64,000 nt of DNA from Chrysemys picta bellii (Eukaryota > Chordata > Testudines > Emydidae). The position numbers were made by a program, and so were the translations under genes. Below are positions 1 through 64,000 of this stretch, piece after piece (within the stretch, counting starts at the first letter, position 1; every line of letters begins with the position of its first letter). Location of the stretch: positions 87,899,468 to 87,963,467 of the forward strand of contig NC_088796.1 in NCBI RefSeq assembly GCF_011386835.1. The letters are read 5' to 3'. Below the pieces are notes generated by a model that saw only the letters and a list, made by a program, of their open reading frames with translations, was not told the origin of the DNA and did not search any database.

Positions 1-660
1 GTTCCACTGTGGATAAACACTTAAATAGTCTTTGGGCAGAGTAAGAGAGAATGATTTTGTGGACCAGTGGTTAGGGTACACAACTGGGAGGGCACAGATC
101 CCAAGTCCAGTCCCCCTGCTCCAATGACACTTCCATTATTTAGCTACAGTGGAACAATTTCAGCAGGAGAGAGTGAGGGGGCCCCACATTAGAATATCTC
201 CTAGAGCTCTGGGGCTAGAGTGGGAATTGAACTGGGTCTCCCACATTCCAAGTAAATGTTCTAACCCCTGGGCTAAAAGTTGTAAGTGGGGCATTACAAC
301 CCTGTTCTCCTCTGGCCATTTTATGTGGAGTAAAGCAGGCACCTAACTCATTTCCTCCAGAAGTGGTTTAGGCACCCAACCTGCCTGACACCAGCTGGGG
401 GAGGTCCCATCTGGATCTCTAAGTAGAGATAAGGTTCTCCCTGCAGCCCAGGCTTAGGCGCCTATCTCTGAAAGCGGAGCTCTGTTTGGATGTTGGCTTT
501 TATGGAGCATATTATTAGGCGCCTGTCTCTCCCCATTTGTTGTATAGGAGCCTAGGTGCCTAACAGGCTTTGTAGATCACAGTGCTGTTCCTATGATTTT
601 CTAGGCACCTAAAAGCTAGGTGCCATGCCGCTCAGCGTTGGAACACCTAAGTCCCTTTGT
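1..660. repeat. Unclassified repeat with inverted tRNA-like ends
   Basis: Near the left, 66-115 reads like the head of a tRNA-derived repeat (A-box-like AGTGGTTAGGGTAC, B-box-like AAGTCCAGTCCCC). At 222-275 the opposite strand carries another tRNA-like head (GGGGTTAGAACATT then GTTCAATTCCCAC). From 350 to 640 there are many copies of a palindromic word of the type TAGGCGCCTA, TAGGTGCCTA or TAGGCACCTA. The block is probably an old non-autonomous repeat that starts before the window. The family is not recognised. Confidence 0.5.
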
Positions 661-1722
661 GGATCCTACCTAACTCTTGAACTTTTCATTATAATTAAGA
701 CCCTCCATATTGTGTTCAGTTACCATAATAATTCTCTGGCTCTTGATGATTTGCACATCCTGATTGAGGTGCAGGGTCTAACACTGGATAAGGTACTCCA
801 GAAGATGTCTCACCATGATCTAGTACGAAGGCAGAATGTCTTATCTTCTTTGTAATCTTTTTGATGGTGCCTAAAATCTCATCAGTCTTTTTGCTGCAAC
901 TGAGCAGTGGGTTTCCGTCTTCAGACCCAGGGCCTTGTGTACTGCCTGTGCTGTACATTGGAGCTATTTATTGTATCTCCATGGCTTACTCTTCATTGCC
1001 ATTTGAATCATGCCACATCCTAACACATGTGCATGCATAACTTTGGCTCATAGCTGAAAACACTTGGTGATGTACAATTCATGAATGATTTTTGATACTT
1101 AAATATTTCACTGTGTTCTCCTTGCTTCAGCAGTTGCATTGTTGTTTGGGAAGGCCAGCTCAGAGAAAGTGGGAGCTTGTAGTCAACTTAATTCATTCAT
1201 TTTTCTCAGTTTCCTTGGGCTTAACTGCTGCTCTATTGCCTAACCCCCATCTTTATCTCCACCTGCTCCCTATCTGCGAACTGAACTCTAGCTCTGACTC
1301 CGACTCCGACTCCCTCCCCCACTCCTCTTCTTGATGATATAGAACAGTGAAAAGAACATGTACTGTCATGCAATTAATTCTCCCTTGAGGGGAAAGATGT
1401 AGAGCAAGAGGGAGCTGCCGGCACATCCCACAAGGGCAGTGAGATAGAAAATGAAGTGGCAGGAATCTGGCTGCAGCAAAAAATTATTAATTTTGTGGTA
1501 GCATTGAAACATGCCAAATTCCACAGCTCCACAATTGCAAAGTCCATGGGGCCCCAAGTATTGACTAGGGCTGTTTATTCCTCTCATTGTTTCAGGCTCT
1601 TTGCCGATTTGGATGATCACTGGTTACGCTTGGTTTATGTTTTTGATGTTATGTCTGCAACTAAAAGGGCTCAATGCCTTTTTTTTTTTTAATTAATGAA
1701 AGCTGACTCTCTAGAGCACACA
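661..1722. other. Intergenic stretch without a recognised feature
   Basis: Only a short GACTCC-type tandem (about 1290-1311, in a pyrimidine-rich tract) and a T-run at 1680-1691 stand out. The short ORFs here look like chance. Confidence 0.5.
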
Positions 1723-1895
1723 GGGGGAGGGATAGCTCAGTGGTTTGAGCATTGGCCTGCTAAACCCAAGGGTTGTGAGTTCAATCCTTGAGGGGGCTAC
1801 CTAGGGATCTGGGGCAAAAATCAGTACTTGGTCCTGCTAGTGAAGGCAGGGAGCTGGACTCAATGACCTTCCAGGTCTAGGTATATCTCCATATA
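1723..1895 (+). mobile_element. tRNA-derived SINE with CR1-like tail, copy 1
   Basis: A full-length-looking turtle SINE. It begins GGGGGAGGGATAGCTCAG with an RNA polymerase III A box (TAGCTCAGTGG, 1733-1743) and a B box (GAGTTCAATCC, 1777-1787). It ends in a CR1-like tail (GGAGCTGGACTCAATGACC...). Such SINEs are mobilised by CR1 LINEs that recognise the shared tail. It lies head to tail with the next copy, only about 10 bases apart. Confidence 0.9.
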
Positions 1896-1904
1896 TTTTT
1901 AGAT

Positions 1905-2095
1905 GGTGGGAGGTATAGTTCAGTGGTTTGAACATTGGCCTGCTAAACCCAGGGTTGTGAGTTCAGTCCCCTTGAGGGGGCCCTTTAGGGATCTGGGGCA
2001 AAAATCTGTCTGGGGATTGCTCCTGCTTTGAGCAGGGGGTTGGACTAGATGACCTCCTGTGGTCCCTTCCAACCCTGATATTCTAGGATTCTCTA
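1905..2095 (+). mobile_element. tRNA-derived SINE with CR1-like tail, copy 2
   Basis: Second SINE in the same orientation. It has GGGAGGTATAGTTCAGTGG at the head (the A box is slightly degraded), GTGAGTTCAGTCCCC for the B box, and the tail GGACTAGATGACCTCCTGTG...TTCTAGGATTCT, which is the CR1-type 3' end. Its internal length and sequence differ from copy 1 (for example CTGCTTTGAGCAGGGGG), so it is probably a separate insertion of another subfamily, not a local duplication. Confidence 0.9.
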
Positions 2096-5000
2096 AGAAT
2101 GGTAAATTCTGGGACAAATTGTATGACTGTAGTATACGTATGCCACTGCTAACCTGAATCTAATTTTTTTATTCACTGCATTCTACTTTTCATCTAGCAG
2201 CATATGGGTCAGTGTATGGTATTTAGAGCCAAAATGCATTTTACATTTTCGCACATTAAAATCACTAGCCATATCAAGCCTCCGTTAAAAAAAAAAAAAA
2301 AAAAAAGTAAACATGTTAATCAGCTGATCCACTCAAGTATTAATTGTATTTCCAGTTTGAAGTCAGCAATAAATGCTTTCACGCTGTACATGTCACACTC
2401 AAGAAAATTAACATACAAGTGGGAAAGCTATGGCTCCTGCACCCGAATCAAGCTACAATGCATGTGACCCAAAGCCATCTTTGCTTCCGCTGTAACCTGT
2501 TTGCTATCCAACTTATGTAGCACTGTTCCCTACCTATGTTGTCCAGGCTAAGAAGTAAGTGCTTAATTGGTACTTTAACAGAAATCATCATGTGTTTCCA
2601 TTATTGGTCAAGGTCTGGCATAGGTGGCAGTGGACCTATCCTCACAAGCTAGTCGACTGCAGTCAAGGATGATGAACATTGTAGGCCCATAGTAACACTA
2701 GGTGTGAGTTTGCCTTTCTAGATTAGACTGAACCACATTATGATCGTGTTGTTGAACTGTAAATACTGTTACACAATTTGGTTAGGTCTACAATCAGATC
2801 TATCGATGTATGTGGGGGGAGGAGGGAAATATGTTTTATTTGCAAGGCCATGGTTGTGGGCATTTTTTTGTTACGCTGACTTTTACTGATATTGTAGCTT
2901 GGCCTCAGTCACTCCAGCATTGTTGTGAATATCAGTTTCCTACTAGATGGGCTAAAATGTGACCCTTCCCTTGTTCCAAATCCTCTGCTGTGTATCTCAG
3001 GTCAGTGACAGTTTGCCCATTAACTGGCTTGCCAGTTCCACTCTAAGGTGAACTGTAAAAGAAAAAAATGTTTTGTCCTTGTCCTGTTGTATAATCTAAC
3101 TTGTTTTCCCCAAAACAATATCTATTTTGGATTGCTTTTGAAACAACAGGTTGTCACTTCCGGTGTGGTTCTGGGCGAGATGTTTAGAGGACATGAAGTG
3201 TAATGTCAGAGGAAGCAATAAAATGTGCTGCAGTTCTTTCACCCCCAACTAATTCTTATGTTGTCCCCTCTTTTCCTCAGCTGGCAGCAGGGAAAGCTGC
3301 AGTTCATATGACATCACAGTCAGAGCGTCTTAATACCTGGGTAAGACCCTCCAGCAAAGAGAGAGAAGTAAAGTTGATATTTCCAATATCAAAAGCAAGT
3401 AGGAAAAAACAGGTTGTTTGAGAGGGGGAAAACTTGAGACAACTTTTATATATCAAGAACCAAGCAAGGTCAAAACACTTTTAGTTTGCAATTTACTTTT
3501 ATTATTATTGGATGCAAATTTTCCAGGACTGATGATTGATTCATGTTTATCCTCTGAGTGCCTTATTCAGCTCCGAGTTATTTCCCCTTATACAATGAAA
3601 GCACGAAGAATGAGTATTTGTACTTGTTCTCCCTTACTGGCCTCTGCAGAAAACCTGTGAAATGGGGCATAGCTCTTTTATGAATAGGATCCCTTAGTCA
3701 CTACCTCTGTGGGGGAAACTATATTAGAAGTCATTGCAGTAACTCAGCATGCTATTAGACAGCTTCCTAATTCTTATTGAATTTAAAAGACAGAATCTGA
3801 ATTGCTGACTGAATATAACCCAGGTAATTAAAAATGTGTTTCTGAATTTTGGTGTGGTACAGAGAATGTAGGGGAAAGAGTAGCTATGCTCCATTGTGTT
3901 TGAGCACACTACTGAATAAGTTACCAGCAGAGCACTGTTCATAGGCTTTGTGCAAGAGGGTTTTTTTAATTCCCCCACTGTGTTGAATTTATTTCTATCA
4001 CTACTCATTAACTAACTCATTTTTAAGTTAGTTTCTATTTCTCCTTTACAGTAAAAGACAGATTATTTCCATTGCTTAGCGGTTAGGCACATTTATCATG
4101 CTAAAATAGTTAAACCACACACAATTTATTGTGGGAAAATATTTTACAAGGTAAATATTTGCCCAACTCCTCCTTCACCCCTCCGCCCCCATTTTTAAGG
4201 GTCCAGTACCATGAAAAGATCGATTTGAGGTGCGTCCACTCCAGTAGTCTTTGCATAGAGAAGAGTTACATTTGATGCCTCTACAATACAAATGAAGCAT
4301 CACATGGGGAGAAAAAAGTTTTTAGTAATGGAAAGTATATATAGTCGTAAAGAAAACCAATCCTGCTTCTAGTGACAATTGTTTTCAGTCCAGTCAACTC
4401 CATAACCAAAATAACTGAATTTCTTCTAGTCTTTTAGATTAGGATCTTTATACCAAATAATACATTCAAAACAACCCTCACCCTTGATCTAAACCTCCCT
4501 TGGGATGGTAGAGTAGACCAGCAAAGAAGTCTCTCCAAGAAATCCACTTAATTGCTCTGGCATGGCAGAGACTTTCATGCAGTTTGCTGTGCTTAGCGTG
4601 AAACCTAGTCTAATTTCAGCGATGCCCCTTTGCTAAAGTGTTTCTTCAAATCAACAGGTCTCTTCTCAACACCTTTTTGTATGTGGACATAAGTTGTTTT
4701 GGTATTTGCAATACAGAATTGTCATACCACCATACAATGAATCTTAACAACAATAAGGGTCAGCAAGTGGCTTGTGCTAGGTAACTAGCTGGAACCACAA
4801 TAATGTCCTTTTTTTGTTTTTAGGGGTGGAGAGCAGTTGGTGCTTTTTTCTTACATGCTTGGTAGCAAAAAGCCCTTGAAAAGATAAATACTAAGAGGTA
4901 AATGTTTGTCAGCTGATTATTTTAGCAGGCACATAATCCTTCCTTTGATGTCTACCAGGTTCAATGAAATCCTAGTACTACCAGGATTTAGTAGTAGATA

Positions 5001-5169
5001 TATTAAGATTTTTTTTCTGTGATCTCTCCTGCAACGGAAGCAGTAGTAAAATTTATAACAGTGTCACCATAAAGGAATGCTTGTAAAAGCTCTCTGTATA
5101 TTCTTAACTGTCCCATTTTGGAGGGGTCCCCTCTTTAGGTTACAAACAGTAAGTTTTTAAATATAATTA
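2096..5169. other. Intergenic stretch, mostly featureless
   Basis: Contains an A-run at about 2287-2306 and one exon-like segment at 3281-3340 (see findings). No recognisable protein or RNA gene was seen on either strand. By human synteny this is the gap between the AOPEP/mir-23b side and the convergent FANCC gene, which is not reached. Confidence 0.5.
3281..3340 (+). other. Exon-like segment with canonical splice sites (unproven)
   Basis: A strong polypyrimidine tract and acceptor (CCCCTCTTTTCCTCAG) end at 3280, and a donor-like GTAAGA starts at 3341. The 60 bases between are open in one frame (LAAGKAAVHMTSQSERLNTW). It does not match AOPEP or FANCC as I know them. It could be an exon of a non-coding RNA or coincidence. 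Confidence 0.2.
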
Positions 5170-5245
5170 AGGGCCAGATGCTTAGCTGGTGTATATCTAC
5201 ATAGCTCAATGGAGTTGAATTACACCATGTGATCATCTGGCCTGG
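5170..5245. repeat. Short hairpin MITE (GGGCCAGAT family)
   Basis: GGGCCAGATGCTTAGCTGGTG at the left pairs imperfectly with CACCATGTGATCATCTGGCC at the right around a centre containing AATGGAGTT. It resembles the TAA-flanked element at 42904-43044 and is preceded by TTAA. Degraded, so old. Confidence 0.55.
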
Positions 5246-5607
5246 TATTTATAGTAATACAGTTATGAATGGGAATTACTTAATAGTCATGTGACTGTCA
5301 TGTGTTCTGTCACAGGTCTCCCAATGTAATTTAGAAGTGTTGTGTTAACTAGTCTTCCCACAATACAGGAGCAAAGTTACTCCTATTATTACCATAAGGC
5401 AGAGTCACATTGTAGATGCCTACAGTTTCACTCTACTTTGGTGCTATAGCCATTAGAATATCGGTCCGAGAGGACAAGATAATTTGTTGGGAAGAGCTGA
5501 AGTGAAAACAAGCTCCCCCACTTTAAAATGTTAGCAAGGCTTGTGAAAATAGTGATACAAGCAGACTGTATAACTAACTACATACCTTTTGTGTGTTCTA
5601 CTAAAAG

Positions 5608-5630
5608 AAAAAAAAAAAAAAAAAAAAAAA
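5608..5630. repeat. Poly(A) run
   Basis: About 23 consecutive A residues after ACTAAAAG. It is not attached to a recognisable retroelement. It lies about 150 bases beyond the mir-24-1 hairpin in transcript order. Confidence 0.8.
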
Positions 5631-5776
5631 GGAGTTCTCTATACAATAGTGAGGAAGCTTTTCTTCCTTAGAACACCTCGTGTGTTCAAAAGCACAGTAT
5701 TACAATCTGTACTAGATTTGGTTTCAGACAGAAAAAGTTACTTTTCATAGGCACATCTTTTTGCTTTAGGGCTCGA

Positions 5777-5844
5777 CTCCTGTTCCTGCTGAACTGAGCC
5801 AGTATGTAAAATCAGAACTGATATCAGCTCAGTAGGCACCGGAG
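5777..5844 (-). ncRNA. MIR24-1: mir-24-1 precursor
   Basis: This is the hairpin of microRNA 24-1 on the minus strand. The 3p mature product is at 5780-5801 (starts TGGCTCAGTTCAGCAGGAAC) and the 5p arm at 5817-5838 (starts TGCCTACTGAGCTGATATC). The 5p arm identifies it as the 24-1 copy, the partner of mir-23b/27b, rather than mir-24-2. It lies about 440 bases downstream of mir-27b, close to the spacing in human. The precursor is 68 nt, from CTCCGG to AGGAG, with roughly two loop substitutions compared with human as recalled. Confidence 0.97.
5777..5844 (+). ncRNA. Possible antisense mir-3074 hairpin
   Basis: The complementary strand of mir-24-1 also folds, and human databases record mir-3074 on the strand opposite mir-24-1. 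The plus strand at 5782-5802 reads GTTCCTGCTGAACTGAGCCA(G), which agrees with human miR-3074-5p as I recall it. Sequence identity here is forced by conservation of mir-24, so it does not show that the antisense strand is transcribed in this animal. Confidence 0.3.
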
Positions 5845-6283
5845 GACGGGTCCATCAACAATCTGGAACAGCAGCAGCCGTAAAAAATCATTTCCTGCAA
5901 ACAATACATATTGCTAAGCAATAAGCATAGAGAAAACACTGGCTAAAACTTTATCAAGCATAGCTTTACAGACTTAAGTTGGTTTAGAACAAATAACATA
6001 TTTGTCTCCAACTTTTAGAAAAGCATTGAGATTACATTACAATATGTATAAATTTTTCAGACTTATTGGCTGCTTCTTTGCTTGTAGCCAAACCTGATAG
6101 TTTACAGTGCATTTCTTACATTCTTGACAGGAAAAATCTGTTCTTTTCCAAGTCTCTACCATCTCTTATGCTCTGCAAGCTCAATTTCACACACACTATA
6201 AAACTATACCCCAACCCACTGTGTGCCTCAGCCAGCAAACTACTTTGCCCTGGGTAGGTTGACTTTTAAGAAGTTTCCCATCT

Positions 6284-6380
6284 CACCTTCTCTTCAGGTG
6301 CAGAACTTAGCCACTGTGAACAAAGAGGAAATCAATCACTGTTCACCAATCAGCTAAGCTCTGCACCTTGTTAGAGAGGT
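6284..6380 (-). ncRNA. MIR27B: mir-27b precursor
   Basis: This is the hairpin of microRNA 27b on the minus strand. The mature 3p product lies at 6300-6320 with seed TTCACAGT, and the 5p arm (6341-6362) begins AGAGCTTAGCTGATTGG. The outer stem (ACCTCTCTAACAAGGTGC pairing with the 3' side ending CACCTGAAGAGAAGGTG) matches the human precursor almost base for base; the loop differs by about two substitutions from the human sequence I recall. It is the middle member of the mir-23b/27b/24-1 cluster, whose products act in the cytoplasm as Argonaute-bound repressors of mRNAs. Confidence 0.97.
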
Positions 6381-6493
6381 CTTCGTCTCAAAGATAGGAT
6401 GAAGGTCTTCAATGGTGCATTTTCTCCTTTTGTTTGAATTTTTTTTTGTAGAGGATTCCAATGCATATGGGAGATAGGATTTTCATAATAGGA

Positions 6494-6590
6494 GGCACAG
6501 TCATGGTTATGTGGTAATCCCTGGCAATGTGATTTTAATCTTAAATCACAAATCAGCATGCCAGGAACCCAAACAGCCACAACATTAAGG
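6494..6590 (-). ncRNA. MIR23B: mir-23b precursor
   Basis: This is the hairpin of microRNA 23b on the minus strand. The 3p mature product (6511-6533) begins with ATCACATTGCCAGGGATTAC, identical over its length to vertebrate miR-23b-3p as I know it, and the 5p arm (6550-6571, starting TGGGTTCCTGGCATGC) also matches. The arms pair around a loop near 6534-6549 (GTGATTTAAGATTAAA on the minus strand), which fits mir-23b rather than its paralogue mir-23a. It is the first member of the cluster in transcription order, about 114 bases upstream of the mir-27b hairpin. Ends were placed by alignment from memory with the 97-nt human precursor and are approximate. Confidence 0.96.
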
Positions 6591-7010
6591 GACACTTGTG
6601 TAGTCTCTCTCCCATCACACAATCAGGTTTAAAACAGCAATGATTGTAAATCTGGTATCTTAAACACTTTCTGTGACAATATCTTTAAGATCTCATCTCC
6701 TTCAGGTAGCTGATTAAATAATTTTATTTAGATCACCTGTTTCAAACGTCAGAACCAAGCTGGTTATAGGACACATGCAGTAACTAGCATAGGGAAGTTA
6801 CACAAAGGCAATCACCAATGGAGTTAAAATAATTTTAACCTTTTTACCTTAATAAAACTCCCCTAGGTATTTAAGAGACTCTTGGTAGAGAACACCATAT
6901 ATTGCAGCAGACCAAACCATTCTAACTGCATATTTCTGGCCCTTGGTGCTGTTAAAAACATTACAAATAGGCTCAGCTGTTAATAGTGTTTTTTTGTTTG
7001 GGTTTCAGTA

Positions 7011-7280
7011 GGTGGTTCTCAGCCTAGATGATCTAAACATGGCTATGCATGCAAACATTTTGTAGTTGGTCTCCTACCTGTTTTAGAAAGCAAGACACCC
7101 CCCCTCCCCCCAATAACTGGTATGCTGGCACTCTAAGCCTATTCCAAACCTATCACCGTTTTCTTGGCAGGCATAGGCATATAGTCACTGTCTATGTACC
7201 AGAAGAATGGTGCTATTCACAAATAGCTTGTTTTTTTAGCATGTTGAAGACCTCTGCAAGAAAAAGGTTGAGAACCCCTG
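7011..7280. mobile_element. hAT-type MITE between the microRNA cluster and AOPEP
   Basis: The left end GGTGGTTCTCAGCCT and the right end AGGTTGAGAACCCCTG are inverted copies of the hAT (Charlie-like) terminal repeat type CAGGGGTTCTCAA. Nothing inside codes for a transposase. The flanking 8-bp duplication is not clear. Confidence 0.6.
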
Positions 7281-7464
7281 GACTAGAACATATACAGTGA
7301 AAATACTGGGCAACTCAGGGCTCCCCCCCCCCCATAGGCATAGTTTTACTTCTATTTAGGGGGGCAAGGGCTGGCATGGTTGAAGCCAGCTCCGCATAGC
7401 AGGGTCCAGGGAGGGAGCACCAAGACCACTCTGCCTGTCTGGGCTGTGGGGGAATGCAACCAAA

Positions 7465-7706
7465 AAAATAACTCAAAGTTTGAAAACCGCGCAGGGTGCA
7501 GGCAAGGGGGAACTAGGGGCAGCAGGGGGCACAGCCCTGTGCCGCTCCCAGCTTCAGGACGGAGGCTGCCACCTTCAGCCCCCCACCACTCCTGGCTGGG
7601 GTGGAGGGGTTGCCAGCTTCAGTGGTAGGGGTTGGGGCACCGGGTTTGAGCCATGGGATGCTGCAGCCCCCCTGAAAGGGTTCACAGACCCCTGATTGAA
7701 AACCAC
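7465..7706. mobile_element. Second hAT-like MITE, GC-rich
   Basis: CTCAAAGTTTGAAAACCGC at the left and GATTGAAAACCACTCT at the right are inverted versions of a TTTCAAA-type hAT terminus, preceded inside by GACCCCTGATTGA. The interior is GC-rich and gives false ORFs on the plus strand. A C-run (7323-7333) precedes it. Confidence 0.5.
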
Positions 7707-8672
7707 TCTCCTAGTCCATATAAACGCAAATGGAGCCTGATTTCAAGCATTGCCTACGTGTACAGGTTTGAAGGGAAGACAAATCAAGGGGTCCTGTTCA
7801 GTACCAAATACTGAGCAATGTTTTTGCTAAGTTGTTGTCTGAATTGTGTTACCACAAATCAACTGTAAAGTTATGTGAACAACCGAGGAAAACAGGCTGT
7901 CAGATGGCTTATATCATTACACAAAAATCTGCGGTATGCTGTACTGGAAAGGATCTTCATACCAAGCCTAATTGACTATGGGTTAAACATGCATGTACAA
8001 ACACCATAAAGTAATCTCAGGATAATCAAATAGGATGAAAGAAGGGAATATGTCACTATCTATATAGTATTTGGTGTAAAAGGCCAGTTTATATAATGTC
8101 TTTCATCTATGTGGTTATACTTAACTGCAATTTTGCTTTTTTTCCAACCATGTTTAGTGAGATGACTTCTACTTTTGTCCCTTAGCCACTAATTTCAAGT
8201 AGAACCAGAAGCAAATCAAAATAAAGCTATAAAATGTTTATCTTTATGTGACAGTCATTAGTGTATCTTTATAAACAGGTACTTCCTAGCATAACCAACA
8301 CTAATCTTAACTATCTCTCACAAAATACTCAAAAGCATGTAAGCCACACTAATTTGAATCCAGAACCACGCTGGACAACTAGTTTGTAAGTGTATGAGTT
8401 CAATGCCTCATGTGGACACAGATTTTGTTAAACAACTCCAGTAATTGCCATCCCCTAGCAAGTTCATATCATTTTCTATTTGCAGGTGTGAGTGCAGCCA
8501 TGTTTAAGAAGTGTTGTAAATGTAGAAGTGTCTTAGTAAAAAAACCTCTCTCTTCTCCATGCTCCTCAACTAGATCCCTTGTGCAGCAGTGATCCGTTAC
8601 TCCAGCGATGGTGTGGGGAAAAAAAAACATGCAAGAAATTTAATGAGTGATTCTTCGAGCTGAATATCAGCA
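7707..8672. other. Spacer between MITEs and AOPEP 3' end, no feature seen
   Basis: AT-rich sequence without a recognisable gene. If AOPEP read-through supplies the microRNA precursor, this would be part of that transcript. If the cluster has its own promoter, it could lie here or in the MITE region. Confidence 0.4.
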
Positions 8673-8692
8673 AATTCTACATTGTGCAAGAG

Positions 8693-8698
8693 TTTATT
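8693..8698 (-). terminator. AOPEP: Polyadenylation signal of AOPEP
   Basis: The plus strand reads TTTATT, so the minus strand has the canonical hexamer AATAAA about 75 bases after the AOPEP stop codon. Cleavage would be expected roughly 10-30 bases further on, near 8665-8685, giving a 3' UTR of about 100 bases. If this is the main signal, the canonical AOPEP mRNA ends about 2.1 kb before the microRNA cluster. Other, more distal signals may also be used. Confidence 0.55.
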
Positions 8699-8772
8699 TA
8701 CTGCGCTATGCATATTCTCTCACTAAAGAGCAGGTTGAGAATTAAATACTTTAATCAAGAAAAATCACCTCT

Positions 8773-8913
8773 TCAGAATAACATCTCTGCCACCACTTTG
8801 GCTGAGGACACATCCATTTGTTTTTGTGTTGCAGCAAAGCATTTATAGGCAAGTTCCTGTTGTTTTGCATCTTCATTCACCATTAATTCTCCATACAGGT
8901 AAACACCCATAGC
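8773..8913 (-). CDS. AOPEP: AOPEP terminal coding exon (aminopeptidase O C-terminus)
   Basis: This is the last coding exon of aminopeptidase O, an M1-family zinc aminopeptidase that removes N-terminal residues from peptides. Read on the minus strand it follows a pyrimidine-rich acceptor ending TTGCAG at 8914-8919 and encodes 46 residues, starting AMGVYLYGELMV and ending AKVVAEMLF, then TGA at 8773-8775. These words match the C-terminus of vertebrate AOPEP as I remember it. The exon begins in phase 0, exactly continuing the frame of the exon at 12303-12389 (...EKFLKEDQ joins AMGVYLYG). It belongs to the C-terminal alpha-helical domain, not the catalytic domain; the HExxH zinc site is not in this window. 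There are no stops or frameshifts. A search of the 46 residues against turtle AOPEP would settle it. Confidence 0.9.
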   Translation of the reverse strand, partial: AMGVYLYGELMVNEDAKQQELAYKCFAATQKQMDVSSAKVVAEMLF

Positions 8914-9620
8914 CTGCAAGAGGAAGAAAACACCCCTTCATTCCGTAACCAATTACAGCTAGCTGGCTTATTTTTAAAGACAAGCTTGTTTCACATAGCT
9001 CCCAACACAACGCATACAGTACCCAATCTCATTTAATGTACAAAGCTATTTTTCCTTTAACAGGTACATTTTTTTTTCTCCAAAATACAGTTCTCTGTCT
9101 GTCAGTCTCTCTTGGAGACTATTCAATCGGAGGAGGATTGTCAGTGTTTTATTAAGTATGTTACCAAAAGAACATTTACACTGGAGATTGATAATCAGCT
9201 AGAGTCAGCATCTTATGTGCGGAAAATGCTTTTCTGCTGTTTCTTCCCCTGCTTTTCAGGTTGAAGTCCATGTTCTCTCTCTCTCAGCCACCAACTGAGC
9301 TGTTTCCAAATATCTCATGAGAGGGCAATTTGCCTATCCTCTAACATGACAGAAATTTGAATGGTCTTTAGTTGATTTTCTTTCCCAGATGGGACCTTTC
9401 CACATGCAGGGATGGTCACTGGTATGTATCAATTGAAACAATCCATTCTGAGATGCCTACTTAATTTTGTTAACTAAAATCAATTGAAAATGATGGGTTT
9501 CTGTTTCAGGCTGGTCCCTTAAAGTGGATACACATACAGCAGTTACAACTCTGGTCTGGTAGGAAAAGGCAAAGCTCTCCCTAATGCTGATTTTGAGAGT
9601 CTCAATCAGGAAGGAAAATT

Positions 9621-9670
9621 ATGGGATGAAATCTTGGCCTTACTGAAGTCCATGGAACCAAGATTTCACC
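9621..9670. repeat. Short palindromic hairpin (GATGAAATCTTGG...)
   Basis: GGGATGAAATCTTGGCC and ACCAAGATTTCACCC are inverted around a centre with TGAAGTCCATGG. This is the size and composition of a family of 50-150 bp hairpin MITEs with a central AATGG/CCATT word that recurs in this window. Confidence 0.6.
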
Positions 9671-10107
9671 CTGGGTTACCATATCCTTTTCTGAAGATGC
9701 AAATCACTTGAGCTAGATTGACACTGGTCCTGATCTTGCAACCTAACCTGATCACAATGTGTCTACTGACATAAACATGGGCTGCAAATACAAGTGTGGG
9801 TTTGCAAACTCAGTCCCCTTATGTTGACCAGAGTTTTTACAAATGTTGAGTTGACTCTTGCAGTCATGCCCAAGTGAACAATCCTGATTAGTAAGTGGTG
9901 GGGGTATGTTTTTATGCAATGTAACATACCATCTAGTGCCAGAAAGAAGAATGAAGTTACCACTAAAAAAAATACATTTTAATTTAATATTTCTTGAAAC
10001 ATTTATTTTCAACCAGCTCTAGAAATTATCATCAGAATTGGTAATTTGGTAAAATTAAAACGTGTTTGTGGACAGTGTTGTTTGCCTTGGAACTGAAGAC
10101 TCTATAC

Positions 10108-10441
10108 CAGGGGTCGGCAACGTTTGGCACGCGGCTCGCCAGGGTAAGCACCCTAGTGGGCTGGGCCAATTTATTTACCTGTTGACATGGCAGGTTTGGC
10201 CAATTGTGGCTCCCACTGGCCGCAGTTCGCCGTCCCAGGCCAATGGGGGTGGCGGGAAGCCGCGGCCAGCACATCGCTCGCCCGTGCCGCTTCCCGCAGC
10301 CCCCATTGGCCCGGGACGGCGAACCGCGGCCAGTGGGGGCCGTGATTGGCCGAACATGCCGCGTCAGCACGTAAATAAACTGGGCCGGCCCGCCAGGGTG
10401 CTTACCCTGGCGAGCCGCGTGCCGAACGTTGCCGACTCCTG
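10108..10441. mobile_element. GC-rich foldback hAT MITE with target-site duplication
   Basis: A 334-bp element that is one long inverted repeat. It starts CAGGGGTCGGCAACG and ends CGTTGCCGACTCCTG. Arms of about 150 bases (including CGCCAGGGTAAGCACCCTAG and its inverted partner) meet at a CpG-rich centre near 10270-10290. It is flanked by CTCTATAC (10100-10107) and CTCTAGAG (10442-10449), 6 of 8 identical, which fits the hAT duplication pattern with a central TA. It has no transposase. ORFs across it are palindrome artefacts. Confidence 0.85.
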
Positions 10442-11843
10442 CTCTAGAGCTTCTCTGGGTTCAGCTCCTTAGCAGGCAGAGTATCCTGGAGGCAGAGTTC
10501 CATTCCTTTTCGCAGAGAATTGCTAAATAGTTGGGTTTGGTTCCAAATCAGAATGAAACCAAATTTTGAAATATCAAAATCCTCCACAAAAAGAAATCTC
10601 TTTTTTGCTCAGCTGTAATACTTTCACCCAAATCTCAAACATTAAAATGCAGTAAACACTGGTTTTCTGTTATCCCAAATTGGATTAGTCACATTTGCAT
10701 TTTTTGCAGACTTTTAAAATAACGACGTTCTTTCATGATCAGTAAGGCCAAGAAAGTGCTTTGATTTCACATGTAATCATTCCAGAACTTAGTTGTGCCA
10801 CAAATTGTACACCCTACTGGAGTAAATTATAAGAAGGATCTCAAAGATAACAGCTTAAAAACTCTGCAGTTATGATTTCAAAAATTCTTTCCCGACAAAG
10901 CAGAAAAACATTGATCCTTATTTGGCATAATCACCATTCTAAATATATTGCTGTTCAACTTGGCTTTTAATAGAGAGCTGAAGGATACAGTTGCTTTTCG
11001 TTTGCCTACCAGGGGCTAATATGACAGCTTCCATGTATCTGAAATTGCATCCCTTTATATAAAACTTAAAATGTGCACAATACACAAACATATATTTAAA
11101 AAAAATCTATGTAAACGGGTTTATCAGAACAAATTGTTTGCTGTGGATTTTGGACTAGTTCTCTGGCTTCTCCTGCATATTAGGAGTGTAATCTAGATCT
11201 AGAAGATAGTGTTCAGGAGACTAATAAAAGCTGCGCTGCTGTAGCAAGACAAAGTTGCAATCTATTGTCATGAAAAATACAGCATGTTATCTGATCAGCC
11301 ATTAAAAAAAAATCTCATATGTTGCAAATAAAGTGTGAATTGTTATAATTTAGTATACTGAATGTAGCAGCACCAATAATGTCACTGTGTGTGTGTTGGG
11401 AGGATGCATGTACATATTTAACTTAAAAATTGTGAGTAAAATAAATGTGAGTGATCTTGTCAGAACAGCGTGATTTAGGCCCTACTGCATATATGTAGAA
11501 TTCTTTGACCTCATCAACAACTGAGCAAGAGTTTTACAACTATGGTTAAGCGTGTAGTTGAGGCTTAACCTAGTTATAAAACTATGTTCTAGCCTAAATC
11601 TCTACCTAAGCTATCATCTGGACTTTTAACTTGATTATAACAAGGTTTTGCTCCATCCACATTCATTGGTCAACCACTGTTAACTTGGTTTGGCTGAAAC
11701 AGAGTTTAAATTGCTTAACCACCATTGTTAAACCAGCATCTTTTGCCTAGAAAGACAGGACCTTGGAAACTACTTTTGAATATTATAAAAGCCTGATAGT
11801 GTAGGTCTCAGATGCAGATATCTGACAATTCACAGCTAGAGAG

Positions 11844-12231
11844 TACTGTATATACTCGTTCATTAGCCGGTTCATTTATAAGCTGACCCCCCCCAAGATG
11901 GTTAGGTAAAAATAGCAAAAACTGTATGACCCTTTCATAAGCCGACCCTATATTTCAGGACCTGAACGTTTTGTTTACCTGGAGCGTTCACAGTCATGGA
12001 GCCCCTCAGCTCCCAGTGGCCATGGTTTGCCGTTCCCAGCCAGTGGGAGCTGAGGGGCTCCATGCTTGTGAATGCTCCAGGTAAACAAAACGACAATGTA
12101 TTAGATATTCAATTCAATGATTCCATAAGAGTTTAAAATCATCAAATTTTGGTGTAGACCCGTTTATAAGCCTCTTTGCTGCGTCACTTTTTTACCAAAA
12201 GTATTCATCGTATGAACAAGTATATACAGTA
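11844..12231. mobile_element. TA-flanked MITE with a second internal palindrome
   Basis: The outer ends TACTGTATATACTCGTTCAT (11844 on) and ATGAACAAGTATATACAGTA (ending 12231) are inverted repeats with TA at both borders, as in the Tc1/mariner superfamily. Nested inside, GTTTTGTTTACCTGGAGC (from 11968) is matched perfectly by its inverse at 12074-12091, with arms continuing through GGAGCCCCTCAGCTCCCA. No coding capacity. It ends about 70 bases before the AOPEP penultimate exon. Confidence 0.75.
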
Positions 12232-12302
12232 AGTTAAAATCAGTTTATACTCTGACACAACACAGGGTGATTATTTTGAAAATGTTAATAAATTAAACTG
12301 AC

Positions 12303-12389
12303 CTGATCTTCCTTGAGGAATTTCTCAATGTCAGCATATCTTGTTGTATATTTGTGTTTAACAACAAGCTCACACCATCGATGTCGAAC
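12303..12389 (-). CDS. AOPEP: AOPEP penultimate coding exon
   Basis: This is an 87-base, 29-codon exon of aminopeptidase O on the minus strand. It has an acceptor AG immediately before it (12390-12391 on the plus strand reads CT) and a donor GT right after (12301-12302 reads AC). It encodes VRHRWCELVVKHKYT followed by ADIEKFLKEDQ, matching the conserved helical C-terminal segment of AOPEP. Both ends are phase 0, so skipping this exon would keep the reading frame. It is separated from the terminal exon by 3.4 kb and from the upstream exon by 23.3 kb. The exon is short and AT-rich but the codons are intact and the splice sites canonical. Confidence 0.9.
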
Positions 12390-13951
12390 CTTTGGAAAAG
12401 GAAAATAAATATTAAACATGCATACTGTGTCGGTGTAGATATCATTTGATACAATGTCACTCAACTTTTTAAAAGTTTTAAATTTTTTTTTAAGTGTTTT
12501 GGAGGAATGGCAGTTTGTGAAACATTTTCAAGTACTTCAGTAGGACTTGCTAATCTGGCTTAAAAATCTATGTGCCCCTAAATATGGACACAAATGAAGT
12601 TCCTATTTTTAAAGGCAGATGCTGTTTAGAGCATTGAGTCATGTGCCTCTAAAAACTATTAGATCATTAATACTCATCTGACACACTAAAAATAAAATGT
12701 GCATCTATAGTAGGATTTTTGGACCCCAACATATCTGGATAAACAAGCATCTGTAATTGTCAAACCAATCCCAATCACAACTTAAATGTGTTGAATCAGT
12801 GAGTCTGTTATTTTCAACATAACTATTATTCTACAAAACTACTTTTAAAAAATTACACTTAGCATTAGAATAAATAAATACTTTTTTCCTTTTCTTTTCT
12901 AGTTTTACAAAAGAGGAAGTTATTGCTTCAAAGCTCTGGAAGCAGATGTAAGAAACAATTGCATTATTTACTTTAGGCAAGTGTCTAACCTAGGGGACAT
13001 GAGGCTAAAACACATTTTTGTACAAACTGTATCTGGGGGACAAGTGCTGCATCTATCCTGGGATGAAAAGGATAAAAGGTAAATGAGAAAACATGAAATA
13101 AATAATTTACATTTCAGCAAACCACAGTTTTGCCAATACAGCTTGTCAGAGTGTGTCTAACATCTATTCATGCTCAAGTTGCTGATTTGCTGTACCGAAT
13201 GCACTTCAGTGAAGCAGTTATTGGCTTATGCAAACAGTTAAAGAATAATATTGCTACTAAAATGGGCAATATGGCCAGTACAGCTTTCGAATGCAGCTTC
13301 TTTACAAAGCTTTGGCATGCTTTATATTTCCTTGCATTTTGATGTCTTTTTGATTTGTTTTTAACCATTCACTTCTGTGGCTTTAAGTGTCATTTTACAC
13401 TGCATCACGGCTTCTTCAATTATACTCAATGAGCAGTCAAACATTTTATATTCTATTATTGGCACAGCATTCCTCAAAAATAAAGCAGTTAAGTGCATTA
13501 AAAAACTACTTGTATTACAGCTTGCTTTTACTGCCTTTCAAGGGAGAGGCACTTTATAACAATCCGTTTTTGCAGTAATAATAAAATATAAGTAGTTTCA
13601 ATATTTTTGGCAGGTTGAGTCTAAATTATATAATTATCTACTAATCTAGCACAAATCACTTCTTAAAGATCGATTTACCGATAAAAAACCAGGGAAAATG
13701 AAAGCTGGAAACAGGTCTTTTTTGTGAACAATTTGGAGGTAGAAGAGGATGCTTTAGTCAATTTCAAGTTGATGCAAGCTATTCCTTAAAGCTCTACAAT
13801 CCCCCCAACTCTTTGTTCACCCTTTACCATTACTACAACAAGGGATACAATTTTGAACTTCTAAGGATTCGGCAGTCAGCCATCATCAGCTTTCCATCAC
13901 AGGGAGGAATTTCAGAGGCTTATATAGATGAATTGACAGTCTCATTAAACT

Positions 13952-13994
13952 CATCACTTGTCATGAATTAAAATTAAATTCATGACAAGTGATG
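13952..13994. repeat. Perfect 18-bp inverted repeat
   Basis: CATCACTTGTCATGAATT and its exact inverse are separated by 7 bases. It would form a stable cruciform or hairpin but no flanking duplication or tRNA-like feature was seen. Confidence 0.85.
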
Positions 13995-14245
13995 AATGGT
14001 CACAGGCTTTGGAAAAATTCTCCTTGGGTCCTTGATTTCTTCACTGTGTGGCCTCTTCCATAAAATTTCTGGAATGCAACTTCTGACTACAACAAGGGAC
14101 TTCGGAAACTCAGGGTTGGGGGGTAGGTGTTTGGGATCATTTATTAAACAAGTAATAATAAATATATAAAACAAACAATAAAAAGACTAATTGTGTGCTG
14201 GGGATGTAGTCTGTTTCTTAAAAGTTACTGCTGACAAGCTAAAAG

Positions 14246-14373
14246 TATTAGAATCCTACATGCAGTACAAACTCTCTGGCTATATGAAAGAAAAGAGGCT
14301 CTTATTGTAATATGTATTTTTTATGTAGACACTTAGAATCTTGCATGCAGAACAAACTCTCTGGCTATAGAAA
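14246..14373. repeat. Pair of diverged ~40-bp direct repeats
   Basis: ATTAGAATCCTACATGCAGT followed by ACAAACTCTCTGGCTATA (about 14246-14286) recurs at about 14331-14371 with a few substitutions (CTTAGAATCTTGCATGCAG...). A local duplication with about 45 bases between copies. Confidence 0.8.
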
Positions 14374-17300
14374 TTATGGCAGATTTCCAAAACTGAGGTG
14401 CAGAGAATCACCAATCGGGGTAGAAGCAGCATGTCTGTTATCCTCAGATGGCATGTTCGCCTCCTATTTTCACAAAGCCGAAAAAGGCACTTTCAATACA
14501 ACGAACTGCAGGAGAACCAGTCATTATTAGCGCTTTTTCAAATACAATATTTCAGTCATTCCCACCTGCTTTCTAATCCATCATATGTAGTGGACTCCAG
14601 TAAACAGTGGCTGAAGATGGTTTAGCTGCTAGAGGAGTTAAGGCTTGCTTTGAGCATGTAGTGATCAAGTCTTTTTGTAACGTGGCACTAAATGTAGTTT
14701 GTCCTAAACCACAATTGCAGCTAAACCAGTTCATATACACATGCTATCAACACAGCAACAGGTAATTTTTCTAATATAGATCATGCGCTAATCCCTCTCA
14801 CATTACGATTTTTACGCACATATGAAGGAGAGAAAAAAAAATTCCCTCAGTTCCTTGCTTTTCATCCAACACTTAAAGCAGGTAGCATTGCTTTCCTGTG
14901 TAATTAATGTGTCATGTTTCTAAGCACTTTAATGAACATATATAAAAGGAAATATTGAAAACTAAGTAGTTTGTGGTGGGACAGAAGTAACCACACTCTA
15001 TCTTGTGTAGGCTCTTCTGTATCCATCCCTCCCTGGTGCAAAGGAAGAGGGAAAGGGGAAGCAAAGACTCATGGGTAAAAATAAGAATTCACTACACTTT
15101 TTCTCATATTGAGAGCCATGTCAGACTCTCCCTTCTTGCTCTACACATTTCTCTGTGCTCTTCTGCATAGCTCAGAGAGATGCACCGTGTGTTTTTTTGG
15201 CTAGTTATACCATATTCAGCACAAACTGAACCTGAAAAGTAATTTATAGCAACTCTTCCTGTTGCTGCTGGCAGAGTTGATTGTGCTTTACTTTGTCTGG
15301 CTCTTACGTACTCCGGCTCTGAAATAACACCTGTAACCACGCACAAACACTGGGTCTGGGTTTGGCAGCTGCAGGACATACATGCCAAACTCTGGAATGT
15401 AATTTATTTTTTCAGTCTCGGAATCTAAGTTTATGGTTGTCCTTTTGACAGTCTCAACTTCTCTGCCTGATGCTCAGGAGGAGGGAGGAAAAGTGATTTG
15501 GGGGATGTAGAACTGACTGCAGGTCTTGTAGGAGGTCAGGTTCCTGATGGATCATCTTGAGCTACTAAAAATGTTCTCCCCTTCCAATTGGTATTATGGA
15601 TTATGCTGAAGTGTCTACCAATTTTCCATTCAATAGCTGAAAATTTCCTGTACATATCTATGAACTTTGCAACACATCCCACAATTTTGTCAGCACAATT
15701 TGGGTTCATGGACTGTTGCAAATATGTCATTTGAAAACATGCCATTTCAATTTAGTAATCAAAGGAAGTTATCGGAGTGGAGGGTTATTTTGTTTTGTTT
15801 TGCTATCCTTAAGACCAAAGTCTTAAATGGATGCTGCTGTCAGGTTGCATTGAGCCCCCAATTTAAAGCTTTGTTTAAAAAAGAGAGAGAGCTTAAAAAA
15901 AAAAAAGACCGATAAAAATGTTCATTTTTAAAAAAAATTCTAAGTTTTAGACAAATGGATAATGCCCTGCAGTACTGTTCACAACCCAAACACTGTAGCA
16001 TTTTACTAGTACAAATGAACTTGAAAGTAAAACTGACTAGAAACCAAAGTGACACTGATTAGTTTATTTTCGAACCCACAAAAAAGTAAAAAAGTAGCTA
16101 ATTATATACAAATAAATTCTTAAATCAGTTATTACGAATATAAATATAGTAGGAAAATTTGTTTTTACAAATATGAGCCAACATTTTTTTTAAATGGATG
16201 CTTAAAGCTGGGATACTAAATCCATATTTAAGTGCCCTGATTTTCAAGAATGGTGAATGCCCAGCAGCTTCCCAATGACTATGTTTGAAGACAACATTTT
16301 TAGACCATCTCAAACAGTCCTTGAAGTGAAGCAATCACTTTTAGTATTTGAAACCCACCTACCTTCCAAATGATTTCAAAAATCAAACAATGGCCAGACA
16401 GGCATAGTTAAAATACACATAAAGCTTATACAATATATTGTAATAATCAAGGTCACTGAAAGCCTCCATCATACACATGCAGAAAACATTTTACCTCTGA
16501 GGCTTGCAAATAAGATTTAGAAAGCAAGTAATTTAGACCATGCATTTTATTAAAAACAAAAAAAAAATCTAAAAAGTTTGTACTAAGCCTTTGGTCTGCA
16601 GAATGGAGACTAGCTTCGGGGGAAATGAGTAAATATTGCTAATAGCTGGATCCAATTAAAAAAGCTCCAGGAGACAACAAATCTAAATCTCAGAACAAAA
16701 ACATGTTTTGAGACCCTAGAAAATAGAGGGTTTTTTAAACCTGAGTACACTTTTAGTAAGTATTATTGTCCAACTAAAGCTCCAAACAGAACATAACTTG
16801 GACCAAAAAGACTTCTAAGATATTTACAAACCATGTGTTCAACTACACTATTGAAACTAAAGACATGTAATATGAAAAGTTAATCAAAACTATAAATACT
16901 ACAGTAACTAACCACAGATAAGTCCATTGTAAATATAATGGACAACAGGAGCTAGAGATTCTTTGCAGACTTCAGTCTTGCAGAAGGAGAAATACAAAAA
17001 CTTTTGCAACTAATCAAACAATGGATTATTTTTAATTAATGAGGAGGAAGCTGAATATCTCTGGAGCCCCGGAATGCTGGCCTGTTGATTAGATCATCAC
17101 CGATTTCTTCCATCTGAAATTATTTATTTCCTTTCAGCATAATTCTCTCTTCCTAGCTTCTCATAAATTGGATTCAGCTATACTATCTTCAGGGATAATT
17201 AGTGAACACTGCTGAGTGCCGCAGACTAACATTTTGGATTTAAAAGTAGTTTTTACAATTGGTTAGGGCAGAAAACGTAGGGTTTAGAAAACTGCCCACA

Positions 17301-18716
17301 CTTTGCCCCATTATTGTAACAAAATATTTTTAATGATTTAATGATTTTTCTATATCCTTGTACCCACTTAAATTTTAAAATAGCTGAGATGGCTGCTATT
17401 TTAAATTGAAATTAAGTAGTTGCACCCACTAGGTTTCATGCTGTAAGGTTTGGGTTTTTCAAATGAACATGAGTATTTGGTACTCAGACTCAGGGTTTTT
17501 AGCATGCAAATCCCGTGTCAGTAGAAATGTACTCCTTAGTAAGATTTTCAGTGATGCTGAATCAGCTCTGAAGGAGGTGGTGTTGATAATAATGTACGGA
17601 TCATGTGTGCGCGACAATTGCATTGACAGCGTATCAGCTCAGCAATGTGCTAAAATATTCTTACTAGACAAAATCCTATTAAATGCACACAGAATGTATT
17701 CATCATTCTTTTGTCAGTCATTCTGCAGTTGGAGAATACTAAATGCGCCAGAGTTTGTCATCAAGAAGTACAAGCAGGGAAACTACCTAGCAGTTTCGTG
17801 TATTTTGCCTTCCTTATGGTGTCAAAGCTTTCATTGCAAGTAAGTGACTAAGTTAAAACATGTAGTTCTGTAATCCCCATATGTCCTTTCAGTCTGCCTA
17901 TTCTCGCTGCGTTTTATTAAATTCTGACCTACAACAGAACATGACTGCAATGCTTTTGTTCATCTTTCATTATATGCAGATAAAGTAATGATAGGCTAGT
18001 GATATATAGCGCTCAGAGAAGAACGGGGCAAAAAACCAGTACAAACACCGATTAGTGCAGCAGCTTCAACAACTGCGGGAAGAGAGAGTCCCCCTCCTAT
18101 ACATGAAAGCTTTTCCCATTTATGGTGCCATAATCTCCCTCATATGGAGCAAGGCTTCTATATCACAATGCCTGTGATATAACGGAATGTTTAACACAGC
18201 ATGCAAACTGAAAAATGTTTTTTAAAAATGAACTTTAGTTAAAAACAAATACTCTTCTTGTACTTGAACCAAATGCTTTCCTTCCTCTCTCATTTTCAGT
18301 CTTGCGCATTCAGGATGTTTGTGTTTAAGTAGCAACAGGCTGGAGATGGCTGAAAAGATGTAATCAGCTCCACCTTCTACAGCTGTTTTGGAAATATTTG
18401 TTTAATTTTTTTTTGCTGCAGTACCATTGGCTTTTGGAGTCACTTCTACATAGTGGTTGCCTTCGTGCACCACTAAAGACCAAAGACTTCCTCTGCTCCC
18501 ACACATCACACTGCAGAGTAGGGGCAAGAACCATGCCCCACTTAGCCAATGGAGAATGACAAAAATAATCTCCATCTCCCGCTCTGATTTTACTACTATG
18601 GCTGAAACTGCCCAGGGCTCAATTTCTCAGCCATAGTAAGTCTGACCATGAACCTATAACTCATCAACTCTAACTCATCAGCTATGACATGATGTCTCCA
18701 ACATCTGAATCAAGTA

Positions 18717-18735
18717 TATATATATATATATATAT
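18717..18735. repeat. (TA)n microsatellite
   Basis: A run of about nine TA dinucleotides within the 23-kb AOPEP intron. Confidence 0.9.
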
Positions 18736-18850
18736 GCAGTAGTGGGACAGATTATATCTGAAGCAGGTACCCACTGTCTAATTCTCTAGCATATGAAGTA
18801 ATGCCCATAACCCTTAAACTGCCAAAAAAAAATTAAAAGTGTTATTGTAA

Positions 18851-20868
18851 CCATGGTGGTCCCAGGATATTAGAGAGACAAGGTGGGTGAGGTAATATAT
18901 TTTATTAGACCAACCCCTGTTGGCAAAAGAGACAAGCTTTCAAGCTACACAGAGATCTTCTGCTCTAGGAAAGATACTCAGAGCGTTACAGCTAAATACA
19001 AAGTGGAATCGGCAACTGACACCACCTACTATAAAGAAATCAAAGAGGATCCCACACTGCAGTTCACTCAAGAATTTAAGGATATCATCAAATCCTTGCC
19101 CAAACAAATCGAAATACAAGCTCATGCCTCAAGAAGCCACCCCAGGAATCTTCTACACATTTCCCAAGATACATAAACAAGGAAAGCCAGGCAGGCCCAT
19201 CATATCAGGCCACAACTATCTTACTGAAAGAATATCAGAACTCACAGAAACCATCCTCGAACCACTCCCCACACAAAGGGCCATCTTCCTCTGGGACACA
19301 ACCGACCTCCTCCAGAAACTCTGCAACATTAACAACCTCCCTCAAAACACCATCCTTGTCTCCCTATACAACATCCCTCACAGTGATGAATAGCTGCCTG
19401 TCTCAAATACCTACAAGACAATGGACAGCATTCAGATATCCCCCGCAAACACATTGCTAAACTCATCCATTTCATCCTCATCCATAACAATTTTACATTC
19501 AACAACAAACACTTTCTCCAAATTATGGGACCAGCCATGGGTAGTAGGATGGCTCCCTAATACATCAACTTCTTCGTGGGCCACCTTGAGGAAGAATTTC
19601 TGAAATCAAAGATATACCTGAGATACAGCGATAATATTTTCATCCGCTCGACAGATGACCTAAACTCCCTCATAAATTTCCAATACAACTTCGACGACCA
19701 TCACCCATCCACCAAACTCTCCCTAGGACAGTCCTGCACCAGCATCAACTTCCTGGACACCACAATGAGCTTCAACAATGGAACCCTACAAGAAACCCTT
19801 GGATCACCACACTTATATTCACAGATCCAGTAACAAGAAGTATGTTATCTACAGCTAGGCCCTTAAGGAGCATATTCTGCAGTATCTAACACACACAAAA
19901 CCGCCTTCACCAAAAAAGGACACTCTACCAGAGAAGTAGATCATATCATGGAATGGGTGACCCAAATACCCCGAGAGAATATGCTACAATACAGGGGGAA
20001 AAAACCTTCAACTGCACACCCCTAGTTGTCCCCTACCACCCCACACTAGAACCTACAGAGTATAATTGAACAATTACAATCCATACTAGATGGGCACCAC
20101 ATCCTGAAAGAAATCTTTCCCCTCTTCTGGCTTCAAACAACTCACCAACCTCATCATCAGAAGCAAGCTCCTCATACACCAGGACCCACCAACTCAAAGC
20201 AGCATCAGACCCCACCAATACAACAGGTGCAAAACCTGTTGACATATTTCCACAGCTACAATGATCAATACCCCACAACACACTTTTGAAGATCTATGGA
20301 TCCTACACATGCCTATCATGTGTAGTGTACATTATCTAGTGCACTAGATGCCCCAATAACAACTATGTTGGCAAACCCAGACACTCACTATGCTCTCAAA
20401 TGAACTCACACAGAAAAATGATAAGACAAAACCACCATATCACCTGTGGGCGAACACTTTTCATAAAATTATCACTCCATATCTGACCTCTCAGTCCTCA
20501 TCTTCAAAGTAAACCTGCACAACACCTTCATAAGATGAGCCTGAGAGCTTAAATTCATAATTTTGCTAGACACTAAAAATAATGGTCTTAATAAAGAGAC
20601 TGGATTTATGGCTTCTTACAATCATCTGTAAGCCACTGGCCCTCCTTTTTTGTCCTATGACTGCAGGGGTGTTAACAGGCCACTTCACCTTGAATGATTC
20701 CTTAGAATATGTGTTAATTATTTTATGCTAAACATTCTGTTCCACCTTGTATTTAGCTGTGACACAACTAGCTTTCCCTGAAGAATATGTGTAGTTTGAA
20801 AGCCTGTCTCTTTCACCAACAGAAGTTGGCCCAATGAAGATAGTATCTTACCCACCATGTTCTCTCTC
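18851..20868 (+). mobile_element. Penelope-like retroelement, nearly full length, inactivated
   Basis: Translated pieces in shifting frames give the order expected of a Penelope-like element (PLE). An N-terminal part with TTYYKEIKEDPTLQFTQEFK is at about 19018-19078. The reverse transcriptase core includes FYTFPKIHKQGKPGRPIISG (about 19151-19210) and GPAMGSRMAP then HLEEEFL (about 19527-19602). A degraded GIY-YIG endonuclease-like tail (NHHITCGRTLF region) is at about 20430-20465. PLEs reverse-transcribe their RNA into a nicked target. The ends at 18851-18975 and about 20770-20868 are inverted copies of one terminal sequence. Frameshifts, stops and catalytic losses make it a dead copy. Confidence 0.85.
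18997..20600 (+). pseudogene. PLE reverse transcriptase/endonuclease pseudogene
   Basis: The reading frame moves at about 19125 (from the frame encoding ATDTTYYKEIK to that encoding IFYTFPKIHK) and again near 19390. The stretch around 19350-19380 reads TILVSLYNIPHSDE where PLE reverse transcriptases normally carry an Asp-containing motif between SL and YTNIP, so motif A appears deleted. The catalytic YxDD motif is YSDN at 19624-19635, with the second Asp replaced. A stop interrupts the MAP..Y motif at 19557-19559. The C-terminal zinc-finger and GIY-YIG parts carry several stops. Confidence 0.8.
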
Positions 20869-21184
20869 ATTATTATTCAAGTTTTTAAAAACTGCAAGTA
20901 GAAGAAGTTTTATGTTCCATTCAATAAAGAGAAAAACGACTTCAAGTACCAATTGGCCAGCACATCATCCCTTTGGTTACACCAATGTATAGGTTTGATG
21001 ACTAGGTAGTATCAGTATCTAAAAATACCTTCTTTCACCTCCACTTTGCTAGGAAACTTTGTCCCTTCCTCCCAGACAAGCAACTTGGTCCATGCATGTG
21101 TCACCTTTGGCTTCATTACTATAATTCACTGAATTGGAAGTGAAACATGAAGAGGATGCAAAAGCTGTAGCCAATAAAGAATGT

Positions 21185-21740
21185 GGCGCCTATTTCATGT
21201 CCCTCCACTGGCTCCTAGCTGAAGACTTCAGTCCTAATTTTCAAAACAGGGAATGCATCAAGCCCCAACTACATTAAAAATCAAATTCTGATCTATGAAC
21301 CAACATGACAACTGTGCTCCTCTGGTACAATGTAGATCACAAAGTCCAGGACAAAGCATGAGAGAGATGGGGACCAAGCCTTCTCAATCATGGGGATCTG
21401 GCTATGGAACAATCTTTAGAAGAGATTAGGTGAATCCAGAATCTGACCACCCTTAGGAAATGCTACAAAACCTTCCTCTTCCAAAAGGATTTCCACTGTA
21501 AGAATGACACTGTCAACACGGTCACCCCCTTCCATCTCATAACCCTACCAAACAAAATAAAGTAAAATAATAAAAATCAAATACTCTACTCCACTTCAAA
21601 AAAGGAAAGCCAGAGACTCCATAAAAGCCAACAGGGTCTTTGCTATTGCTATTGATTTTACATGGAACATGCTCAGATACAGTGGTGATGAGTTGCAGTA
21701 TAAAACCGTAAAATAGACAGATTAGACTAGACAGACCAAC
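21185..21740 (+). mobile_element. Degenerate non-LTR retrotransposon 3' end (CR1/L2/L3-like)
   Basis: The sequence resembles the C-terminal end of a LINE reverse-transcriptase ORF and its 3' UTR. It has a CCACTGGCTCCTAGCTGAAG segment (typical of an LHWLP-like motif), later GGCTATGGAACAATCTTTAG (LWNNL-like) and TGCTACAAAACCTTCCTCTT (KTFLF-like), then a 3' UTR with GCTCAGATACAGTGGTGATGAG. All frames are broken, so it is ancient. The exact family needs a repeat library search. Confidence 0.55.
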
Positions 21741-22513
21741 TGACCTTAAAAGATCAAACAGGAAAGTGTTTCAGATGAATGAACTGCCGATCATGGGAGG
21801 AAAAGTTTTGTTTCTCACAGTAGTATGAAAATAATGCATTATAGAGGGATTTTCTCCTCAGAAAGGTAAGTACCATATATTCAATCAAAGATAAACATGT
21901 TTAAATTCCACTTAAAAAATATATACACACACAACCCACTCTCCTGACTGTAACCGTTCAGATACTCTGCAGGCTGCTTGGTCATGCCCATCAACAAGGG
22001 ATCCATATGCCTTAGTCATTGCTTTTTCAGAACCTCTTTTGGGAGCCGGAGTGGACTTTACCAGTTTTGGCATCCTGAAGATTTGCTAGTCTCTAAAATC
22101 CAGAAGAAACTGGATCTGAATCGGACCAAGTTGTACTGACATTACCACAGCTGGATAATGTTTGCCAACAATGGTGCCTTTTTAATATGCACTTTCCCAC
22201 TAGGAATTGGACAACCTCAACTGAGCTGAGTGGCCAGAGTGAATGGCCTATGGAGGCTGAACTAAGCTAGGGATGGTTCCTCTGACTAAAGGCGGAGGCA
22301 TATCAGTAGGATTGTACAGAGAAGCTTGTTCTCTCACTGTCCAGGTTTGTGTCTGGTTGACAGAGGACTTCAGTGTCCAAGCATGTCAATGTGACACCTC
22401 TCATATACACACACCTTAAGGAAATCAACTTTAAGGGAAATATGACTTTATGCTGTAAACTCAGGAGACGCATACACCCTGTACTGAAGTGAGAACAACA
22501 GGGTTTTATTCAC

Positions 22514-23571
22514 AAAAAGAACAGGAGTACTTGTGGCACCTTAGAGACTAAGAAATTTATTTGAGCATAAGCTTTCGTGGGCTCCAGACCACTTCATTAA
22601 TAATAAATGGAGATATCCCATCTCCTAGAACTGGAAGGGACCTTAAAAGGTCATCGAGTCCAGCCCCCTGCCTTCACTAGCAGGACCGATTTTGCCCCAG
22701 ATCCCTAAGTGGCCCCCTCAAGGATTGAACTCATAAACCTGGGTTTAGCAGGCCAATGCTCAAACTGAGCTATCCCTCCCCCCCATCATCGGATGCACAG
22801 AATGGAACACACAGAAAGAAGATATTTATACGTACAGAGAACATGAAAAGGTGGGAGTAGCCATACCAATTGTAAGAGGCCAATCAATTGAGATGAGCTA
22901 TCATCAGCAGGAGAGAGAAAAAAAACTTTGAAGTGATCATCGAGATGACCCATAGAAGGTGTGAGGATATATTAACATGGGAAAATAGATTTATAGTGTA
23001 ATGACCCAACCATTTCCAGTCTCTGTTCAAACCTAAGTTAATTGTATCTAATTTGCATATTAATTCAAGTTCAGCAGTCTCTCTTTGGAGTCTGTTTTTG
23101 AAGTTTTTTTGTTGCAAAACTGACACCTTCAAGTCGGTCACCGAATGGTTAGAGAGGTTGAAGTGTTCTCCCACTGGTTTTTGAATGTTATGATTCCTGA
23201 TGTCAGATTTGTGTCCATTTATTCTTTTGCGTAGAGCCTGTCCGGTTTGGCCAATGTATATGGCAGAGGGTCATTGCTGGCACATGATGGCATATATCAC
23301 GTTGTGCAGATGAATGAGCCCCTGATGGCGTGGCTGATGTGATTAGGTCCTATGATGGTGTCACTTTAATAGATATGTGGACAGAGTTGGCATCGGGCTT
23401 TGTTGCAAGGATAGGTTCCTGGGTTAGTGTTTATGTTGTATGGTGTGCGGTTGCTGGTGACTATTTGCTTCAGGTTGGGGGGCTGTCTGTAAGCGAGGAC
23501 TGGTCTGTCTCCCAAGATCTGTGAGAGTGAGGGATCATCTTTCAGGATAGGTTTCCAGTTTTGCATCGCTC
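22514..23571 (-). mobile_element. 5'-truncated Penelope-like element interrupted by a SINE
   Basis: Read on the minus strand, 23566 to 23366 encodes a PLE segment with LKDDPSLSQILGDRPVLAYR, PPNLKQIVTSN and a cysteine motif (CNKARCQLC). After a stop, a GIY-YIG-like endonuclease follows (VIYAIMC and IYIGQTGQALRKRINGHKSD, about 23195-23310, then GEHFNLSNHSVTDLKVS). The 3' terminus is the PLE tail with CACGAAAGCTTATGCTCAAA and CTAAGGTGCCACAAGTACTC. The reverse transcriptase is missing, so the copy is 5'-truncated. ATTCAC occurs at both borders (22508-22513 and 23572-23577), a possible short target-site duplication. Confidence 0.85.
22605..22787 (-). mobile_element. tRNA-derived SINE nested in the Penelope element
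   Basis: A minus-strand turtle SINE. Its B box is GAGTTCAATCCTTGAGG (inverse of 22718-22734), its head GGGAGGGATAGCTCAG ends at about 22787, and its tail derives from CR1 (CCTTTTAAGGTCCCTTCCAG as plus-strand inverse near 22632-22652). It splits the PLE tail sequence CACTTCAT | ATCATCGGATG, so it inserted after the PLE did. Confidence 0.88.
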
Positions 23572-26500
23572 ATTCACCCACACTTTATATTTCCAAAGAC
23601 TCTTACCCCAGTAGAATACAGCAAAATTCCTCTGAGGCATCGCAACCCCACCATTTTAACTCTTTTGGACAGGGAAAGAAATGTAGCAAAACCATAGTGG
23701 GGACAAAACTGTACCCACATATTAGGAAGTTAGTCAGTTACTAAGCAATAGGGAGTAGGGGTTGTGAGTGGTTTATTTGTGGCTAAGGTAATGACGTCAG
23801 GACTAACTGTGGTTAACAATTTTGATCTGACCAATTCCCCATTCTACCTAGATTTTATGTTATTTGAGTGTGACAGATTTTCCTGCTCTGTGGTATTGTC
23901 CAGAGATAACCAGGATCTACAGCCAACATTTAAAGAGAAATGAAAAAGCACAAAGCAAGCCATCGAGCATTAAAAATAGTAATTTCTAATAAAATTTATC
24001 TTTAGAAATTGCTCCAAGTAAAGAGTTGTGTCAATTACTGCATTAAGAGGGTGCTCCATTAAAAATACAAATACGGCTACAGTCTTACGCTGCAACAATC
24101 AGGAAACACAAATCCAGACTGTTGAAGGCACTTGTTTGTTTGTGTTTTTAAATCCTACATCCTCTTTAACATCCTGGCAAATCTGTAAGGGCCATCACAT
24201 ATATACAAATAGTATAATCTTTCAGATTTATGACAAGGCCAGGAGGTTTGTATTACAGCGCTATTTCTTTCTTTACTGCCCCACAGCATTGTATAAACAG
24301 TCAAATATAGCAAAAGCACCTAATACAAAAAAAAGAAAAAGTCACCTCATATGGCAGGTTTTAGAAAAATGGAACTAAGCACCAACCTTCTCTTTCTTTG
24401 CTGCTTTGGATAAAGAACAAATAGAAAACAATTCCATATTTAGATCTCTCTTTCAATCTGCTTCCCACTTTCAAAATTTCACCATGCCGTTGGGCTGCCA
24501 GAGGAGGAGCAAATTAAGGGCTCAAAACAATTAGAAAAATAGTGGATAATAAGTGAATGACATACTATAATGCGCCAATAAGGAGCCTGGAACATTTCAC
24601 TCATGCCACCCAGCAGCAAATGAAATCACTTGGAACAAACATGCACAGCTGTTGGCTCCTGGAGCTGTTAGGGAATGAGGGAGGCCTGCTGATTGGGGAA
24701 ATGCTATTTTGAGCACCCAATAAATCTTGCAGTCTAAACATGTTCCTAGGAGAGGTTATGCCGATTCCAGGATTTTGTGTACTTCTCAAGTTGTAGGAAA
24801 AGCCCCCATACTTTTCATGCAGCAACAAAACAAGCCCAAATAATAGCTACTGGTGTTGAGTTAGATTATCCTTTGGGCAAGCTTACAAATTCATCCCAGC
24901 ACATCAATTCCTCTGTGGCAGATATGAGAGCCAGTCAACCCAAGGGACATTCCCACTGTCATTACTGGAAGCCTTTTTCTTCATCCTGTTCCAATTCTCT
25001 TGCCTCACACCCAGCTCTGCAATGTCCTGAGCCTCATCTTTGGAAAGTGAAAGGTGTAATATCAGAAACCACCCTTTCAATTTTCTTTTCCCACTCACTG
25101 CAGCCTCCAGAAGAGCATAAACTCCACTGATTTCAATTGGAATTACATCAGGGATTAATTTGGTCCCGTATGTTTAAATATAGAATAACACAGAAAGCTG
25201 CTTTAATCTAACGGATCTAAATTTAAACACCAGATTTTATTTTGCCTCCCGTTTTAAAAAGAGAAAGAAAATGTAGGCAATATGGGCATTAGTACAAACT
25301 GCATATTCCCCTCCTCTGCCTCAATTCAATGTGTGGATCTCATCTATAAAATACACAGGCTCAGTACAAGTATTGTATAGATATTTTCCCAGTTATATGC
25401 AATGATACAATACGAAACACTCCAGTGTTTTGCTCTGCAATCCAACATGACCTTAGACCTAGGAACTGGGACTTCTTGTCCTTAAGCAGGCTGTGCGGAG
25501 GTATTTGCAACCTGATGACAGAAACCTGCAAGTTTTATATATCATATTAAAAGTTACAGACGTATGGTGCAGAGGGCTATGGAACCATTTTCACCAAAGC
25601 CCCAAGCATACTCAGAGACTGAGAGTTAGCCAGTGAACTATTCTGAAAAGAAAGCATACTAATTCCCTCTTTCGTTAGTATAGCAACATGGTCTGACCTT
25701 TCCTGACCAATTCCCATTCTCCAAGAAGTTTTACAATATACTGTACAGAGCTTTGTTCCATAAGGGTGCTTTCTAACAATGCTCAATGACAACCTGCAGG
25801 ACAGCTGGATAATAGAGCACAAGAATGGGTTTAACTTAATCATCAGGAGGGAAGCAGAGAGATGGATATTGTGTTGTAGTTCATCTGTACTTTTACATCT
25901 GCCAGTATTTTATGATTTAGGAAAGATCAATGGGCTGAAATTATTTTGTTCTAAACATAATTCTCACTATTTTTAGGGCACCAAACACCTTGTATGGTTT
26001 ATATTAGCATGACTGGATCTCTGTCAGTGAAATAGGATGCCACCAATTTATGGCCTTGGTTTCATAGGCAGACTTCATGTACAATGAAACGGTTGTATAA
26101 AAATGGCAAGATGCCACCCACATGACGTATGATATTATGATCTTAACTCGTTACACTCACATTTTCTGCAAAAACAGTTACAGTCTCGCCCCTTTCTCTT
26201 CTCCCCAAAATCTACCAACTTATGATCTTGAAATAAAGGGAAAGAGTTATGGGCTGAATAGCATTTCAACCAATTTGCTGAGGCAAGAAAAACTAACAAA
26301 ACAATTTCCATCTGCCACGCAGGCAGCATATATTACAAAAAAAGTAAGCCAGTTCTGTAGGCAGAAAGGAAAGAAAAACAAATTCTCCTGTGAAGGCAGT
26401 GGGGAAATGTAGCATAAAACTGTTGGTTTCATCTAAATTCCACTTTTTGTATCACCAAGTCTACCATAATTCACCAGGACATAAAATACAGTTCTAGACA

Positions 26501-26867
26501 TATCAGTTCACCATCAAATAGAACAGACAGAAACCTACCTATCCATTCCCTTGTTCTGTAGCATACCTAAATGGTTTTGTACACAGATCTCTCTGTCTCA
26601 TCACCTTTTTTATTGCTCTGTAGACTTGTTTCCACGGCCTCTGGTCTTTTGGTTTCATAGACCATCCCTGTCCCTATCTAGAATAAAGAACCAAGAAAGC
26701 TAATTGTGGAAATAGCTTAATAAGAAGACTGCTTATTACTGATTACCAACGTTTGTGACACACAGCTGTAAGCTTTTTCTATTGTCTCAATCAGGGTTGC
26801 CAACTTTCTAATTCCAGAAAACCAAACACTCTTGCTCCGCAGCTTCCCCGAGGACACGCCCCTGCCC

Positions 26868-27273
26868 ATAGGCGCTGGAGCACCCACAGGGAAAAATTGG
26901 TGGGTGCTCTGCACCCACCGGCAGCAAAGCTCCACGCCCCCGCTCACCTCATCTCCGCCTTCTCCTCTGAGCGCACCGCGTCCCTGCTTCTCCCCATAGC
27001 GCTTGCTGCCACAAAACAGCTGTTTCGCAGTCTAACAAGTTGTGGGAGGGAGAGGGAGAAGCAGGAACACAGCGCGCTCAGGGGAGGAGGCGGGGAAGAG
27101 GCAGGGCTGTGGTGGGGATTTGGGGAAGGAGTCCAATAGTGGCAGGGAGGAGGGCGGAGTTGGGGCGGGGACTTTGGGGAAGGGGTTGGAATGGGGGCAG
27201 GGCAGGGGTGGGGGCAGGGCCGGGGGGTCAAGCACCCATCAACGCCAGAGGAGTTGGTGGCTATGCCCCTGCC
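26868..27273. mobile_element. Nested MITE with CATAGGCGC / GGCTATG ends
   Basis: The left end CATAGGCGCTGGAGCACCCA is inverted at the right end (TGGGTGCTTGACC inverse near 27227-27239 and GGAGTTGGTGGCTATG ending 27267). Internally it has GGGTGCTCTGCACCCACCGG and a long G-rich interior. No coding function. Confidence 0.55.
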
Positions 27274-27796
27274 CCGTCTCTTTCCAACATCCCATCCCCC
27301 CACTCACTCTGTCGCTCTCCCCCACCCTCTCTCACGTGTTCATTTTCACTGCAAGGCCCAAACAGGCATATTTATTGTTTTGACAGATATATTATGCTAA
27401 TTTCAGGTTTTATTTGTTATAGGACGCTAGAGCTGGTAGCAAAATAGTCAAAAAGGGTAATTTAAAAAAAAATGAAATTTCACAAAGGTTTTCATGATTC
27501 TTTTCCTCCTCTCTTCCCATTTTTCGTAACCAGCTCCATGTTTTTTGTTCACTAACGTTGTTGTAATTTTGTGTGTGGAATTAGGACCACACATTATCAC
27601 AGCTGATAATTAAAGGCCCACTCCTGAAGCCCAAATACAAATCCATAGAGCACAACCACAGAAATGCACACCTGTCCAGATACCTGTATAAATAAATCTG
27701 TAGAAACTGACTCCCATACCTACATGCAGATACACCTACATGCAGATACACACATGTATTCATATGTACACATCTAGCATGCACTAACACATATAC

Positions 27797-27890
27797 TTCC
27801 ATATTATTTATTATTACAATTGTTTAGTGCTAGACACCCAACTAAGTTAAGGGCTCCAGAGTGGTAGGTGCTGGACATACACATAAAAAG
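27797..27890 (-). mobile_element. LINE 3' tail (CR1/L3-like), minus orientation
   Basis: On the minus strand the sequence runs GTCCAGCACCTACCACTCTGG ... GGTGTCTAGCACTAAACAAT then TAATAATAAATAATA. This is the pattern of an ancient LINE 3' end that finishes in a TAA-type tail. It is a relative of the copies at 38900-39045 and 58136-58200. Confidence 0.55.
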
Positions 27891-28078
27891 AGAAAGTCTG
27901 CAACAAAAAGTTTATAATGTTGCTAGACAAAGGTGGGGAGAAATGTATGCTACATTGGCTCTTCTGCAATTACTAGTCAACATTCATTTTTTAAGAAATA
28001 ATACATTTCTTTTAGAGTTCCCTTCTCTTTTAAAAACTTATTATGAAATGAATACCCACATATTTTGTCGTCATCAAT

Positions 28079-28096
28079 TTTTTTTTTTTTTTTTTG
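28079..28096. repeat. Poly(T) run
   Basis: About 18 T residues, possibly the A-tail of a minus-strand retroelement, but none is recognisable beside it. Confidence 0.8.
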
Positions 28097-28299
28097 TGCA
28101 CAAGCCAGCAAAATGAATAAAGGTCAAAGAGTTAGGCTGCAAATTTTATTTACACAGGTATATACATATGTGGCAATTCACACACCTCCCTACACAAAGA
28201 CACACAGTCTCTTACACACATACAATGCATGCATGCACACACTTGCCTACACAGAGACTTTTTCATACAGTTTTCCAGGGGTTGCCTAAATCACCCAGC

Positions 28300-28690
28300 C
28301 CGGGAAGGGGGGAGGCCAAGGATGAGAGCATGGTGGGGATGAGAGGGCAGTGACAGTGAGGCGGGAGGGTATGTGGGGTGGATGGGGATGCAGGGGGAGG
28401 CAGAAGATTACAGGTTCATGAGGATGTGGGGGACACAGGGGTGTATAGGGACATAATGGGAGTGCAGCAGTGTATGGAGGTGAATGGGGTGCAGGACTGT
28501 GGGGGATGAGGAACATGGGGGTGGCGGCTCTGGGAGGTGGAGAGAATGGGTGGGAGAGCGCTGTAAGGGGTACAGGGCTGGGATAGGGCAGGACAGGATG
28601 GGACGGGGAGGTATGTGGGTGCAGGGGGGTGGAGGTGCAGCAGGTTGTGACAGGGAAGGATGCAGTGAGGGGGATGGGGATAAACATACC
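28300..28690 (+). repeat. G-rich degenerate minisatellite
   Basis: The plus strand is a chain of words such as GGTGGGGATGAGAGGGCAGT, TATGTGGGGTGGATGGGGAT and GTGTATAGGGACATAATGGG. It looks like decayed tandem units of about 15-30 bases. The minus-strand ORFs of 110-179 residues here are proline-rich artefacts of this composition. Confidence 0.65.
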
Positions 28691-31600
28691 TCGAACTCTG
28701 GGGTGCCAGCGGTGGGGCGACAGACCGCGTTCGCCGCCGGGCATGCACTGCAGCTCAAGCCCAGCCATGTGAGGAGAAGAGGGCCAGGCAGCAGCGGGAG
28801 AGGCGCGCGCTACGCAACCCCTCAATAGCCGCCCACTGAGTGCTCATGCACCACACTCACACTAGTTCCTCCCCTGCCCTGACCCAGCCAATGGGAGCTG
28901 CGCTTCTGGGTGGGGGATGGGGCAGCACGCAGACCCCCCCCGGCCGCCCCTAAGGCTAGGAGCCAGATATTCCGACTGCTCCCCGACCCGGGAGCTGCGT
29001 GGTGCAGCGGCTAGCAGGGAGCCTGCCAGCCCCACTGAGTCGCGCAGTGGCGCCACCGACCGGACAGTCAATGGCCTGGTCAGGGGTGCTGATCGGAGCC
29101 TCCAGGATCCCTTTTTGACTGGGTGTTCTGGTCCAAAACCAGACACCTGGTCACCCTAGTGTCAATATGTTTGTGACTAAATTATTCAAATTCTTTTAGT
29201 GAAACTTCTAAACTAGGTTTTCTCAAAAGACTATGCTCAAACATGCTCAGCCTAGATAAGCATATCAAAAGAGACACTGTCAAGGTTATTAAGGTTTAAA
29301 AAAATGTTAACTGACCTTGGGCAGTGGATGCACCTGGAAAGTCCCAGCTTCTGCACAACAAAAAGTAGGTTTGTTGTTTTTCCCTCTCCTTTCAAGCCAA
29401 TCTATCCTCTCTTCCCAAATTTTAAACACAATGGCTGATACATAAACATAATACTCTCTAAGAGCAAGCAAGCCCATGCATGCATACAGGGTTGATGATA
29501 TTTATTATTAGGCTAACAGTCTCAAAGAATTGAGAGGCTTCAGCCAGTTGTAAAGCAGAAACAGAGCAATAAAGTGGTGGCCCATTGTTCTGTGACTACA
29601 AATAAAAGGCAACTGTATGCAGGAAATAATTAACCAATGAAGGGAAAAAATGCTTTTTCTGTGGTTTGGTTACTACCAACACAGACTATAGATTTCTTTA
29701 TAGCAACTTCCTCAAAAACAGGAGAGGAGGAACCCCACATAACCAAATCTAACATTGCTATGAGAGAAAAGAAAGGAAATACGATTGGGTTAGGGGATCT
29801 AATAAGGAACAAACAGTCCCCAAAATATCCCTTAAGCCTGAAGCATGGTTAGGAGACTGCAGCTTTACGCGCCCTACAACTAAATTCTGCATTACTCATC
29901 CGTAAAGTCATCAATGCTTAGAATATATGTCTAGGGAGCACAGGTAGCTCTCTCTATAATTCTATCAGCTGAAGCTTCAGCCCAGAAGGAGAATACAACG
30001 TAAGTAGAGCTAAAGGGAACAAACGATTTTGGCCATACTGGAAGCCTCTTGGATGCTGTATTCAATCCACCTACACCTACAGTCCACACTGAGCTGCTTC
30101 GTTTCCTTGTTTGGGGGCTTACAACAAAACAGCTTCTGACTCCCAGTACGGGGAGTCTGTAAAATTATGCCTATCGTATGTGCCAGGATATCCATTTGTG
30201 TATGCAAACTAGAGCATGCAACCACAAGAACTGTGGAATTAAGAAGACCCACTAAAAACTTTGGCCGTAAACTTCTAAGGATCTAACCTAAGCCTTTAAA
30301 AACCTAGAAAAATTGTTTTTCTATGTAAAATTGAGCTTTTCATTACACTAATTTTTTTTCAATAAGTGTCTACTTCTGGTTAAAAATGTTGATATTTTTC
30401 TCAAAAACTGAATCTCCATGAGAGTTATAGTTTCATGCCCTTGTGTCCCCATGCTCCTCTATGGGCTGGACTCCCCTGCTGGACTTCATCTCCCCTGATA
30501 CACCACAGACAGTCTTTGGACATGTACTCTGACCAAGGATTGCCTTATCACCTTGCAGGAAGCAACATGGCAAGAAGAGAGGGAAGGAGGGGCGGCAGAA
30601 TAATTCTTCCATGTAATTGGCTCTCACCTGCGTAACTGCAAGGAGACGCTACATTGGGGCAGCTGAATCACTGAAAGATGATGATGGAAAAAAAGCTTAG
30701 AATGTAGAAGACACTACAACTCTCTGAAATGGTTTTTAAAGATGTATTTTACATGTTCATTTCATACATTTCATATTACTGCACTTAATAGCTGGAAAAC
30801 AAACGTACAGGTTTGTGATTACTGTGCCTTCTCCAAATGTCCCTATGTTTAAACTGTCCATGGGAAATATTATTGCAATGAAATCATTATTCACTGTAAA
30901 TGTGCACAACACAAATAGGAGGGATATACTGTTAGTACAGTTAAGCAAGCATCCTAGACCATGCGAGGTCTTAGACAGGGTAACGTGACTAGTGATAGTC
31001 CTACTAGACCAGTGGTGTCCCACATCTGGCCCTGGAGACAGTGTCCAACAATGGCAGCCAAGGGCAATTGTGTTATACATATTTAATTATGAAATGACAA
31101 CATACTCCCTAATTGGTGTTTAAATCAGCCCATTCCTGGGTGGAGCAGGTAAGGGGCGCTGCCTCCCACGGTTGCCCCTGCAGCCTCTGGAACAGCTCCA
31201 TGTGAGCAGGGAGTACTCTGAGCAGCTGTTTTCTCTTTCCTGTTGCAGCTGCTCAGCACCCTCCTGCTCCAGCAGGGAGGAGTGTAGCTCTGGTAGCTCC
31301 GTTGCTTGCTTACCAACTGGGCTGTGGCAGCCCCAGTGAGAGCAAGGCAGGAGCTCGGCTGGTTCTGCTGAGTCTAGCAGAGTGCCTTGCAAAGGCCGGC
31401 TCCCCACTGCTACACAGACATGCGGGGGAAGGAGCAGCAGAGAACTATCAGCTACTTACAGCTTCCTCGATATTCTGCCCCAGCACAGTTTAGTGCAGCC
31501 TAGGTCTTGCTCTAGCTGTTGCCAAACAGCTACAGTCCCTTAGCGACTATAAACGAGCTGGAGATAACTGAAGTACAGTTCATTCCAGCATGGCCATTTC

Positions 31601-31954
31601 CTACCCCCAATGTGCCCCATGAGAAGCTGTAAGGAGGGAGATATAGGAGCCAGTTATGTTAGCTCCGTGTCACATGCGGACTTTCCCTCTGGGGATTTCC
31701 TGGTGTATGGGACTTGTGGGTGGCACCTGCTCCTTTTGAGTTGCCCAAGTGGCACAAAAGGGAACAGAACAAGGTAGATAATTTGCCCCCAAGTACTGAT
31801 TCTGGCCCCTTAGTCCTTTTGAAATCGTGTTTGACCCTAAGGCTGAAAACCCCGGACACCCAAGTGCCGCACAGTGGGGAGGTGAGAACTGTACTGCACA
31901 AGGGAATGACCCATTTCATAGCAGTTTGTATCTCACAGGAACATACCTAGAGGT

Positions 31955-32080
31955 TTTTAACAATAGGTTAGAGAAACACCTGTCAGGCATGGTCAAGTTA
32001 TTACTTAGTCCCACCTTGAGTGCAGGGGACTAGACTGGATTGAGGTCCCTTCCAGTCCCACACTTCTCTGATTCCATACA
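31955..32080 (+). mobile_element. CR1 LINE 3' end, truncated
   Basis: GTTAGAGAAACACCTGTCAG, GCATGGTCAAGTTATTACTT, TGCAGGGGACTAGACTGGAT and GAGGTCCCTTCCAGTCCCAC are in the order of the CR1 3' UTR, ending in TCTGATTCC. CR1 copies are typically truncated at their 5' end in this way. Confidence 0.85.
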
Positions 32081-32532
32081 GTGCAGTGTGCAAGTGCAGG
32101 TATGTTTAGAAGAGAAACATTGGCTGGAACAGAAAGCATGTTCAACTGGAAAGAGAAAGGTTAATGCTTCACAAATGTGTATAAAGACTTCAAGAAACAG
32201 AAGCTGGAAGGAATGGTCTGCACTGTACTCCTATATGGTGAAAAGCTGAGCAATAATCATCAGTTCACCTGCAGTGTTTCTGAAATTCAGAAAAGAGACT
32301 TACATCTCCAGTGAGATATATTACAGGGAGTGTGACATGTGAGTGAGCTACAGAGTAGTTCAGGGCCAAAACAGGCTTAATACATGCATACCCAATCTCC
32401 ATACATACTGGACTCGAGACCTTATTGTACAATATATTCCCTTTCTGCTTCTGTACTGGTTTCAGTGTTATGTTGATGCAGCTCTGCTAAAGTATCAAAG
32501 CAGCAATCTATAAAGACACCAAAGTCTTTAAA

Positions 32533-32553
32533 AAAAAAAGAGAGAGAGAGAGA
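32533..32553. repeat. (AG)n microsatellite
   Basis: AGAGAGAGAGAGAGAG following an A-run in the AOPEP intron. Confidence 0.85.
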
Positions 32554-32745
32554 GCAAGAGACTGAGAAAAATGTGTCTTTTCTCAATCTGCCCAGAGTTA
32601 TGAAAGCTGCCAGAGGCATTTTGTCTTCTCTGTTCTCCTCCTTACCCATCTCTCCACACAGCTGACTGAGGTGAGATTATTTAGACTCCTTGCCTCCCCC
32701 CAAATTAGCAATACAAAATCTGAAATGGATACACACATACACACC

Positions 32746-33055
32746 AAGGCCATGTCTACACTAGCACTTATGTCGGCAAAACTTTTGTCGCTCAGGGATG
32801 TGAAAAAAAAAAAACCCACACCCCTGAGTGATATAAATTTTGCTGGCATAAGCGCTTGTGTATACAGTGCTGTGTCGGTGGGAGACGCTCTCCTGCCGAA
32901 ACTGCTACCAGCGCTCATTAAGCTGGTTTTATTATGTCAACAGGAGAGCTCTCTTCCATAAGCATAAGGTGGCTACATGAGCCCTCTTACAGTGGCACAG
33001 CACTGTATTAATACAGCTGTGCCGCTGCAAACTTGTAAGTGTAGACATGGCTTTA
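32746..33055. mobile_element. MITE with GGCCATGTCTACAC terminal inverted repeats
   Basis: AAGGCCATGTCTACACTAGC at the left is inverted at the right (ACTTGTAAGTGTAGACATGG then CTTT). The interior is about 280 bases of non-coding sequence with partial inner symmetry (GTCGGCAAAACTTTTGTCG; TGTCGGTGGGAGACGCTCTC). This terminal word is common in turtle genomes. Related GTGTAGACAT or ATGTCTACAC ends appear at 46585 and 60710. The target duplication is unclear. Confidence 0.75.
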
Positions 33056-34667
33056 GTTTACTAGCAGGAGAAATTAATATTTTTATATTCTTTCTGTTAC
33101 CAGAGTGAGGTCACTTTGCTACCTACAGTACTAAGAAAGGTGTACTGGATAATTCCATTGACAATTTCTGCTAATAGTAGGATCCATGTGCCAGGCCTGT
33201 TTTAAAGAATTATACCAGTTTAGCATACTGTTGGTCTGATCATGGCTAATCTCCAGCACAAGAATTAATGTAACTGGAAATAATTACTTCTTAATAATGA
33301 AGAAGTTAGTGTACTTTACTGAGCGGTCTGCTGCTAGCCAGGAAATGACAATGTTCTACATACAAAAAAGATCCTTAATAAAAACTGTGACACTAACAGC
33401 TTTCATTTTACTTCTATGCCTTCAATTTTGAATGCTTACATTTCTAATACTCACATTTTGAAGTTTTGTTAATAAAAGTATTTGAGATCCTGTAACTATG
33501 TAGGTTTAACTATAACAGATTAATGTCCCAGCTAATCAAACTTAGACACGAACAGCTCAGCTAAAAGCTTGGATTGGAATCCTGCAATTCCATGTCCCAG
33601 TGTCTTTATAAAGAAACTCTGCTCTGCACTTATTGTAGTTTGAAACACGAAAGGTCCCTTCCTTAGGTATGTGACAGTGTGTTAACTAACATTCCCTTTA
33701 AAGGACTGTACGTGTCTCTGATCTGATGACTGGTAAAACTCTAATGGTAATGTTATCTTCGTTGTACTTCTTAAAGGTCTGTTAAGCCCTTGGTTTCACC
33801 TTGTATAATAAAACAGAGATTATGCTTCTTTTGTTGAGGTCATAATTTTGTTGCAAAGAGAGAAAAAATATGAAAGATCACTGGTGTGCAGTTAAGTAAA
33901 TCTACCAAAAAAACCCAACCCCCCTGAATTTATGTAGTTTAAGGAGGAAAAACATATCAAAGCAACCCTAAACCCAAGGTCTAGTAGCTCACAATTCACT
34001 GGCATGAAATAGAAACACTAGAGCTCCCGCTTTGATCCTACCTCCCTAGTTATTCCTCTTCCCTTTATAGAACTCCTGACATTTCATTGGCATTCATCTG
34101 TGATTAAAATATATCCTAATTCCTATAAATAGAAAAGTCTGTTTGAATACTAATTAAAAATAAGTCTGGTACTTGGAAACTCTGATAAACAAAAAATAAA
34201 AAGCTGAAATAAATAGCAACAGTTGAAATGTCACCTGGCAAAGTTCTTTTGAAAAAGGCTAGACTGCAGTTTGGAGTTTTTAAATTAATGTTTGGATTTA
34301 TGCAGGGCTCTAAAACATACTACAATTTCTACCTAGCCGTTTTATTGTAACAAACATGAGCCAGATTTCACTCTTTCCTTCCATTTTAATTACTAACATA
34401 AAATTTCAATTATACATGATAAACCATGCACAGTGACCATCTGTGGTGTTCACAGTAGTTTTTAATTAAATAGGAGTCAAATATCTTAAGTTCAACAGTG
34501 CTCCTTCATTATACTGGTATGAATATATTCTCCTCAATAACTAACCATTTTTTGTTTATGAACATCTAACCAGCATCTACACAATGCATATTTCCTGGAT
34601 TGGTTTCATTTCCTCCATCTTCTCCTAAATGTCCTTTCTCTGAACACGGTCTACTTGGGGTCCAGAG

Positions 34668-35011
34668 CCTGCAAACATTTACTACTGTGAATACTGCTTA
34701 CTACCATGAGCAGTCCCATTGATTTAAATTCTCTCAGCCTGATAAGTCACTGGGACTATTGTACAGTAGTAGTAAGTGTTATTAAGTTTTGGATCAAAAG
34801 GGAAGATATGGTATGGGAATTGTGCTTTAATGGCTGTGGTTCCCAGACAGTGTCTGGGCGAGGCACTGTGAACATCTTATTATGCAGAGCCAGTTGAAAC
34901 TGGACACAGAATAAAGCACAGCTCTTGCAAAAACCTTAAGCACTAAGTGATCGCTGACCCCACAGTTAACACTATGCCCGGTAGTAAGTGTTTGCAGGAT
35001 CAGGCCCCTAA
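34668..35011. repeat. Hairpin MITE (GCCTGCAAACATTTAC...GTAAGTGTTTGCAGGATC)
   Basis: GCCTGCAAACATTTACTACTG (34668 on) faces ACAGTAGTAGTAAGTGTTAT (about 34763-34782), and another end GTAGTAAGTGTTTGCAGGAT lies at about 34982-35001. The symmetrical parts centre on a CAGTCCCATTG / CACTGGGACT word. Probably two overlapping or nested copies of one palindromic family, also seen at 43113 and 47398. Confidence 0.55.
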
Positions 35012-35685
35012 GTTTGGAAGCCCTTGGAGCACATCTATATCATCATGCAAATAATAATTTCTCCCATGACTGTTAAACACATACTCAATTAATGGATGCA
35101 GCTGTAAAGATCTAGTTGCTCCTTGGAACTCATATCCCATGAACACAGAAATAATTTTACTCTCTCATAAAAGCACAATTTTCTATTATATAAGTGAGGC
35201 CTGAGTGCTAGCTAAAGGCAATCAATGAGCTGATCAAGTGGAACAAGAAATTTAGACCAAATTCTGAGGTATGACACCTTATCAAAACCATACAAGTTCC
35301 ATATATACAATATGTATATATGAAGTAAGCAGTTTTAACATGTGTGCGCGCATATCTCTTAAAGGCACATGTACTGTTCACCTATACACACATAGTGGAG
35401 GCTATGCAAACTGGCTGTACTAATTATTTTAGATAGCCTAACTACAATATGCAAACATATGAGCATATGCACAGTATACGCTAATATCACACACATTCAC
35501 ACAGGAAATACAGAGTAAGGCAGGCATACTGTACCTGTTGCTTCTTCAGTAGTACATATACACATAATTTTAGAATAATGGAAAAAGGAGCTTGAATAGC
35601 CGTGGGTCCTAATGGAATGTCAATATTCCTAGTCAATAGCACAATGACTCTGTTTAATATTGCAGTGGGACTGTTAATGAATTAC

Positions 35686-35802
35686 CTCTGAATCCTGCTC
35701 ATCAAGGTGGTATGTTTTCTCTAAGCACTGCAGAGTTCTGAGACATAACGTCTTCTCCTCCAACAGAGATTCCAGAAGTAAGACCAGCTGGTCCGGGAGA
35801 AG
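35686..35802 (-). CDS. AOPEP: AOPEP antepenultimate coding exon
   Basis: This is a 117-base, 39-codon exon of aminopeptidase O on the minus strand, flanked by acceptor CTTAG (35803-35807) and donor GTAAT (35681-35685). It encodes LLPDQLVLLLESLLEEKT and continues to LEKTYHLDEQDSE, which matches the leucine-rich start of the AOPEP C-terminal helical region. The frame passes without a break to the next exon (DSE joins VRHRW). In human AOPEP the residues just before this segment are a basic, Lys/Arg-rich stretch linked to nucleolar localisation; that exon was searched for up to position 64000 and not found, so the upstream intron is at least 28.2 kb. Recognition rests on recalled human sequence plus perfect frame and splice agreement. 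Confidence 0.88.
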
Positions 35803-35906
35803 CTAAGAGTAAAATACATGTATTGTCAGAATAAAACTCTGCTTACTAAGCAATGAAACTGACATAGAGCAAAGACAACAAGGCTAGGATAACCTGTGTA
35901 ATTCTA

Positions 35907-36093
35907 CAAAAACAACAAGGAGTCCAGTGGCACCTTAAAGACTAACAGATTTATTTGGGCATAAGCTTTCGTGAGTAGAAGTGATCTTTTACCACAAGAG
36001 CTTATGCCCAAATAAATCTGTTAGTCTTTAAGGTGCCACCGAACTCCTTGTTGTTTTTGTGGATACAGACTAACACGGCTACCCCCTGATACT
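35907..36093. mobile_element. Foldback Penelope-derived insertion with 12-bp duplication
   Basis: A 187-bp insertion. The left half reads AAAAACAACAAGGAGTCCAG through GGGCATAAGCTTTCGTG. The right half is its inverse (GAGCTTATGCCCAAATAAAT ... CTCCTTGTTGTTTTTGTG), followed by the outer terminal piece GATACAGACTAACACGGCTA. It is bounded by perfect copies of TGTGTAATTCTA at 35895-35906 and 36094-36105. The sequence is PLE terminal repeat only, with no coding part. Confidence 0.85.
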
Positions 36094-37408
36094 TGTGTAA
36101 TTCTAGCATGTGTTTGAAATATTGACCTAGTTGATGAAGAGCTAGTTGATTTTAGAAAAACCTCAGAGTTCATGTTGTCTGTATTTTGAAAGACACTGTT
36201 CTGGGGCCTAGTTAAGACTCATTTTCCATGGCTTTTCATTTCTATATTTAGATCAGATCAAAATCATGTTTTCTTATTCAAACATTAGCTTGGATTAATA
36301 GGCTCTGTTCTTTATGGAATACATATGCTAAGTAATTTCATTTTGTTGAGGCTTGGTGGGGGTAGAAACAAAATGATAATTTATAGTGCATCACTTCAGG
36401 AGGCCACCAGACGTATGAATGTTTAACTACATCAGGGGTCTATTGATTTATTATATAAACAATTTCACTGTATTCCTGCAGTGTACAAAGAAACATGATA
36501 TAAATAAGTAGCATGCAGCAAAATTAAGACTGTGACAGCACATTTCTAGTGTAAAGAGTCATAAGTTATCCATTCTCATACCAAAAAGAAGGGAAAGATA
36601 TAATGTCTATGCGCCTATTGTGTATATATATTTAGCAGTTGTTCCTGATTCCAAAACCTAACATTTTTTAGATGAACTACTAGTAGCCTGAAGAGAAAAA
36701 GCGCAAGACGCCTGATGTAGTGAGTGCTTAAGTGCTTCATTTAATAGGCTTATCGGATGAACAAATAAATAATTCACGGAAAGCACAAAGTAAGAATACA
36801 CACTAGCTGCCAGGAAACACACTGGAAATTCAGGGTTTTGAAAGTCCTATCACAGATTCCTTATTCACTCAAATGCTTTCCCCTACCCTCCACACACACA
36901 TTTTCTCCATTCTGGGACACCAAAAGGAAAACAAAACAAAACACATTATCAACTTAAATTCTTGCATACAAAATACAAACCCAGCATTACTCAGTTCTAA
37001 CATTTTGCAGATTATTAAAGAACAAAATCATACTGCTTCCACCCTAATTCCACTTTTGTTCCAAGTTGAGGTCACATTCTGGAGCCCTGTGAGGGTCTCC
37101 CTTTCCATCTAAGGCCTTCTCCTCCTGCTGCGCTGCCCACCACTCCACCCTGCCTTCTTGGTGCCAGCCAAAGGCAGACATAAAGAACATTACTTTCATC
37201 ATCATCTTCTTCTCACGAAAGACACTGCAGCCAAGGTTGATTGCTTGGACTACACAAGCCCTTATCTTACAATTAGCCTGAGATGAAAAAAGGTTCCCTC
37301 TCACTTTGCTTTGGACCCCCTGGACGGATATAAGTATCAGAGAATTCCTAAATGTTTCTTTATTTTAATGACAGCCCCTTGCATGCCAAAAAGCAGCACT
37401 CTGGCAAC

Positions 37409-37474
37409 AAGACCATGAAGCAATCAAGAATTTTCTGCTCAAAGACCATGAAGCAATCGAGAATTTTCTGCTCA
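37409..37474. repeat. Two tandem copies of a 33-bp unit
   Basis: AAGACCATGAAGCAATC followed by AAGAATTTTCTGCTCA (37409-37441) repeats at once at 37442-37474 with a single A/G difference. A recent local tandem duplication in the AOPEP intron. Confidence 0.9.
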
Positions 37475-38899
37475 AATCTTAACCTGTAAAGCTTTGGCAG
37501 ATATCACCAGCTAAACAAGCAATGAGACATTATCTTCACTCTCCGACTGACATCGCATGGCATTAGCACATAAATCAGATGCTAATAAGAAGGGACATAA
37601 ATCACTAGCATTTTAACAATCTGTTTTCCTTACAATGCATTCTTTTATTATTAAAGCTGTATTCTTGGAGTTTGAAAAAAGCCACAACCTACTCACTTGT
37701 TCTAATTGGAACATTTTCAAAGTAACACTCAAACCTGCCAACTGCAAGGAAAACTGAAAAGTTAAAAATAGTAATAAATGAAAATAAATATGATTAATAT
37801 TTCAATTTAAAGTCACCCACTAAAATGCCAACTCAAATGTTTATTGTTTAGTCCACGAGCAGCTGCTTCAAGTGGCGGGGGGGGGGGAGAGGGAAGGGAA
37901 GGATAAGAGGGGGGACGACACAATAGACAGGAAAGACGTCTGGGAATTGGCTCTGCTTGGAAACTGAATTTATTTTGAATGCTAATAAAATTTGAAATGC
38001 TGCAGAACACCATGTGCTTATTTAGAAAGCTTTCTCTGCTAAACAGAAGGATAATACAGCCACCCTTAGTTTTTAGAAACTGCAGGTAGTTGGGGTTTTG
38101 TTTTATTTTTCAAGGTTCTTCACCATATCGGTAATATGAATTCACACACAAAGTGCTCTTATTTAAAATAACTTTGGGGAATCTGATTTAGGCCAACAGA
38201 AGCAATGAAATTCAGAGGTAAGGCAATAATCATGTCCTTAATTTACTTCACTGTGTCTAGTGCTGTGCTGCATTTTGAGAATTACAGTTTAAAATTTATA
38301 TTACATTTGAGCACACAGAAAAAAACAACAGAAACTTGTAACTTCTTAGTTTCCCAACGTCTAAGTCCCTGGGATGGGACCCTGTATGCCAGGTTACAGC
38401 TCACAGCATAATTTAAGGCCACGTTATGAGCTACTGAACAGAGTGTTTGGCGCAGCAGGTAGAGGCATTAACGGAGGAAATGCTGACAAACCCAACTATA
38501 GTGGCAGTAAGTGGGCACAGCTATAGCATTTTGTCCTTTCTTATTCATTTTAACTGAAATGCTGGGAGCACAAACCTATTCCCTTAGGGTTTTTTTCCCC
38601 TTTAATAAAAGGACTCTCCCTAACATGACATGTAGATTGCAGCAAGATGAGGAAAGCTCCACAAAGCTTCATTGCAAAGACTATTACAAAAATCCCCATT
38701 TGTGTATAGATTCCTTGTTTTTCCCAGATGGAATGGTTTTGTAAAGCAACTATTTTCTCTCTTTTTTGTTTTAAAGACCTTTTTATAATTTAAGAAAACT
38801 TCAAACTTGGTAAATAAATATATAGATGTCTGATCAATTGCAAACATCCTATTATCGTTTGTTACCTTGTCTCCCCCATCCCCAACCCTGACCCCGATG

Positions 38900-39045
38900 T
38901 TTGTCTCATCCACCTGTTGTCTTGTGTGGGACAGCGACTGTCATTTTCCATATGTCTGTACAGCACCTGGAACAATGGGACCCTGGCCTGGCTGGCTTCT
39001 TGGTGCTAACACAATATAAATGTTAAATAACCATAGTAATAAATT
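38900..39045 (+). mobile_element. LINE 3' end (CR1/L3-like)
   Basis: GTCTGTACAGCACCTGGAAC, AATGGGACCCTGGCCTGGC, CTTCTTGGTGCTAACACAAT and ATAAATGTTAAATAACC are the consecutive words of an ancient LINE 3' tail common in amniotes. Confidence 0.7.
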
Positions 39046-42000
39046 GCACTATAAGTACCAGAAAAGCATTTTAACTTCTGAGAAATCGAATTCTCTGACT
39101 GTATGTTGAGCCATAATGTTTAGTAAAAATATACGATATAGCAACAACAAAGTATGGGAAGGCAAATTTTACAGTGCCACTGTCTATTTCTACCTGGAAA
39201 AAATAAAAACAGTTTTTTGCATTAAAAAGCAAAAATTCTCTGACAAATAAGGGAATATATGTCACACAAAAATGCTCAGTTTGATGTGATTGTTAAAGGA
39301 GAAATCTTACGCCAGAAAATGTGGTCAGAATTAAAACACTATTTACAACATGGATCTAATGCTACCAGTTGGTGTAGTGATAGTATGGCGATGACAGATA
39401 CAATGTCATGTACATATATTTTAAAGCAGATAGTTCTAGTCCCAACCCCCCACCCCCAAGCCCCTTAGAAAACAAGTTATTTTCCCAGGGCTTTTTGTAC
39501 TTTACTGTACAAATACTACAAAAAGGGAATGAATTAATATGTTGTGATCAAGCACACTGGAGCTTTTTTGTAATGTTCCACACAATTAAACAATATCCCA
39601 GCTAGAAGGTCATTTCCCCAATACTGTGAATCTTATTTTGCTGGCCTTGTTTTTGAAGTTGCCGTCTGTACTACCTCTACCAAGATACTGAATACTTTTG
39701 CTTTTCTTTTCAGATAGAGCGTATTCGACATTGCTTCTTGTTTGTGGACTGGTACAATGGCTTTTAAGTTTGTACAATTAGACCTTTAACTTTGAAACAC
39801 AATTTTGAAAAGATGTGACACACCAAAACTGATTTTGTATTTGAAAGAGACCAAAGAGGGAAAAAAGGGACAATTTTCGTCCAGAAAACAACAACTGTAG
39901 GTTGTCACTGAAGTAGCTTACAAATGCACTCCTGCTCTAAATACTGAGATTCAATGTTTAGTAAACATCTGGGAACAAGGGAAAACAGCTATCTTTTAAT
40001 TTATCCACAGCAAACTATAATTCAGTAATGCTCCAAATAGGATATGGTGCTACAAGTAAATCTCAGAACTTTTAACAGTTTTTAGAAAGTTTCCACAAAG
40101 CATCTTGGAATAAAATATGAATTTTTTGAACACCACCCATAGCCTGTAAAAACGACAATGAATCTTGCCTCTTCAAAGCTCTCTCAATGTAGCTATAAGG
40201 TCATCGGCCCCACATCCCAGAAGACCACCCACACTAAAAAGACTATTTGTCAATTCCCCCATTAGAATAATGCAATAAATGCCAGATTCACCATTTATAC
40301 TAGAAAAATGTCATTGAAACATTTGACTACTGACCTTTCAAAGCCATGAAATGTGACAGATATATGCATTTGAACATCCATAGCACCACTGCTTGCGCTG
40401 CACCCCTAAGCCAGGATACAAATCACTAAAGTAGTACAGCTGGTATGCTGAATATCCCGTTTGCTTCAGCCTACACTTGAATGAAGTCATTGAAAGCCTC
40501 CTTGGAGGGGAAATGCGCCTCGGACTAATGCAGCAACCGATTGACAGTGGCGTGATTTCTATTATTACTCCATTATCACACTGGGATCTGAGCCTAAATG
40601 AGCATACTTCCTCCCTGATGCCATTTCCTTTTATCCTGGCTGTAGTCTAAAAGCGGATCAATGGAAGTAATACATATGATGTCACTTCAATTTACAGCTA
40701 CTGCCTCCCTCTCTCTCATACACAGATAGATCAATTCTTCCCAAAAATGGTTAAGAAATGCATGGGGAGACACTTCTCCAAGAAAAGAGTCCTCTGCTAT
40801 ATTTGTCTATGTTACTACAGCAAGGAACTGTTTATACTGAGTGAAAACAAGGGGGAAAGGAAAAAAGTCACTACTGTACACTGGAGAATGCTGGCTGAAA
40901 TTCAACACAAACATGGCCAAAACAGAATTAAAGCTATTTGACCTTTGAAAATTATATGGAGAAGGTTTTTCGTTTCAGAAACGCAATAGAATCCAGCAGC
41001 ATTTCCTTGGTTAAAAGCAGTGCCAGAAAATCTTAAAAGAAAAAAAATTATTTTTTTTTAAAGATTTCCCAAAGTCAAACAGAATTCCTCCCCATCCTTT
41101 GCATAAGAAAAAAACCAATCCACAGCTTTGTTAGTGAATGGAGTTTCCTCATTAAACGCAGATAAGAAAGCATTGCTACTGGTCCAACAGAAAAGATTTA
41201 TAGGGCCTCTCTTAGCCTCTACTCTGAACCAGCCAACCAAACCAAAAAAAAAAAAAAAAAGCAAGACTCTTGAGTAGTAAACTCTCCGTATGGACAATTT
41301 GCCTTCAGGGTTGTTTTCTGCTGGCTGCAATTAAACGAAAACTTTCTTAAAACAAATCTCTCCTCACAATGTCCAGAAGAAATAAGACTGAGAATTCAAG
41401 ATACTACTACTTATTTAACAAACACATTTAGACAGACCTGGTCACGGTTTACCTTAAACAATATTCTTAAATGCTGTTTGTCTGTGCAGTCACTTCTTTT
41501 AAATGAAAAACAGGCCATTTTCCTTCAGGGACAAAATATGCTCAATATCAAATAGCATGCAAATTCAATAAAAACCTCCACACACACAAACAGCTGTTAA
41601 ACTATATGTTGTGGTACAACGTAACTTAAGAAATTCTAATTCTGAGAGAGCTAGTCTGCAGTTGGATTAATGCACAGAAACATATATGAAATCTACAGCT
41701 GACCAAAAAAAATGCTTTGAACTGAATCACAGAATAAAAAAAAAGGCCTATTTCAGAGACTAACAAAACTGAAGAAGCACACAGTTTAGGTCACTGTTTA
41801 CAAAATGCCTGCTGTAGAAAAATCAGTTTGGTTTATAATTCAGAACATCTTAAAATATAACTGGACAATCCTTCCCACCTTTAAAAAGTAATTTCAATAC
41901 TCTATATTGTTATTGTTTTAATTACCATTAAGAAATATGATAAATGTTTGTCTCTATAGAACAGGCTCATCTATCTGTAAACTAGCTCTGACAGAATATG

Positions 42001-42653
42001 TCCCCCCCATCGTGGGTGGCTCTCTCAAGCACTCCTCAGAGTATCCTGACCTTTGTTTAACAAACAGCTTTTTTGTGTTCCCCCAATTTTTTTAAAATGG
42101 GGAATGTACTGAAAATTTTGTTGTTGTTCCCGTAATATATTAATATCCAAAGATTACTGTCAAACTCCTTGAAGAAAATAATGAAATATACACCATCAAA
42201 AGTCAATATATGATGCATTTAGAAATATCAATTTTGTTACAACTAAAAGATCTTCTATCACTAGCTACAGGTAAATATGCCAAATTTGGCATTGAGGTAA
42301 TATATTTGACTAAGAATACATTTGCATTACTTTCAGATCTGTAACATCAAAATTTTCATTTTTTGAAGGAGACAGTCTTACATAATTTATTGTTCTAAAG
42401 CTATTATCTGCCAAAACAATTCAATAGGATTTATTCTGTCTCCTTTATCCATAGACACATATTTGCTGGGTGAAGGGCTTGCAACCAGAAGAATAGTACA
42501 AAATTATGTATGCAACACAAACATAATTATCTTGATCTCAAAGACTTTCAATGTTCCCTTTCAAATGAAGAGGATAAAGTATGCTGGATGTTAACCATAG
42601 TGCAACTGTCAATATACAAGCAACCAAAAACTTACATACAGTTGCATTTTATG

Positions 42654-42759
42654 TCAAGTATCAGAGGGGTAGCCATGTTAGTCTGGATCTGTAAAAAGCA
42701 ACAGAGAGTCCTGTGGCATCTGTTAATCTTAAAGGTGCCACAGGACGCTCTGTTGCTTT
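42654..42759. mobile_element. Second foldback Penelope-derived insertion with 12-bp duplication
   Basis: A 106-bp insertion. Outer terminus TCAAGTATCAGAGGGGTAGC (42654 on), then AAAAGCAACAGAGAGTCCTG and its inverse CAGGACGCTCTGTTGCTTT at the right. It is bounded by identical TTGCATTTTATG at 42642-42653 and 42760-42771. Same terminal family type as the foldback at 35907 but with the outer piece on the opposite side. Confidence 0.85.
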
Positions 42760-42903
42760 TTGCATTTTATGGTGGCCACTGGTGTGCCTGGAAAGGTTTT
42801 TTCAATTACAATTTTCTTTCAAGTGTGCAACACTATTAGCAATGTAACCCTAGAAACCATATTAAAGGAAATTATTTGATATTTTAAAAAGAGCAACCTG
42901 TAA

Positions 42904-43044
42904 GGGCCAGATTTTCAAAAGAGATCAGCACTCACCACTCCCACTAAGTCAATGGGGGCTGCTGGGTGCTTGAGCCCTTTTCAAATTGCGCCCATTTCAC
43001 GGAGGATCCTAAATGGGAACTGTGCTCTTTTGAAAATCTGGCCC
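42904..43044. mobile_element. PIF/Harbinger-type MITE with TAA duplication
   Basis: GGGCCAGATTTTCAAAAGAG at the left is matched by its inverse CTCTTTTGAAAATCTGGCCC at the right, a perfect 20-bp terminal inverted repeat. It is flanked by TAA on both sides (42901-42903 and 43045-43047). A TWA-type duplication is typical of PIF/Harbinger elements. The 141-bp body is non-coding. Confidence 0.8.
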
Positions 43045-43112
43045 TAAATTCTTATATTGATTAACCAGTTTGCACTTCCATAACCAATGCTGTACATCTT
43101 TTAAATGTCTTA

Positions 43113-43195
43113 GGCCCCAGTCCAACAAAGCTACTGGGACTACTCGTATGCTTAAAGGTAAGCACATGCAGATGTGTGCTAAAGAATCAGGGTCT
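43113..43195. repeat. Hairpin MITE remnant
   Basis: CCCCAGTCCAACAAAGCTAC ... ACTGGGACTACTCGTATGCT then GTAAGCACATGCAGATGTGT is a degraded member of the family with CCTGCAAACACTTA / TAAGTGTTTGCAGG ends also seen at 34668 and 47398. Confidence 0.45.
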
Positions 43196-44599
43196 TAACA
43201 TTTTTTTTTAATAGAATGTACATTAATTCATTGTAAAGATCCATTCCCCTCCATCACCACCCCCAAAATCAACCAATATTCACATCTGAAAAATTAAAGT
43301 TATTTTTCTTAAACATTGCAAAAAGTATTTTTAAGAGTAGCATTAAAGCAACAGGGGGGGAAAAGGAGAATGTAGTGGGATGTTGTAGTCTCCAGAAAGA
43401 TGAGAATACAAGGATTTCATCTTACCAGTACTTTGAACTGGTTAGAATTAGCAACGTAAATACATTTCTACAGTCCCTAGTTTGGTACACCTTGTTGATA
43501 TCGTCGCTAGGCATGACCCATAATGTTTTTTAAAAGGCCAGCAGTTGCTACCAGCTTTCAAGCTGAAATATCTTCTTCTTAAGCCCTGGCACAAAATATT
43601 TGTCAATAATTTACTTAATGGAGGGAAGATCCATTTAAGAAGAAATTCAACATCTGCAATCTAATCTAAGTGCACTGAAATGTCATAAATGATTAAACCT
43701 ATATGATCTAACAAAGTGCTGAGCCAGCAAAATGGAAACCAGGTGGCTTCTAATGCAGGTTCAGTCAGATTATATGGCGTTTTTTCCCCAGCCCTGCTTT
43801 TCACAAAGAAACGTTTCATCATAACTTTACCCTTGAGCACAGTAATTCCATTTCAAAGACAATAGGCTAAACTTTTAATGTCTATTCTATACATATAAAT
43901 TTCACACTGATTATTCGGTATATCACATACTGTATGTATAGGCATATCCATTACTTTTTATTCATGATTAAAAACATATGGGAAATGGAAGAGATTTGAT
44001 TTAAACCCATTATGGGAGATAAACATATTTGGTACTTACTCATTGTGGTGGATCAGAGGACATTTAGGCAAGTGTTGTGTAATATTCTTATCAGGCCCAG
44101 TGCTATTAAATACAGTGGGAGTGGCTAATGTTAACATTGTTACTGCAAGGGTATATCTGCCAGAATCTCTGCTACACATCCCTATTTTTAAGGTTTAATA
44201 ATTCATCCATAAACATTTAATTCAGGCTGAAATTTCCTAGACCAAATTGTGATTTGACCTGGCTATTTTTAAATTACTGTAGTGCAAAGAGAAGCTTAAC
44301 AGTTTGAGTTGGGTTTTGTACATTGTTAGTCTATGGGAAGGGCTAGAATTTTTTTTATTTTTTAAGTACTAAAGGTAAGACATTTGGAACACTGAGCTTT
44401 CAAAAATAGCCGATACTGGGTATCAAGTAACAGAATATAAATGGTACACTGGGCCCAGTTCTGCTCACCTGACTCAGATGAAAATTTTTCCAATATTAAA
44501 GATGGGCAGGAGTTGGCCTTTTATGGGTTAGACTATGGGTTTCCATAGCAATTTCGCCACGGAGATATGCCTTTAACAATTACTTTTAGCTCATGATAA

Positions 44600-44690
44600 T
44601 GGACATGATTCTTTGCCCACTAATGCAGTTTTACACTGGTTCTACTCCATTAACATCAATGGAATTACACTAGATAATCAGCTTCTGATT
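44600..44690. repeat. Degraded hairpin MITE (TTACACTGG...ATGGAATTACAC)
   Basis: GCAGTTTTACACTGGTTCTA faces TGGAATTACACTAGATAATC around CATTAACATCAATGG, the palindromic AATGG-centred pattern found several times in the window. Confidence 0.45.
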
Positions 44691-46569
44691 TGTTTTTAGT
44701 GAAAAATAGTTAAAAATCAGTAATTTTTTGTGACTCTGGAAACATATCACTAAAACTACCTGTCAAGTGTAATAGCAATGAAAGTGAGGAAACACACAAA
44801 AGGACTTGGAGCAAGGGGAAGAGAAGGGATAGCAGCAGGAAATGCACTTTAAAGTGTGTTATATTATATTAAAAACTGATAAATTTGATCATGAAGATTC
44901 CACAGAACATATGCCGTTTGAGATGTCAAAATCTACTCTATTTTCACTCTCAGGGTTGGGATATCAACAGAGCTCTGTAGTCTATTAAAGTACTTACAAA
45001 ACAGAGGTCATTATTTATACCCCATATCTAGTATATAGGCATATGAACATACAGAGACACGACTTTAATTTTTCATATTTCAAAAATATATCCAATAAAT
45101 TCCTGCAAGTCTCTCTCTTACATATGCGCACACAAATACTTATGACAAAACCTCTATCCGCTTTCATTTTAAAGCATTACTTGATTTATCTATCAGGTGA
45201 ATCTTTTTCAATAATTGTTTTTCTTTCCCTTTATTTAGAAATATAACCTTACATTCATTTACATCTCTGTCACTTATCCTTGAGCATATTTACATCAAGT
45301 ACAAACCCTTGCAATTGCATTTCCAGATCTAGGCAAACAACATTTTCCAGCTGAAATGGACTAAGGTTCTAGTTCATTCTGTTTCAAATACACCCTCTCA
45401 ATAGTTTTCTCACCAAGCCTTCTAAGTCAAACGCCAGAACATCTGTTATGTTCTTCCTTTGTTAGAGAGTTTTTAGTATGGATTACTCAGGATGATTGCC
45501 CAAAATATCATAAATGACCACAAACTGAACACAGAAGTGCAGGATGGGACTCTGGCTGAGAGCAACAACACACAAACCCCCACCTTAATATTAAAGTTAT
45601 TTATTCTGCAAAATGCATACGAAAATAATTAAATTCACTGCCTGCCCTTCACTCCCTCATACTATTTTCCATTCAGTAGAATGATGTAATATGTGTAAAG
45701 TTTACAGTGTCCTGTATTCCATTCCTACTCTGTGTACCTTTGGATCCCATTCCAGACATTTTATACCCTGGCTTAACTCAGAAAAGTTTTATGTGGAACA
45801 GGATGAGGCATTACATTACTATGGGCCACCCTCTAGACTCATGGTAAGTAAGCAAGTACTAGCAAATCATATCAAAAAAACACAGGAGAGTCTATTAACC
45901 TGAATGAAGATTATATTTATTTTTAAGATCACTTGCTATGACCGAAACGTCTCCAAATAATGTTTTTTCCTGATCGTAATGAAAGAATATGTGGGAGGGA
46001 GAATTTATAGCCCAAATCCATGCGCCTTATGCAAAAAAACCTCCCATTAACTTCAAAGGGAAACTTACTTGTATAAGGAGTAATATGATCAGGCCCTTAA
46101 GTGCTCAACTTACACACAAATGTAAAAACAAAACATTCAAAGATGAGCAGACAATGCAGAGAACAGCAGGCTGATTGCACAGTAGTTGAGCATTATTTGT
46201 GTACTATTGGCTGACTAGCCCCTGAATTAAGTACTGTATTTCATTGGTAATTCAGAAGCTCAACTACTAATGGAAAAAGTTGATTGAACAGTAGGTTTTA
46301 GAAGGAATTAAAAACATTGTGCACAGTGACAAAGCATGGAATTCAGTCACACAAAGGTTTAAACAATATAATCCAACCAATCATTTATTAACTCGTTCAT
46401 CTTAAACTCGTCCTATCGTTGATAATGCCTGAAGCCAAACATCTGAAATTAAGCCTTATTTTCTGTACAAGCACATTCTCTATTTCCAAAGTCTGAGTGC
46501 TCAAAATCATTCAAGAGATTTATGTCTCAAAAAGCAAATAAGAGAGCGCTCCTCTAAACTGGCTCCAGC

Positions 46570-46665
46570 CCGAGTGGGAATGTCTACACTGCTATTTTTA
46601 GCAGCGTAGCGTTAGCCTGAGTCTGTAGACCCTGGGTCTGAGATTTGCTGTTGCAGGGTTGTTTT
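46570..46665. repeat. MITE fragment with ATGTCTACACTG end
   Basis: GGGAATGTCTACACTGCTAT, CGTAGCGTTAGCCTGAGTCT and CTGGGTCTGAGATTTGCTGT are words of a turtle MITE. The same words occur in inverted order at 60640-60720. Confidence 0.55.
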
Positions 46666-47397
46666 TTATTTATTTGCTTGTTTGTTTTCGTTGTGTTGAC
46701 ATATCTTTAGTGACTAGTGATAGTAGTGAACGAAGGCCTTATAAGTTCCTTTTCAGATGCATTTGTGCAGCTATGGTTAAAACAGAGTTGAAGTTTCCAT
46801 TACAAACCTCAATTCTCAGGTGTTAATAAGTCAACTATAAAAGTTCCATCCAGGAAGAAACTTGACACAAAAGTTCTCAGCCTCAGAGTGATTATTTTTT
46901 AAAACATTATTGAAAAGAAAACATCCATGAAAGCTTACTGGTTTAAAATGGATTTTCTGAGCATGTATAACCAAAAATCTAATTTACAAAGAATCAAATT
47001 TAGAAAATTATTACAATGTGATTCGTCTAATTATTTTTAGTATATTGAAAAATAAAGGCTGTTAAGGCACTAAACTTTGAAAATGGCCCTGGTAAGATAC
47101 ATGCACTGTATTTACTTCACAAAGCAATGGTCCCAGTGCATTTTTAATATGCATAGTGATATTGTAAATACATTTAAACAAACATTTTAAAAAATCATAA
47201 ATATATGTACTTAGCACATACATATTTATGTGTTTCTTTAAAAACTGGGAAATACATGGTAAATTAGGAAGCTGAAATGGATACATTTTCCTGGTAACAT
47301 TCAATTAATTAGCAGCTTTTACTTTTTGTTTGTGTAATAAAACCAAACAAAGAAACAAAAATAATAAAAAGAACCAAACCAAAGACACTGCAAAATA

Positions 47398-47505
47398 TGG
47401 GTACAATCCTGCAAATGCTTACACATGGTTAACTTTATGTGCATGAGTAGTTCAACGAAGGCAATGGAAATATACACGAGTATAAAAGTTTGCAGGATTG
47501 GCCAC
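47398..47505. repeat. Hairpin MITE (ATCCTGCAAATGCTTACAC)
   Basis: TACAATCCTGCAAATGCTTA at the left faces TATAAAAGTTTGCAGGATTG at the right, with a central GTAGTTCAACGAAGGCAATG. A clear but diverged palindrome of about 105 bases. Confidence 0.6.
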
Positions 47506-50500
47506 TCCAGTGCCCATTTTGGAAAGGAATTACAGGATTTAATAAGAAATTATTAATGCCTACTATAGAATGTTACAGTATGTATATAATTATCTCTACA
47601 AACTGGCTTAAAATGTTATAGAAAGGCTATTGTTTTCTATTCAATTAGATTTTTAGAATAATTTCTATAGAGCTGTGCTTAATGTCTGTAGAACTTACTG
47701 GATTCATCAACTTCTATACAAGTTAAGAACAGTGTCTCTTCTGTACATTGATACAAAATATTATAAATGCCAGCAACTGCAAAGTCTTTTATAACTCCCT
47801 ATTCTTAACTTCCACTTCTATACATATAACAGTATATTAGAGCTTGAAGCCATTTTGTGCACTGCTCTCATCGACTTCAATATCAAACCCCTGTGAAGCA
47901 CTGTATTATACACACAGGGTCCGCTTGTCAAATGTGCTGAGCTCTTACAAATCTTGCAGAAGTAAATGAGTACTGCAGATTCTCCGTACCTCTGAAAGAT
48001 AGGTCCACAATAATCACAAATATCTATATCATAATGGTATGGGGAAAGCAGTGTTCTCTGAGTTCTCTAACTTTTCCTCAGTTCACTTGGCAATCTCATT
48101 CTTTGACCATAGATTTTTATGCTTTATACATTTTCAAAACATCTTTGAACACTTCTGGGTTGGTATCAGACCAATTTTCTGCCTTTGGCAGGCATATTAA
48201 TAGGAAATTAGCTTCTCTTTCAGATCAGCTATCTAAATCAATTGTCAAATGCTATTTCCGGTTTTGGTCATTGTCTGAGAATATTTGTTACAGATTGGGA
48301 TACCGGTCAAATACACCTCTACATAAGACAAGATATTCACTGTAATGAAGAACAAAATGTAAACTATGTCTTAGATTATGCCAAGAAGACCTAACCAGCC
48401 CTTGAAAGAGATCTGTTTAGAAAAGTAGGGATATATTTACATATGTATTTAGGTATCTTATCCATTAAAAAGTTAACCAAAGATGAATTTCTGCAAAGTC
48501 TTCTTAAGAAAGTTGCATATAAATGGATCCCCAAAGTAATTTGCAAAATGAATCTTAACTGTGATATGGATACCCAAGATGGTACCAGAAACTTCAATGC
48601 ACACTTAATTTTGAAACTGTTTATAAATATATTTCAAAGGCTTTACAACAAAACTGCTCATATTAAAAATTATTGGGAATGGGGGAAAAGGGTGAGGGGG
48701 AAGAGCTTATATCCAAGTTTAAATCTTATTACTTTAATATTACTCTTAGACTCCACAAAATTGATGGTGTTTTCTTTCATAAACAAAGAAAATGCCATTG
48801 AAACAAACAACTGATAGTCAAACTAATTTTTTCTTCTAATAATTGCTTTGGGGAAGTGGGAGAGAAGAAAGAGAAGTTTACTGATATTCAAAACAGGTTC
48901 TGTAATAAGGAACAGCAGGTATCGGTAAGGTATGTGATACAGTAGACATGCGGGTTTAAAAAACACCACCACCAAAAGCTTGTGGGGAAAAAAAGTTTTA
49001 CTTACTAATGCTCAACATTGCAGTCAGCTGGCTGGCTTAGAATCCTTTCACCTGACAACACCTTGTGTGCCTGATAATATTCTACTCATACTAAATGTAT
49101 GAGCTCTTCTTCTCAATCCAAAACCAATTCCAAAACAGTCCTGTAGTTGCTCCACCCTTGAAATTACAGATTGCTGCTGGTGATCAAATTCCACCTCTCC
49201 CTTTCCCTCCTGCCCCTCCACACCCTCCATATTCAGTTCTCTCTTAGGACAGTCATCTCTCACCCAGTAATTACATTAATTAGAAGGTTTAATTTCAGCG
49301 TTTAAACAGTGTACAAACTAGTTTCAACACATTCTTCAATTCTAATGGCAATAACAACAAAGGGTAAAGACTTTGTCCACTGCTCAACACACTAAAGGAG
49401 GCAAAACACATATGAATCTTTAATTAAAACATTACGATTCACAGGGGAAATAATACCACCATGCCCACTGTGACAAAAAGATATTGTTCATTCATGGAGA
49501 TTATGAGCTAAATTCATCCCAGGTGTAATTCTATTGCCTTCAAGGAAACACACACAGGATAAATTTAACCCTTCATTTTAAAATTTGATATGTTTTGTAA
49601 AGACTCTGAAGTTTACCAGTGGTGGGCTGGTAGTTGTAGCACATATTCTTCATAATTTTGAATTATTGTGCCAAGAATTTATGTACAATTTCAATTTGAA
49701 TAAAAACAAAAACATGGCATGCCAGTGAAATGTATTTTGTAATTTAGTGCTGACAGAGTACCAGCAGCGTACCAACTCCCATGTGTTTACACTAAAACGA
49801 GGAGGATTGGTCTGCATGATTTCTCAACAGACTGATGCACAGTATCAATCTCTGCTCAGAGGGAGTCAGCATGGAAGAGTGAAAAAACAACAGGCTTTAA
49901 CCAAATCAAGACTGCATCATTAATATAGCACAAGTGAATAACCAGCCCTTCCTTTTCCAGTGTCACAGTTCTAAATAAATCTTCATGGAGAAAAATAATT
50001 GGCCCAAATAAAATAAAAACAAAAATAATTAGAGAGTGACTGCTTTGCTCGCTGCCCTGGAATTTTCCTATATGAACTAACGTCACAGAGATACAGAGCT
50101 CCTCGATACCTGTCTCTAGAAAAAGAACTGGGGTGGAGTGGGGATATGCAGTGTTACAGAATCATGCATTTTGCGTTTCATAAAGCTCCTTGAGTTCAAT
50201 GTAGTGGCAGAGATTGGTTCTTTCTGGAAAAATTTATTTTCACTTTTATCCATTCCACACTATACCCCTTTCAGTCAAGCCCTCGCTATTTTCTTAATTC
50301 TCCATGAGTGGAGGGGTTGGGAGAGTACAGAAGCTAATGCAGATGTGGATTTAAAAAATATATATATAAAAAAAAAGGCAAGAGTGACCTTTACTGCATT
50401 TAAATGGCTTACTTTATATACCAAGGCTACCATAGTCTATAGTTCTGGATCCCTACAATAATCTGTACGTGCTTAAAAAACAATCCAGTAACTACCATTT

Positions 50501-53500
50501 TCTACTGTATGCACTAGATAGAATGGGGAATTCAGATTGAGTATGTTTTAAAACTTACATTTTCCCCCCTTCTTTTACAAGTCCTGATGTCCAAACCCAC
50601 CAGCATTTGCTCTGCATGACACTCAGTATGTATGTATCATAATAGTATTGGCATACAGATCACAGAACCATATGAGAATGAACATGGAGCGGGTCTGTAG
50701 GGGACATGCAGTAAGAAGGATTAGCTTTAGCTACATTACACAGATTTGAAAAACTTTTTTCATGTTCACATAGACCAGGAGCTGGTGAGTCTCGATGATG
50801 GGTCCTGAAAACCATGGGGAAATGTACTGTTGGCTTTTAGTAAATTATTTCCTGAATGCCCCAGCTCCTCTTTTGTCATACTTGCTACTGTTAAGGGCAA
50901 TCAAAAGTTGATTTTATGAGATTATCTTATGTTTTGAAGTTGACTGGATTTCACATTGACCTTTTTTAAAAAAAAGAGTAAAGAAAAAAAGCATGAAACA
51001 TTTATTTTGAAATAAAATTTTCTTGAGAAAGTGGACTTTGACAAGGGTTTGAGTGGAACAAAGAAGTTTTCTTGTGCTGTATGAAATTCAACAAAAAGCA
51101 AAAAAAATGCGCAGGGGGAAGAAAACCCATTGATAAAATGACATTTTTCTGCCCACAAAGTCTTTTACACATTCTACCCTTTTACCAGATTTCAAAGCCA
51201 TAGTATTTTTTTCCCAACATTTCAGTGTAGCTAAAGCTGAAACTCGCTTCTGGTTTTTTCCTTTTCCTTGCATTTCCTGGATTTACTATTTTATTAATAA
51301 GAATTTAACTGAATACTTCCCTAAGAAAGTTACATTTGGAAGTTAGTTTAAGAGATGGAGAGCTGAACTGAATACTGGCAACTAAATTACAGTCACAAAG
51401 TGGATATTTGAGAATGTACATAACTATATATGCAAATTACAGACTCACGCACCCATTGTATGAGACACTGTCACTTAGCACTTAGATATCAACAAATTAA
51501 ATTTCTATTTCAATTCTGGAGTCAAATTCTCTGTGCCACTCGCACTGGAATCCATTATATGCTTCGTGAAGGCATGGGTACAGGATAAACTGACATAAAT
51601 GGAAACAGGAGAAAGAAAATCCCCAAAATTGATTTGTGCTATTTGCAGTTGAAACAAACAAGTTTAGTAACTAAGAATTCAAATTACAATCACCATGCAT
51701 TCTATAAAGTTTTTTAATGGCTATATTGAGATTTTGATGCACAAACGAGGCTTTGCCGTTGTTCAGATAATTTTAACACAAGAAGAAATACATTTTAAAC
51801 GGAGCTATCCTGCAGTATTCAAAACCAAGAAAAGACCTTGCTGTCCATTCTGAGTCACTGTCTTAATCACGAGTCAGAGCATCGCATTTTAGAATCTAAA
51901 GAAATTAATAAGCTTTCTCAAGTTTCAAATTCACAGCAGATATTGAAGTCATTAAATAGCAATAGATACAAATAAAAATGGTAGTACTTCACCCCATCAC
52001 TATGAAAAATCCATTTACTCCTACTTCCCATATGAAACAATATATCAAATATTTTACAATGAGGAACTATTTCACAAAGGTACTCAGATACTACTGGGAC
52101 AAGTGGCATACAAGTACCTAGATACTGTAGAGAGATAAAATTAGACTAGATAGACAGATGTAAAATTACCTTACCACGGATCAAGAAAAAACATTAGCAG
52201 GAAGGTCAAGCATAAAAAAAAACATATCCAAATCAATGACAGAATACTATTACTCATGGTAACATGGTTTAATTTTACAACTATATTAATTCATCATGTG
52301 TGTTTTTCACAATTCAATTCTTTATATAGCATAACATAATAATAATATTAGACAAACTAATGGACAACTTTATTTTAGCATACGAAAGGATGGCTACATT
52401 TATGTTCTATTGTTTGCACGTTCCATAGGTGCTGCTATTGAGGAACAAGGCAACATTCCTATTGCTAAAGGGAATGAGATTGTACAACTCTGCAAATCTA
52501 GGGGTAAATTAACTGGCAGTCCATTTTTACAGTTATATATTTGAATTATCATCTTATAAATAGTGCAACAAAAGAAATGACTGTTTAGGTCAATCTACTG
52601 TGTACAATTTCTGCTTAGTACTTGGCATTTCCCCTTCACAAGTCACAGAAAGAAATATTTTGTAAGGTGGAAAATAGTGAAGACCAATGTAAAAAACAGA
52701 CATAGATTTGCATTACTTATGTAACTGGTGTAAACACGATACGCCATTATTGAGAAAAAGAAAACCATTACATTTAAACCCTAAAAGAACAAGGAAGACA
52801 ACTTCTTCGAAGTAATCCCTTAAATAGATTATTATGAGACTCTACAAACACTAATCTCCTGAATAGAACTGATTTAAGGTTAAAATCTTTAAGAGAAAAC
52901 TTCAGAGAATCCACTTCTGACAACAATATATAACAGAAACCAATGATACAAAAAAGGAGGACACACCCAAGTTCTTTGTTATTAAAAAATTTGGCGTAAG
53001 TAAGCTGATTAGTAGACATGCTGTTATAATTTTTCATTACGTTAAATGGAATATCTAGTAATTTAGTTACTGGTTGGAAAAAACAAAGTCTAAATAATAC
53101 ATACCACTATTTTTAACTAGATTGTAACTACTTTACATCAGATTTATACATTAAATATATAAGATATAATAAGGCTGATTCTGCAGTCTGCACTCAGGCA
53201 AAATTCCTTAAATGATATTGTTGTATGCATAAGGACTATAGGGTTGGGCACACAGTACCTGATAATGACTAAATATTTTAACATATACACTTTATGATCA
53301 TTTCAATTTGTTTTGACATTTTATATTCTTCCTTTGGTTTTAAAGTTTCAGAGCAAAACACAAGCATATAAACATTATAGAGCATAAACATAAAACAAAG
53401 TGCCAGGAACAACTGTGTCTTGTTCAAATCTATTCAAGTTAACATGGAATATACCCAAACCATCTTTTTCATGACTTTTATTATTGCGGACAGCTGAAAC

Positions 53501-53875
53501 CATTTGGTCCATTCCTGCTTAGGGATATTGTATTTACCTACAAGGGCTACAAGTCTTTATTAAATATAGAAAATGATCTTCAATGCACAACATATGTGCA
53601 GATCAGTACAAATGATGCCGAATCACATTTACAAATACATACATAAAAAAGACATTTTGTATCGCATACACAGGTTTATTTTCTAAGCCTAAATAGAACT
53701 GCCAAGATTTTTTGAAAGTAGCAAGAGGTAACTATATAGTCAACATGAAGAACCAATGTTCTACGGGAATTTATTTTAAAAACATTTTTGATGTAAAATT
53801 TGACATGGAAAGAGCTATATTATGAGAATGTTTCTAGTAACTTGAAACCAGGCTATCAGCTCTAGCTATTTTGTA

Positions 53876-53891
53876 AAAAAAAAAAAAAAAA
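53876..53891. repeat. Poly(A) run
   Basis: About 16 A residues, not linked to any recognised element. Confidence 0.7.
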
Positions 53892-56800
53892 ATGTGTAGC
53901 AGGATTGGCAAATATGTGCTCTATGTTTCAGCTTTTGTGATTTAAAACAGCCAGATGTGAATGGGTGAGCCTTGAAAACAGAGCTTTAGAGCAGGAATGC
54001 TGACAGGCCCTTGATTAACAGTGCAGAACACTTGCAAGTTAATTTTTTTCAAAACGTTGAAACAAAACAAAATATGTTTTTACAATAATTCAGTGCCACT
54101 GACAAATGAAATAAGTTGTCCAGTTATATACAAATTTTGGACCAAATTCTGAAGTTTCTATTCCATCAAATCTCCATTGACTTCAATTTTTCTCATGTAG
54201 CAATGGCAGGATGGAGTCCTTTATTGCCTTGTTTTCCACCATTCTTCGCTGGAATTAGCTAAGTGAGATTTAGAAGCTCACAGTATACTTGTACATTGTA
54301 GAAATCTTTGCTTATGATTTACAGGAAGTGCATCCATTGTGTCAATGTATTTCCAACTTTATAAAAAGCATGAGTGTACTTCTGGCATATACTTCTGTAT
54401 ACAAAAAAGATTTACCAAATGGAAAGGAGAGGTTTAAACATTTACAATGGAGCTTAAGAGCCCTTCTCTACATATCCTTCCATTCTGCAGGAATGGAACA
54501 TTAAAAACAAAACAAAACAAAAAACCCTAGCTATGTGAAATGAGTTGGTTATCTCAGTCCAGTTCCTAGAAAAAGGTGTCCATATCACAAAAGCTGCCAT
54601 CACAATTGGCATCTTTGAGGTCATCAGGATTGAATGGGCATGGAAATTGAATTCCACCACCTCTCCCTATAGGTGGTCCTTATAGATCAGTGTAAGGGGG
54701 AGTGTGCTAGAAGCTTTCACTGCTGCTGTCCTTGATCTATCCATTCTGTGGATAGAGCCCTTCAGACTCCAGCTCTTTGAATACGACACTATTCAAGAGC
54801 GCTAAATATATTTAAAAAAAAAATCTCTTTTTGAAAACAGTAATTTAAAATAAATGTCTAGAACATTTGCAATAAGAACTCTCATTGCAGGCTTCTCCTA
54901 ATCTGATTTAAGCATGATTTTGTTTCCACTCAGGAAGCTTAAATTAATTTAGCTGTTCCTGAACAGTGTACAGAAAGATGAAGTATCTAGTTGCTCACGA
55001 CTACAGACCTTAAGGTTCAACAACCAGATTTGCAACATAGTCTGGTTATGTTGAAAATTTGTTTACTTAAGCTACCATTACACAAGGAATTTATACTATG
55101 ATATTATCCATTTCATTAAATTTTCAAATTTGTTCATATTGCCTAGAAACTAAAGCGCCGAAAGAATTCAGATCCTCCTGCATGCTAAATTACCAGCTGC
55201 TGGAAAATCCTTGGCATGTTCCCCACGCTGCAGTGTGATTAGAGCTTGCTGCTGATGGACCCCAACATTAAAAGTTTAATTGCTATCTGGTTTTCCAGTG
55301 AGTTTTGTTACCGTCAGCTCTCTTAGTATGACTGGGTGAAAACCAGAAAACTTTTTCAGTGTAGGAGTGCTTGGCTTTGCTTTTTACTTCAGAGGAGGAT
55401 CTTTTGATCAAGAACATACAGAGATAACAGACGGTAGAGAACAAAAATACACCTAAAAATTCACAAAAAAAGAGGTAGCTGAATACTATTCTCTCTCATT
55501 ACTAAACATGGACTAAGAATATGAAAATCTGACATGAATCTGCCCCATTATTACACATGGACTTGTGTCAATATCTCTAATACAAAGGCAACTGTTCCAT
55601 TTAGAAGGGGACACTGCCAAGTTATCTAGAACTAACAACTGAATCATACAGAGCTGAGTCCTTAACTTCAGGATTCTCCCTAATATTGTCCTTTTCAAAA
55701 CCAAAGGTAAATAAATAAAAGAACTAAAACACAGCAGGCCAAATTCATTGCCAGGGGGAACGCCAATAAAGTTAGATCAGTAAGGAATTTCATTCAGTGG
55801 CTAAGTTCTGCCCTTGGATGTGTGCTACTCCCTCTGGACACTGGTGGGGAGATATCCTATGTATAAACAAACTGCTACCATGACATGGGTACACAGTTGT
55901 CTTTACGCAAAAAGAAACAAGGTAGCTGGTAAGGAATGGCTTCCATTTTTTTTAAAAGTGTAATTATCTGCACTGCCTCCACTTTAAAACTAATCATCAT
56001 TACGGGAATCCCAAAATATCCCAAGAACACTCAACTTTTAAGTTTTGTTGCTTTTTACTCAGTGATTTGACTGTCATTTCCGTGGTTATTCATACAAACT
56101 TGCTGCTGTCCAGGGATGATAAAATTACATAATCTTTTTACAGTTTTCCTATTAAAACAAGAAATGAAAACAAGTTCAGGAAATATTCTAAGATGAAGCT
56201 AGATGCACTCCTAGAAACAAAAACAAAACAAAAAAATCTAGTCTCCTTGTAAATTATACATTAAAATACAGGAAAAGGTTCTATTACCTAATGTCTGAAA
56301 ATTCATAGAACAAATTAATTCATGGAAAATGCTACAAGTGAGATGAACCAAAACTGTTTTCTATGTTTATAATGTAGTATACAGAATATCTATGTAATAT
56401 TTTTCACACATACCTTTCTGATAGTTGCATTTTTTTTCAAATAAAGTGAATATTATTTTTCATGTGGGTCATCTAATTAACAGAAAATACGCTTAACAAG
56501 ACAGAACTATGCACCCTGTTTACACAGAAGACATGCTACAGCAATTTCTAGCATGATCCCCTAACATTTTATGATCTCTGATTAAGACAGCTATGCATAT
56601 TCATTCACTTGAAGTAACATCACGCCCTTCGTACTTCCAAGCATATTTTGAAAGAACTACTTTTGTCTGTGAGAGAAGCATTCAGAATTCATAAACTGCT
56701 AATCGCAGTGTGAGATTTAATCCCATGACAATCACATCGTTTTGAGGATAATTCGTGTAGCTATGACTGTAAATGCAATGTTTGTGGTGAATCCAAGAGA

Positions 56801-57729
56801 CAGACAAGATCAAAGGAACTATAAAAAGGCATAGTCCCACCCGGGTGACATTACACACAGTGCCTATGAAACTAGACTATTGCTTTCATGGCTACGGCTT
56901 TACCTCAACATCTAAGCTATGCCATGCTTGGGAACACCTGAAGTAAACAACAGTTTTCCTCTCAGGAATGCAAGCCAGGATAATTTAGAATGGTGGTCAG
57001 AGTAAAGCAGTGTCAAGCTGCTTCATGTCTTAAAAGAACTATTTTAGTTCAAAGAAGAAGAGCTACACAAGCCTTAAGCAATAGTGAAACATATTACCGA
57101 GCCTTTTTCTCGAAGTATACGGTTCTTGCAGGATTTAAGGATCATCGCTCTCAGGAACACTTTTCTACCGCAGAAACCTATGTTACCACAGAGAGCCCTG
57201 TTCTTACAGGAAGCGCAAAGCAGCCGTACATACCTCAGCCACTAGTCAGAGGACCATTCCCAATTCTCAGTCTAATATCAGTGTCAGCAGGTCACGGCAG
57301 AGACAGAAGCCTCTAACTGCTCCCTACCCACTCCAAGCTGGAAAGAAACTCTTCAGTTTCTCTCCCCAGCTTTCCCAATCCATGGAAGGGGGTTATCACT
57401 GGCCACAGAGCCACACAAACAGGTAATAAAAGTTTGCTAAACCTGATGGGGGGCAGGCTGGCAGCAAATTGATGGACTCGGGCATAGGTAGTGAGAGAAA
57501 CTCTCACTTCACATGAGTTATACATGAAACTTATTTGGCACTGCATTTATAACTCACGTATCCATACAATAAACCAAAGAATAAAAGCAAGCAGGCCAAC
57601 AGGAACAAACAATCCCTTCTGTTTGATTGTTCAAAAGAACTATTGTCTTTTTACATTTCTAAGTGTCTAGATCCTCACAGGTCCTCCTGGAACACACAGA
57701 AAAAAGTAAAGGAAATGATTCATGGTTTC

Positions 57730-57761
57730 AAAAAAAAAAAAAGGGGGGGGGGGGCGGGGGG
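57730..57761. repeat. Adjacent poly(A) and poly(G) runs
   Basis: About 13 A followed directly by 12 G, one C, then six G. A low-complexity tract prone to length variation and assembly error. Confidence 0.85.
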
Positions 57762-58135
57762 CATTTAAGTACTTACCTTTTACACAGTTGATATCAGAGA
57801 CATATTATATCTCCTAGAAGCCTCATTTATTACTTCCTGCTAGTTTGCTTTCATTATTCTATCTTACTATTCAATAAAAATGGAAAACAAAATCTGTGGG
57901 TAAAGTCATATTTATCAGCAGAAAATGGACTCAAGTATATTTAAGGTAAACATTAAAGTTATTTACCTAATATGAACCAAATTCAGCAGTGACGAAAATG
58001 GAGGTATAATTTAGTAACAAAAAAGCAAACAACAGGATGGCGTAAAATAAAGCATCTCTCTCCCTCTTATCTTACTCCAGATGTTAGTTGCTTTTCCTGC
58101 AACTCCCTCCCCATGATGTGTAAGTTAAGTTCTTT

Positions 58136-58200
58136 ATTATTATTTTTATCATTGTAGCACCAAGGAGCCCGAGTCACAACTTACACCTATTCTTCTGACC
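58136..58200 (-). mobile_element. LINE 3' tail fragment (CR1/L3-like)
   Basis: On the plus strand, TATTATTATTTTTATCATTG then TAGCACCAAGGAGCCCGAGT is the inverse of the CTAGGTGCTAC...ATAATAATA tail of the old LINE also seen at 38900 and 27797. Confidence 0.6.
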
Positions 58201-58426
58201 AATGTACACCAATGAACCTAAAACCATAGATATCACTGCTGAATTTTGGCCTACATATTTATCCAAAGACAACTGACAACCATAACAAAAAAATAGTTAC
58301 AAATATAAAATGTGCTTTGCGATTCCGATTCCGAAGTATAGATTCTATTAGACAAATACACAGAACTCAAATATTTAAATCCTTTACGTAGTGAAAATGG
58401 GCAGTCAAAGTTCTTAAATCTAATTA

Positions 58427-58519
58427 AAAAGCAACAGAGGGTCCTGTGGCACCTTTGAGACTAACAAAAGTACTGTGAGCATAAGCTTTCATGGGTAAGA
58501 ACCTCACTTCTTCAGATGC
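58427..58519 (+). mobile_element. Short Penelope-derived insertion with 11-bp duplication
   Basis: A 93-bp insertion reading AAAAGCAACAGAGGGTCCTG, TGGCACCTTTGAGACTAACA, GAGCATAAGCTTTCATGGGT and CTTCTTCAGATGC, i.e. PLE terminal sequence only. It is flanked by AAATCTAATTA at 58416-58426 and 58520-58530. Unlike the two foldbacks it has a single orientation. Confidence 0.85.
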
Positions 58520-60404
58520 AAATCTAATTATTCACTGAACCCATAGGCCCATACATATGTTATCAAAGCATCGTAACAATAACTGTACTGCAACTGTCTA
58601 TATTCCCCCACAAAACACAGACATGGTATTTTCAATAGGTAAAGCCAGAAATTACTGAATGAGAAGTTAAGTGTCTGGAACCTTTTTAATCTAAAAAGAA
58701 TGCGAACTTTGTTTGGTTCGCTCCCATTTTTCAACAAATAAAAAACATATTAAACAATATCCCATGGGATGTTACCCACTTTTTATAAAGTACAAACAAT
58801 ATTGAAACTGATGACACTTGTATGTCGCTTCGCATTATAGTGAGTTCTGCTGTACTGTATGACGGGTGTGTATAGCAGACAGCCACTGGAAGAAAGTTTC
58901 ATTGTTTCAGGCCCTTCCACACCTCAAAGCAGCCATTTCTAGTTCTGTGATTTCTGGACTGAAATGGCTTCAACTTTTCATATTTTATTAGCAGTAAACA
59001 CTCTGGGGTTAGAAATTAACTTCAAGTTTGAAAACAGAACATAAAACACCATAAACATAAAACACCAATTAATTAGGAGAAGAATTTTTAAATGTCCAGG
59101 ATCTCCTTCTACACAGCAACAGACTTTATCCATTTCCAATTTTGCCAACTTCTTTAACACGAAATTCAAAAGAACTGTGAGAAACCCCCAAGAGAGGCCT
59201 AGGCATTCTACAATAGCCTAACAGCAATATTGCCCCCCACCTCCAAATAACCCCCAGTTTCAGACAATTATCATAATTATTTTATACCTCCTTTAACTAG
59301 GTTCTGAAACTAGGTTTCCTTGTGTGTGTTATGGGGCAAGAGGCAGAGGCAGCCTTATAGAAGATATTTTTAGCAGCCAAATTCTGCCCATAAAACTCTG
59401 AAGTGCCACAAGCCTGCTAGCTGTTGCTAAGCTCTATTTTTGTTGTCCCTTCACTAATGACAAATGCTATTTACTGGAATGGCTCAACACCCAATAAAAA
59501 GCCAGACTTCTGGCTCTTTGCAGCTGACAATCTGAAGCCAGGATAAGATGCAGACAACGTGTATTTACATTTATATGTAATTAGATTGGTCAGCAAGGAC
59601 AGGAGCGTTCAAGAGGCAGATATTAGAGAGCTCAGAAAGCGTCACCCGGTTCTCAGCTGAGGTACCACTGTCCAATTGGCCCAATCTGTATCCTCATGAA
59701 CTCAGATTCTACTCTGCAATACTACCGTGGAATTCAATTTACATGTGTACATTTCGCCTACCTGTCACTATGCAGTAATGATTTTTCTGAGTCACCAGCA
59801 CTCAAAACCATTCTTTTCTTTCCAGTCATTTCCCAAAGGGAGAGCTGACCTTAAAAAGAGTTTGACCCAACTGCATGAAGAATTTAAATCCTCACTTAGG
59901 CCCCAATCCTACACAAAGGATCATGCAGCCAGACCCCTGCAGCCACACAGAGCCCCCCAGAACTCAATGAAGCTCTGTCTCGGCCCAGAGCACTCCCACA
60001 AAGAAACAGCTGCAGTACTAGTGAGGAAACCACTTTTTTCTATTCTCAAAACAGCAGCAGCAAAACAAGGCACCTTGTTTTTTTTTTTACCATAATATGT
60101 CAACCCTCTTTGCAAGAGCTAGATAAAGGGCACTACTTACCTAACCTAACATGGAAGTCAACTCACATGATTATTTTCTTAATAAGGAAAAAAGAATAGT
60201 ACTGGTCTCCTTCAATATTAAAATATTGATTTGACTTTTCTTTTAAATGCAGTTTAAATCCACATCAGGAATTTCATTTCAATGCATAATTTACTACAGA
60301 CCTAAATGGAGCATGAGGCAAGTAAAATGATGGATTTACTTTAAAACAAATATTTAAATGTTGCAGTTCAGACCTTGCAATGGGAGGAAACAAGTATTCC
60401 TTAA

Positions 60405-60433
60405 AGCCAAACAAACAAACAAACAAACAAACA
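60405..60433. repeat. (AAAC)n microsatellite
   Basis: About seven AAAC units in a row. Confidence 0.9.
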
Positions 60434-60614
60434 ATGTGACCTCAGTCCCCCTTCTTCAAAAAACCAGCACAATGTTGTGAAATTCAACTATCCAGGAAAT
60501 ACTGAAGGCTACTTCTGACATTTGAAAGTGATTTGTTTCCAGCATTACAGCTGGAGAATACTCAATGGTGATTAACAAAACAGTGTTGGGCTGGAGCTTG
60601 GACTCTGAAGCCCT

Positions 60615-60735
60615 CCCCCATCCTGTTTTTAGCACTGTTGTGCAAGCCCACAAGACCGAGTCTGTAGACCTGGGGATCTGAGACTGTCTGCAGTGGGTTT
60701 TAACCCACAGTGTAGACATATTGTAAGAGGCTTTT
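60615..60735. repeat. MITE fragment ending CAGTGTAGACAT
   Basis: CACAAGACCGAGTCTGTAGA, CCTGGGGATCTGAGACTGTC, GCAGTGGGTTTTAACCCACA and GTGTAGACATATTG match the MITE words at 46570-46665 and the terminal word of the element at 32746. Confidence 0.55.
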
Positions 60736-62249
60736 GAAAAACCCAGGCTTAATTTAAATAGGCAACGGGCAGGGGCACCCAGCAGCCAATCATCTGGGCC
60801 CATCTCCCTTTGCCCAGCCAATGGCTGAGCAGAGAACAGAAGGGGGAGGCAACACCCTTCCTTGCCATATACGCATTTTTGACTTCTCTCCTTCCCCACT
60901 GTCCAATCAAAGGCTCCCTCGCTAAAGGCAGTAAGAGGTTAAACCTGCTGCTGGTGAACTCACTTGCAAATAGCGATCTCCACCATAAAACCAGAACAGA
61001 AAGTTTGTTTTTTTAAGCTAGTCTAAAATACTATCAACATAGGCTTATAATGACTCAGAGGATAAATTAAATATAGGTGCCAGACTGACAGCCTTAAAGA
61101 CTGCTTATCCTCAGCAGAGGTGAAGCAGGGGCACCTCACACCACCTCATCCAACTGCTTTATTTCCTGGCTTTTCCACAGACTGCCACTAAGGGCGCCAG
61201 TTATGGTGGCAATTTGTGAGATGTGGATGCCTGTCCACAAAGTTCATTTCACGCAGGACACCAAATAGCAATAAGATGATAACTTTTGGTCCATACTCTC
61301 TTCCAACAAACAACCTAGAGATGGAAGGCTCTACATTATCCTTTAACCAGTCCTCCAGATCCATTCCTCTCTTTCATTCAGAAGAGATTTTAAAATAAAC
61401 CCAAAGAATACAGCGGAGCTTCACTTTGCACAAGTTTCATTGTATCATTTTACCCACTTCCAAAATGCAGCCACCTCTGTAAAACAATTCAGAACAGAAA
61501 GAGTAGAGAAGTTACAGAATAATTTAAAATTGTTATTCTAGTGGCTTGTCCCATTTTCTAGGAGTGCTCAGGTTTAAGCTCCAAAGTTGGCCTCTCTTGC
61601 CTAAGGAAGAAGAGTGTAACAGACCAGGAAATCTTCCAATAAGCAGAAACTCCCATTTGCCCACGTAAAACACCACACTGAAAGGCTCAGAAGACAGATC
61701 ATGTCTCAAAGGATCATGGATGCAAGCTAAAGGGAGAAACTGATGGGGATCCTAGCACTGTGTTTGGAGCATGGAGAAGGAATAATCAAGAACTGTTTCT
61801 CAAAGCCATCGCTGATACTAGGGCTACTGACATAAAATGTTACTGTGCATCAACACTACAAAGCAGAAAAAAGAAATGATTCAAAGGGAAATATGAAATA
61901 ATACACACTAGCCTAACCAAAACATTCAAATAGGGGGAGGGGAACAGCCCCAGGGGTTTTCAACATACAGGGCAACTGAACTTGATATATCTTCATTTGT
62001 TTCAAGGTAGGTATTCTCACAAGGACTGCTACAGCATATTCCTGGAGATTCATACTGTTTACCCATGACAAAAATCTCACAGAAACACCCTGCAAATTCA
62101 ATCATTATTAAGATTATAGATTAGTTCACACCTTACACTTTTAAAGGGGAAAAATAACTTCTTTCCAACAAATGGCCCACAACCTGAGCTGGTCAGAAAA
62201 TGCCAATTAATTGAGCCTGAAATGTCCCACAAAGGGTAGTCTGGTCCAA

Positions 62250-62830
62250 TGAACTTTTGCCAAATCAAAGGCAGGGGATCCCATCAGAACCCTGTCTGGT
62301 TCCCTTTCAGCTCACCTGGTGGGATGCTAGAGACCCCAGACTTCCAGAGTCCCTGGCTCTGGGGCGGCCCCACCAAGTGGACTGTCCTGGTCTGTGGTTT
62401 CTGGGAGCCCTGCCATGCAGCTTGCCCCAAGACTGGCTTTCAGACTCCAGGGCAGCTCTACCATGCCAGGGATTCCAGGCTCTCTGCCGTGGAGCCAGGA
62501 AACCCTGGGGATCCTCAGAGCTTCCAGGCTCCTGGCCAGGGAGCCTAAAGCCTGGTATCTCTGGCTCGAGCCAGGGCTCTCAGAGTCTGGGCTCCCAGCT
62601 CCCGCTGCAGGGAGCCCTGAGAACTCCACCTTGAGTTGAACACTCAGGTCTTCCAGGCTACCAGCCAGAGACCAGGAGGTTGTGACATGAACTCCCAGTG
62701 TCTTAGGCTCCGGGGCAGCTCCACTATGTAGACTCTCCCAGGCTGTGAACCCCAGGGCTTCCAGACCAACTGGGCTCCCCAACTCCTGAGCAGGCATCTT
62801 GGGAGTCAGGTGGCCATTGAGTCTGGGATC
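62250..62830. repeat. GC-rich repeat with degenerate tandem units
   Basis: A 580-bp island of Gs and Cs in AT-rich surroundings. It has recurring words GCTTCCAG, GGGAGCC, CCAGGCTC and CTCCAGGGCAGCTC / CTCCGGGGCAGCTC spaced at about 30-120 bases. The overlapping ORFs on both strands (81-156 residues) follow from the repeat composition and have no recognisable domain. The repeat class (minisatellite or LTR-type element interior) is not known to me. Confidence 0.45.
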
Positions 62831-63228
62831 CCTGACAGACGCTGACTCAAATTGACAATGGTGAAACTGACAATATTGATTTCAGTCCTGGGAAATATAT
62901 TTAATCTTGGAAACACCATGTGTCATTATTTCCAAAATATTTTTTTTTTAATTTCCAGTCCATGAGGAATTTAAAAAAAAAAATTGGTCCAATCAAAATG
63001 AACCCAAATTCCAAAATATCAACGTTTCTTGAGAATCAGAAACTCTTGAGTTTTAGCCAGCTGAAATTCTTATTTAATAAATCAAAAGAAATCTATGTTC
63101 TCCCTGCTGTCTTGCCTTCTCTAGGTCTTGCCATCACTTCATGTCAGGAAATCTTAGGCAACATTAAGTAATGGTTGAGTACAGTTCAGCATTGTGCTGA
63201 GAGTTTTTCACTTCTAGTGAAGTCAGTA

Positions 63229-64000
63229 AGAGTCATAGATTCATGGACTCTAGGCTGGAAGGGACCTCGAGATGTCATCAAGTCCAGTCCCCTGCCCTCA
63301 TGGCAGGGCCAAATACTGTCTAGACCATCCCTGATAGACATTTATCTAACCTACTCTTAAATATCTCCAGAGATGGAGATTCCACAACCTCCCTAGGCAA
63401 TTTATTCCAGTGTTTAACCACCCTGACGTAGGATATTTTTCCTAATATCCAACCTAAACCTCCCTTGCTGCAGTTTAAGCCCATTACTTCTTATTCTATC
63501 CTTAGAGGCTAAGATGAACAAGTTTTCTCCCACCTCCTTATGATACCCTTTTAGATACCTGAAGACTGCTATCACGTCCCCTCTCAGTCTTCTCTTTTCC
63601 AAACTAAACAAACCCAATTCTTTCAGCCTTCCTTCATAGGTCATGTTCTCTAGACCTTTAATCATTCTTGTTGCTCTTCTCTGGACCCTCTCCAATTTCT
63701 CCACATCTTTCTTGAAATGCGGTGCCCAGAACTGGACACAATACTCCAGCTGAGGCCTAACCAGCGCAGAGTAGAGCGGAAGAATGACTTCTCGGGTCTT
63801 GCTCACAACACACCTGTTAATACATCCCAGAATCATGTTTGCTTTTTTTGCAACAGCATCACATTGTTGACTCATATTTAGCTTGTGGTCCACTATAATC
63901 CCTAGATCCCTTTCTGCCAGACTCCTTCCTAGACAGTCTCTTCCCATTCTGTATGTATGAAACTGATTATTCCTTCTTAAGTAAAGTACTTTGCATTTGT
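63229..64000 (-). mobile_element. CR1 LINE, 3' part, continuing past the window edge
   Basis: On the minus strand an unbroken frame runs from the window edge to a stop near 63414. It encodes the C-terminal end of the CR1 ORF2 reverse transcriptase: LRRNNQFHTYRMG, LAERDLGIIVDHKLNMSQQC, SALVRPQLEYCVQFWAPHFK, VQRRATRMIKGLENM and LKGYHKEVGENLF. A 3' UTR follows (CTTGATGACATCTCGAGGTC, then CTTCCAGCCTAGAGTCCATG as minus-strand words), ending near ATGAATCTATGACT. The lack of stops or frameshifts over about 590 bases suggests a relatively young copy. Its 5' part lies outside the window. Confidence 0.93.

What the first reader, a model, noticed from the sequence alone, without database searches (positions are those of the whole stretch)
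5777..6590. Conserved mir-23b / mir-27b / mir-24-1 cluster at the turtle AOPEP locus
All three hairpins are present in order on the minus strand with intact mature and star arms. Only a few loop changes separate them from the human precursors I recall. Short frames on both strands across them could hide the cluster from a protein-based annotation. The 5p arm identifies the third hairpin as 24-1, so this is the 23b cluster, not the paralogous 23a/27a/24-2 cluster.
Basis: partly seen in the sequence, partly recalled or inferred. Interest (0 to 1): 0.75.

Follow-up and report, generated by a model that had tools for sequence, protein, structure and literature searches.

The report
Conserved mir-23b/27b/24-1 microRNA gene cluster
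This is the ordinary, well-known three-microRNA cluster that vertebrates carry at the end of the AOPEP gene, found intact in this animal, so it confirms expected conservation and is not a new kind of feature.

Summary
Three microRNA hairpins lie on the minus strand in the order mir-23, mir-27, mir-24 (6505-6578, 6293-6371, 5777-5846), each above Rfam's gathering score. All 6 recalled human mature/star arms of the b cluster match without a mismatch, and the hairpins fold better than nearly all shuffles. It is the 23b cluster: a-type arms fit worse, and the genome carries a separate, diverged mir-23a/27a/24-2 cluster on another contig. The locus is AOPEP: three coding exons upstream on the same strand, joined, give the Leuk-A4-hydro_C domain; FANCC lies tail-to-tail beyond the window. 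One refinement: the cluster is not between coding exons but 2.2-3.0 kb downstream of the AOPEP stop codon, either in an intron of the 3' UTR or past the main poly(A) site. The strand antisense to mir-24-1 matches the recalled mir-3074, but that follows from conservation of mir-24-1 and is no separate evidence. No expression data were available, and the species ('turtle') could not be tested. Known cluster, expected orthologue; interest low.

The parts
6505..6578 (-). mir-23b precursor hairpin (5p arm 6550-6571, 3p arm 6511-6533)
   Evidence: Rfam RF00642, 79.2 bits; both recalled arms exact; fold z -4.07; CNNC motif 16-17 nt after the 3p arm
6293..6371 (-). mir-27b precursor hairpin (5p arm 6341-6362, 3p arm 6300-6320)
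   Evidence: Rfam RF00644, 90.4 bits; both recalled arms exact; fold z -6.39
5777..5846 (-). mir-24-1 precursor hairpin (5p arm 5817-5838, 3p arm 5780-5801)
   Evidence: Rfam RF00178, 88.4 bits; both recalled arms exact; fold z -3.62
5775..5844 (+). antisense hairpin to mir-24-1, possible mir-3074
   Evidence: recalled miR-3074-5p and -3p exact at 5782-5802 and 5820-5841; fold z -5.17; sub-threshold mir-24 match 42.8 bits. Follows from mir-24-1 conservation, and the antisense strands of mir-23b and mir-27b fold well too (z -3.33, -5.82), so not independent evidence
8773..8913 (-). last coding exon of AOPEP, stop codon at 8775-8773
   Evidence: translation ends VAEMLF*; completes Leuk-A4-hydro_C to the profile's end; no Pfam hit on its own
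12303..12389 (-). penultimate coding exon of AOPEP
   Evidence: weak single-exon Pfam hit, E 0.13; AG/GT flanks and open joined frame; joined hit 3.8e-21
35686..35802 (-). third-from-last coding exon of AOPEP
   Evidence: weak single-exon Pfam hit, E 0.024; AG/GT flanks and open joined frame; joined hit 3.8e-21
8693..8698 (-). AATAAA, possible main AOPEP poly(A) signal 75 nt after the stop
   Evidence: motif scan, which also lists ATTAAA at 8755 and 8644 and AATAAA at 6728 before the cluster; use not tested
5847..5894 (-). possible start of a terminal non-coding exon carrying mir-24-1 (acceptor-like ...TTTGCAG|GAAATG)
   Evidence: one of 12 acceptor-like AGs in the 27b-24-1 spacer; suggested by chicken annotation in PMC3675212; unproven

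Best explanation
This is the orthologue of the vertebrate mir-23b/27b/24-1 cluster. It is probably transcribed with, or as a 3' extension of, AOPEP. [quoted passage not shown] Shown here: hairpins, arms, order, strand, AOPEP and FANCC synteny, and a separate a-cluster paralogue. Inferred from known biology: transcription, processing and targeting.
For: Three Rfam matches over cut-off in order on one strand; 6 of 6 recalled arms exact; folding z-scores -3.62 to -6.39; AOPEP coding exons upstream, joined domain E 3.8e-21; 13 of 13 Fanconi_C matches at E up to 10, 9 of them over the cut-off, on the + strand of the same contig just before the window; paralogous 23a/27a/24-2 cluster elsewhere. In print: most vertebrates have both paralogous clusters, with cluster b intronic in Aopep (PMC11263685, passages); human, mouse and chicken share the co-location with C9orf3 (PMC3675212, passages).
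Against: No small-RNA or transcript data. An AATAAA 75 nt after the AOPEP stop could end the AOPEP mRNA before the cluster. The 24-1 hairpin has no CNNC motif in the 30 nt after its 3p arm, and 27b has one only at position 27. The antisense strand of mir-24-1 folds at least as well as the sense strand (z -5.17 against -3.62).
Confidence: 0.97

Rival explanations
1. It is the paralogous mir-23a/27a/24-2 cluster.
For: Same families and order; recalled miR-23a-3p and 27a-3p differ by only 1 base each from the window.
Against: Recalled 23b-3p and 27b-3p are exact; 23a-5p has no site within 6 mismatches; 24-2-5p has 6 mismatches. A separate a-type cluster is on C22, with recalled 27a-3p exact and 24-2-5p at 2 mismatches, though recalled 23a-3p and 27a-5p fit there poorly without gaps (4 and 9 mismatches). 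The AOPEP/FANCC surroundings are those of cluster b (PMC11263685, passages).
Confidence: 0.01
2. A decayed or unprocessed copy of the cluster (pseudogene).
For: No expression data.
Against: Arms unchanged and folds intact; native synteny. The mir-24 genome search listed only this locus and C22 over the cut-off, but it scored 62 of 360991 candidates, so that count is a lower bound.
Confidence: 0.01
3. The cluster is a separate transcription unit with its own promoter, not part of the AOPEP transcript.
For: It lies 2.2-3.0 kb after the AOPEP stop and after an AATAAA. A CpG-rich stretch lies upstream at 9901-10700, and two GC-rich stretches near 26.8-27.3 and 28.2-29.1 kb.
Against: The human cluster is reported in intron 14 of C9orf3 and rises with a short C9orf3 transcript (PMC7017312, passages; intron 14 also in PMC5355333, passages). 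The CpG-rich stretch at 9901-10700 holds an inverted repeat with 164-nt arms, so it may be a mobile element and not a promoter. A promoter was not tested.
Confidence: 0.2

Closest known systems
Vertebrate Mir-23b-27b-24-1 cluster (human chr 9, in AOPEP/C9orf3)
   Same: Order, strand relative to AOPEP, exact recalled arms, AOPEP and FANCC surroundings
   Different: No difference was found in what could be compared; loops were not compared with human because no human precursor was held
Chicken C9orf3 cluster (PMC3675212, passages)
   Same: Co-location with AOPEP; there mir-23b and mir-27b are annotated in intron 15 and mir-24 in the 3' UTR, which fits a cluster downstream of the stop codon here
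   Different: Exon structure downstream of the stop is only guessed here
Paralogous mir-23a-27a-24-2 cluster (present here on C22)
   Same: Same three families and order
   Different: Hairpins share 53 of 78, 57 of 80 and 61 of 72 aligned columns with the window; no Pfam domain at E up to 0.1 in the 3 forward frames of 9 kb around it
mir-3074 (antisense of mir-24; [quoted passage not shown]
   Same: Recalled arms exact on the + strand
   Different: Expression unknown; conservation is forced by mir-24-1

Membership tests
mir-23 (RF00642), mir-27 (RF00644), mir-24 (RF00178) | Covariance-model score over the curated gathering score | tested here: met
   79.2 vs 52, 90.4 vs 48.5, 88.4 vs 50 bits
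mir-23b/27b/24-1 cluster | Three hairpins, same strand, order 23-27-24, within 10 kb | tested here: met
   All within 5777-6578, minus strand
mir-23b/27b/24-1 cluster | b-type arms and 24-1 type 5p arm | tested here: met
   6 of 6 recalled arms exact; a-type arms worse
mir-23b/27b/24-1 cluster | Located at AOPEP, tail-to-tail with FANCC | tested here: met
   AOPEP C-terminal exons upstream; FANCC on + strand; the tail-to-tail order in human is recalled
mir-23b/27b/24-1 cluster | Intronic in AOPEP | tested here: inconclusive
   Downstream of the stop codon; only a 3'-UTR intron would make it intronic
functional microRNA | Small-RNA reads with precise 5' ends on both arms | not testable with these tools
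   No read data held
mir-3074 | Antisense transcription and processing | not testable with these tools
   Only sequence and folding

The most novel reading that the evidence does not exclude
AOPEP has an intron in its 3' UTR that carries mir-23b and mir-27b, while mir-24-1 sits in the terminal exon. Cropping of mir-24-1 would then cut the AOPEP mRNA's 3' UTR, whereas cropping of the other two would not, so mir-24 output and AOPEP mRNA would trade off, in this animal as in birds.
Probability: 0.15. Interest if true: 0.35.

Novelty: already known. Interest (0 to 1): 0.1.

Why it matters
It adds one genome in which both the b cluster and a diverged a cluster are present. For the window itself it is a routine annotation.

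Tried and rejected
Own-genome searches were answered twice only: mir-24 and FANCC's Fanconi_C. Those for mir-23 RF00642, mir-27 RF00644, PF01433 and PF09127 met a busy machine, as did (a wrong family number, RF00103, of mine; RF00178, answered later). So copy number in the genome is known only through mir-24, as a lower bound.

I looked for the human short-C9orf3 promoter with the four primers printed in PMC7017312. Three gave nothing closer than 6 mismatches; one had a 4-mismatch site at 28789, closer than all of 30 shuffled versions of that primer (best 5). That control speaks for the site; I still rejected it because the paper puts the promoter upstream of exon 10, whereas 28789 lies between the third-from-last and penultimate coding exons found here. 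Exon numbers were not matched to human ones.

A second near-match to recalled miR-27b-3p lies at 55791-55811, + strand, with 17 consecutive identical bases; among 300 shuffles of that probe the longest match was 14. It is not a microRNA gene by the tests run: four folds around it gave z between -0.19 and -0.80, and Rfam found no mir-27 there. I do not know why it is there; a repeat is likely.

Of 20 Rfam matches up to E 10 in 5400-7000, 3 are over cut-off, 3 are the antisense strands of the same hairpins and 14 are sub-threshold and likely chance. Literature: no paper held all of mir-23b, mir-27b, mir-24-1 and turtle; six held microRNA, turtle, miR-23b and miR-27b, none of which looked from the listing like a turtle study; MirGeneDB plus Chrysemys picta gave one paper, on prediction (listing); turtle plus small RNA sequencing, conserved miRNAs and miR-24 gave two (listing; passages of one, PMC7931589). 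Two turtle microRNA papers named in its reference list are not held. These searches do not show that a turtle cluster is unpublished. Searches failed through slips of mine and were replaced.

Pfam scans covered the three minus-strand frames of about 1-15000, 15000-29996, 30000-44996 and 49000-63996. 44997-48999 and the plus strand were not scanned, and short exons are easily missed, so further AOPEP exons may exist. The CpG scan used GC of at least 0.50, not the 0.55 its printed heading says.

Full report
What was checked. The finding names three microRNA hairpins on the minus strand at 5777-6590. A scan of the whole 64-kb window against all 4227 Rfam families returned exactly three matches over the gathering score, and they are these: mir-23 at 6505-6578, mir-27 at 6293-6371 and mir-24 at 5777-5846, all minus strand, in transcript order 23-27-24. 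All 6 of 6 human b-cluster arms that I recalled occur without a mismatch. The sense hairpins fold with z-scores of -4.07, -6.39 and -3.62 against 200 dinucleotide shuffles, of which 1, 0 and 1 folded at least as well. Chance is excluded.

Which cluster. Thirteen recalled arms were compared. The b-type arms are exact. Of the a-type, 23a-3p and 27a-3p differ by one base each, 24-2-5p by six at the same place, 23a-5p has no site within six mismatches, and 27a-5p has only a six-mismatch site elsewhere. A mir-24 search of the window's own genome (2.37 Gb, 9732 contigs) listed three matches: this locus and C22:2503028-2503097 over the cut-off, and the antisense strand here under it; 62 of 360991 candidates were scored, so this is a lower bound. 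[quoted passage not shown] There recalled 27a-3p and 24-3p are exact, and the mir-24 5p arm is closer to 24-2 (2 mismatches) than to 24-1 (5); recalled 27a-5p fits poorly (9) and 23a-3p is broken by a one-base gap. So both clusters exist and the window holds cluster b. Aligned hairpins of the two clusters agree in 53 of 78, 57 of 80 and 61 of 72 columns.

Which locus. Three minus-strand exons upstream of the cluster (35802-35686, 12389-12303, 8913-8773) have one open joined frame, with AG/GT flanks shown for the first two and a CAG before the third. Alone, two gave weak Pfam hits (E 0.024 and 0.13) and the third none; joined they give Leuk-A4-hydro_C at E 3.8e-21, complete to the profile's end. 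The last exon was found with a recalled human AOPEP peptide, so the choice of AOPEP among M1 aminopeptidases rests on that recall and on the neighbour FANCC. A Fanconi_C search gave 13 matches at E up to 10, all on the plus strand of C6, 9 over the cut-off; the last of these ends at 87878456 and a weaker one (E 0.046) at 87884664, about 14.8 kb before the window.

A refinement. The AOPEP stop codon is at 8775-8773, so the cluster lies 2.2-3.0 kb beyond the coding sequence. An AATAAA stands at 8698, 75 nt after the stop. In print, the human cluster is placed in intron 14 of a C9orf3 transcript (PMC7017312, passages), and in chicken mir-23b and mir-27b are in intron 15 but mir-24 in the 3' UTR (PMC3675212, passages). 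A non-coding last intron that contains 23b and 27b, with mir-24-1 in the terminal exon, would fit all this. Here there is a donor-like GAG|GTGATT just after the stop (seen) and 12 acceptor-like sites in the spacer between 27b and 24-1, too many to choose from sequence alone. This is inference.

Mechanism. [quoted passage not shown] The sequence shows the substrates; transcription and processing were not observed. A CNNC motif follows mir-23b at 16-17 nt; mir-27b has one only at 27 nt and mir-24-1 none within 30 nt, which is common among microRNAs (recalled).

Antisense. The plus strand over mir-24-1 matches both recalled mir-3074 arms and folds well. Since those arms are the complement of conserved mir-24-1 arms, and the antisense strands of mir-23b and mir-27b fold well too (z -3.33 and -5.82), this is no separate evidence of an antisense gene.

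Species. The genome has no name, and 'turtle' is neither supported nor contradicted by a test here. The window's contig is 133.6 Mb long and that of the a cluster 23.4 Mb.

Verdict.

Noticed in passing
L002:917-1001 (G000 contig C22): The paralogous mir-23a hairpin lacks one G in the mature 3p arm relative to the recalled human sequence (GG instead of GGG); it still folds (z -4.23). PMC4144971 reports fewer than 3 different miR-23a-3p sequences among its species (passages). It may be a real variant or a homopolymer error in the assembly.
   Followed up: partly
window 55791-55811, + strand: 17 consecutive bases identical to the recalled miR-27b-3p, longer than in any of 300 probe shuffles, but no hairpin and no Rfam mir-27 match there; probably part of a repeat, unexplained.
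   Followed up: partly
window 10100-10449: An inverted repeat with 164-nt arms, 85% complementary, 22 nt apart, lies in an AOPEP intron within the CpG-rich stretch 9901-10700; probably a mobile element remnant.
   Followed up: partly
window 23151-23303, minus strand: GIY-YIG domain just under the cut-off (E 0.00024), probably from a Penelope-like retroelement (label recalled).
   Followed up: no
window 63414-63998, minus strand: 194-residue open frame that resembles the C-terminal part of CR1-type LINE reverse transcriptases of sauropsids (recalled); no Pfam family.
   Followed up: no
window 26801-29200: GC-rich stretches (to 68% GC) inside the 23-kb AOPEP intron; one holds a 4-mismatch site for a human C9orf3 promoter primer, closer than 30 shuffled probes but at a place that does not fit the human promoter.
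   Followed up: partly
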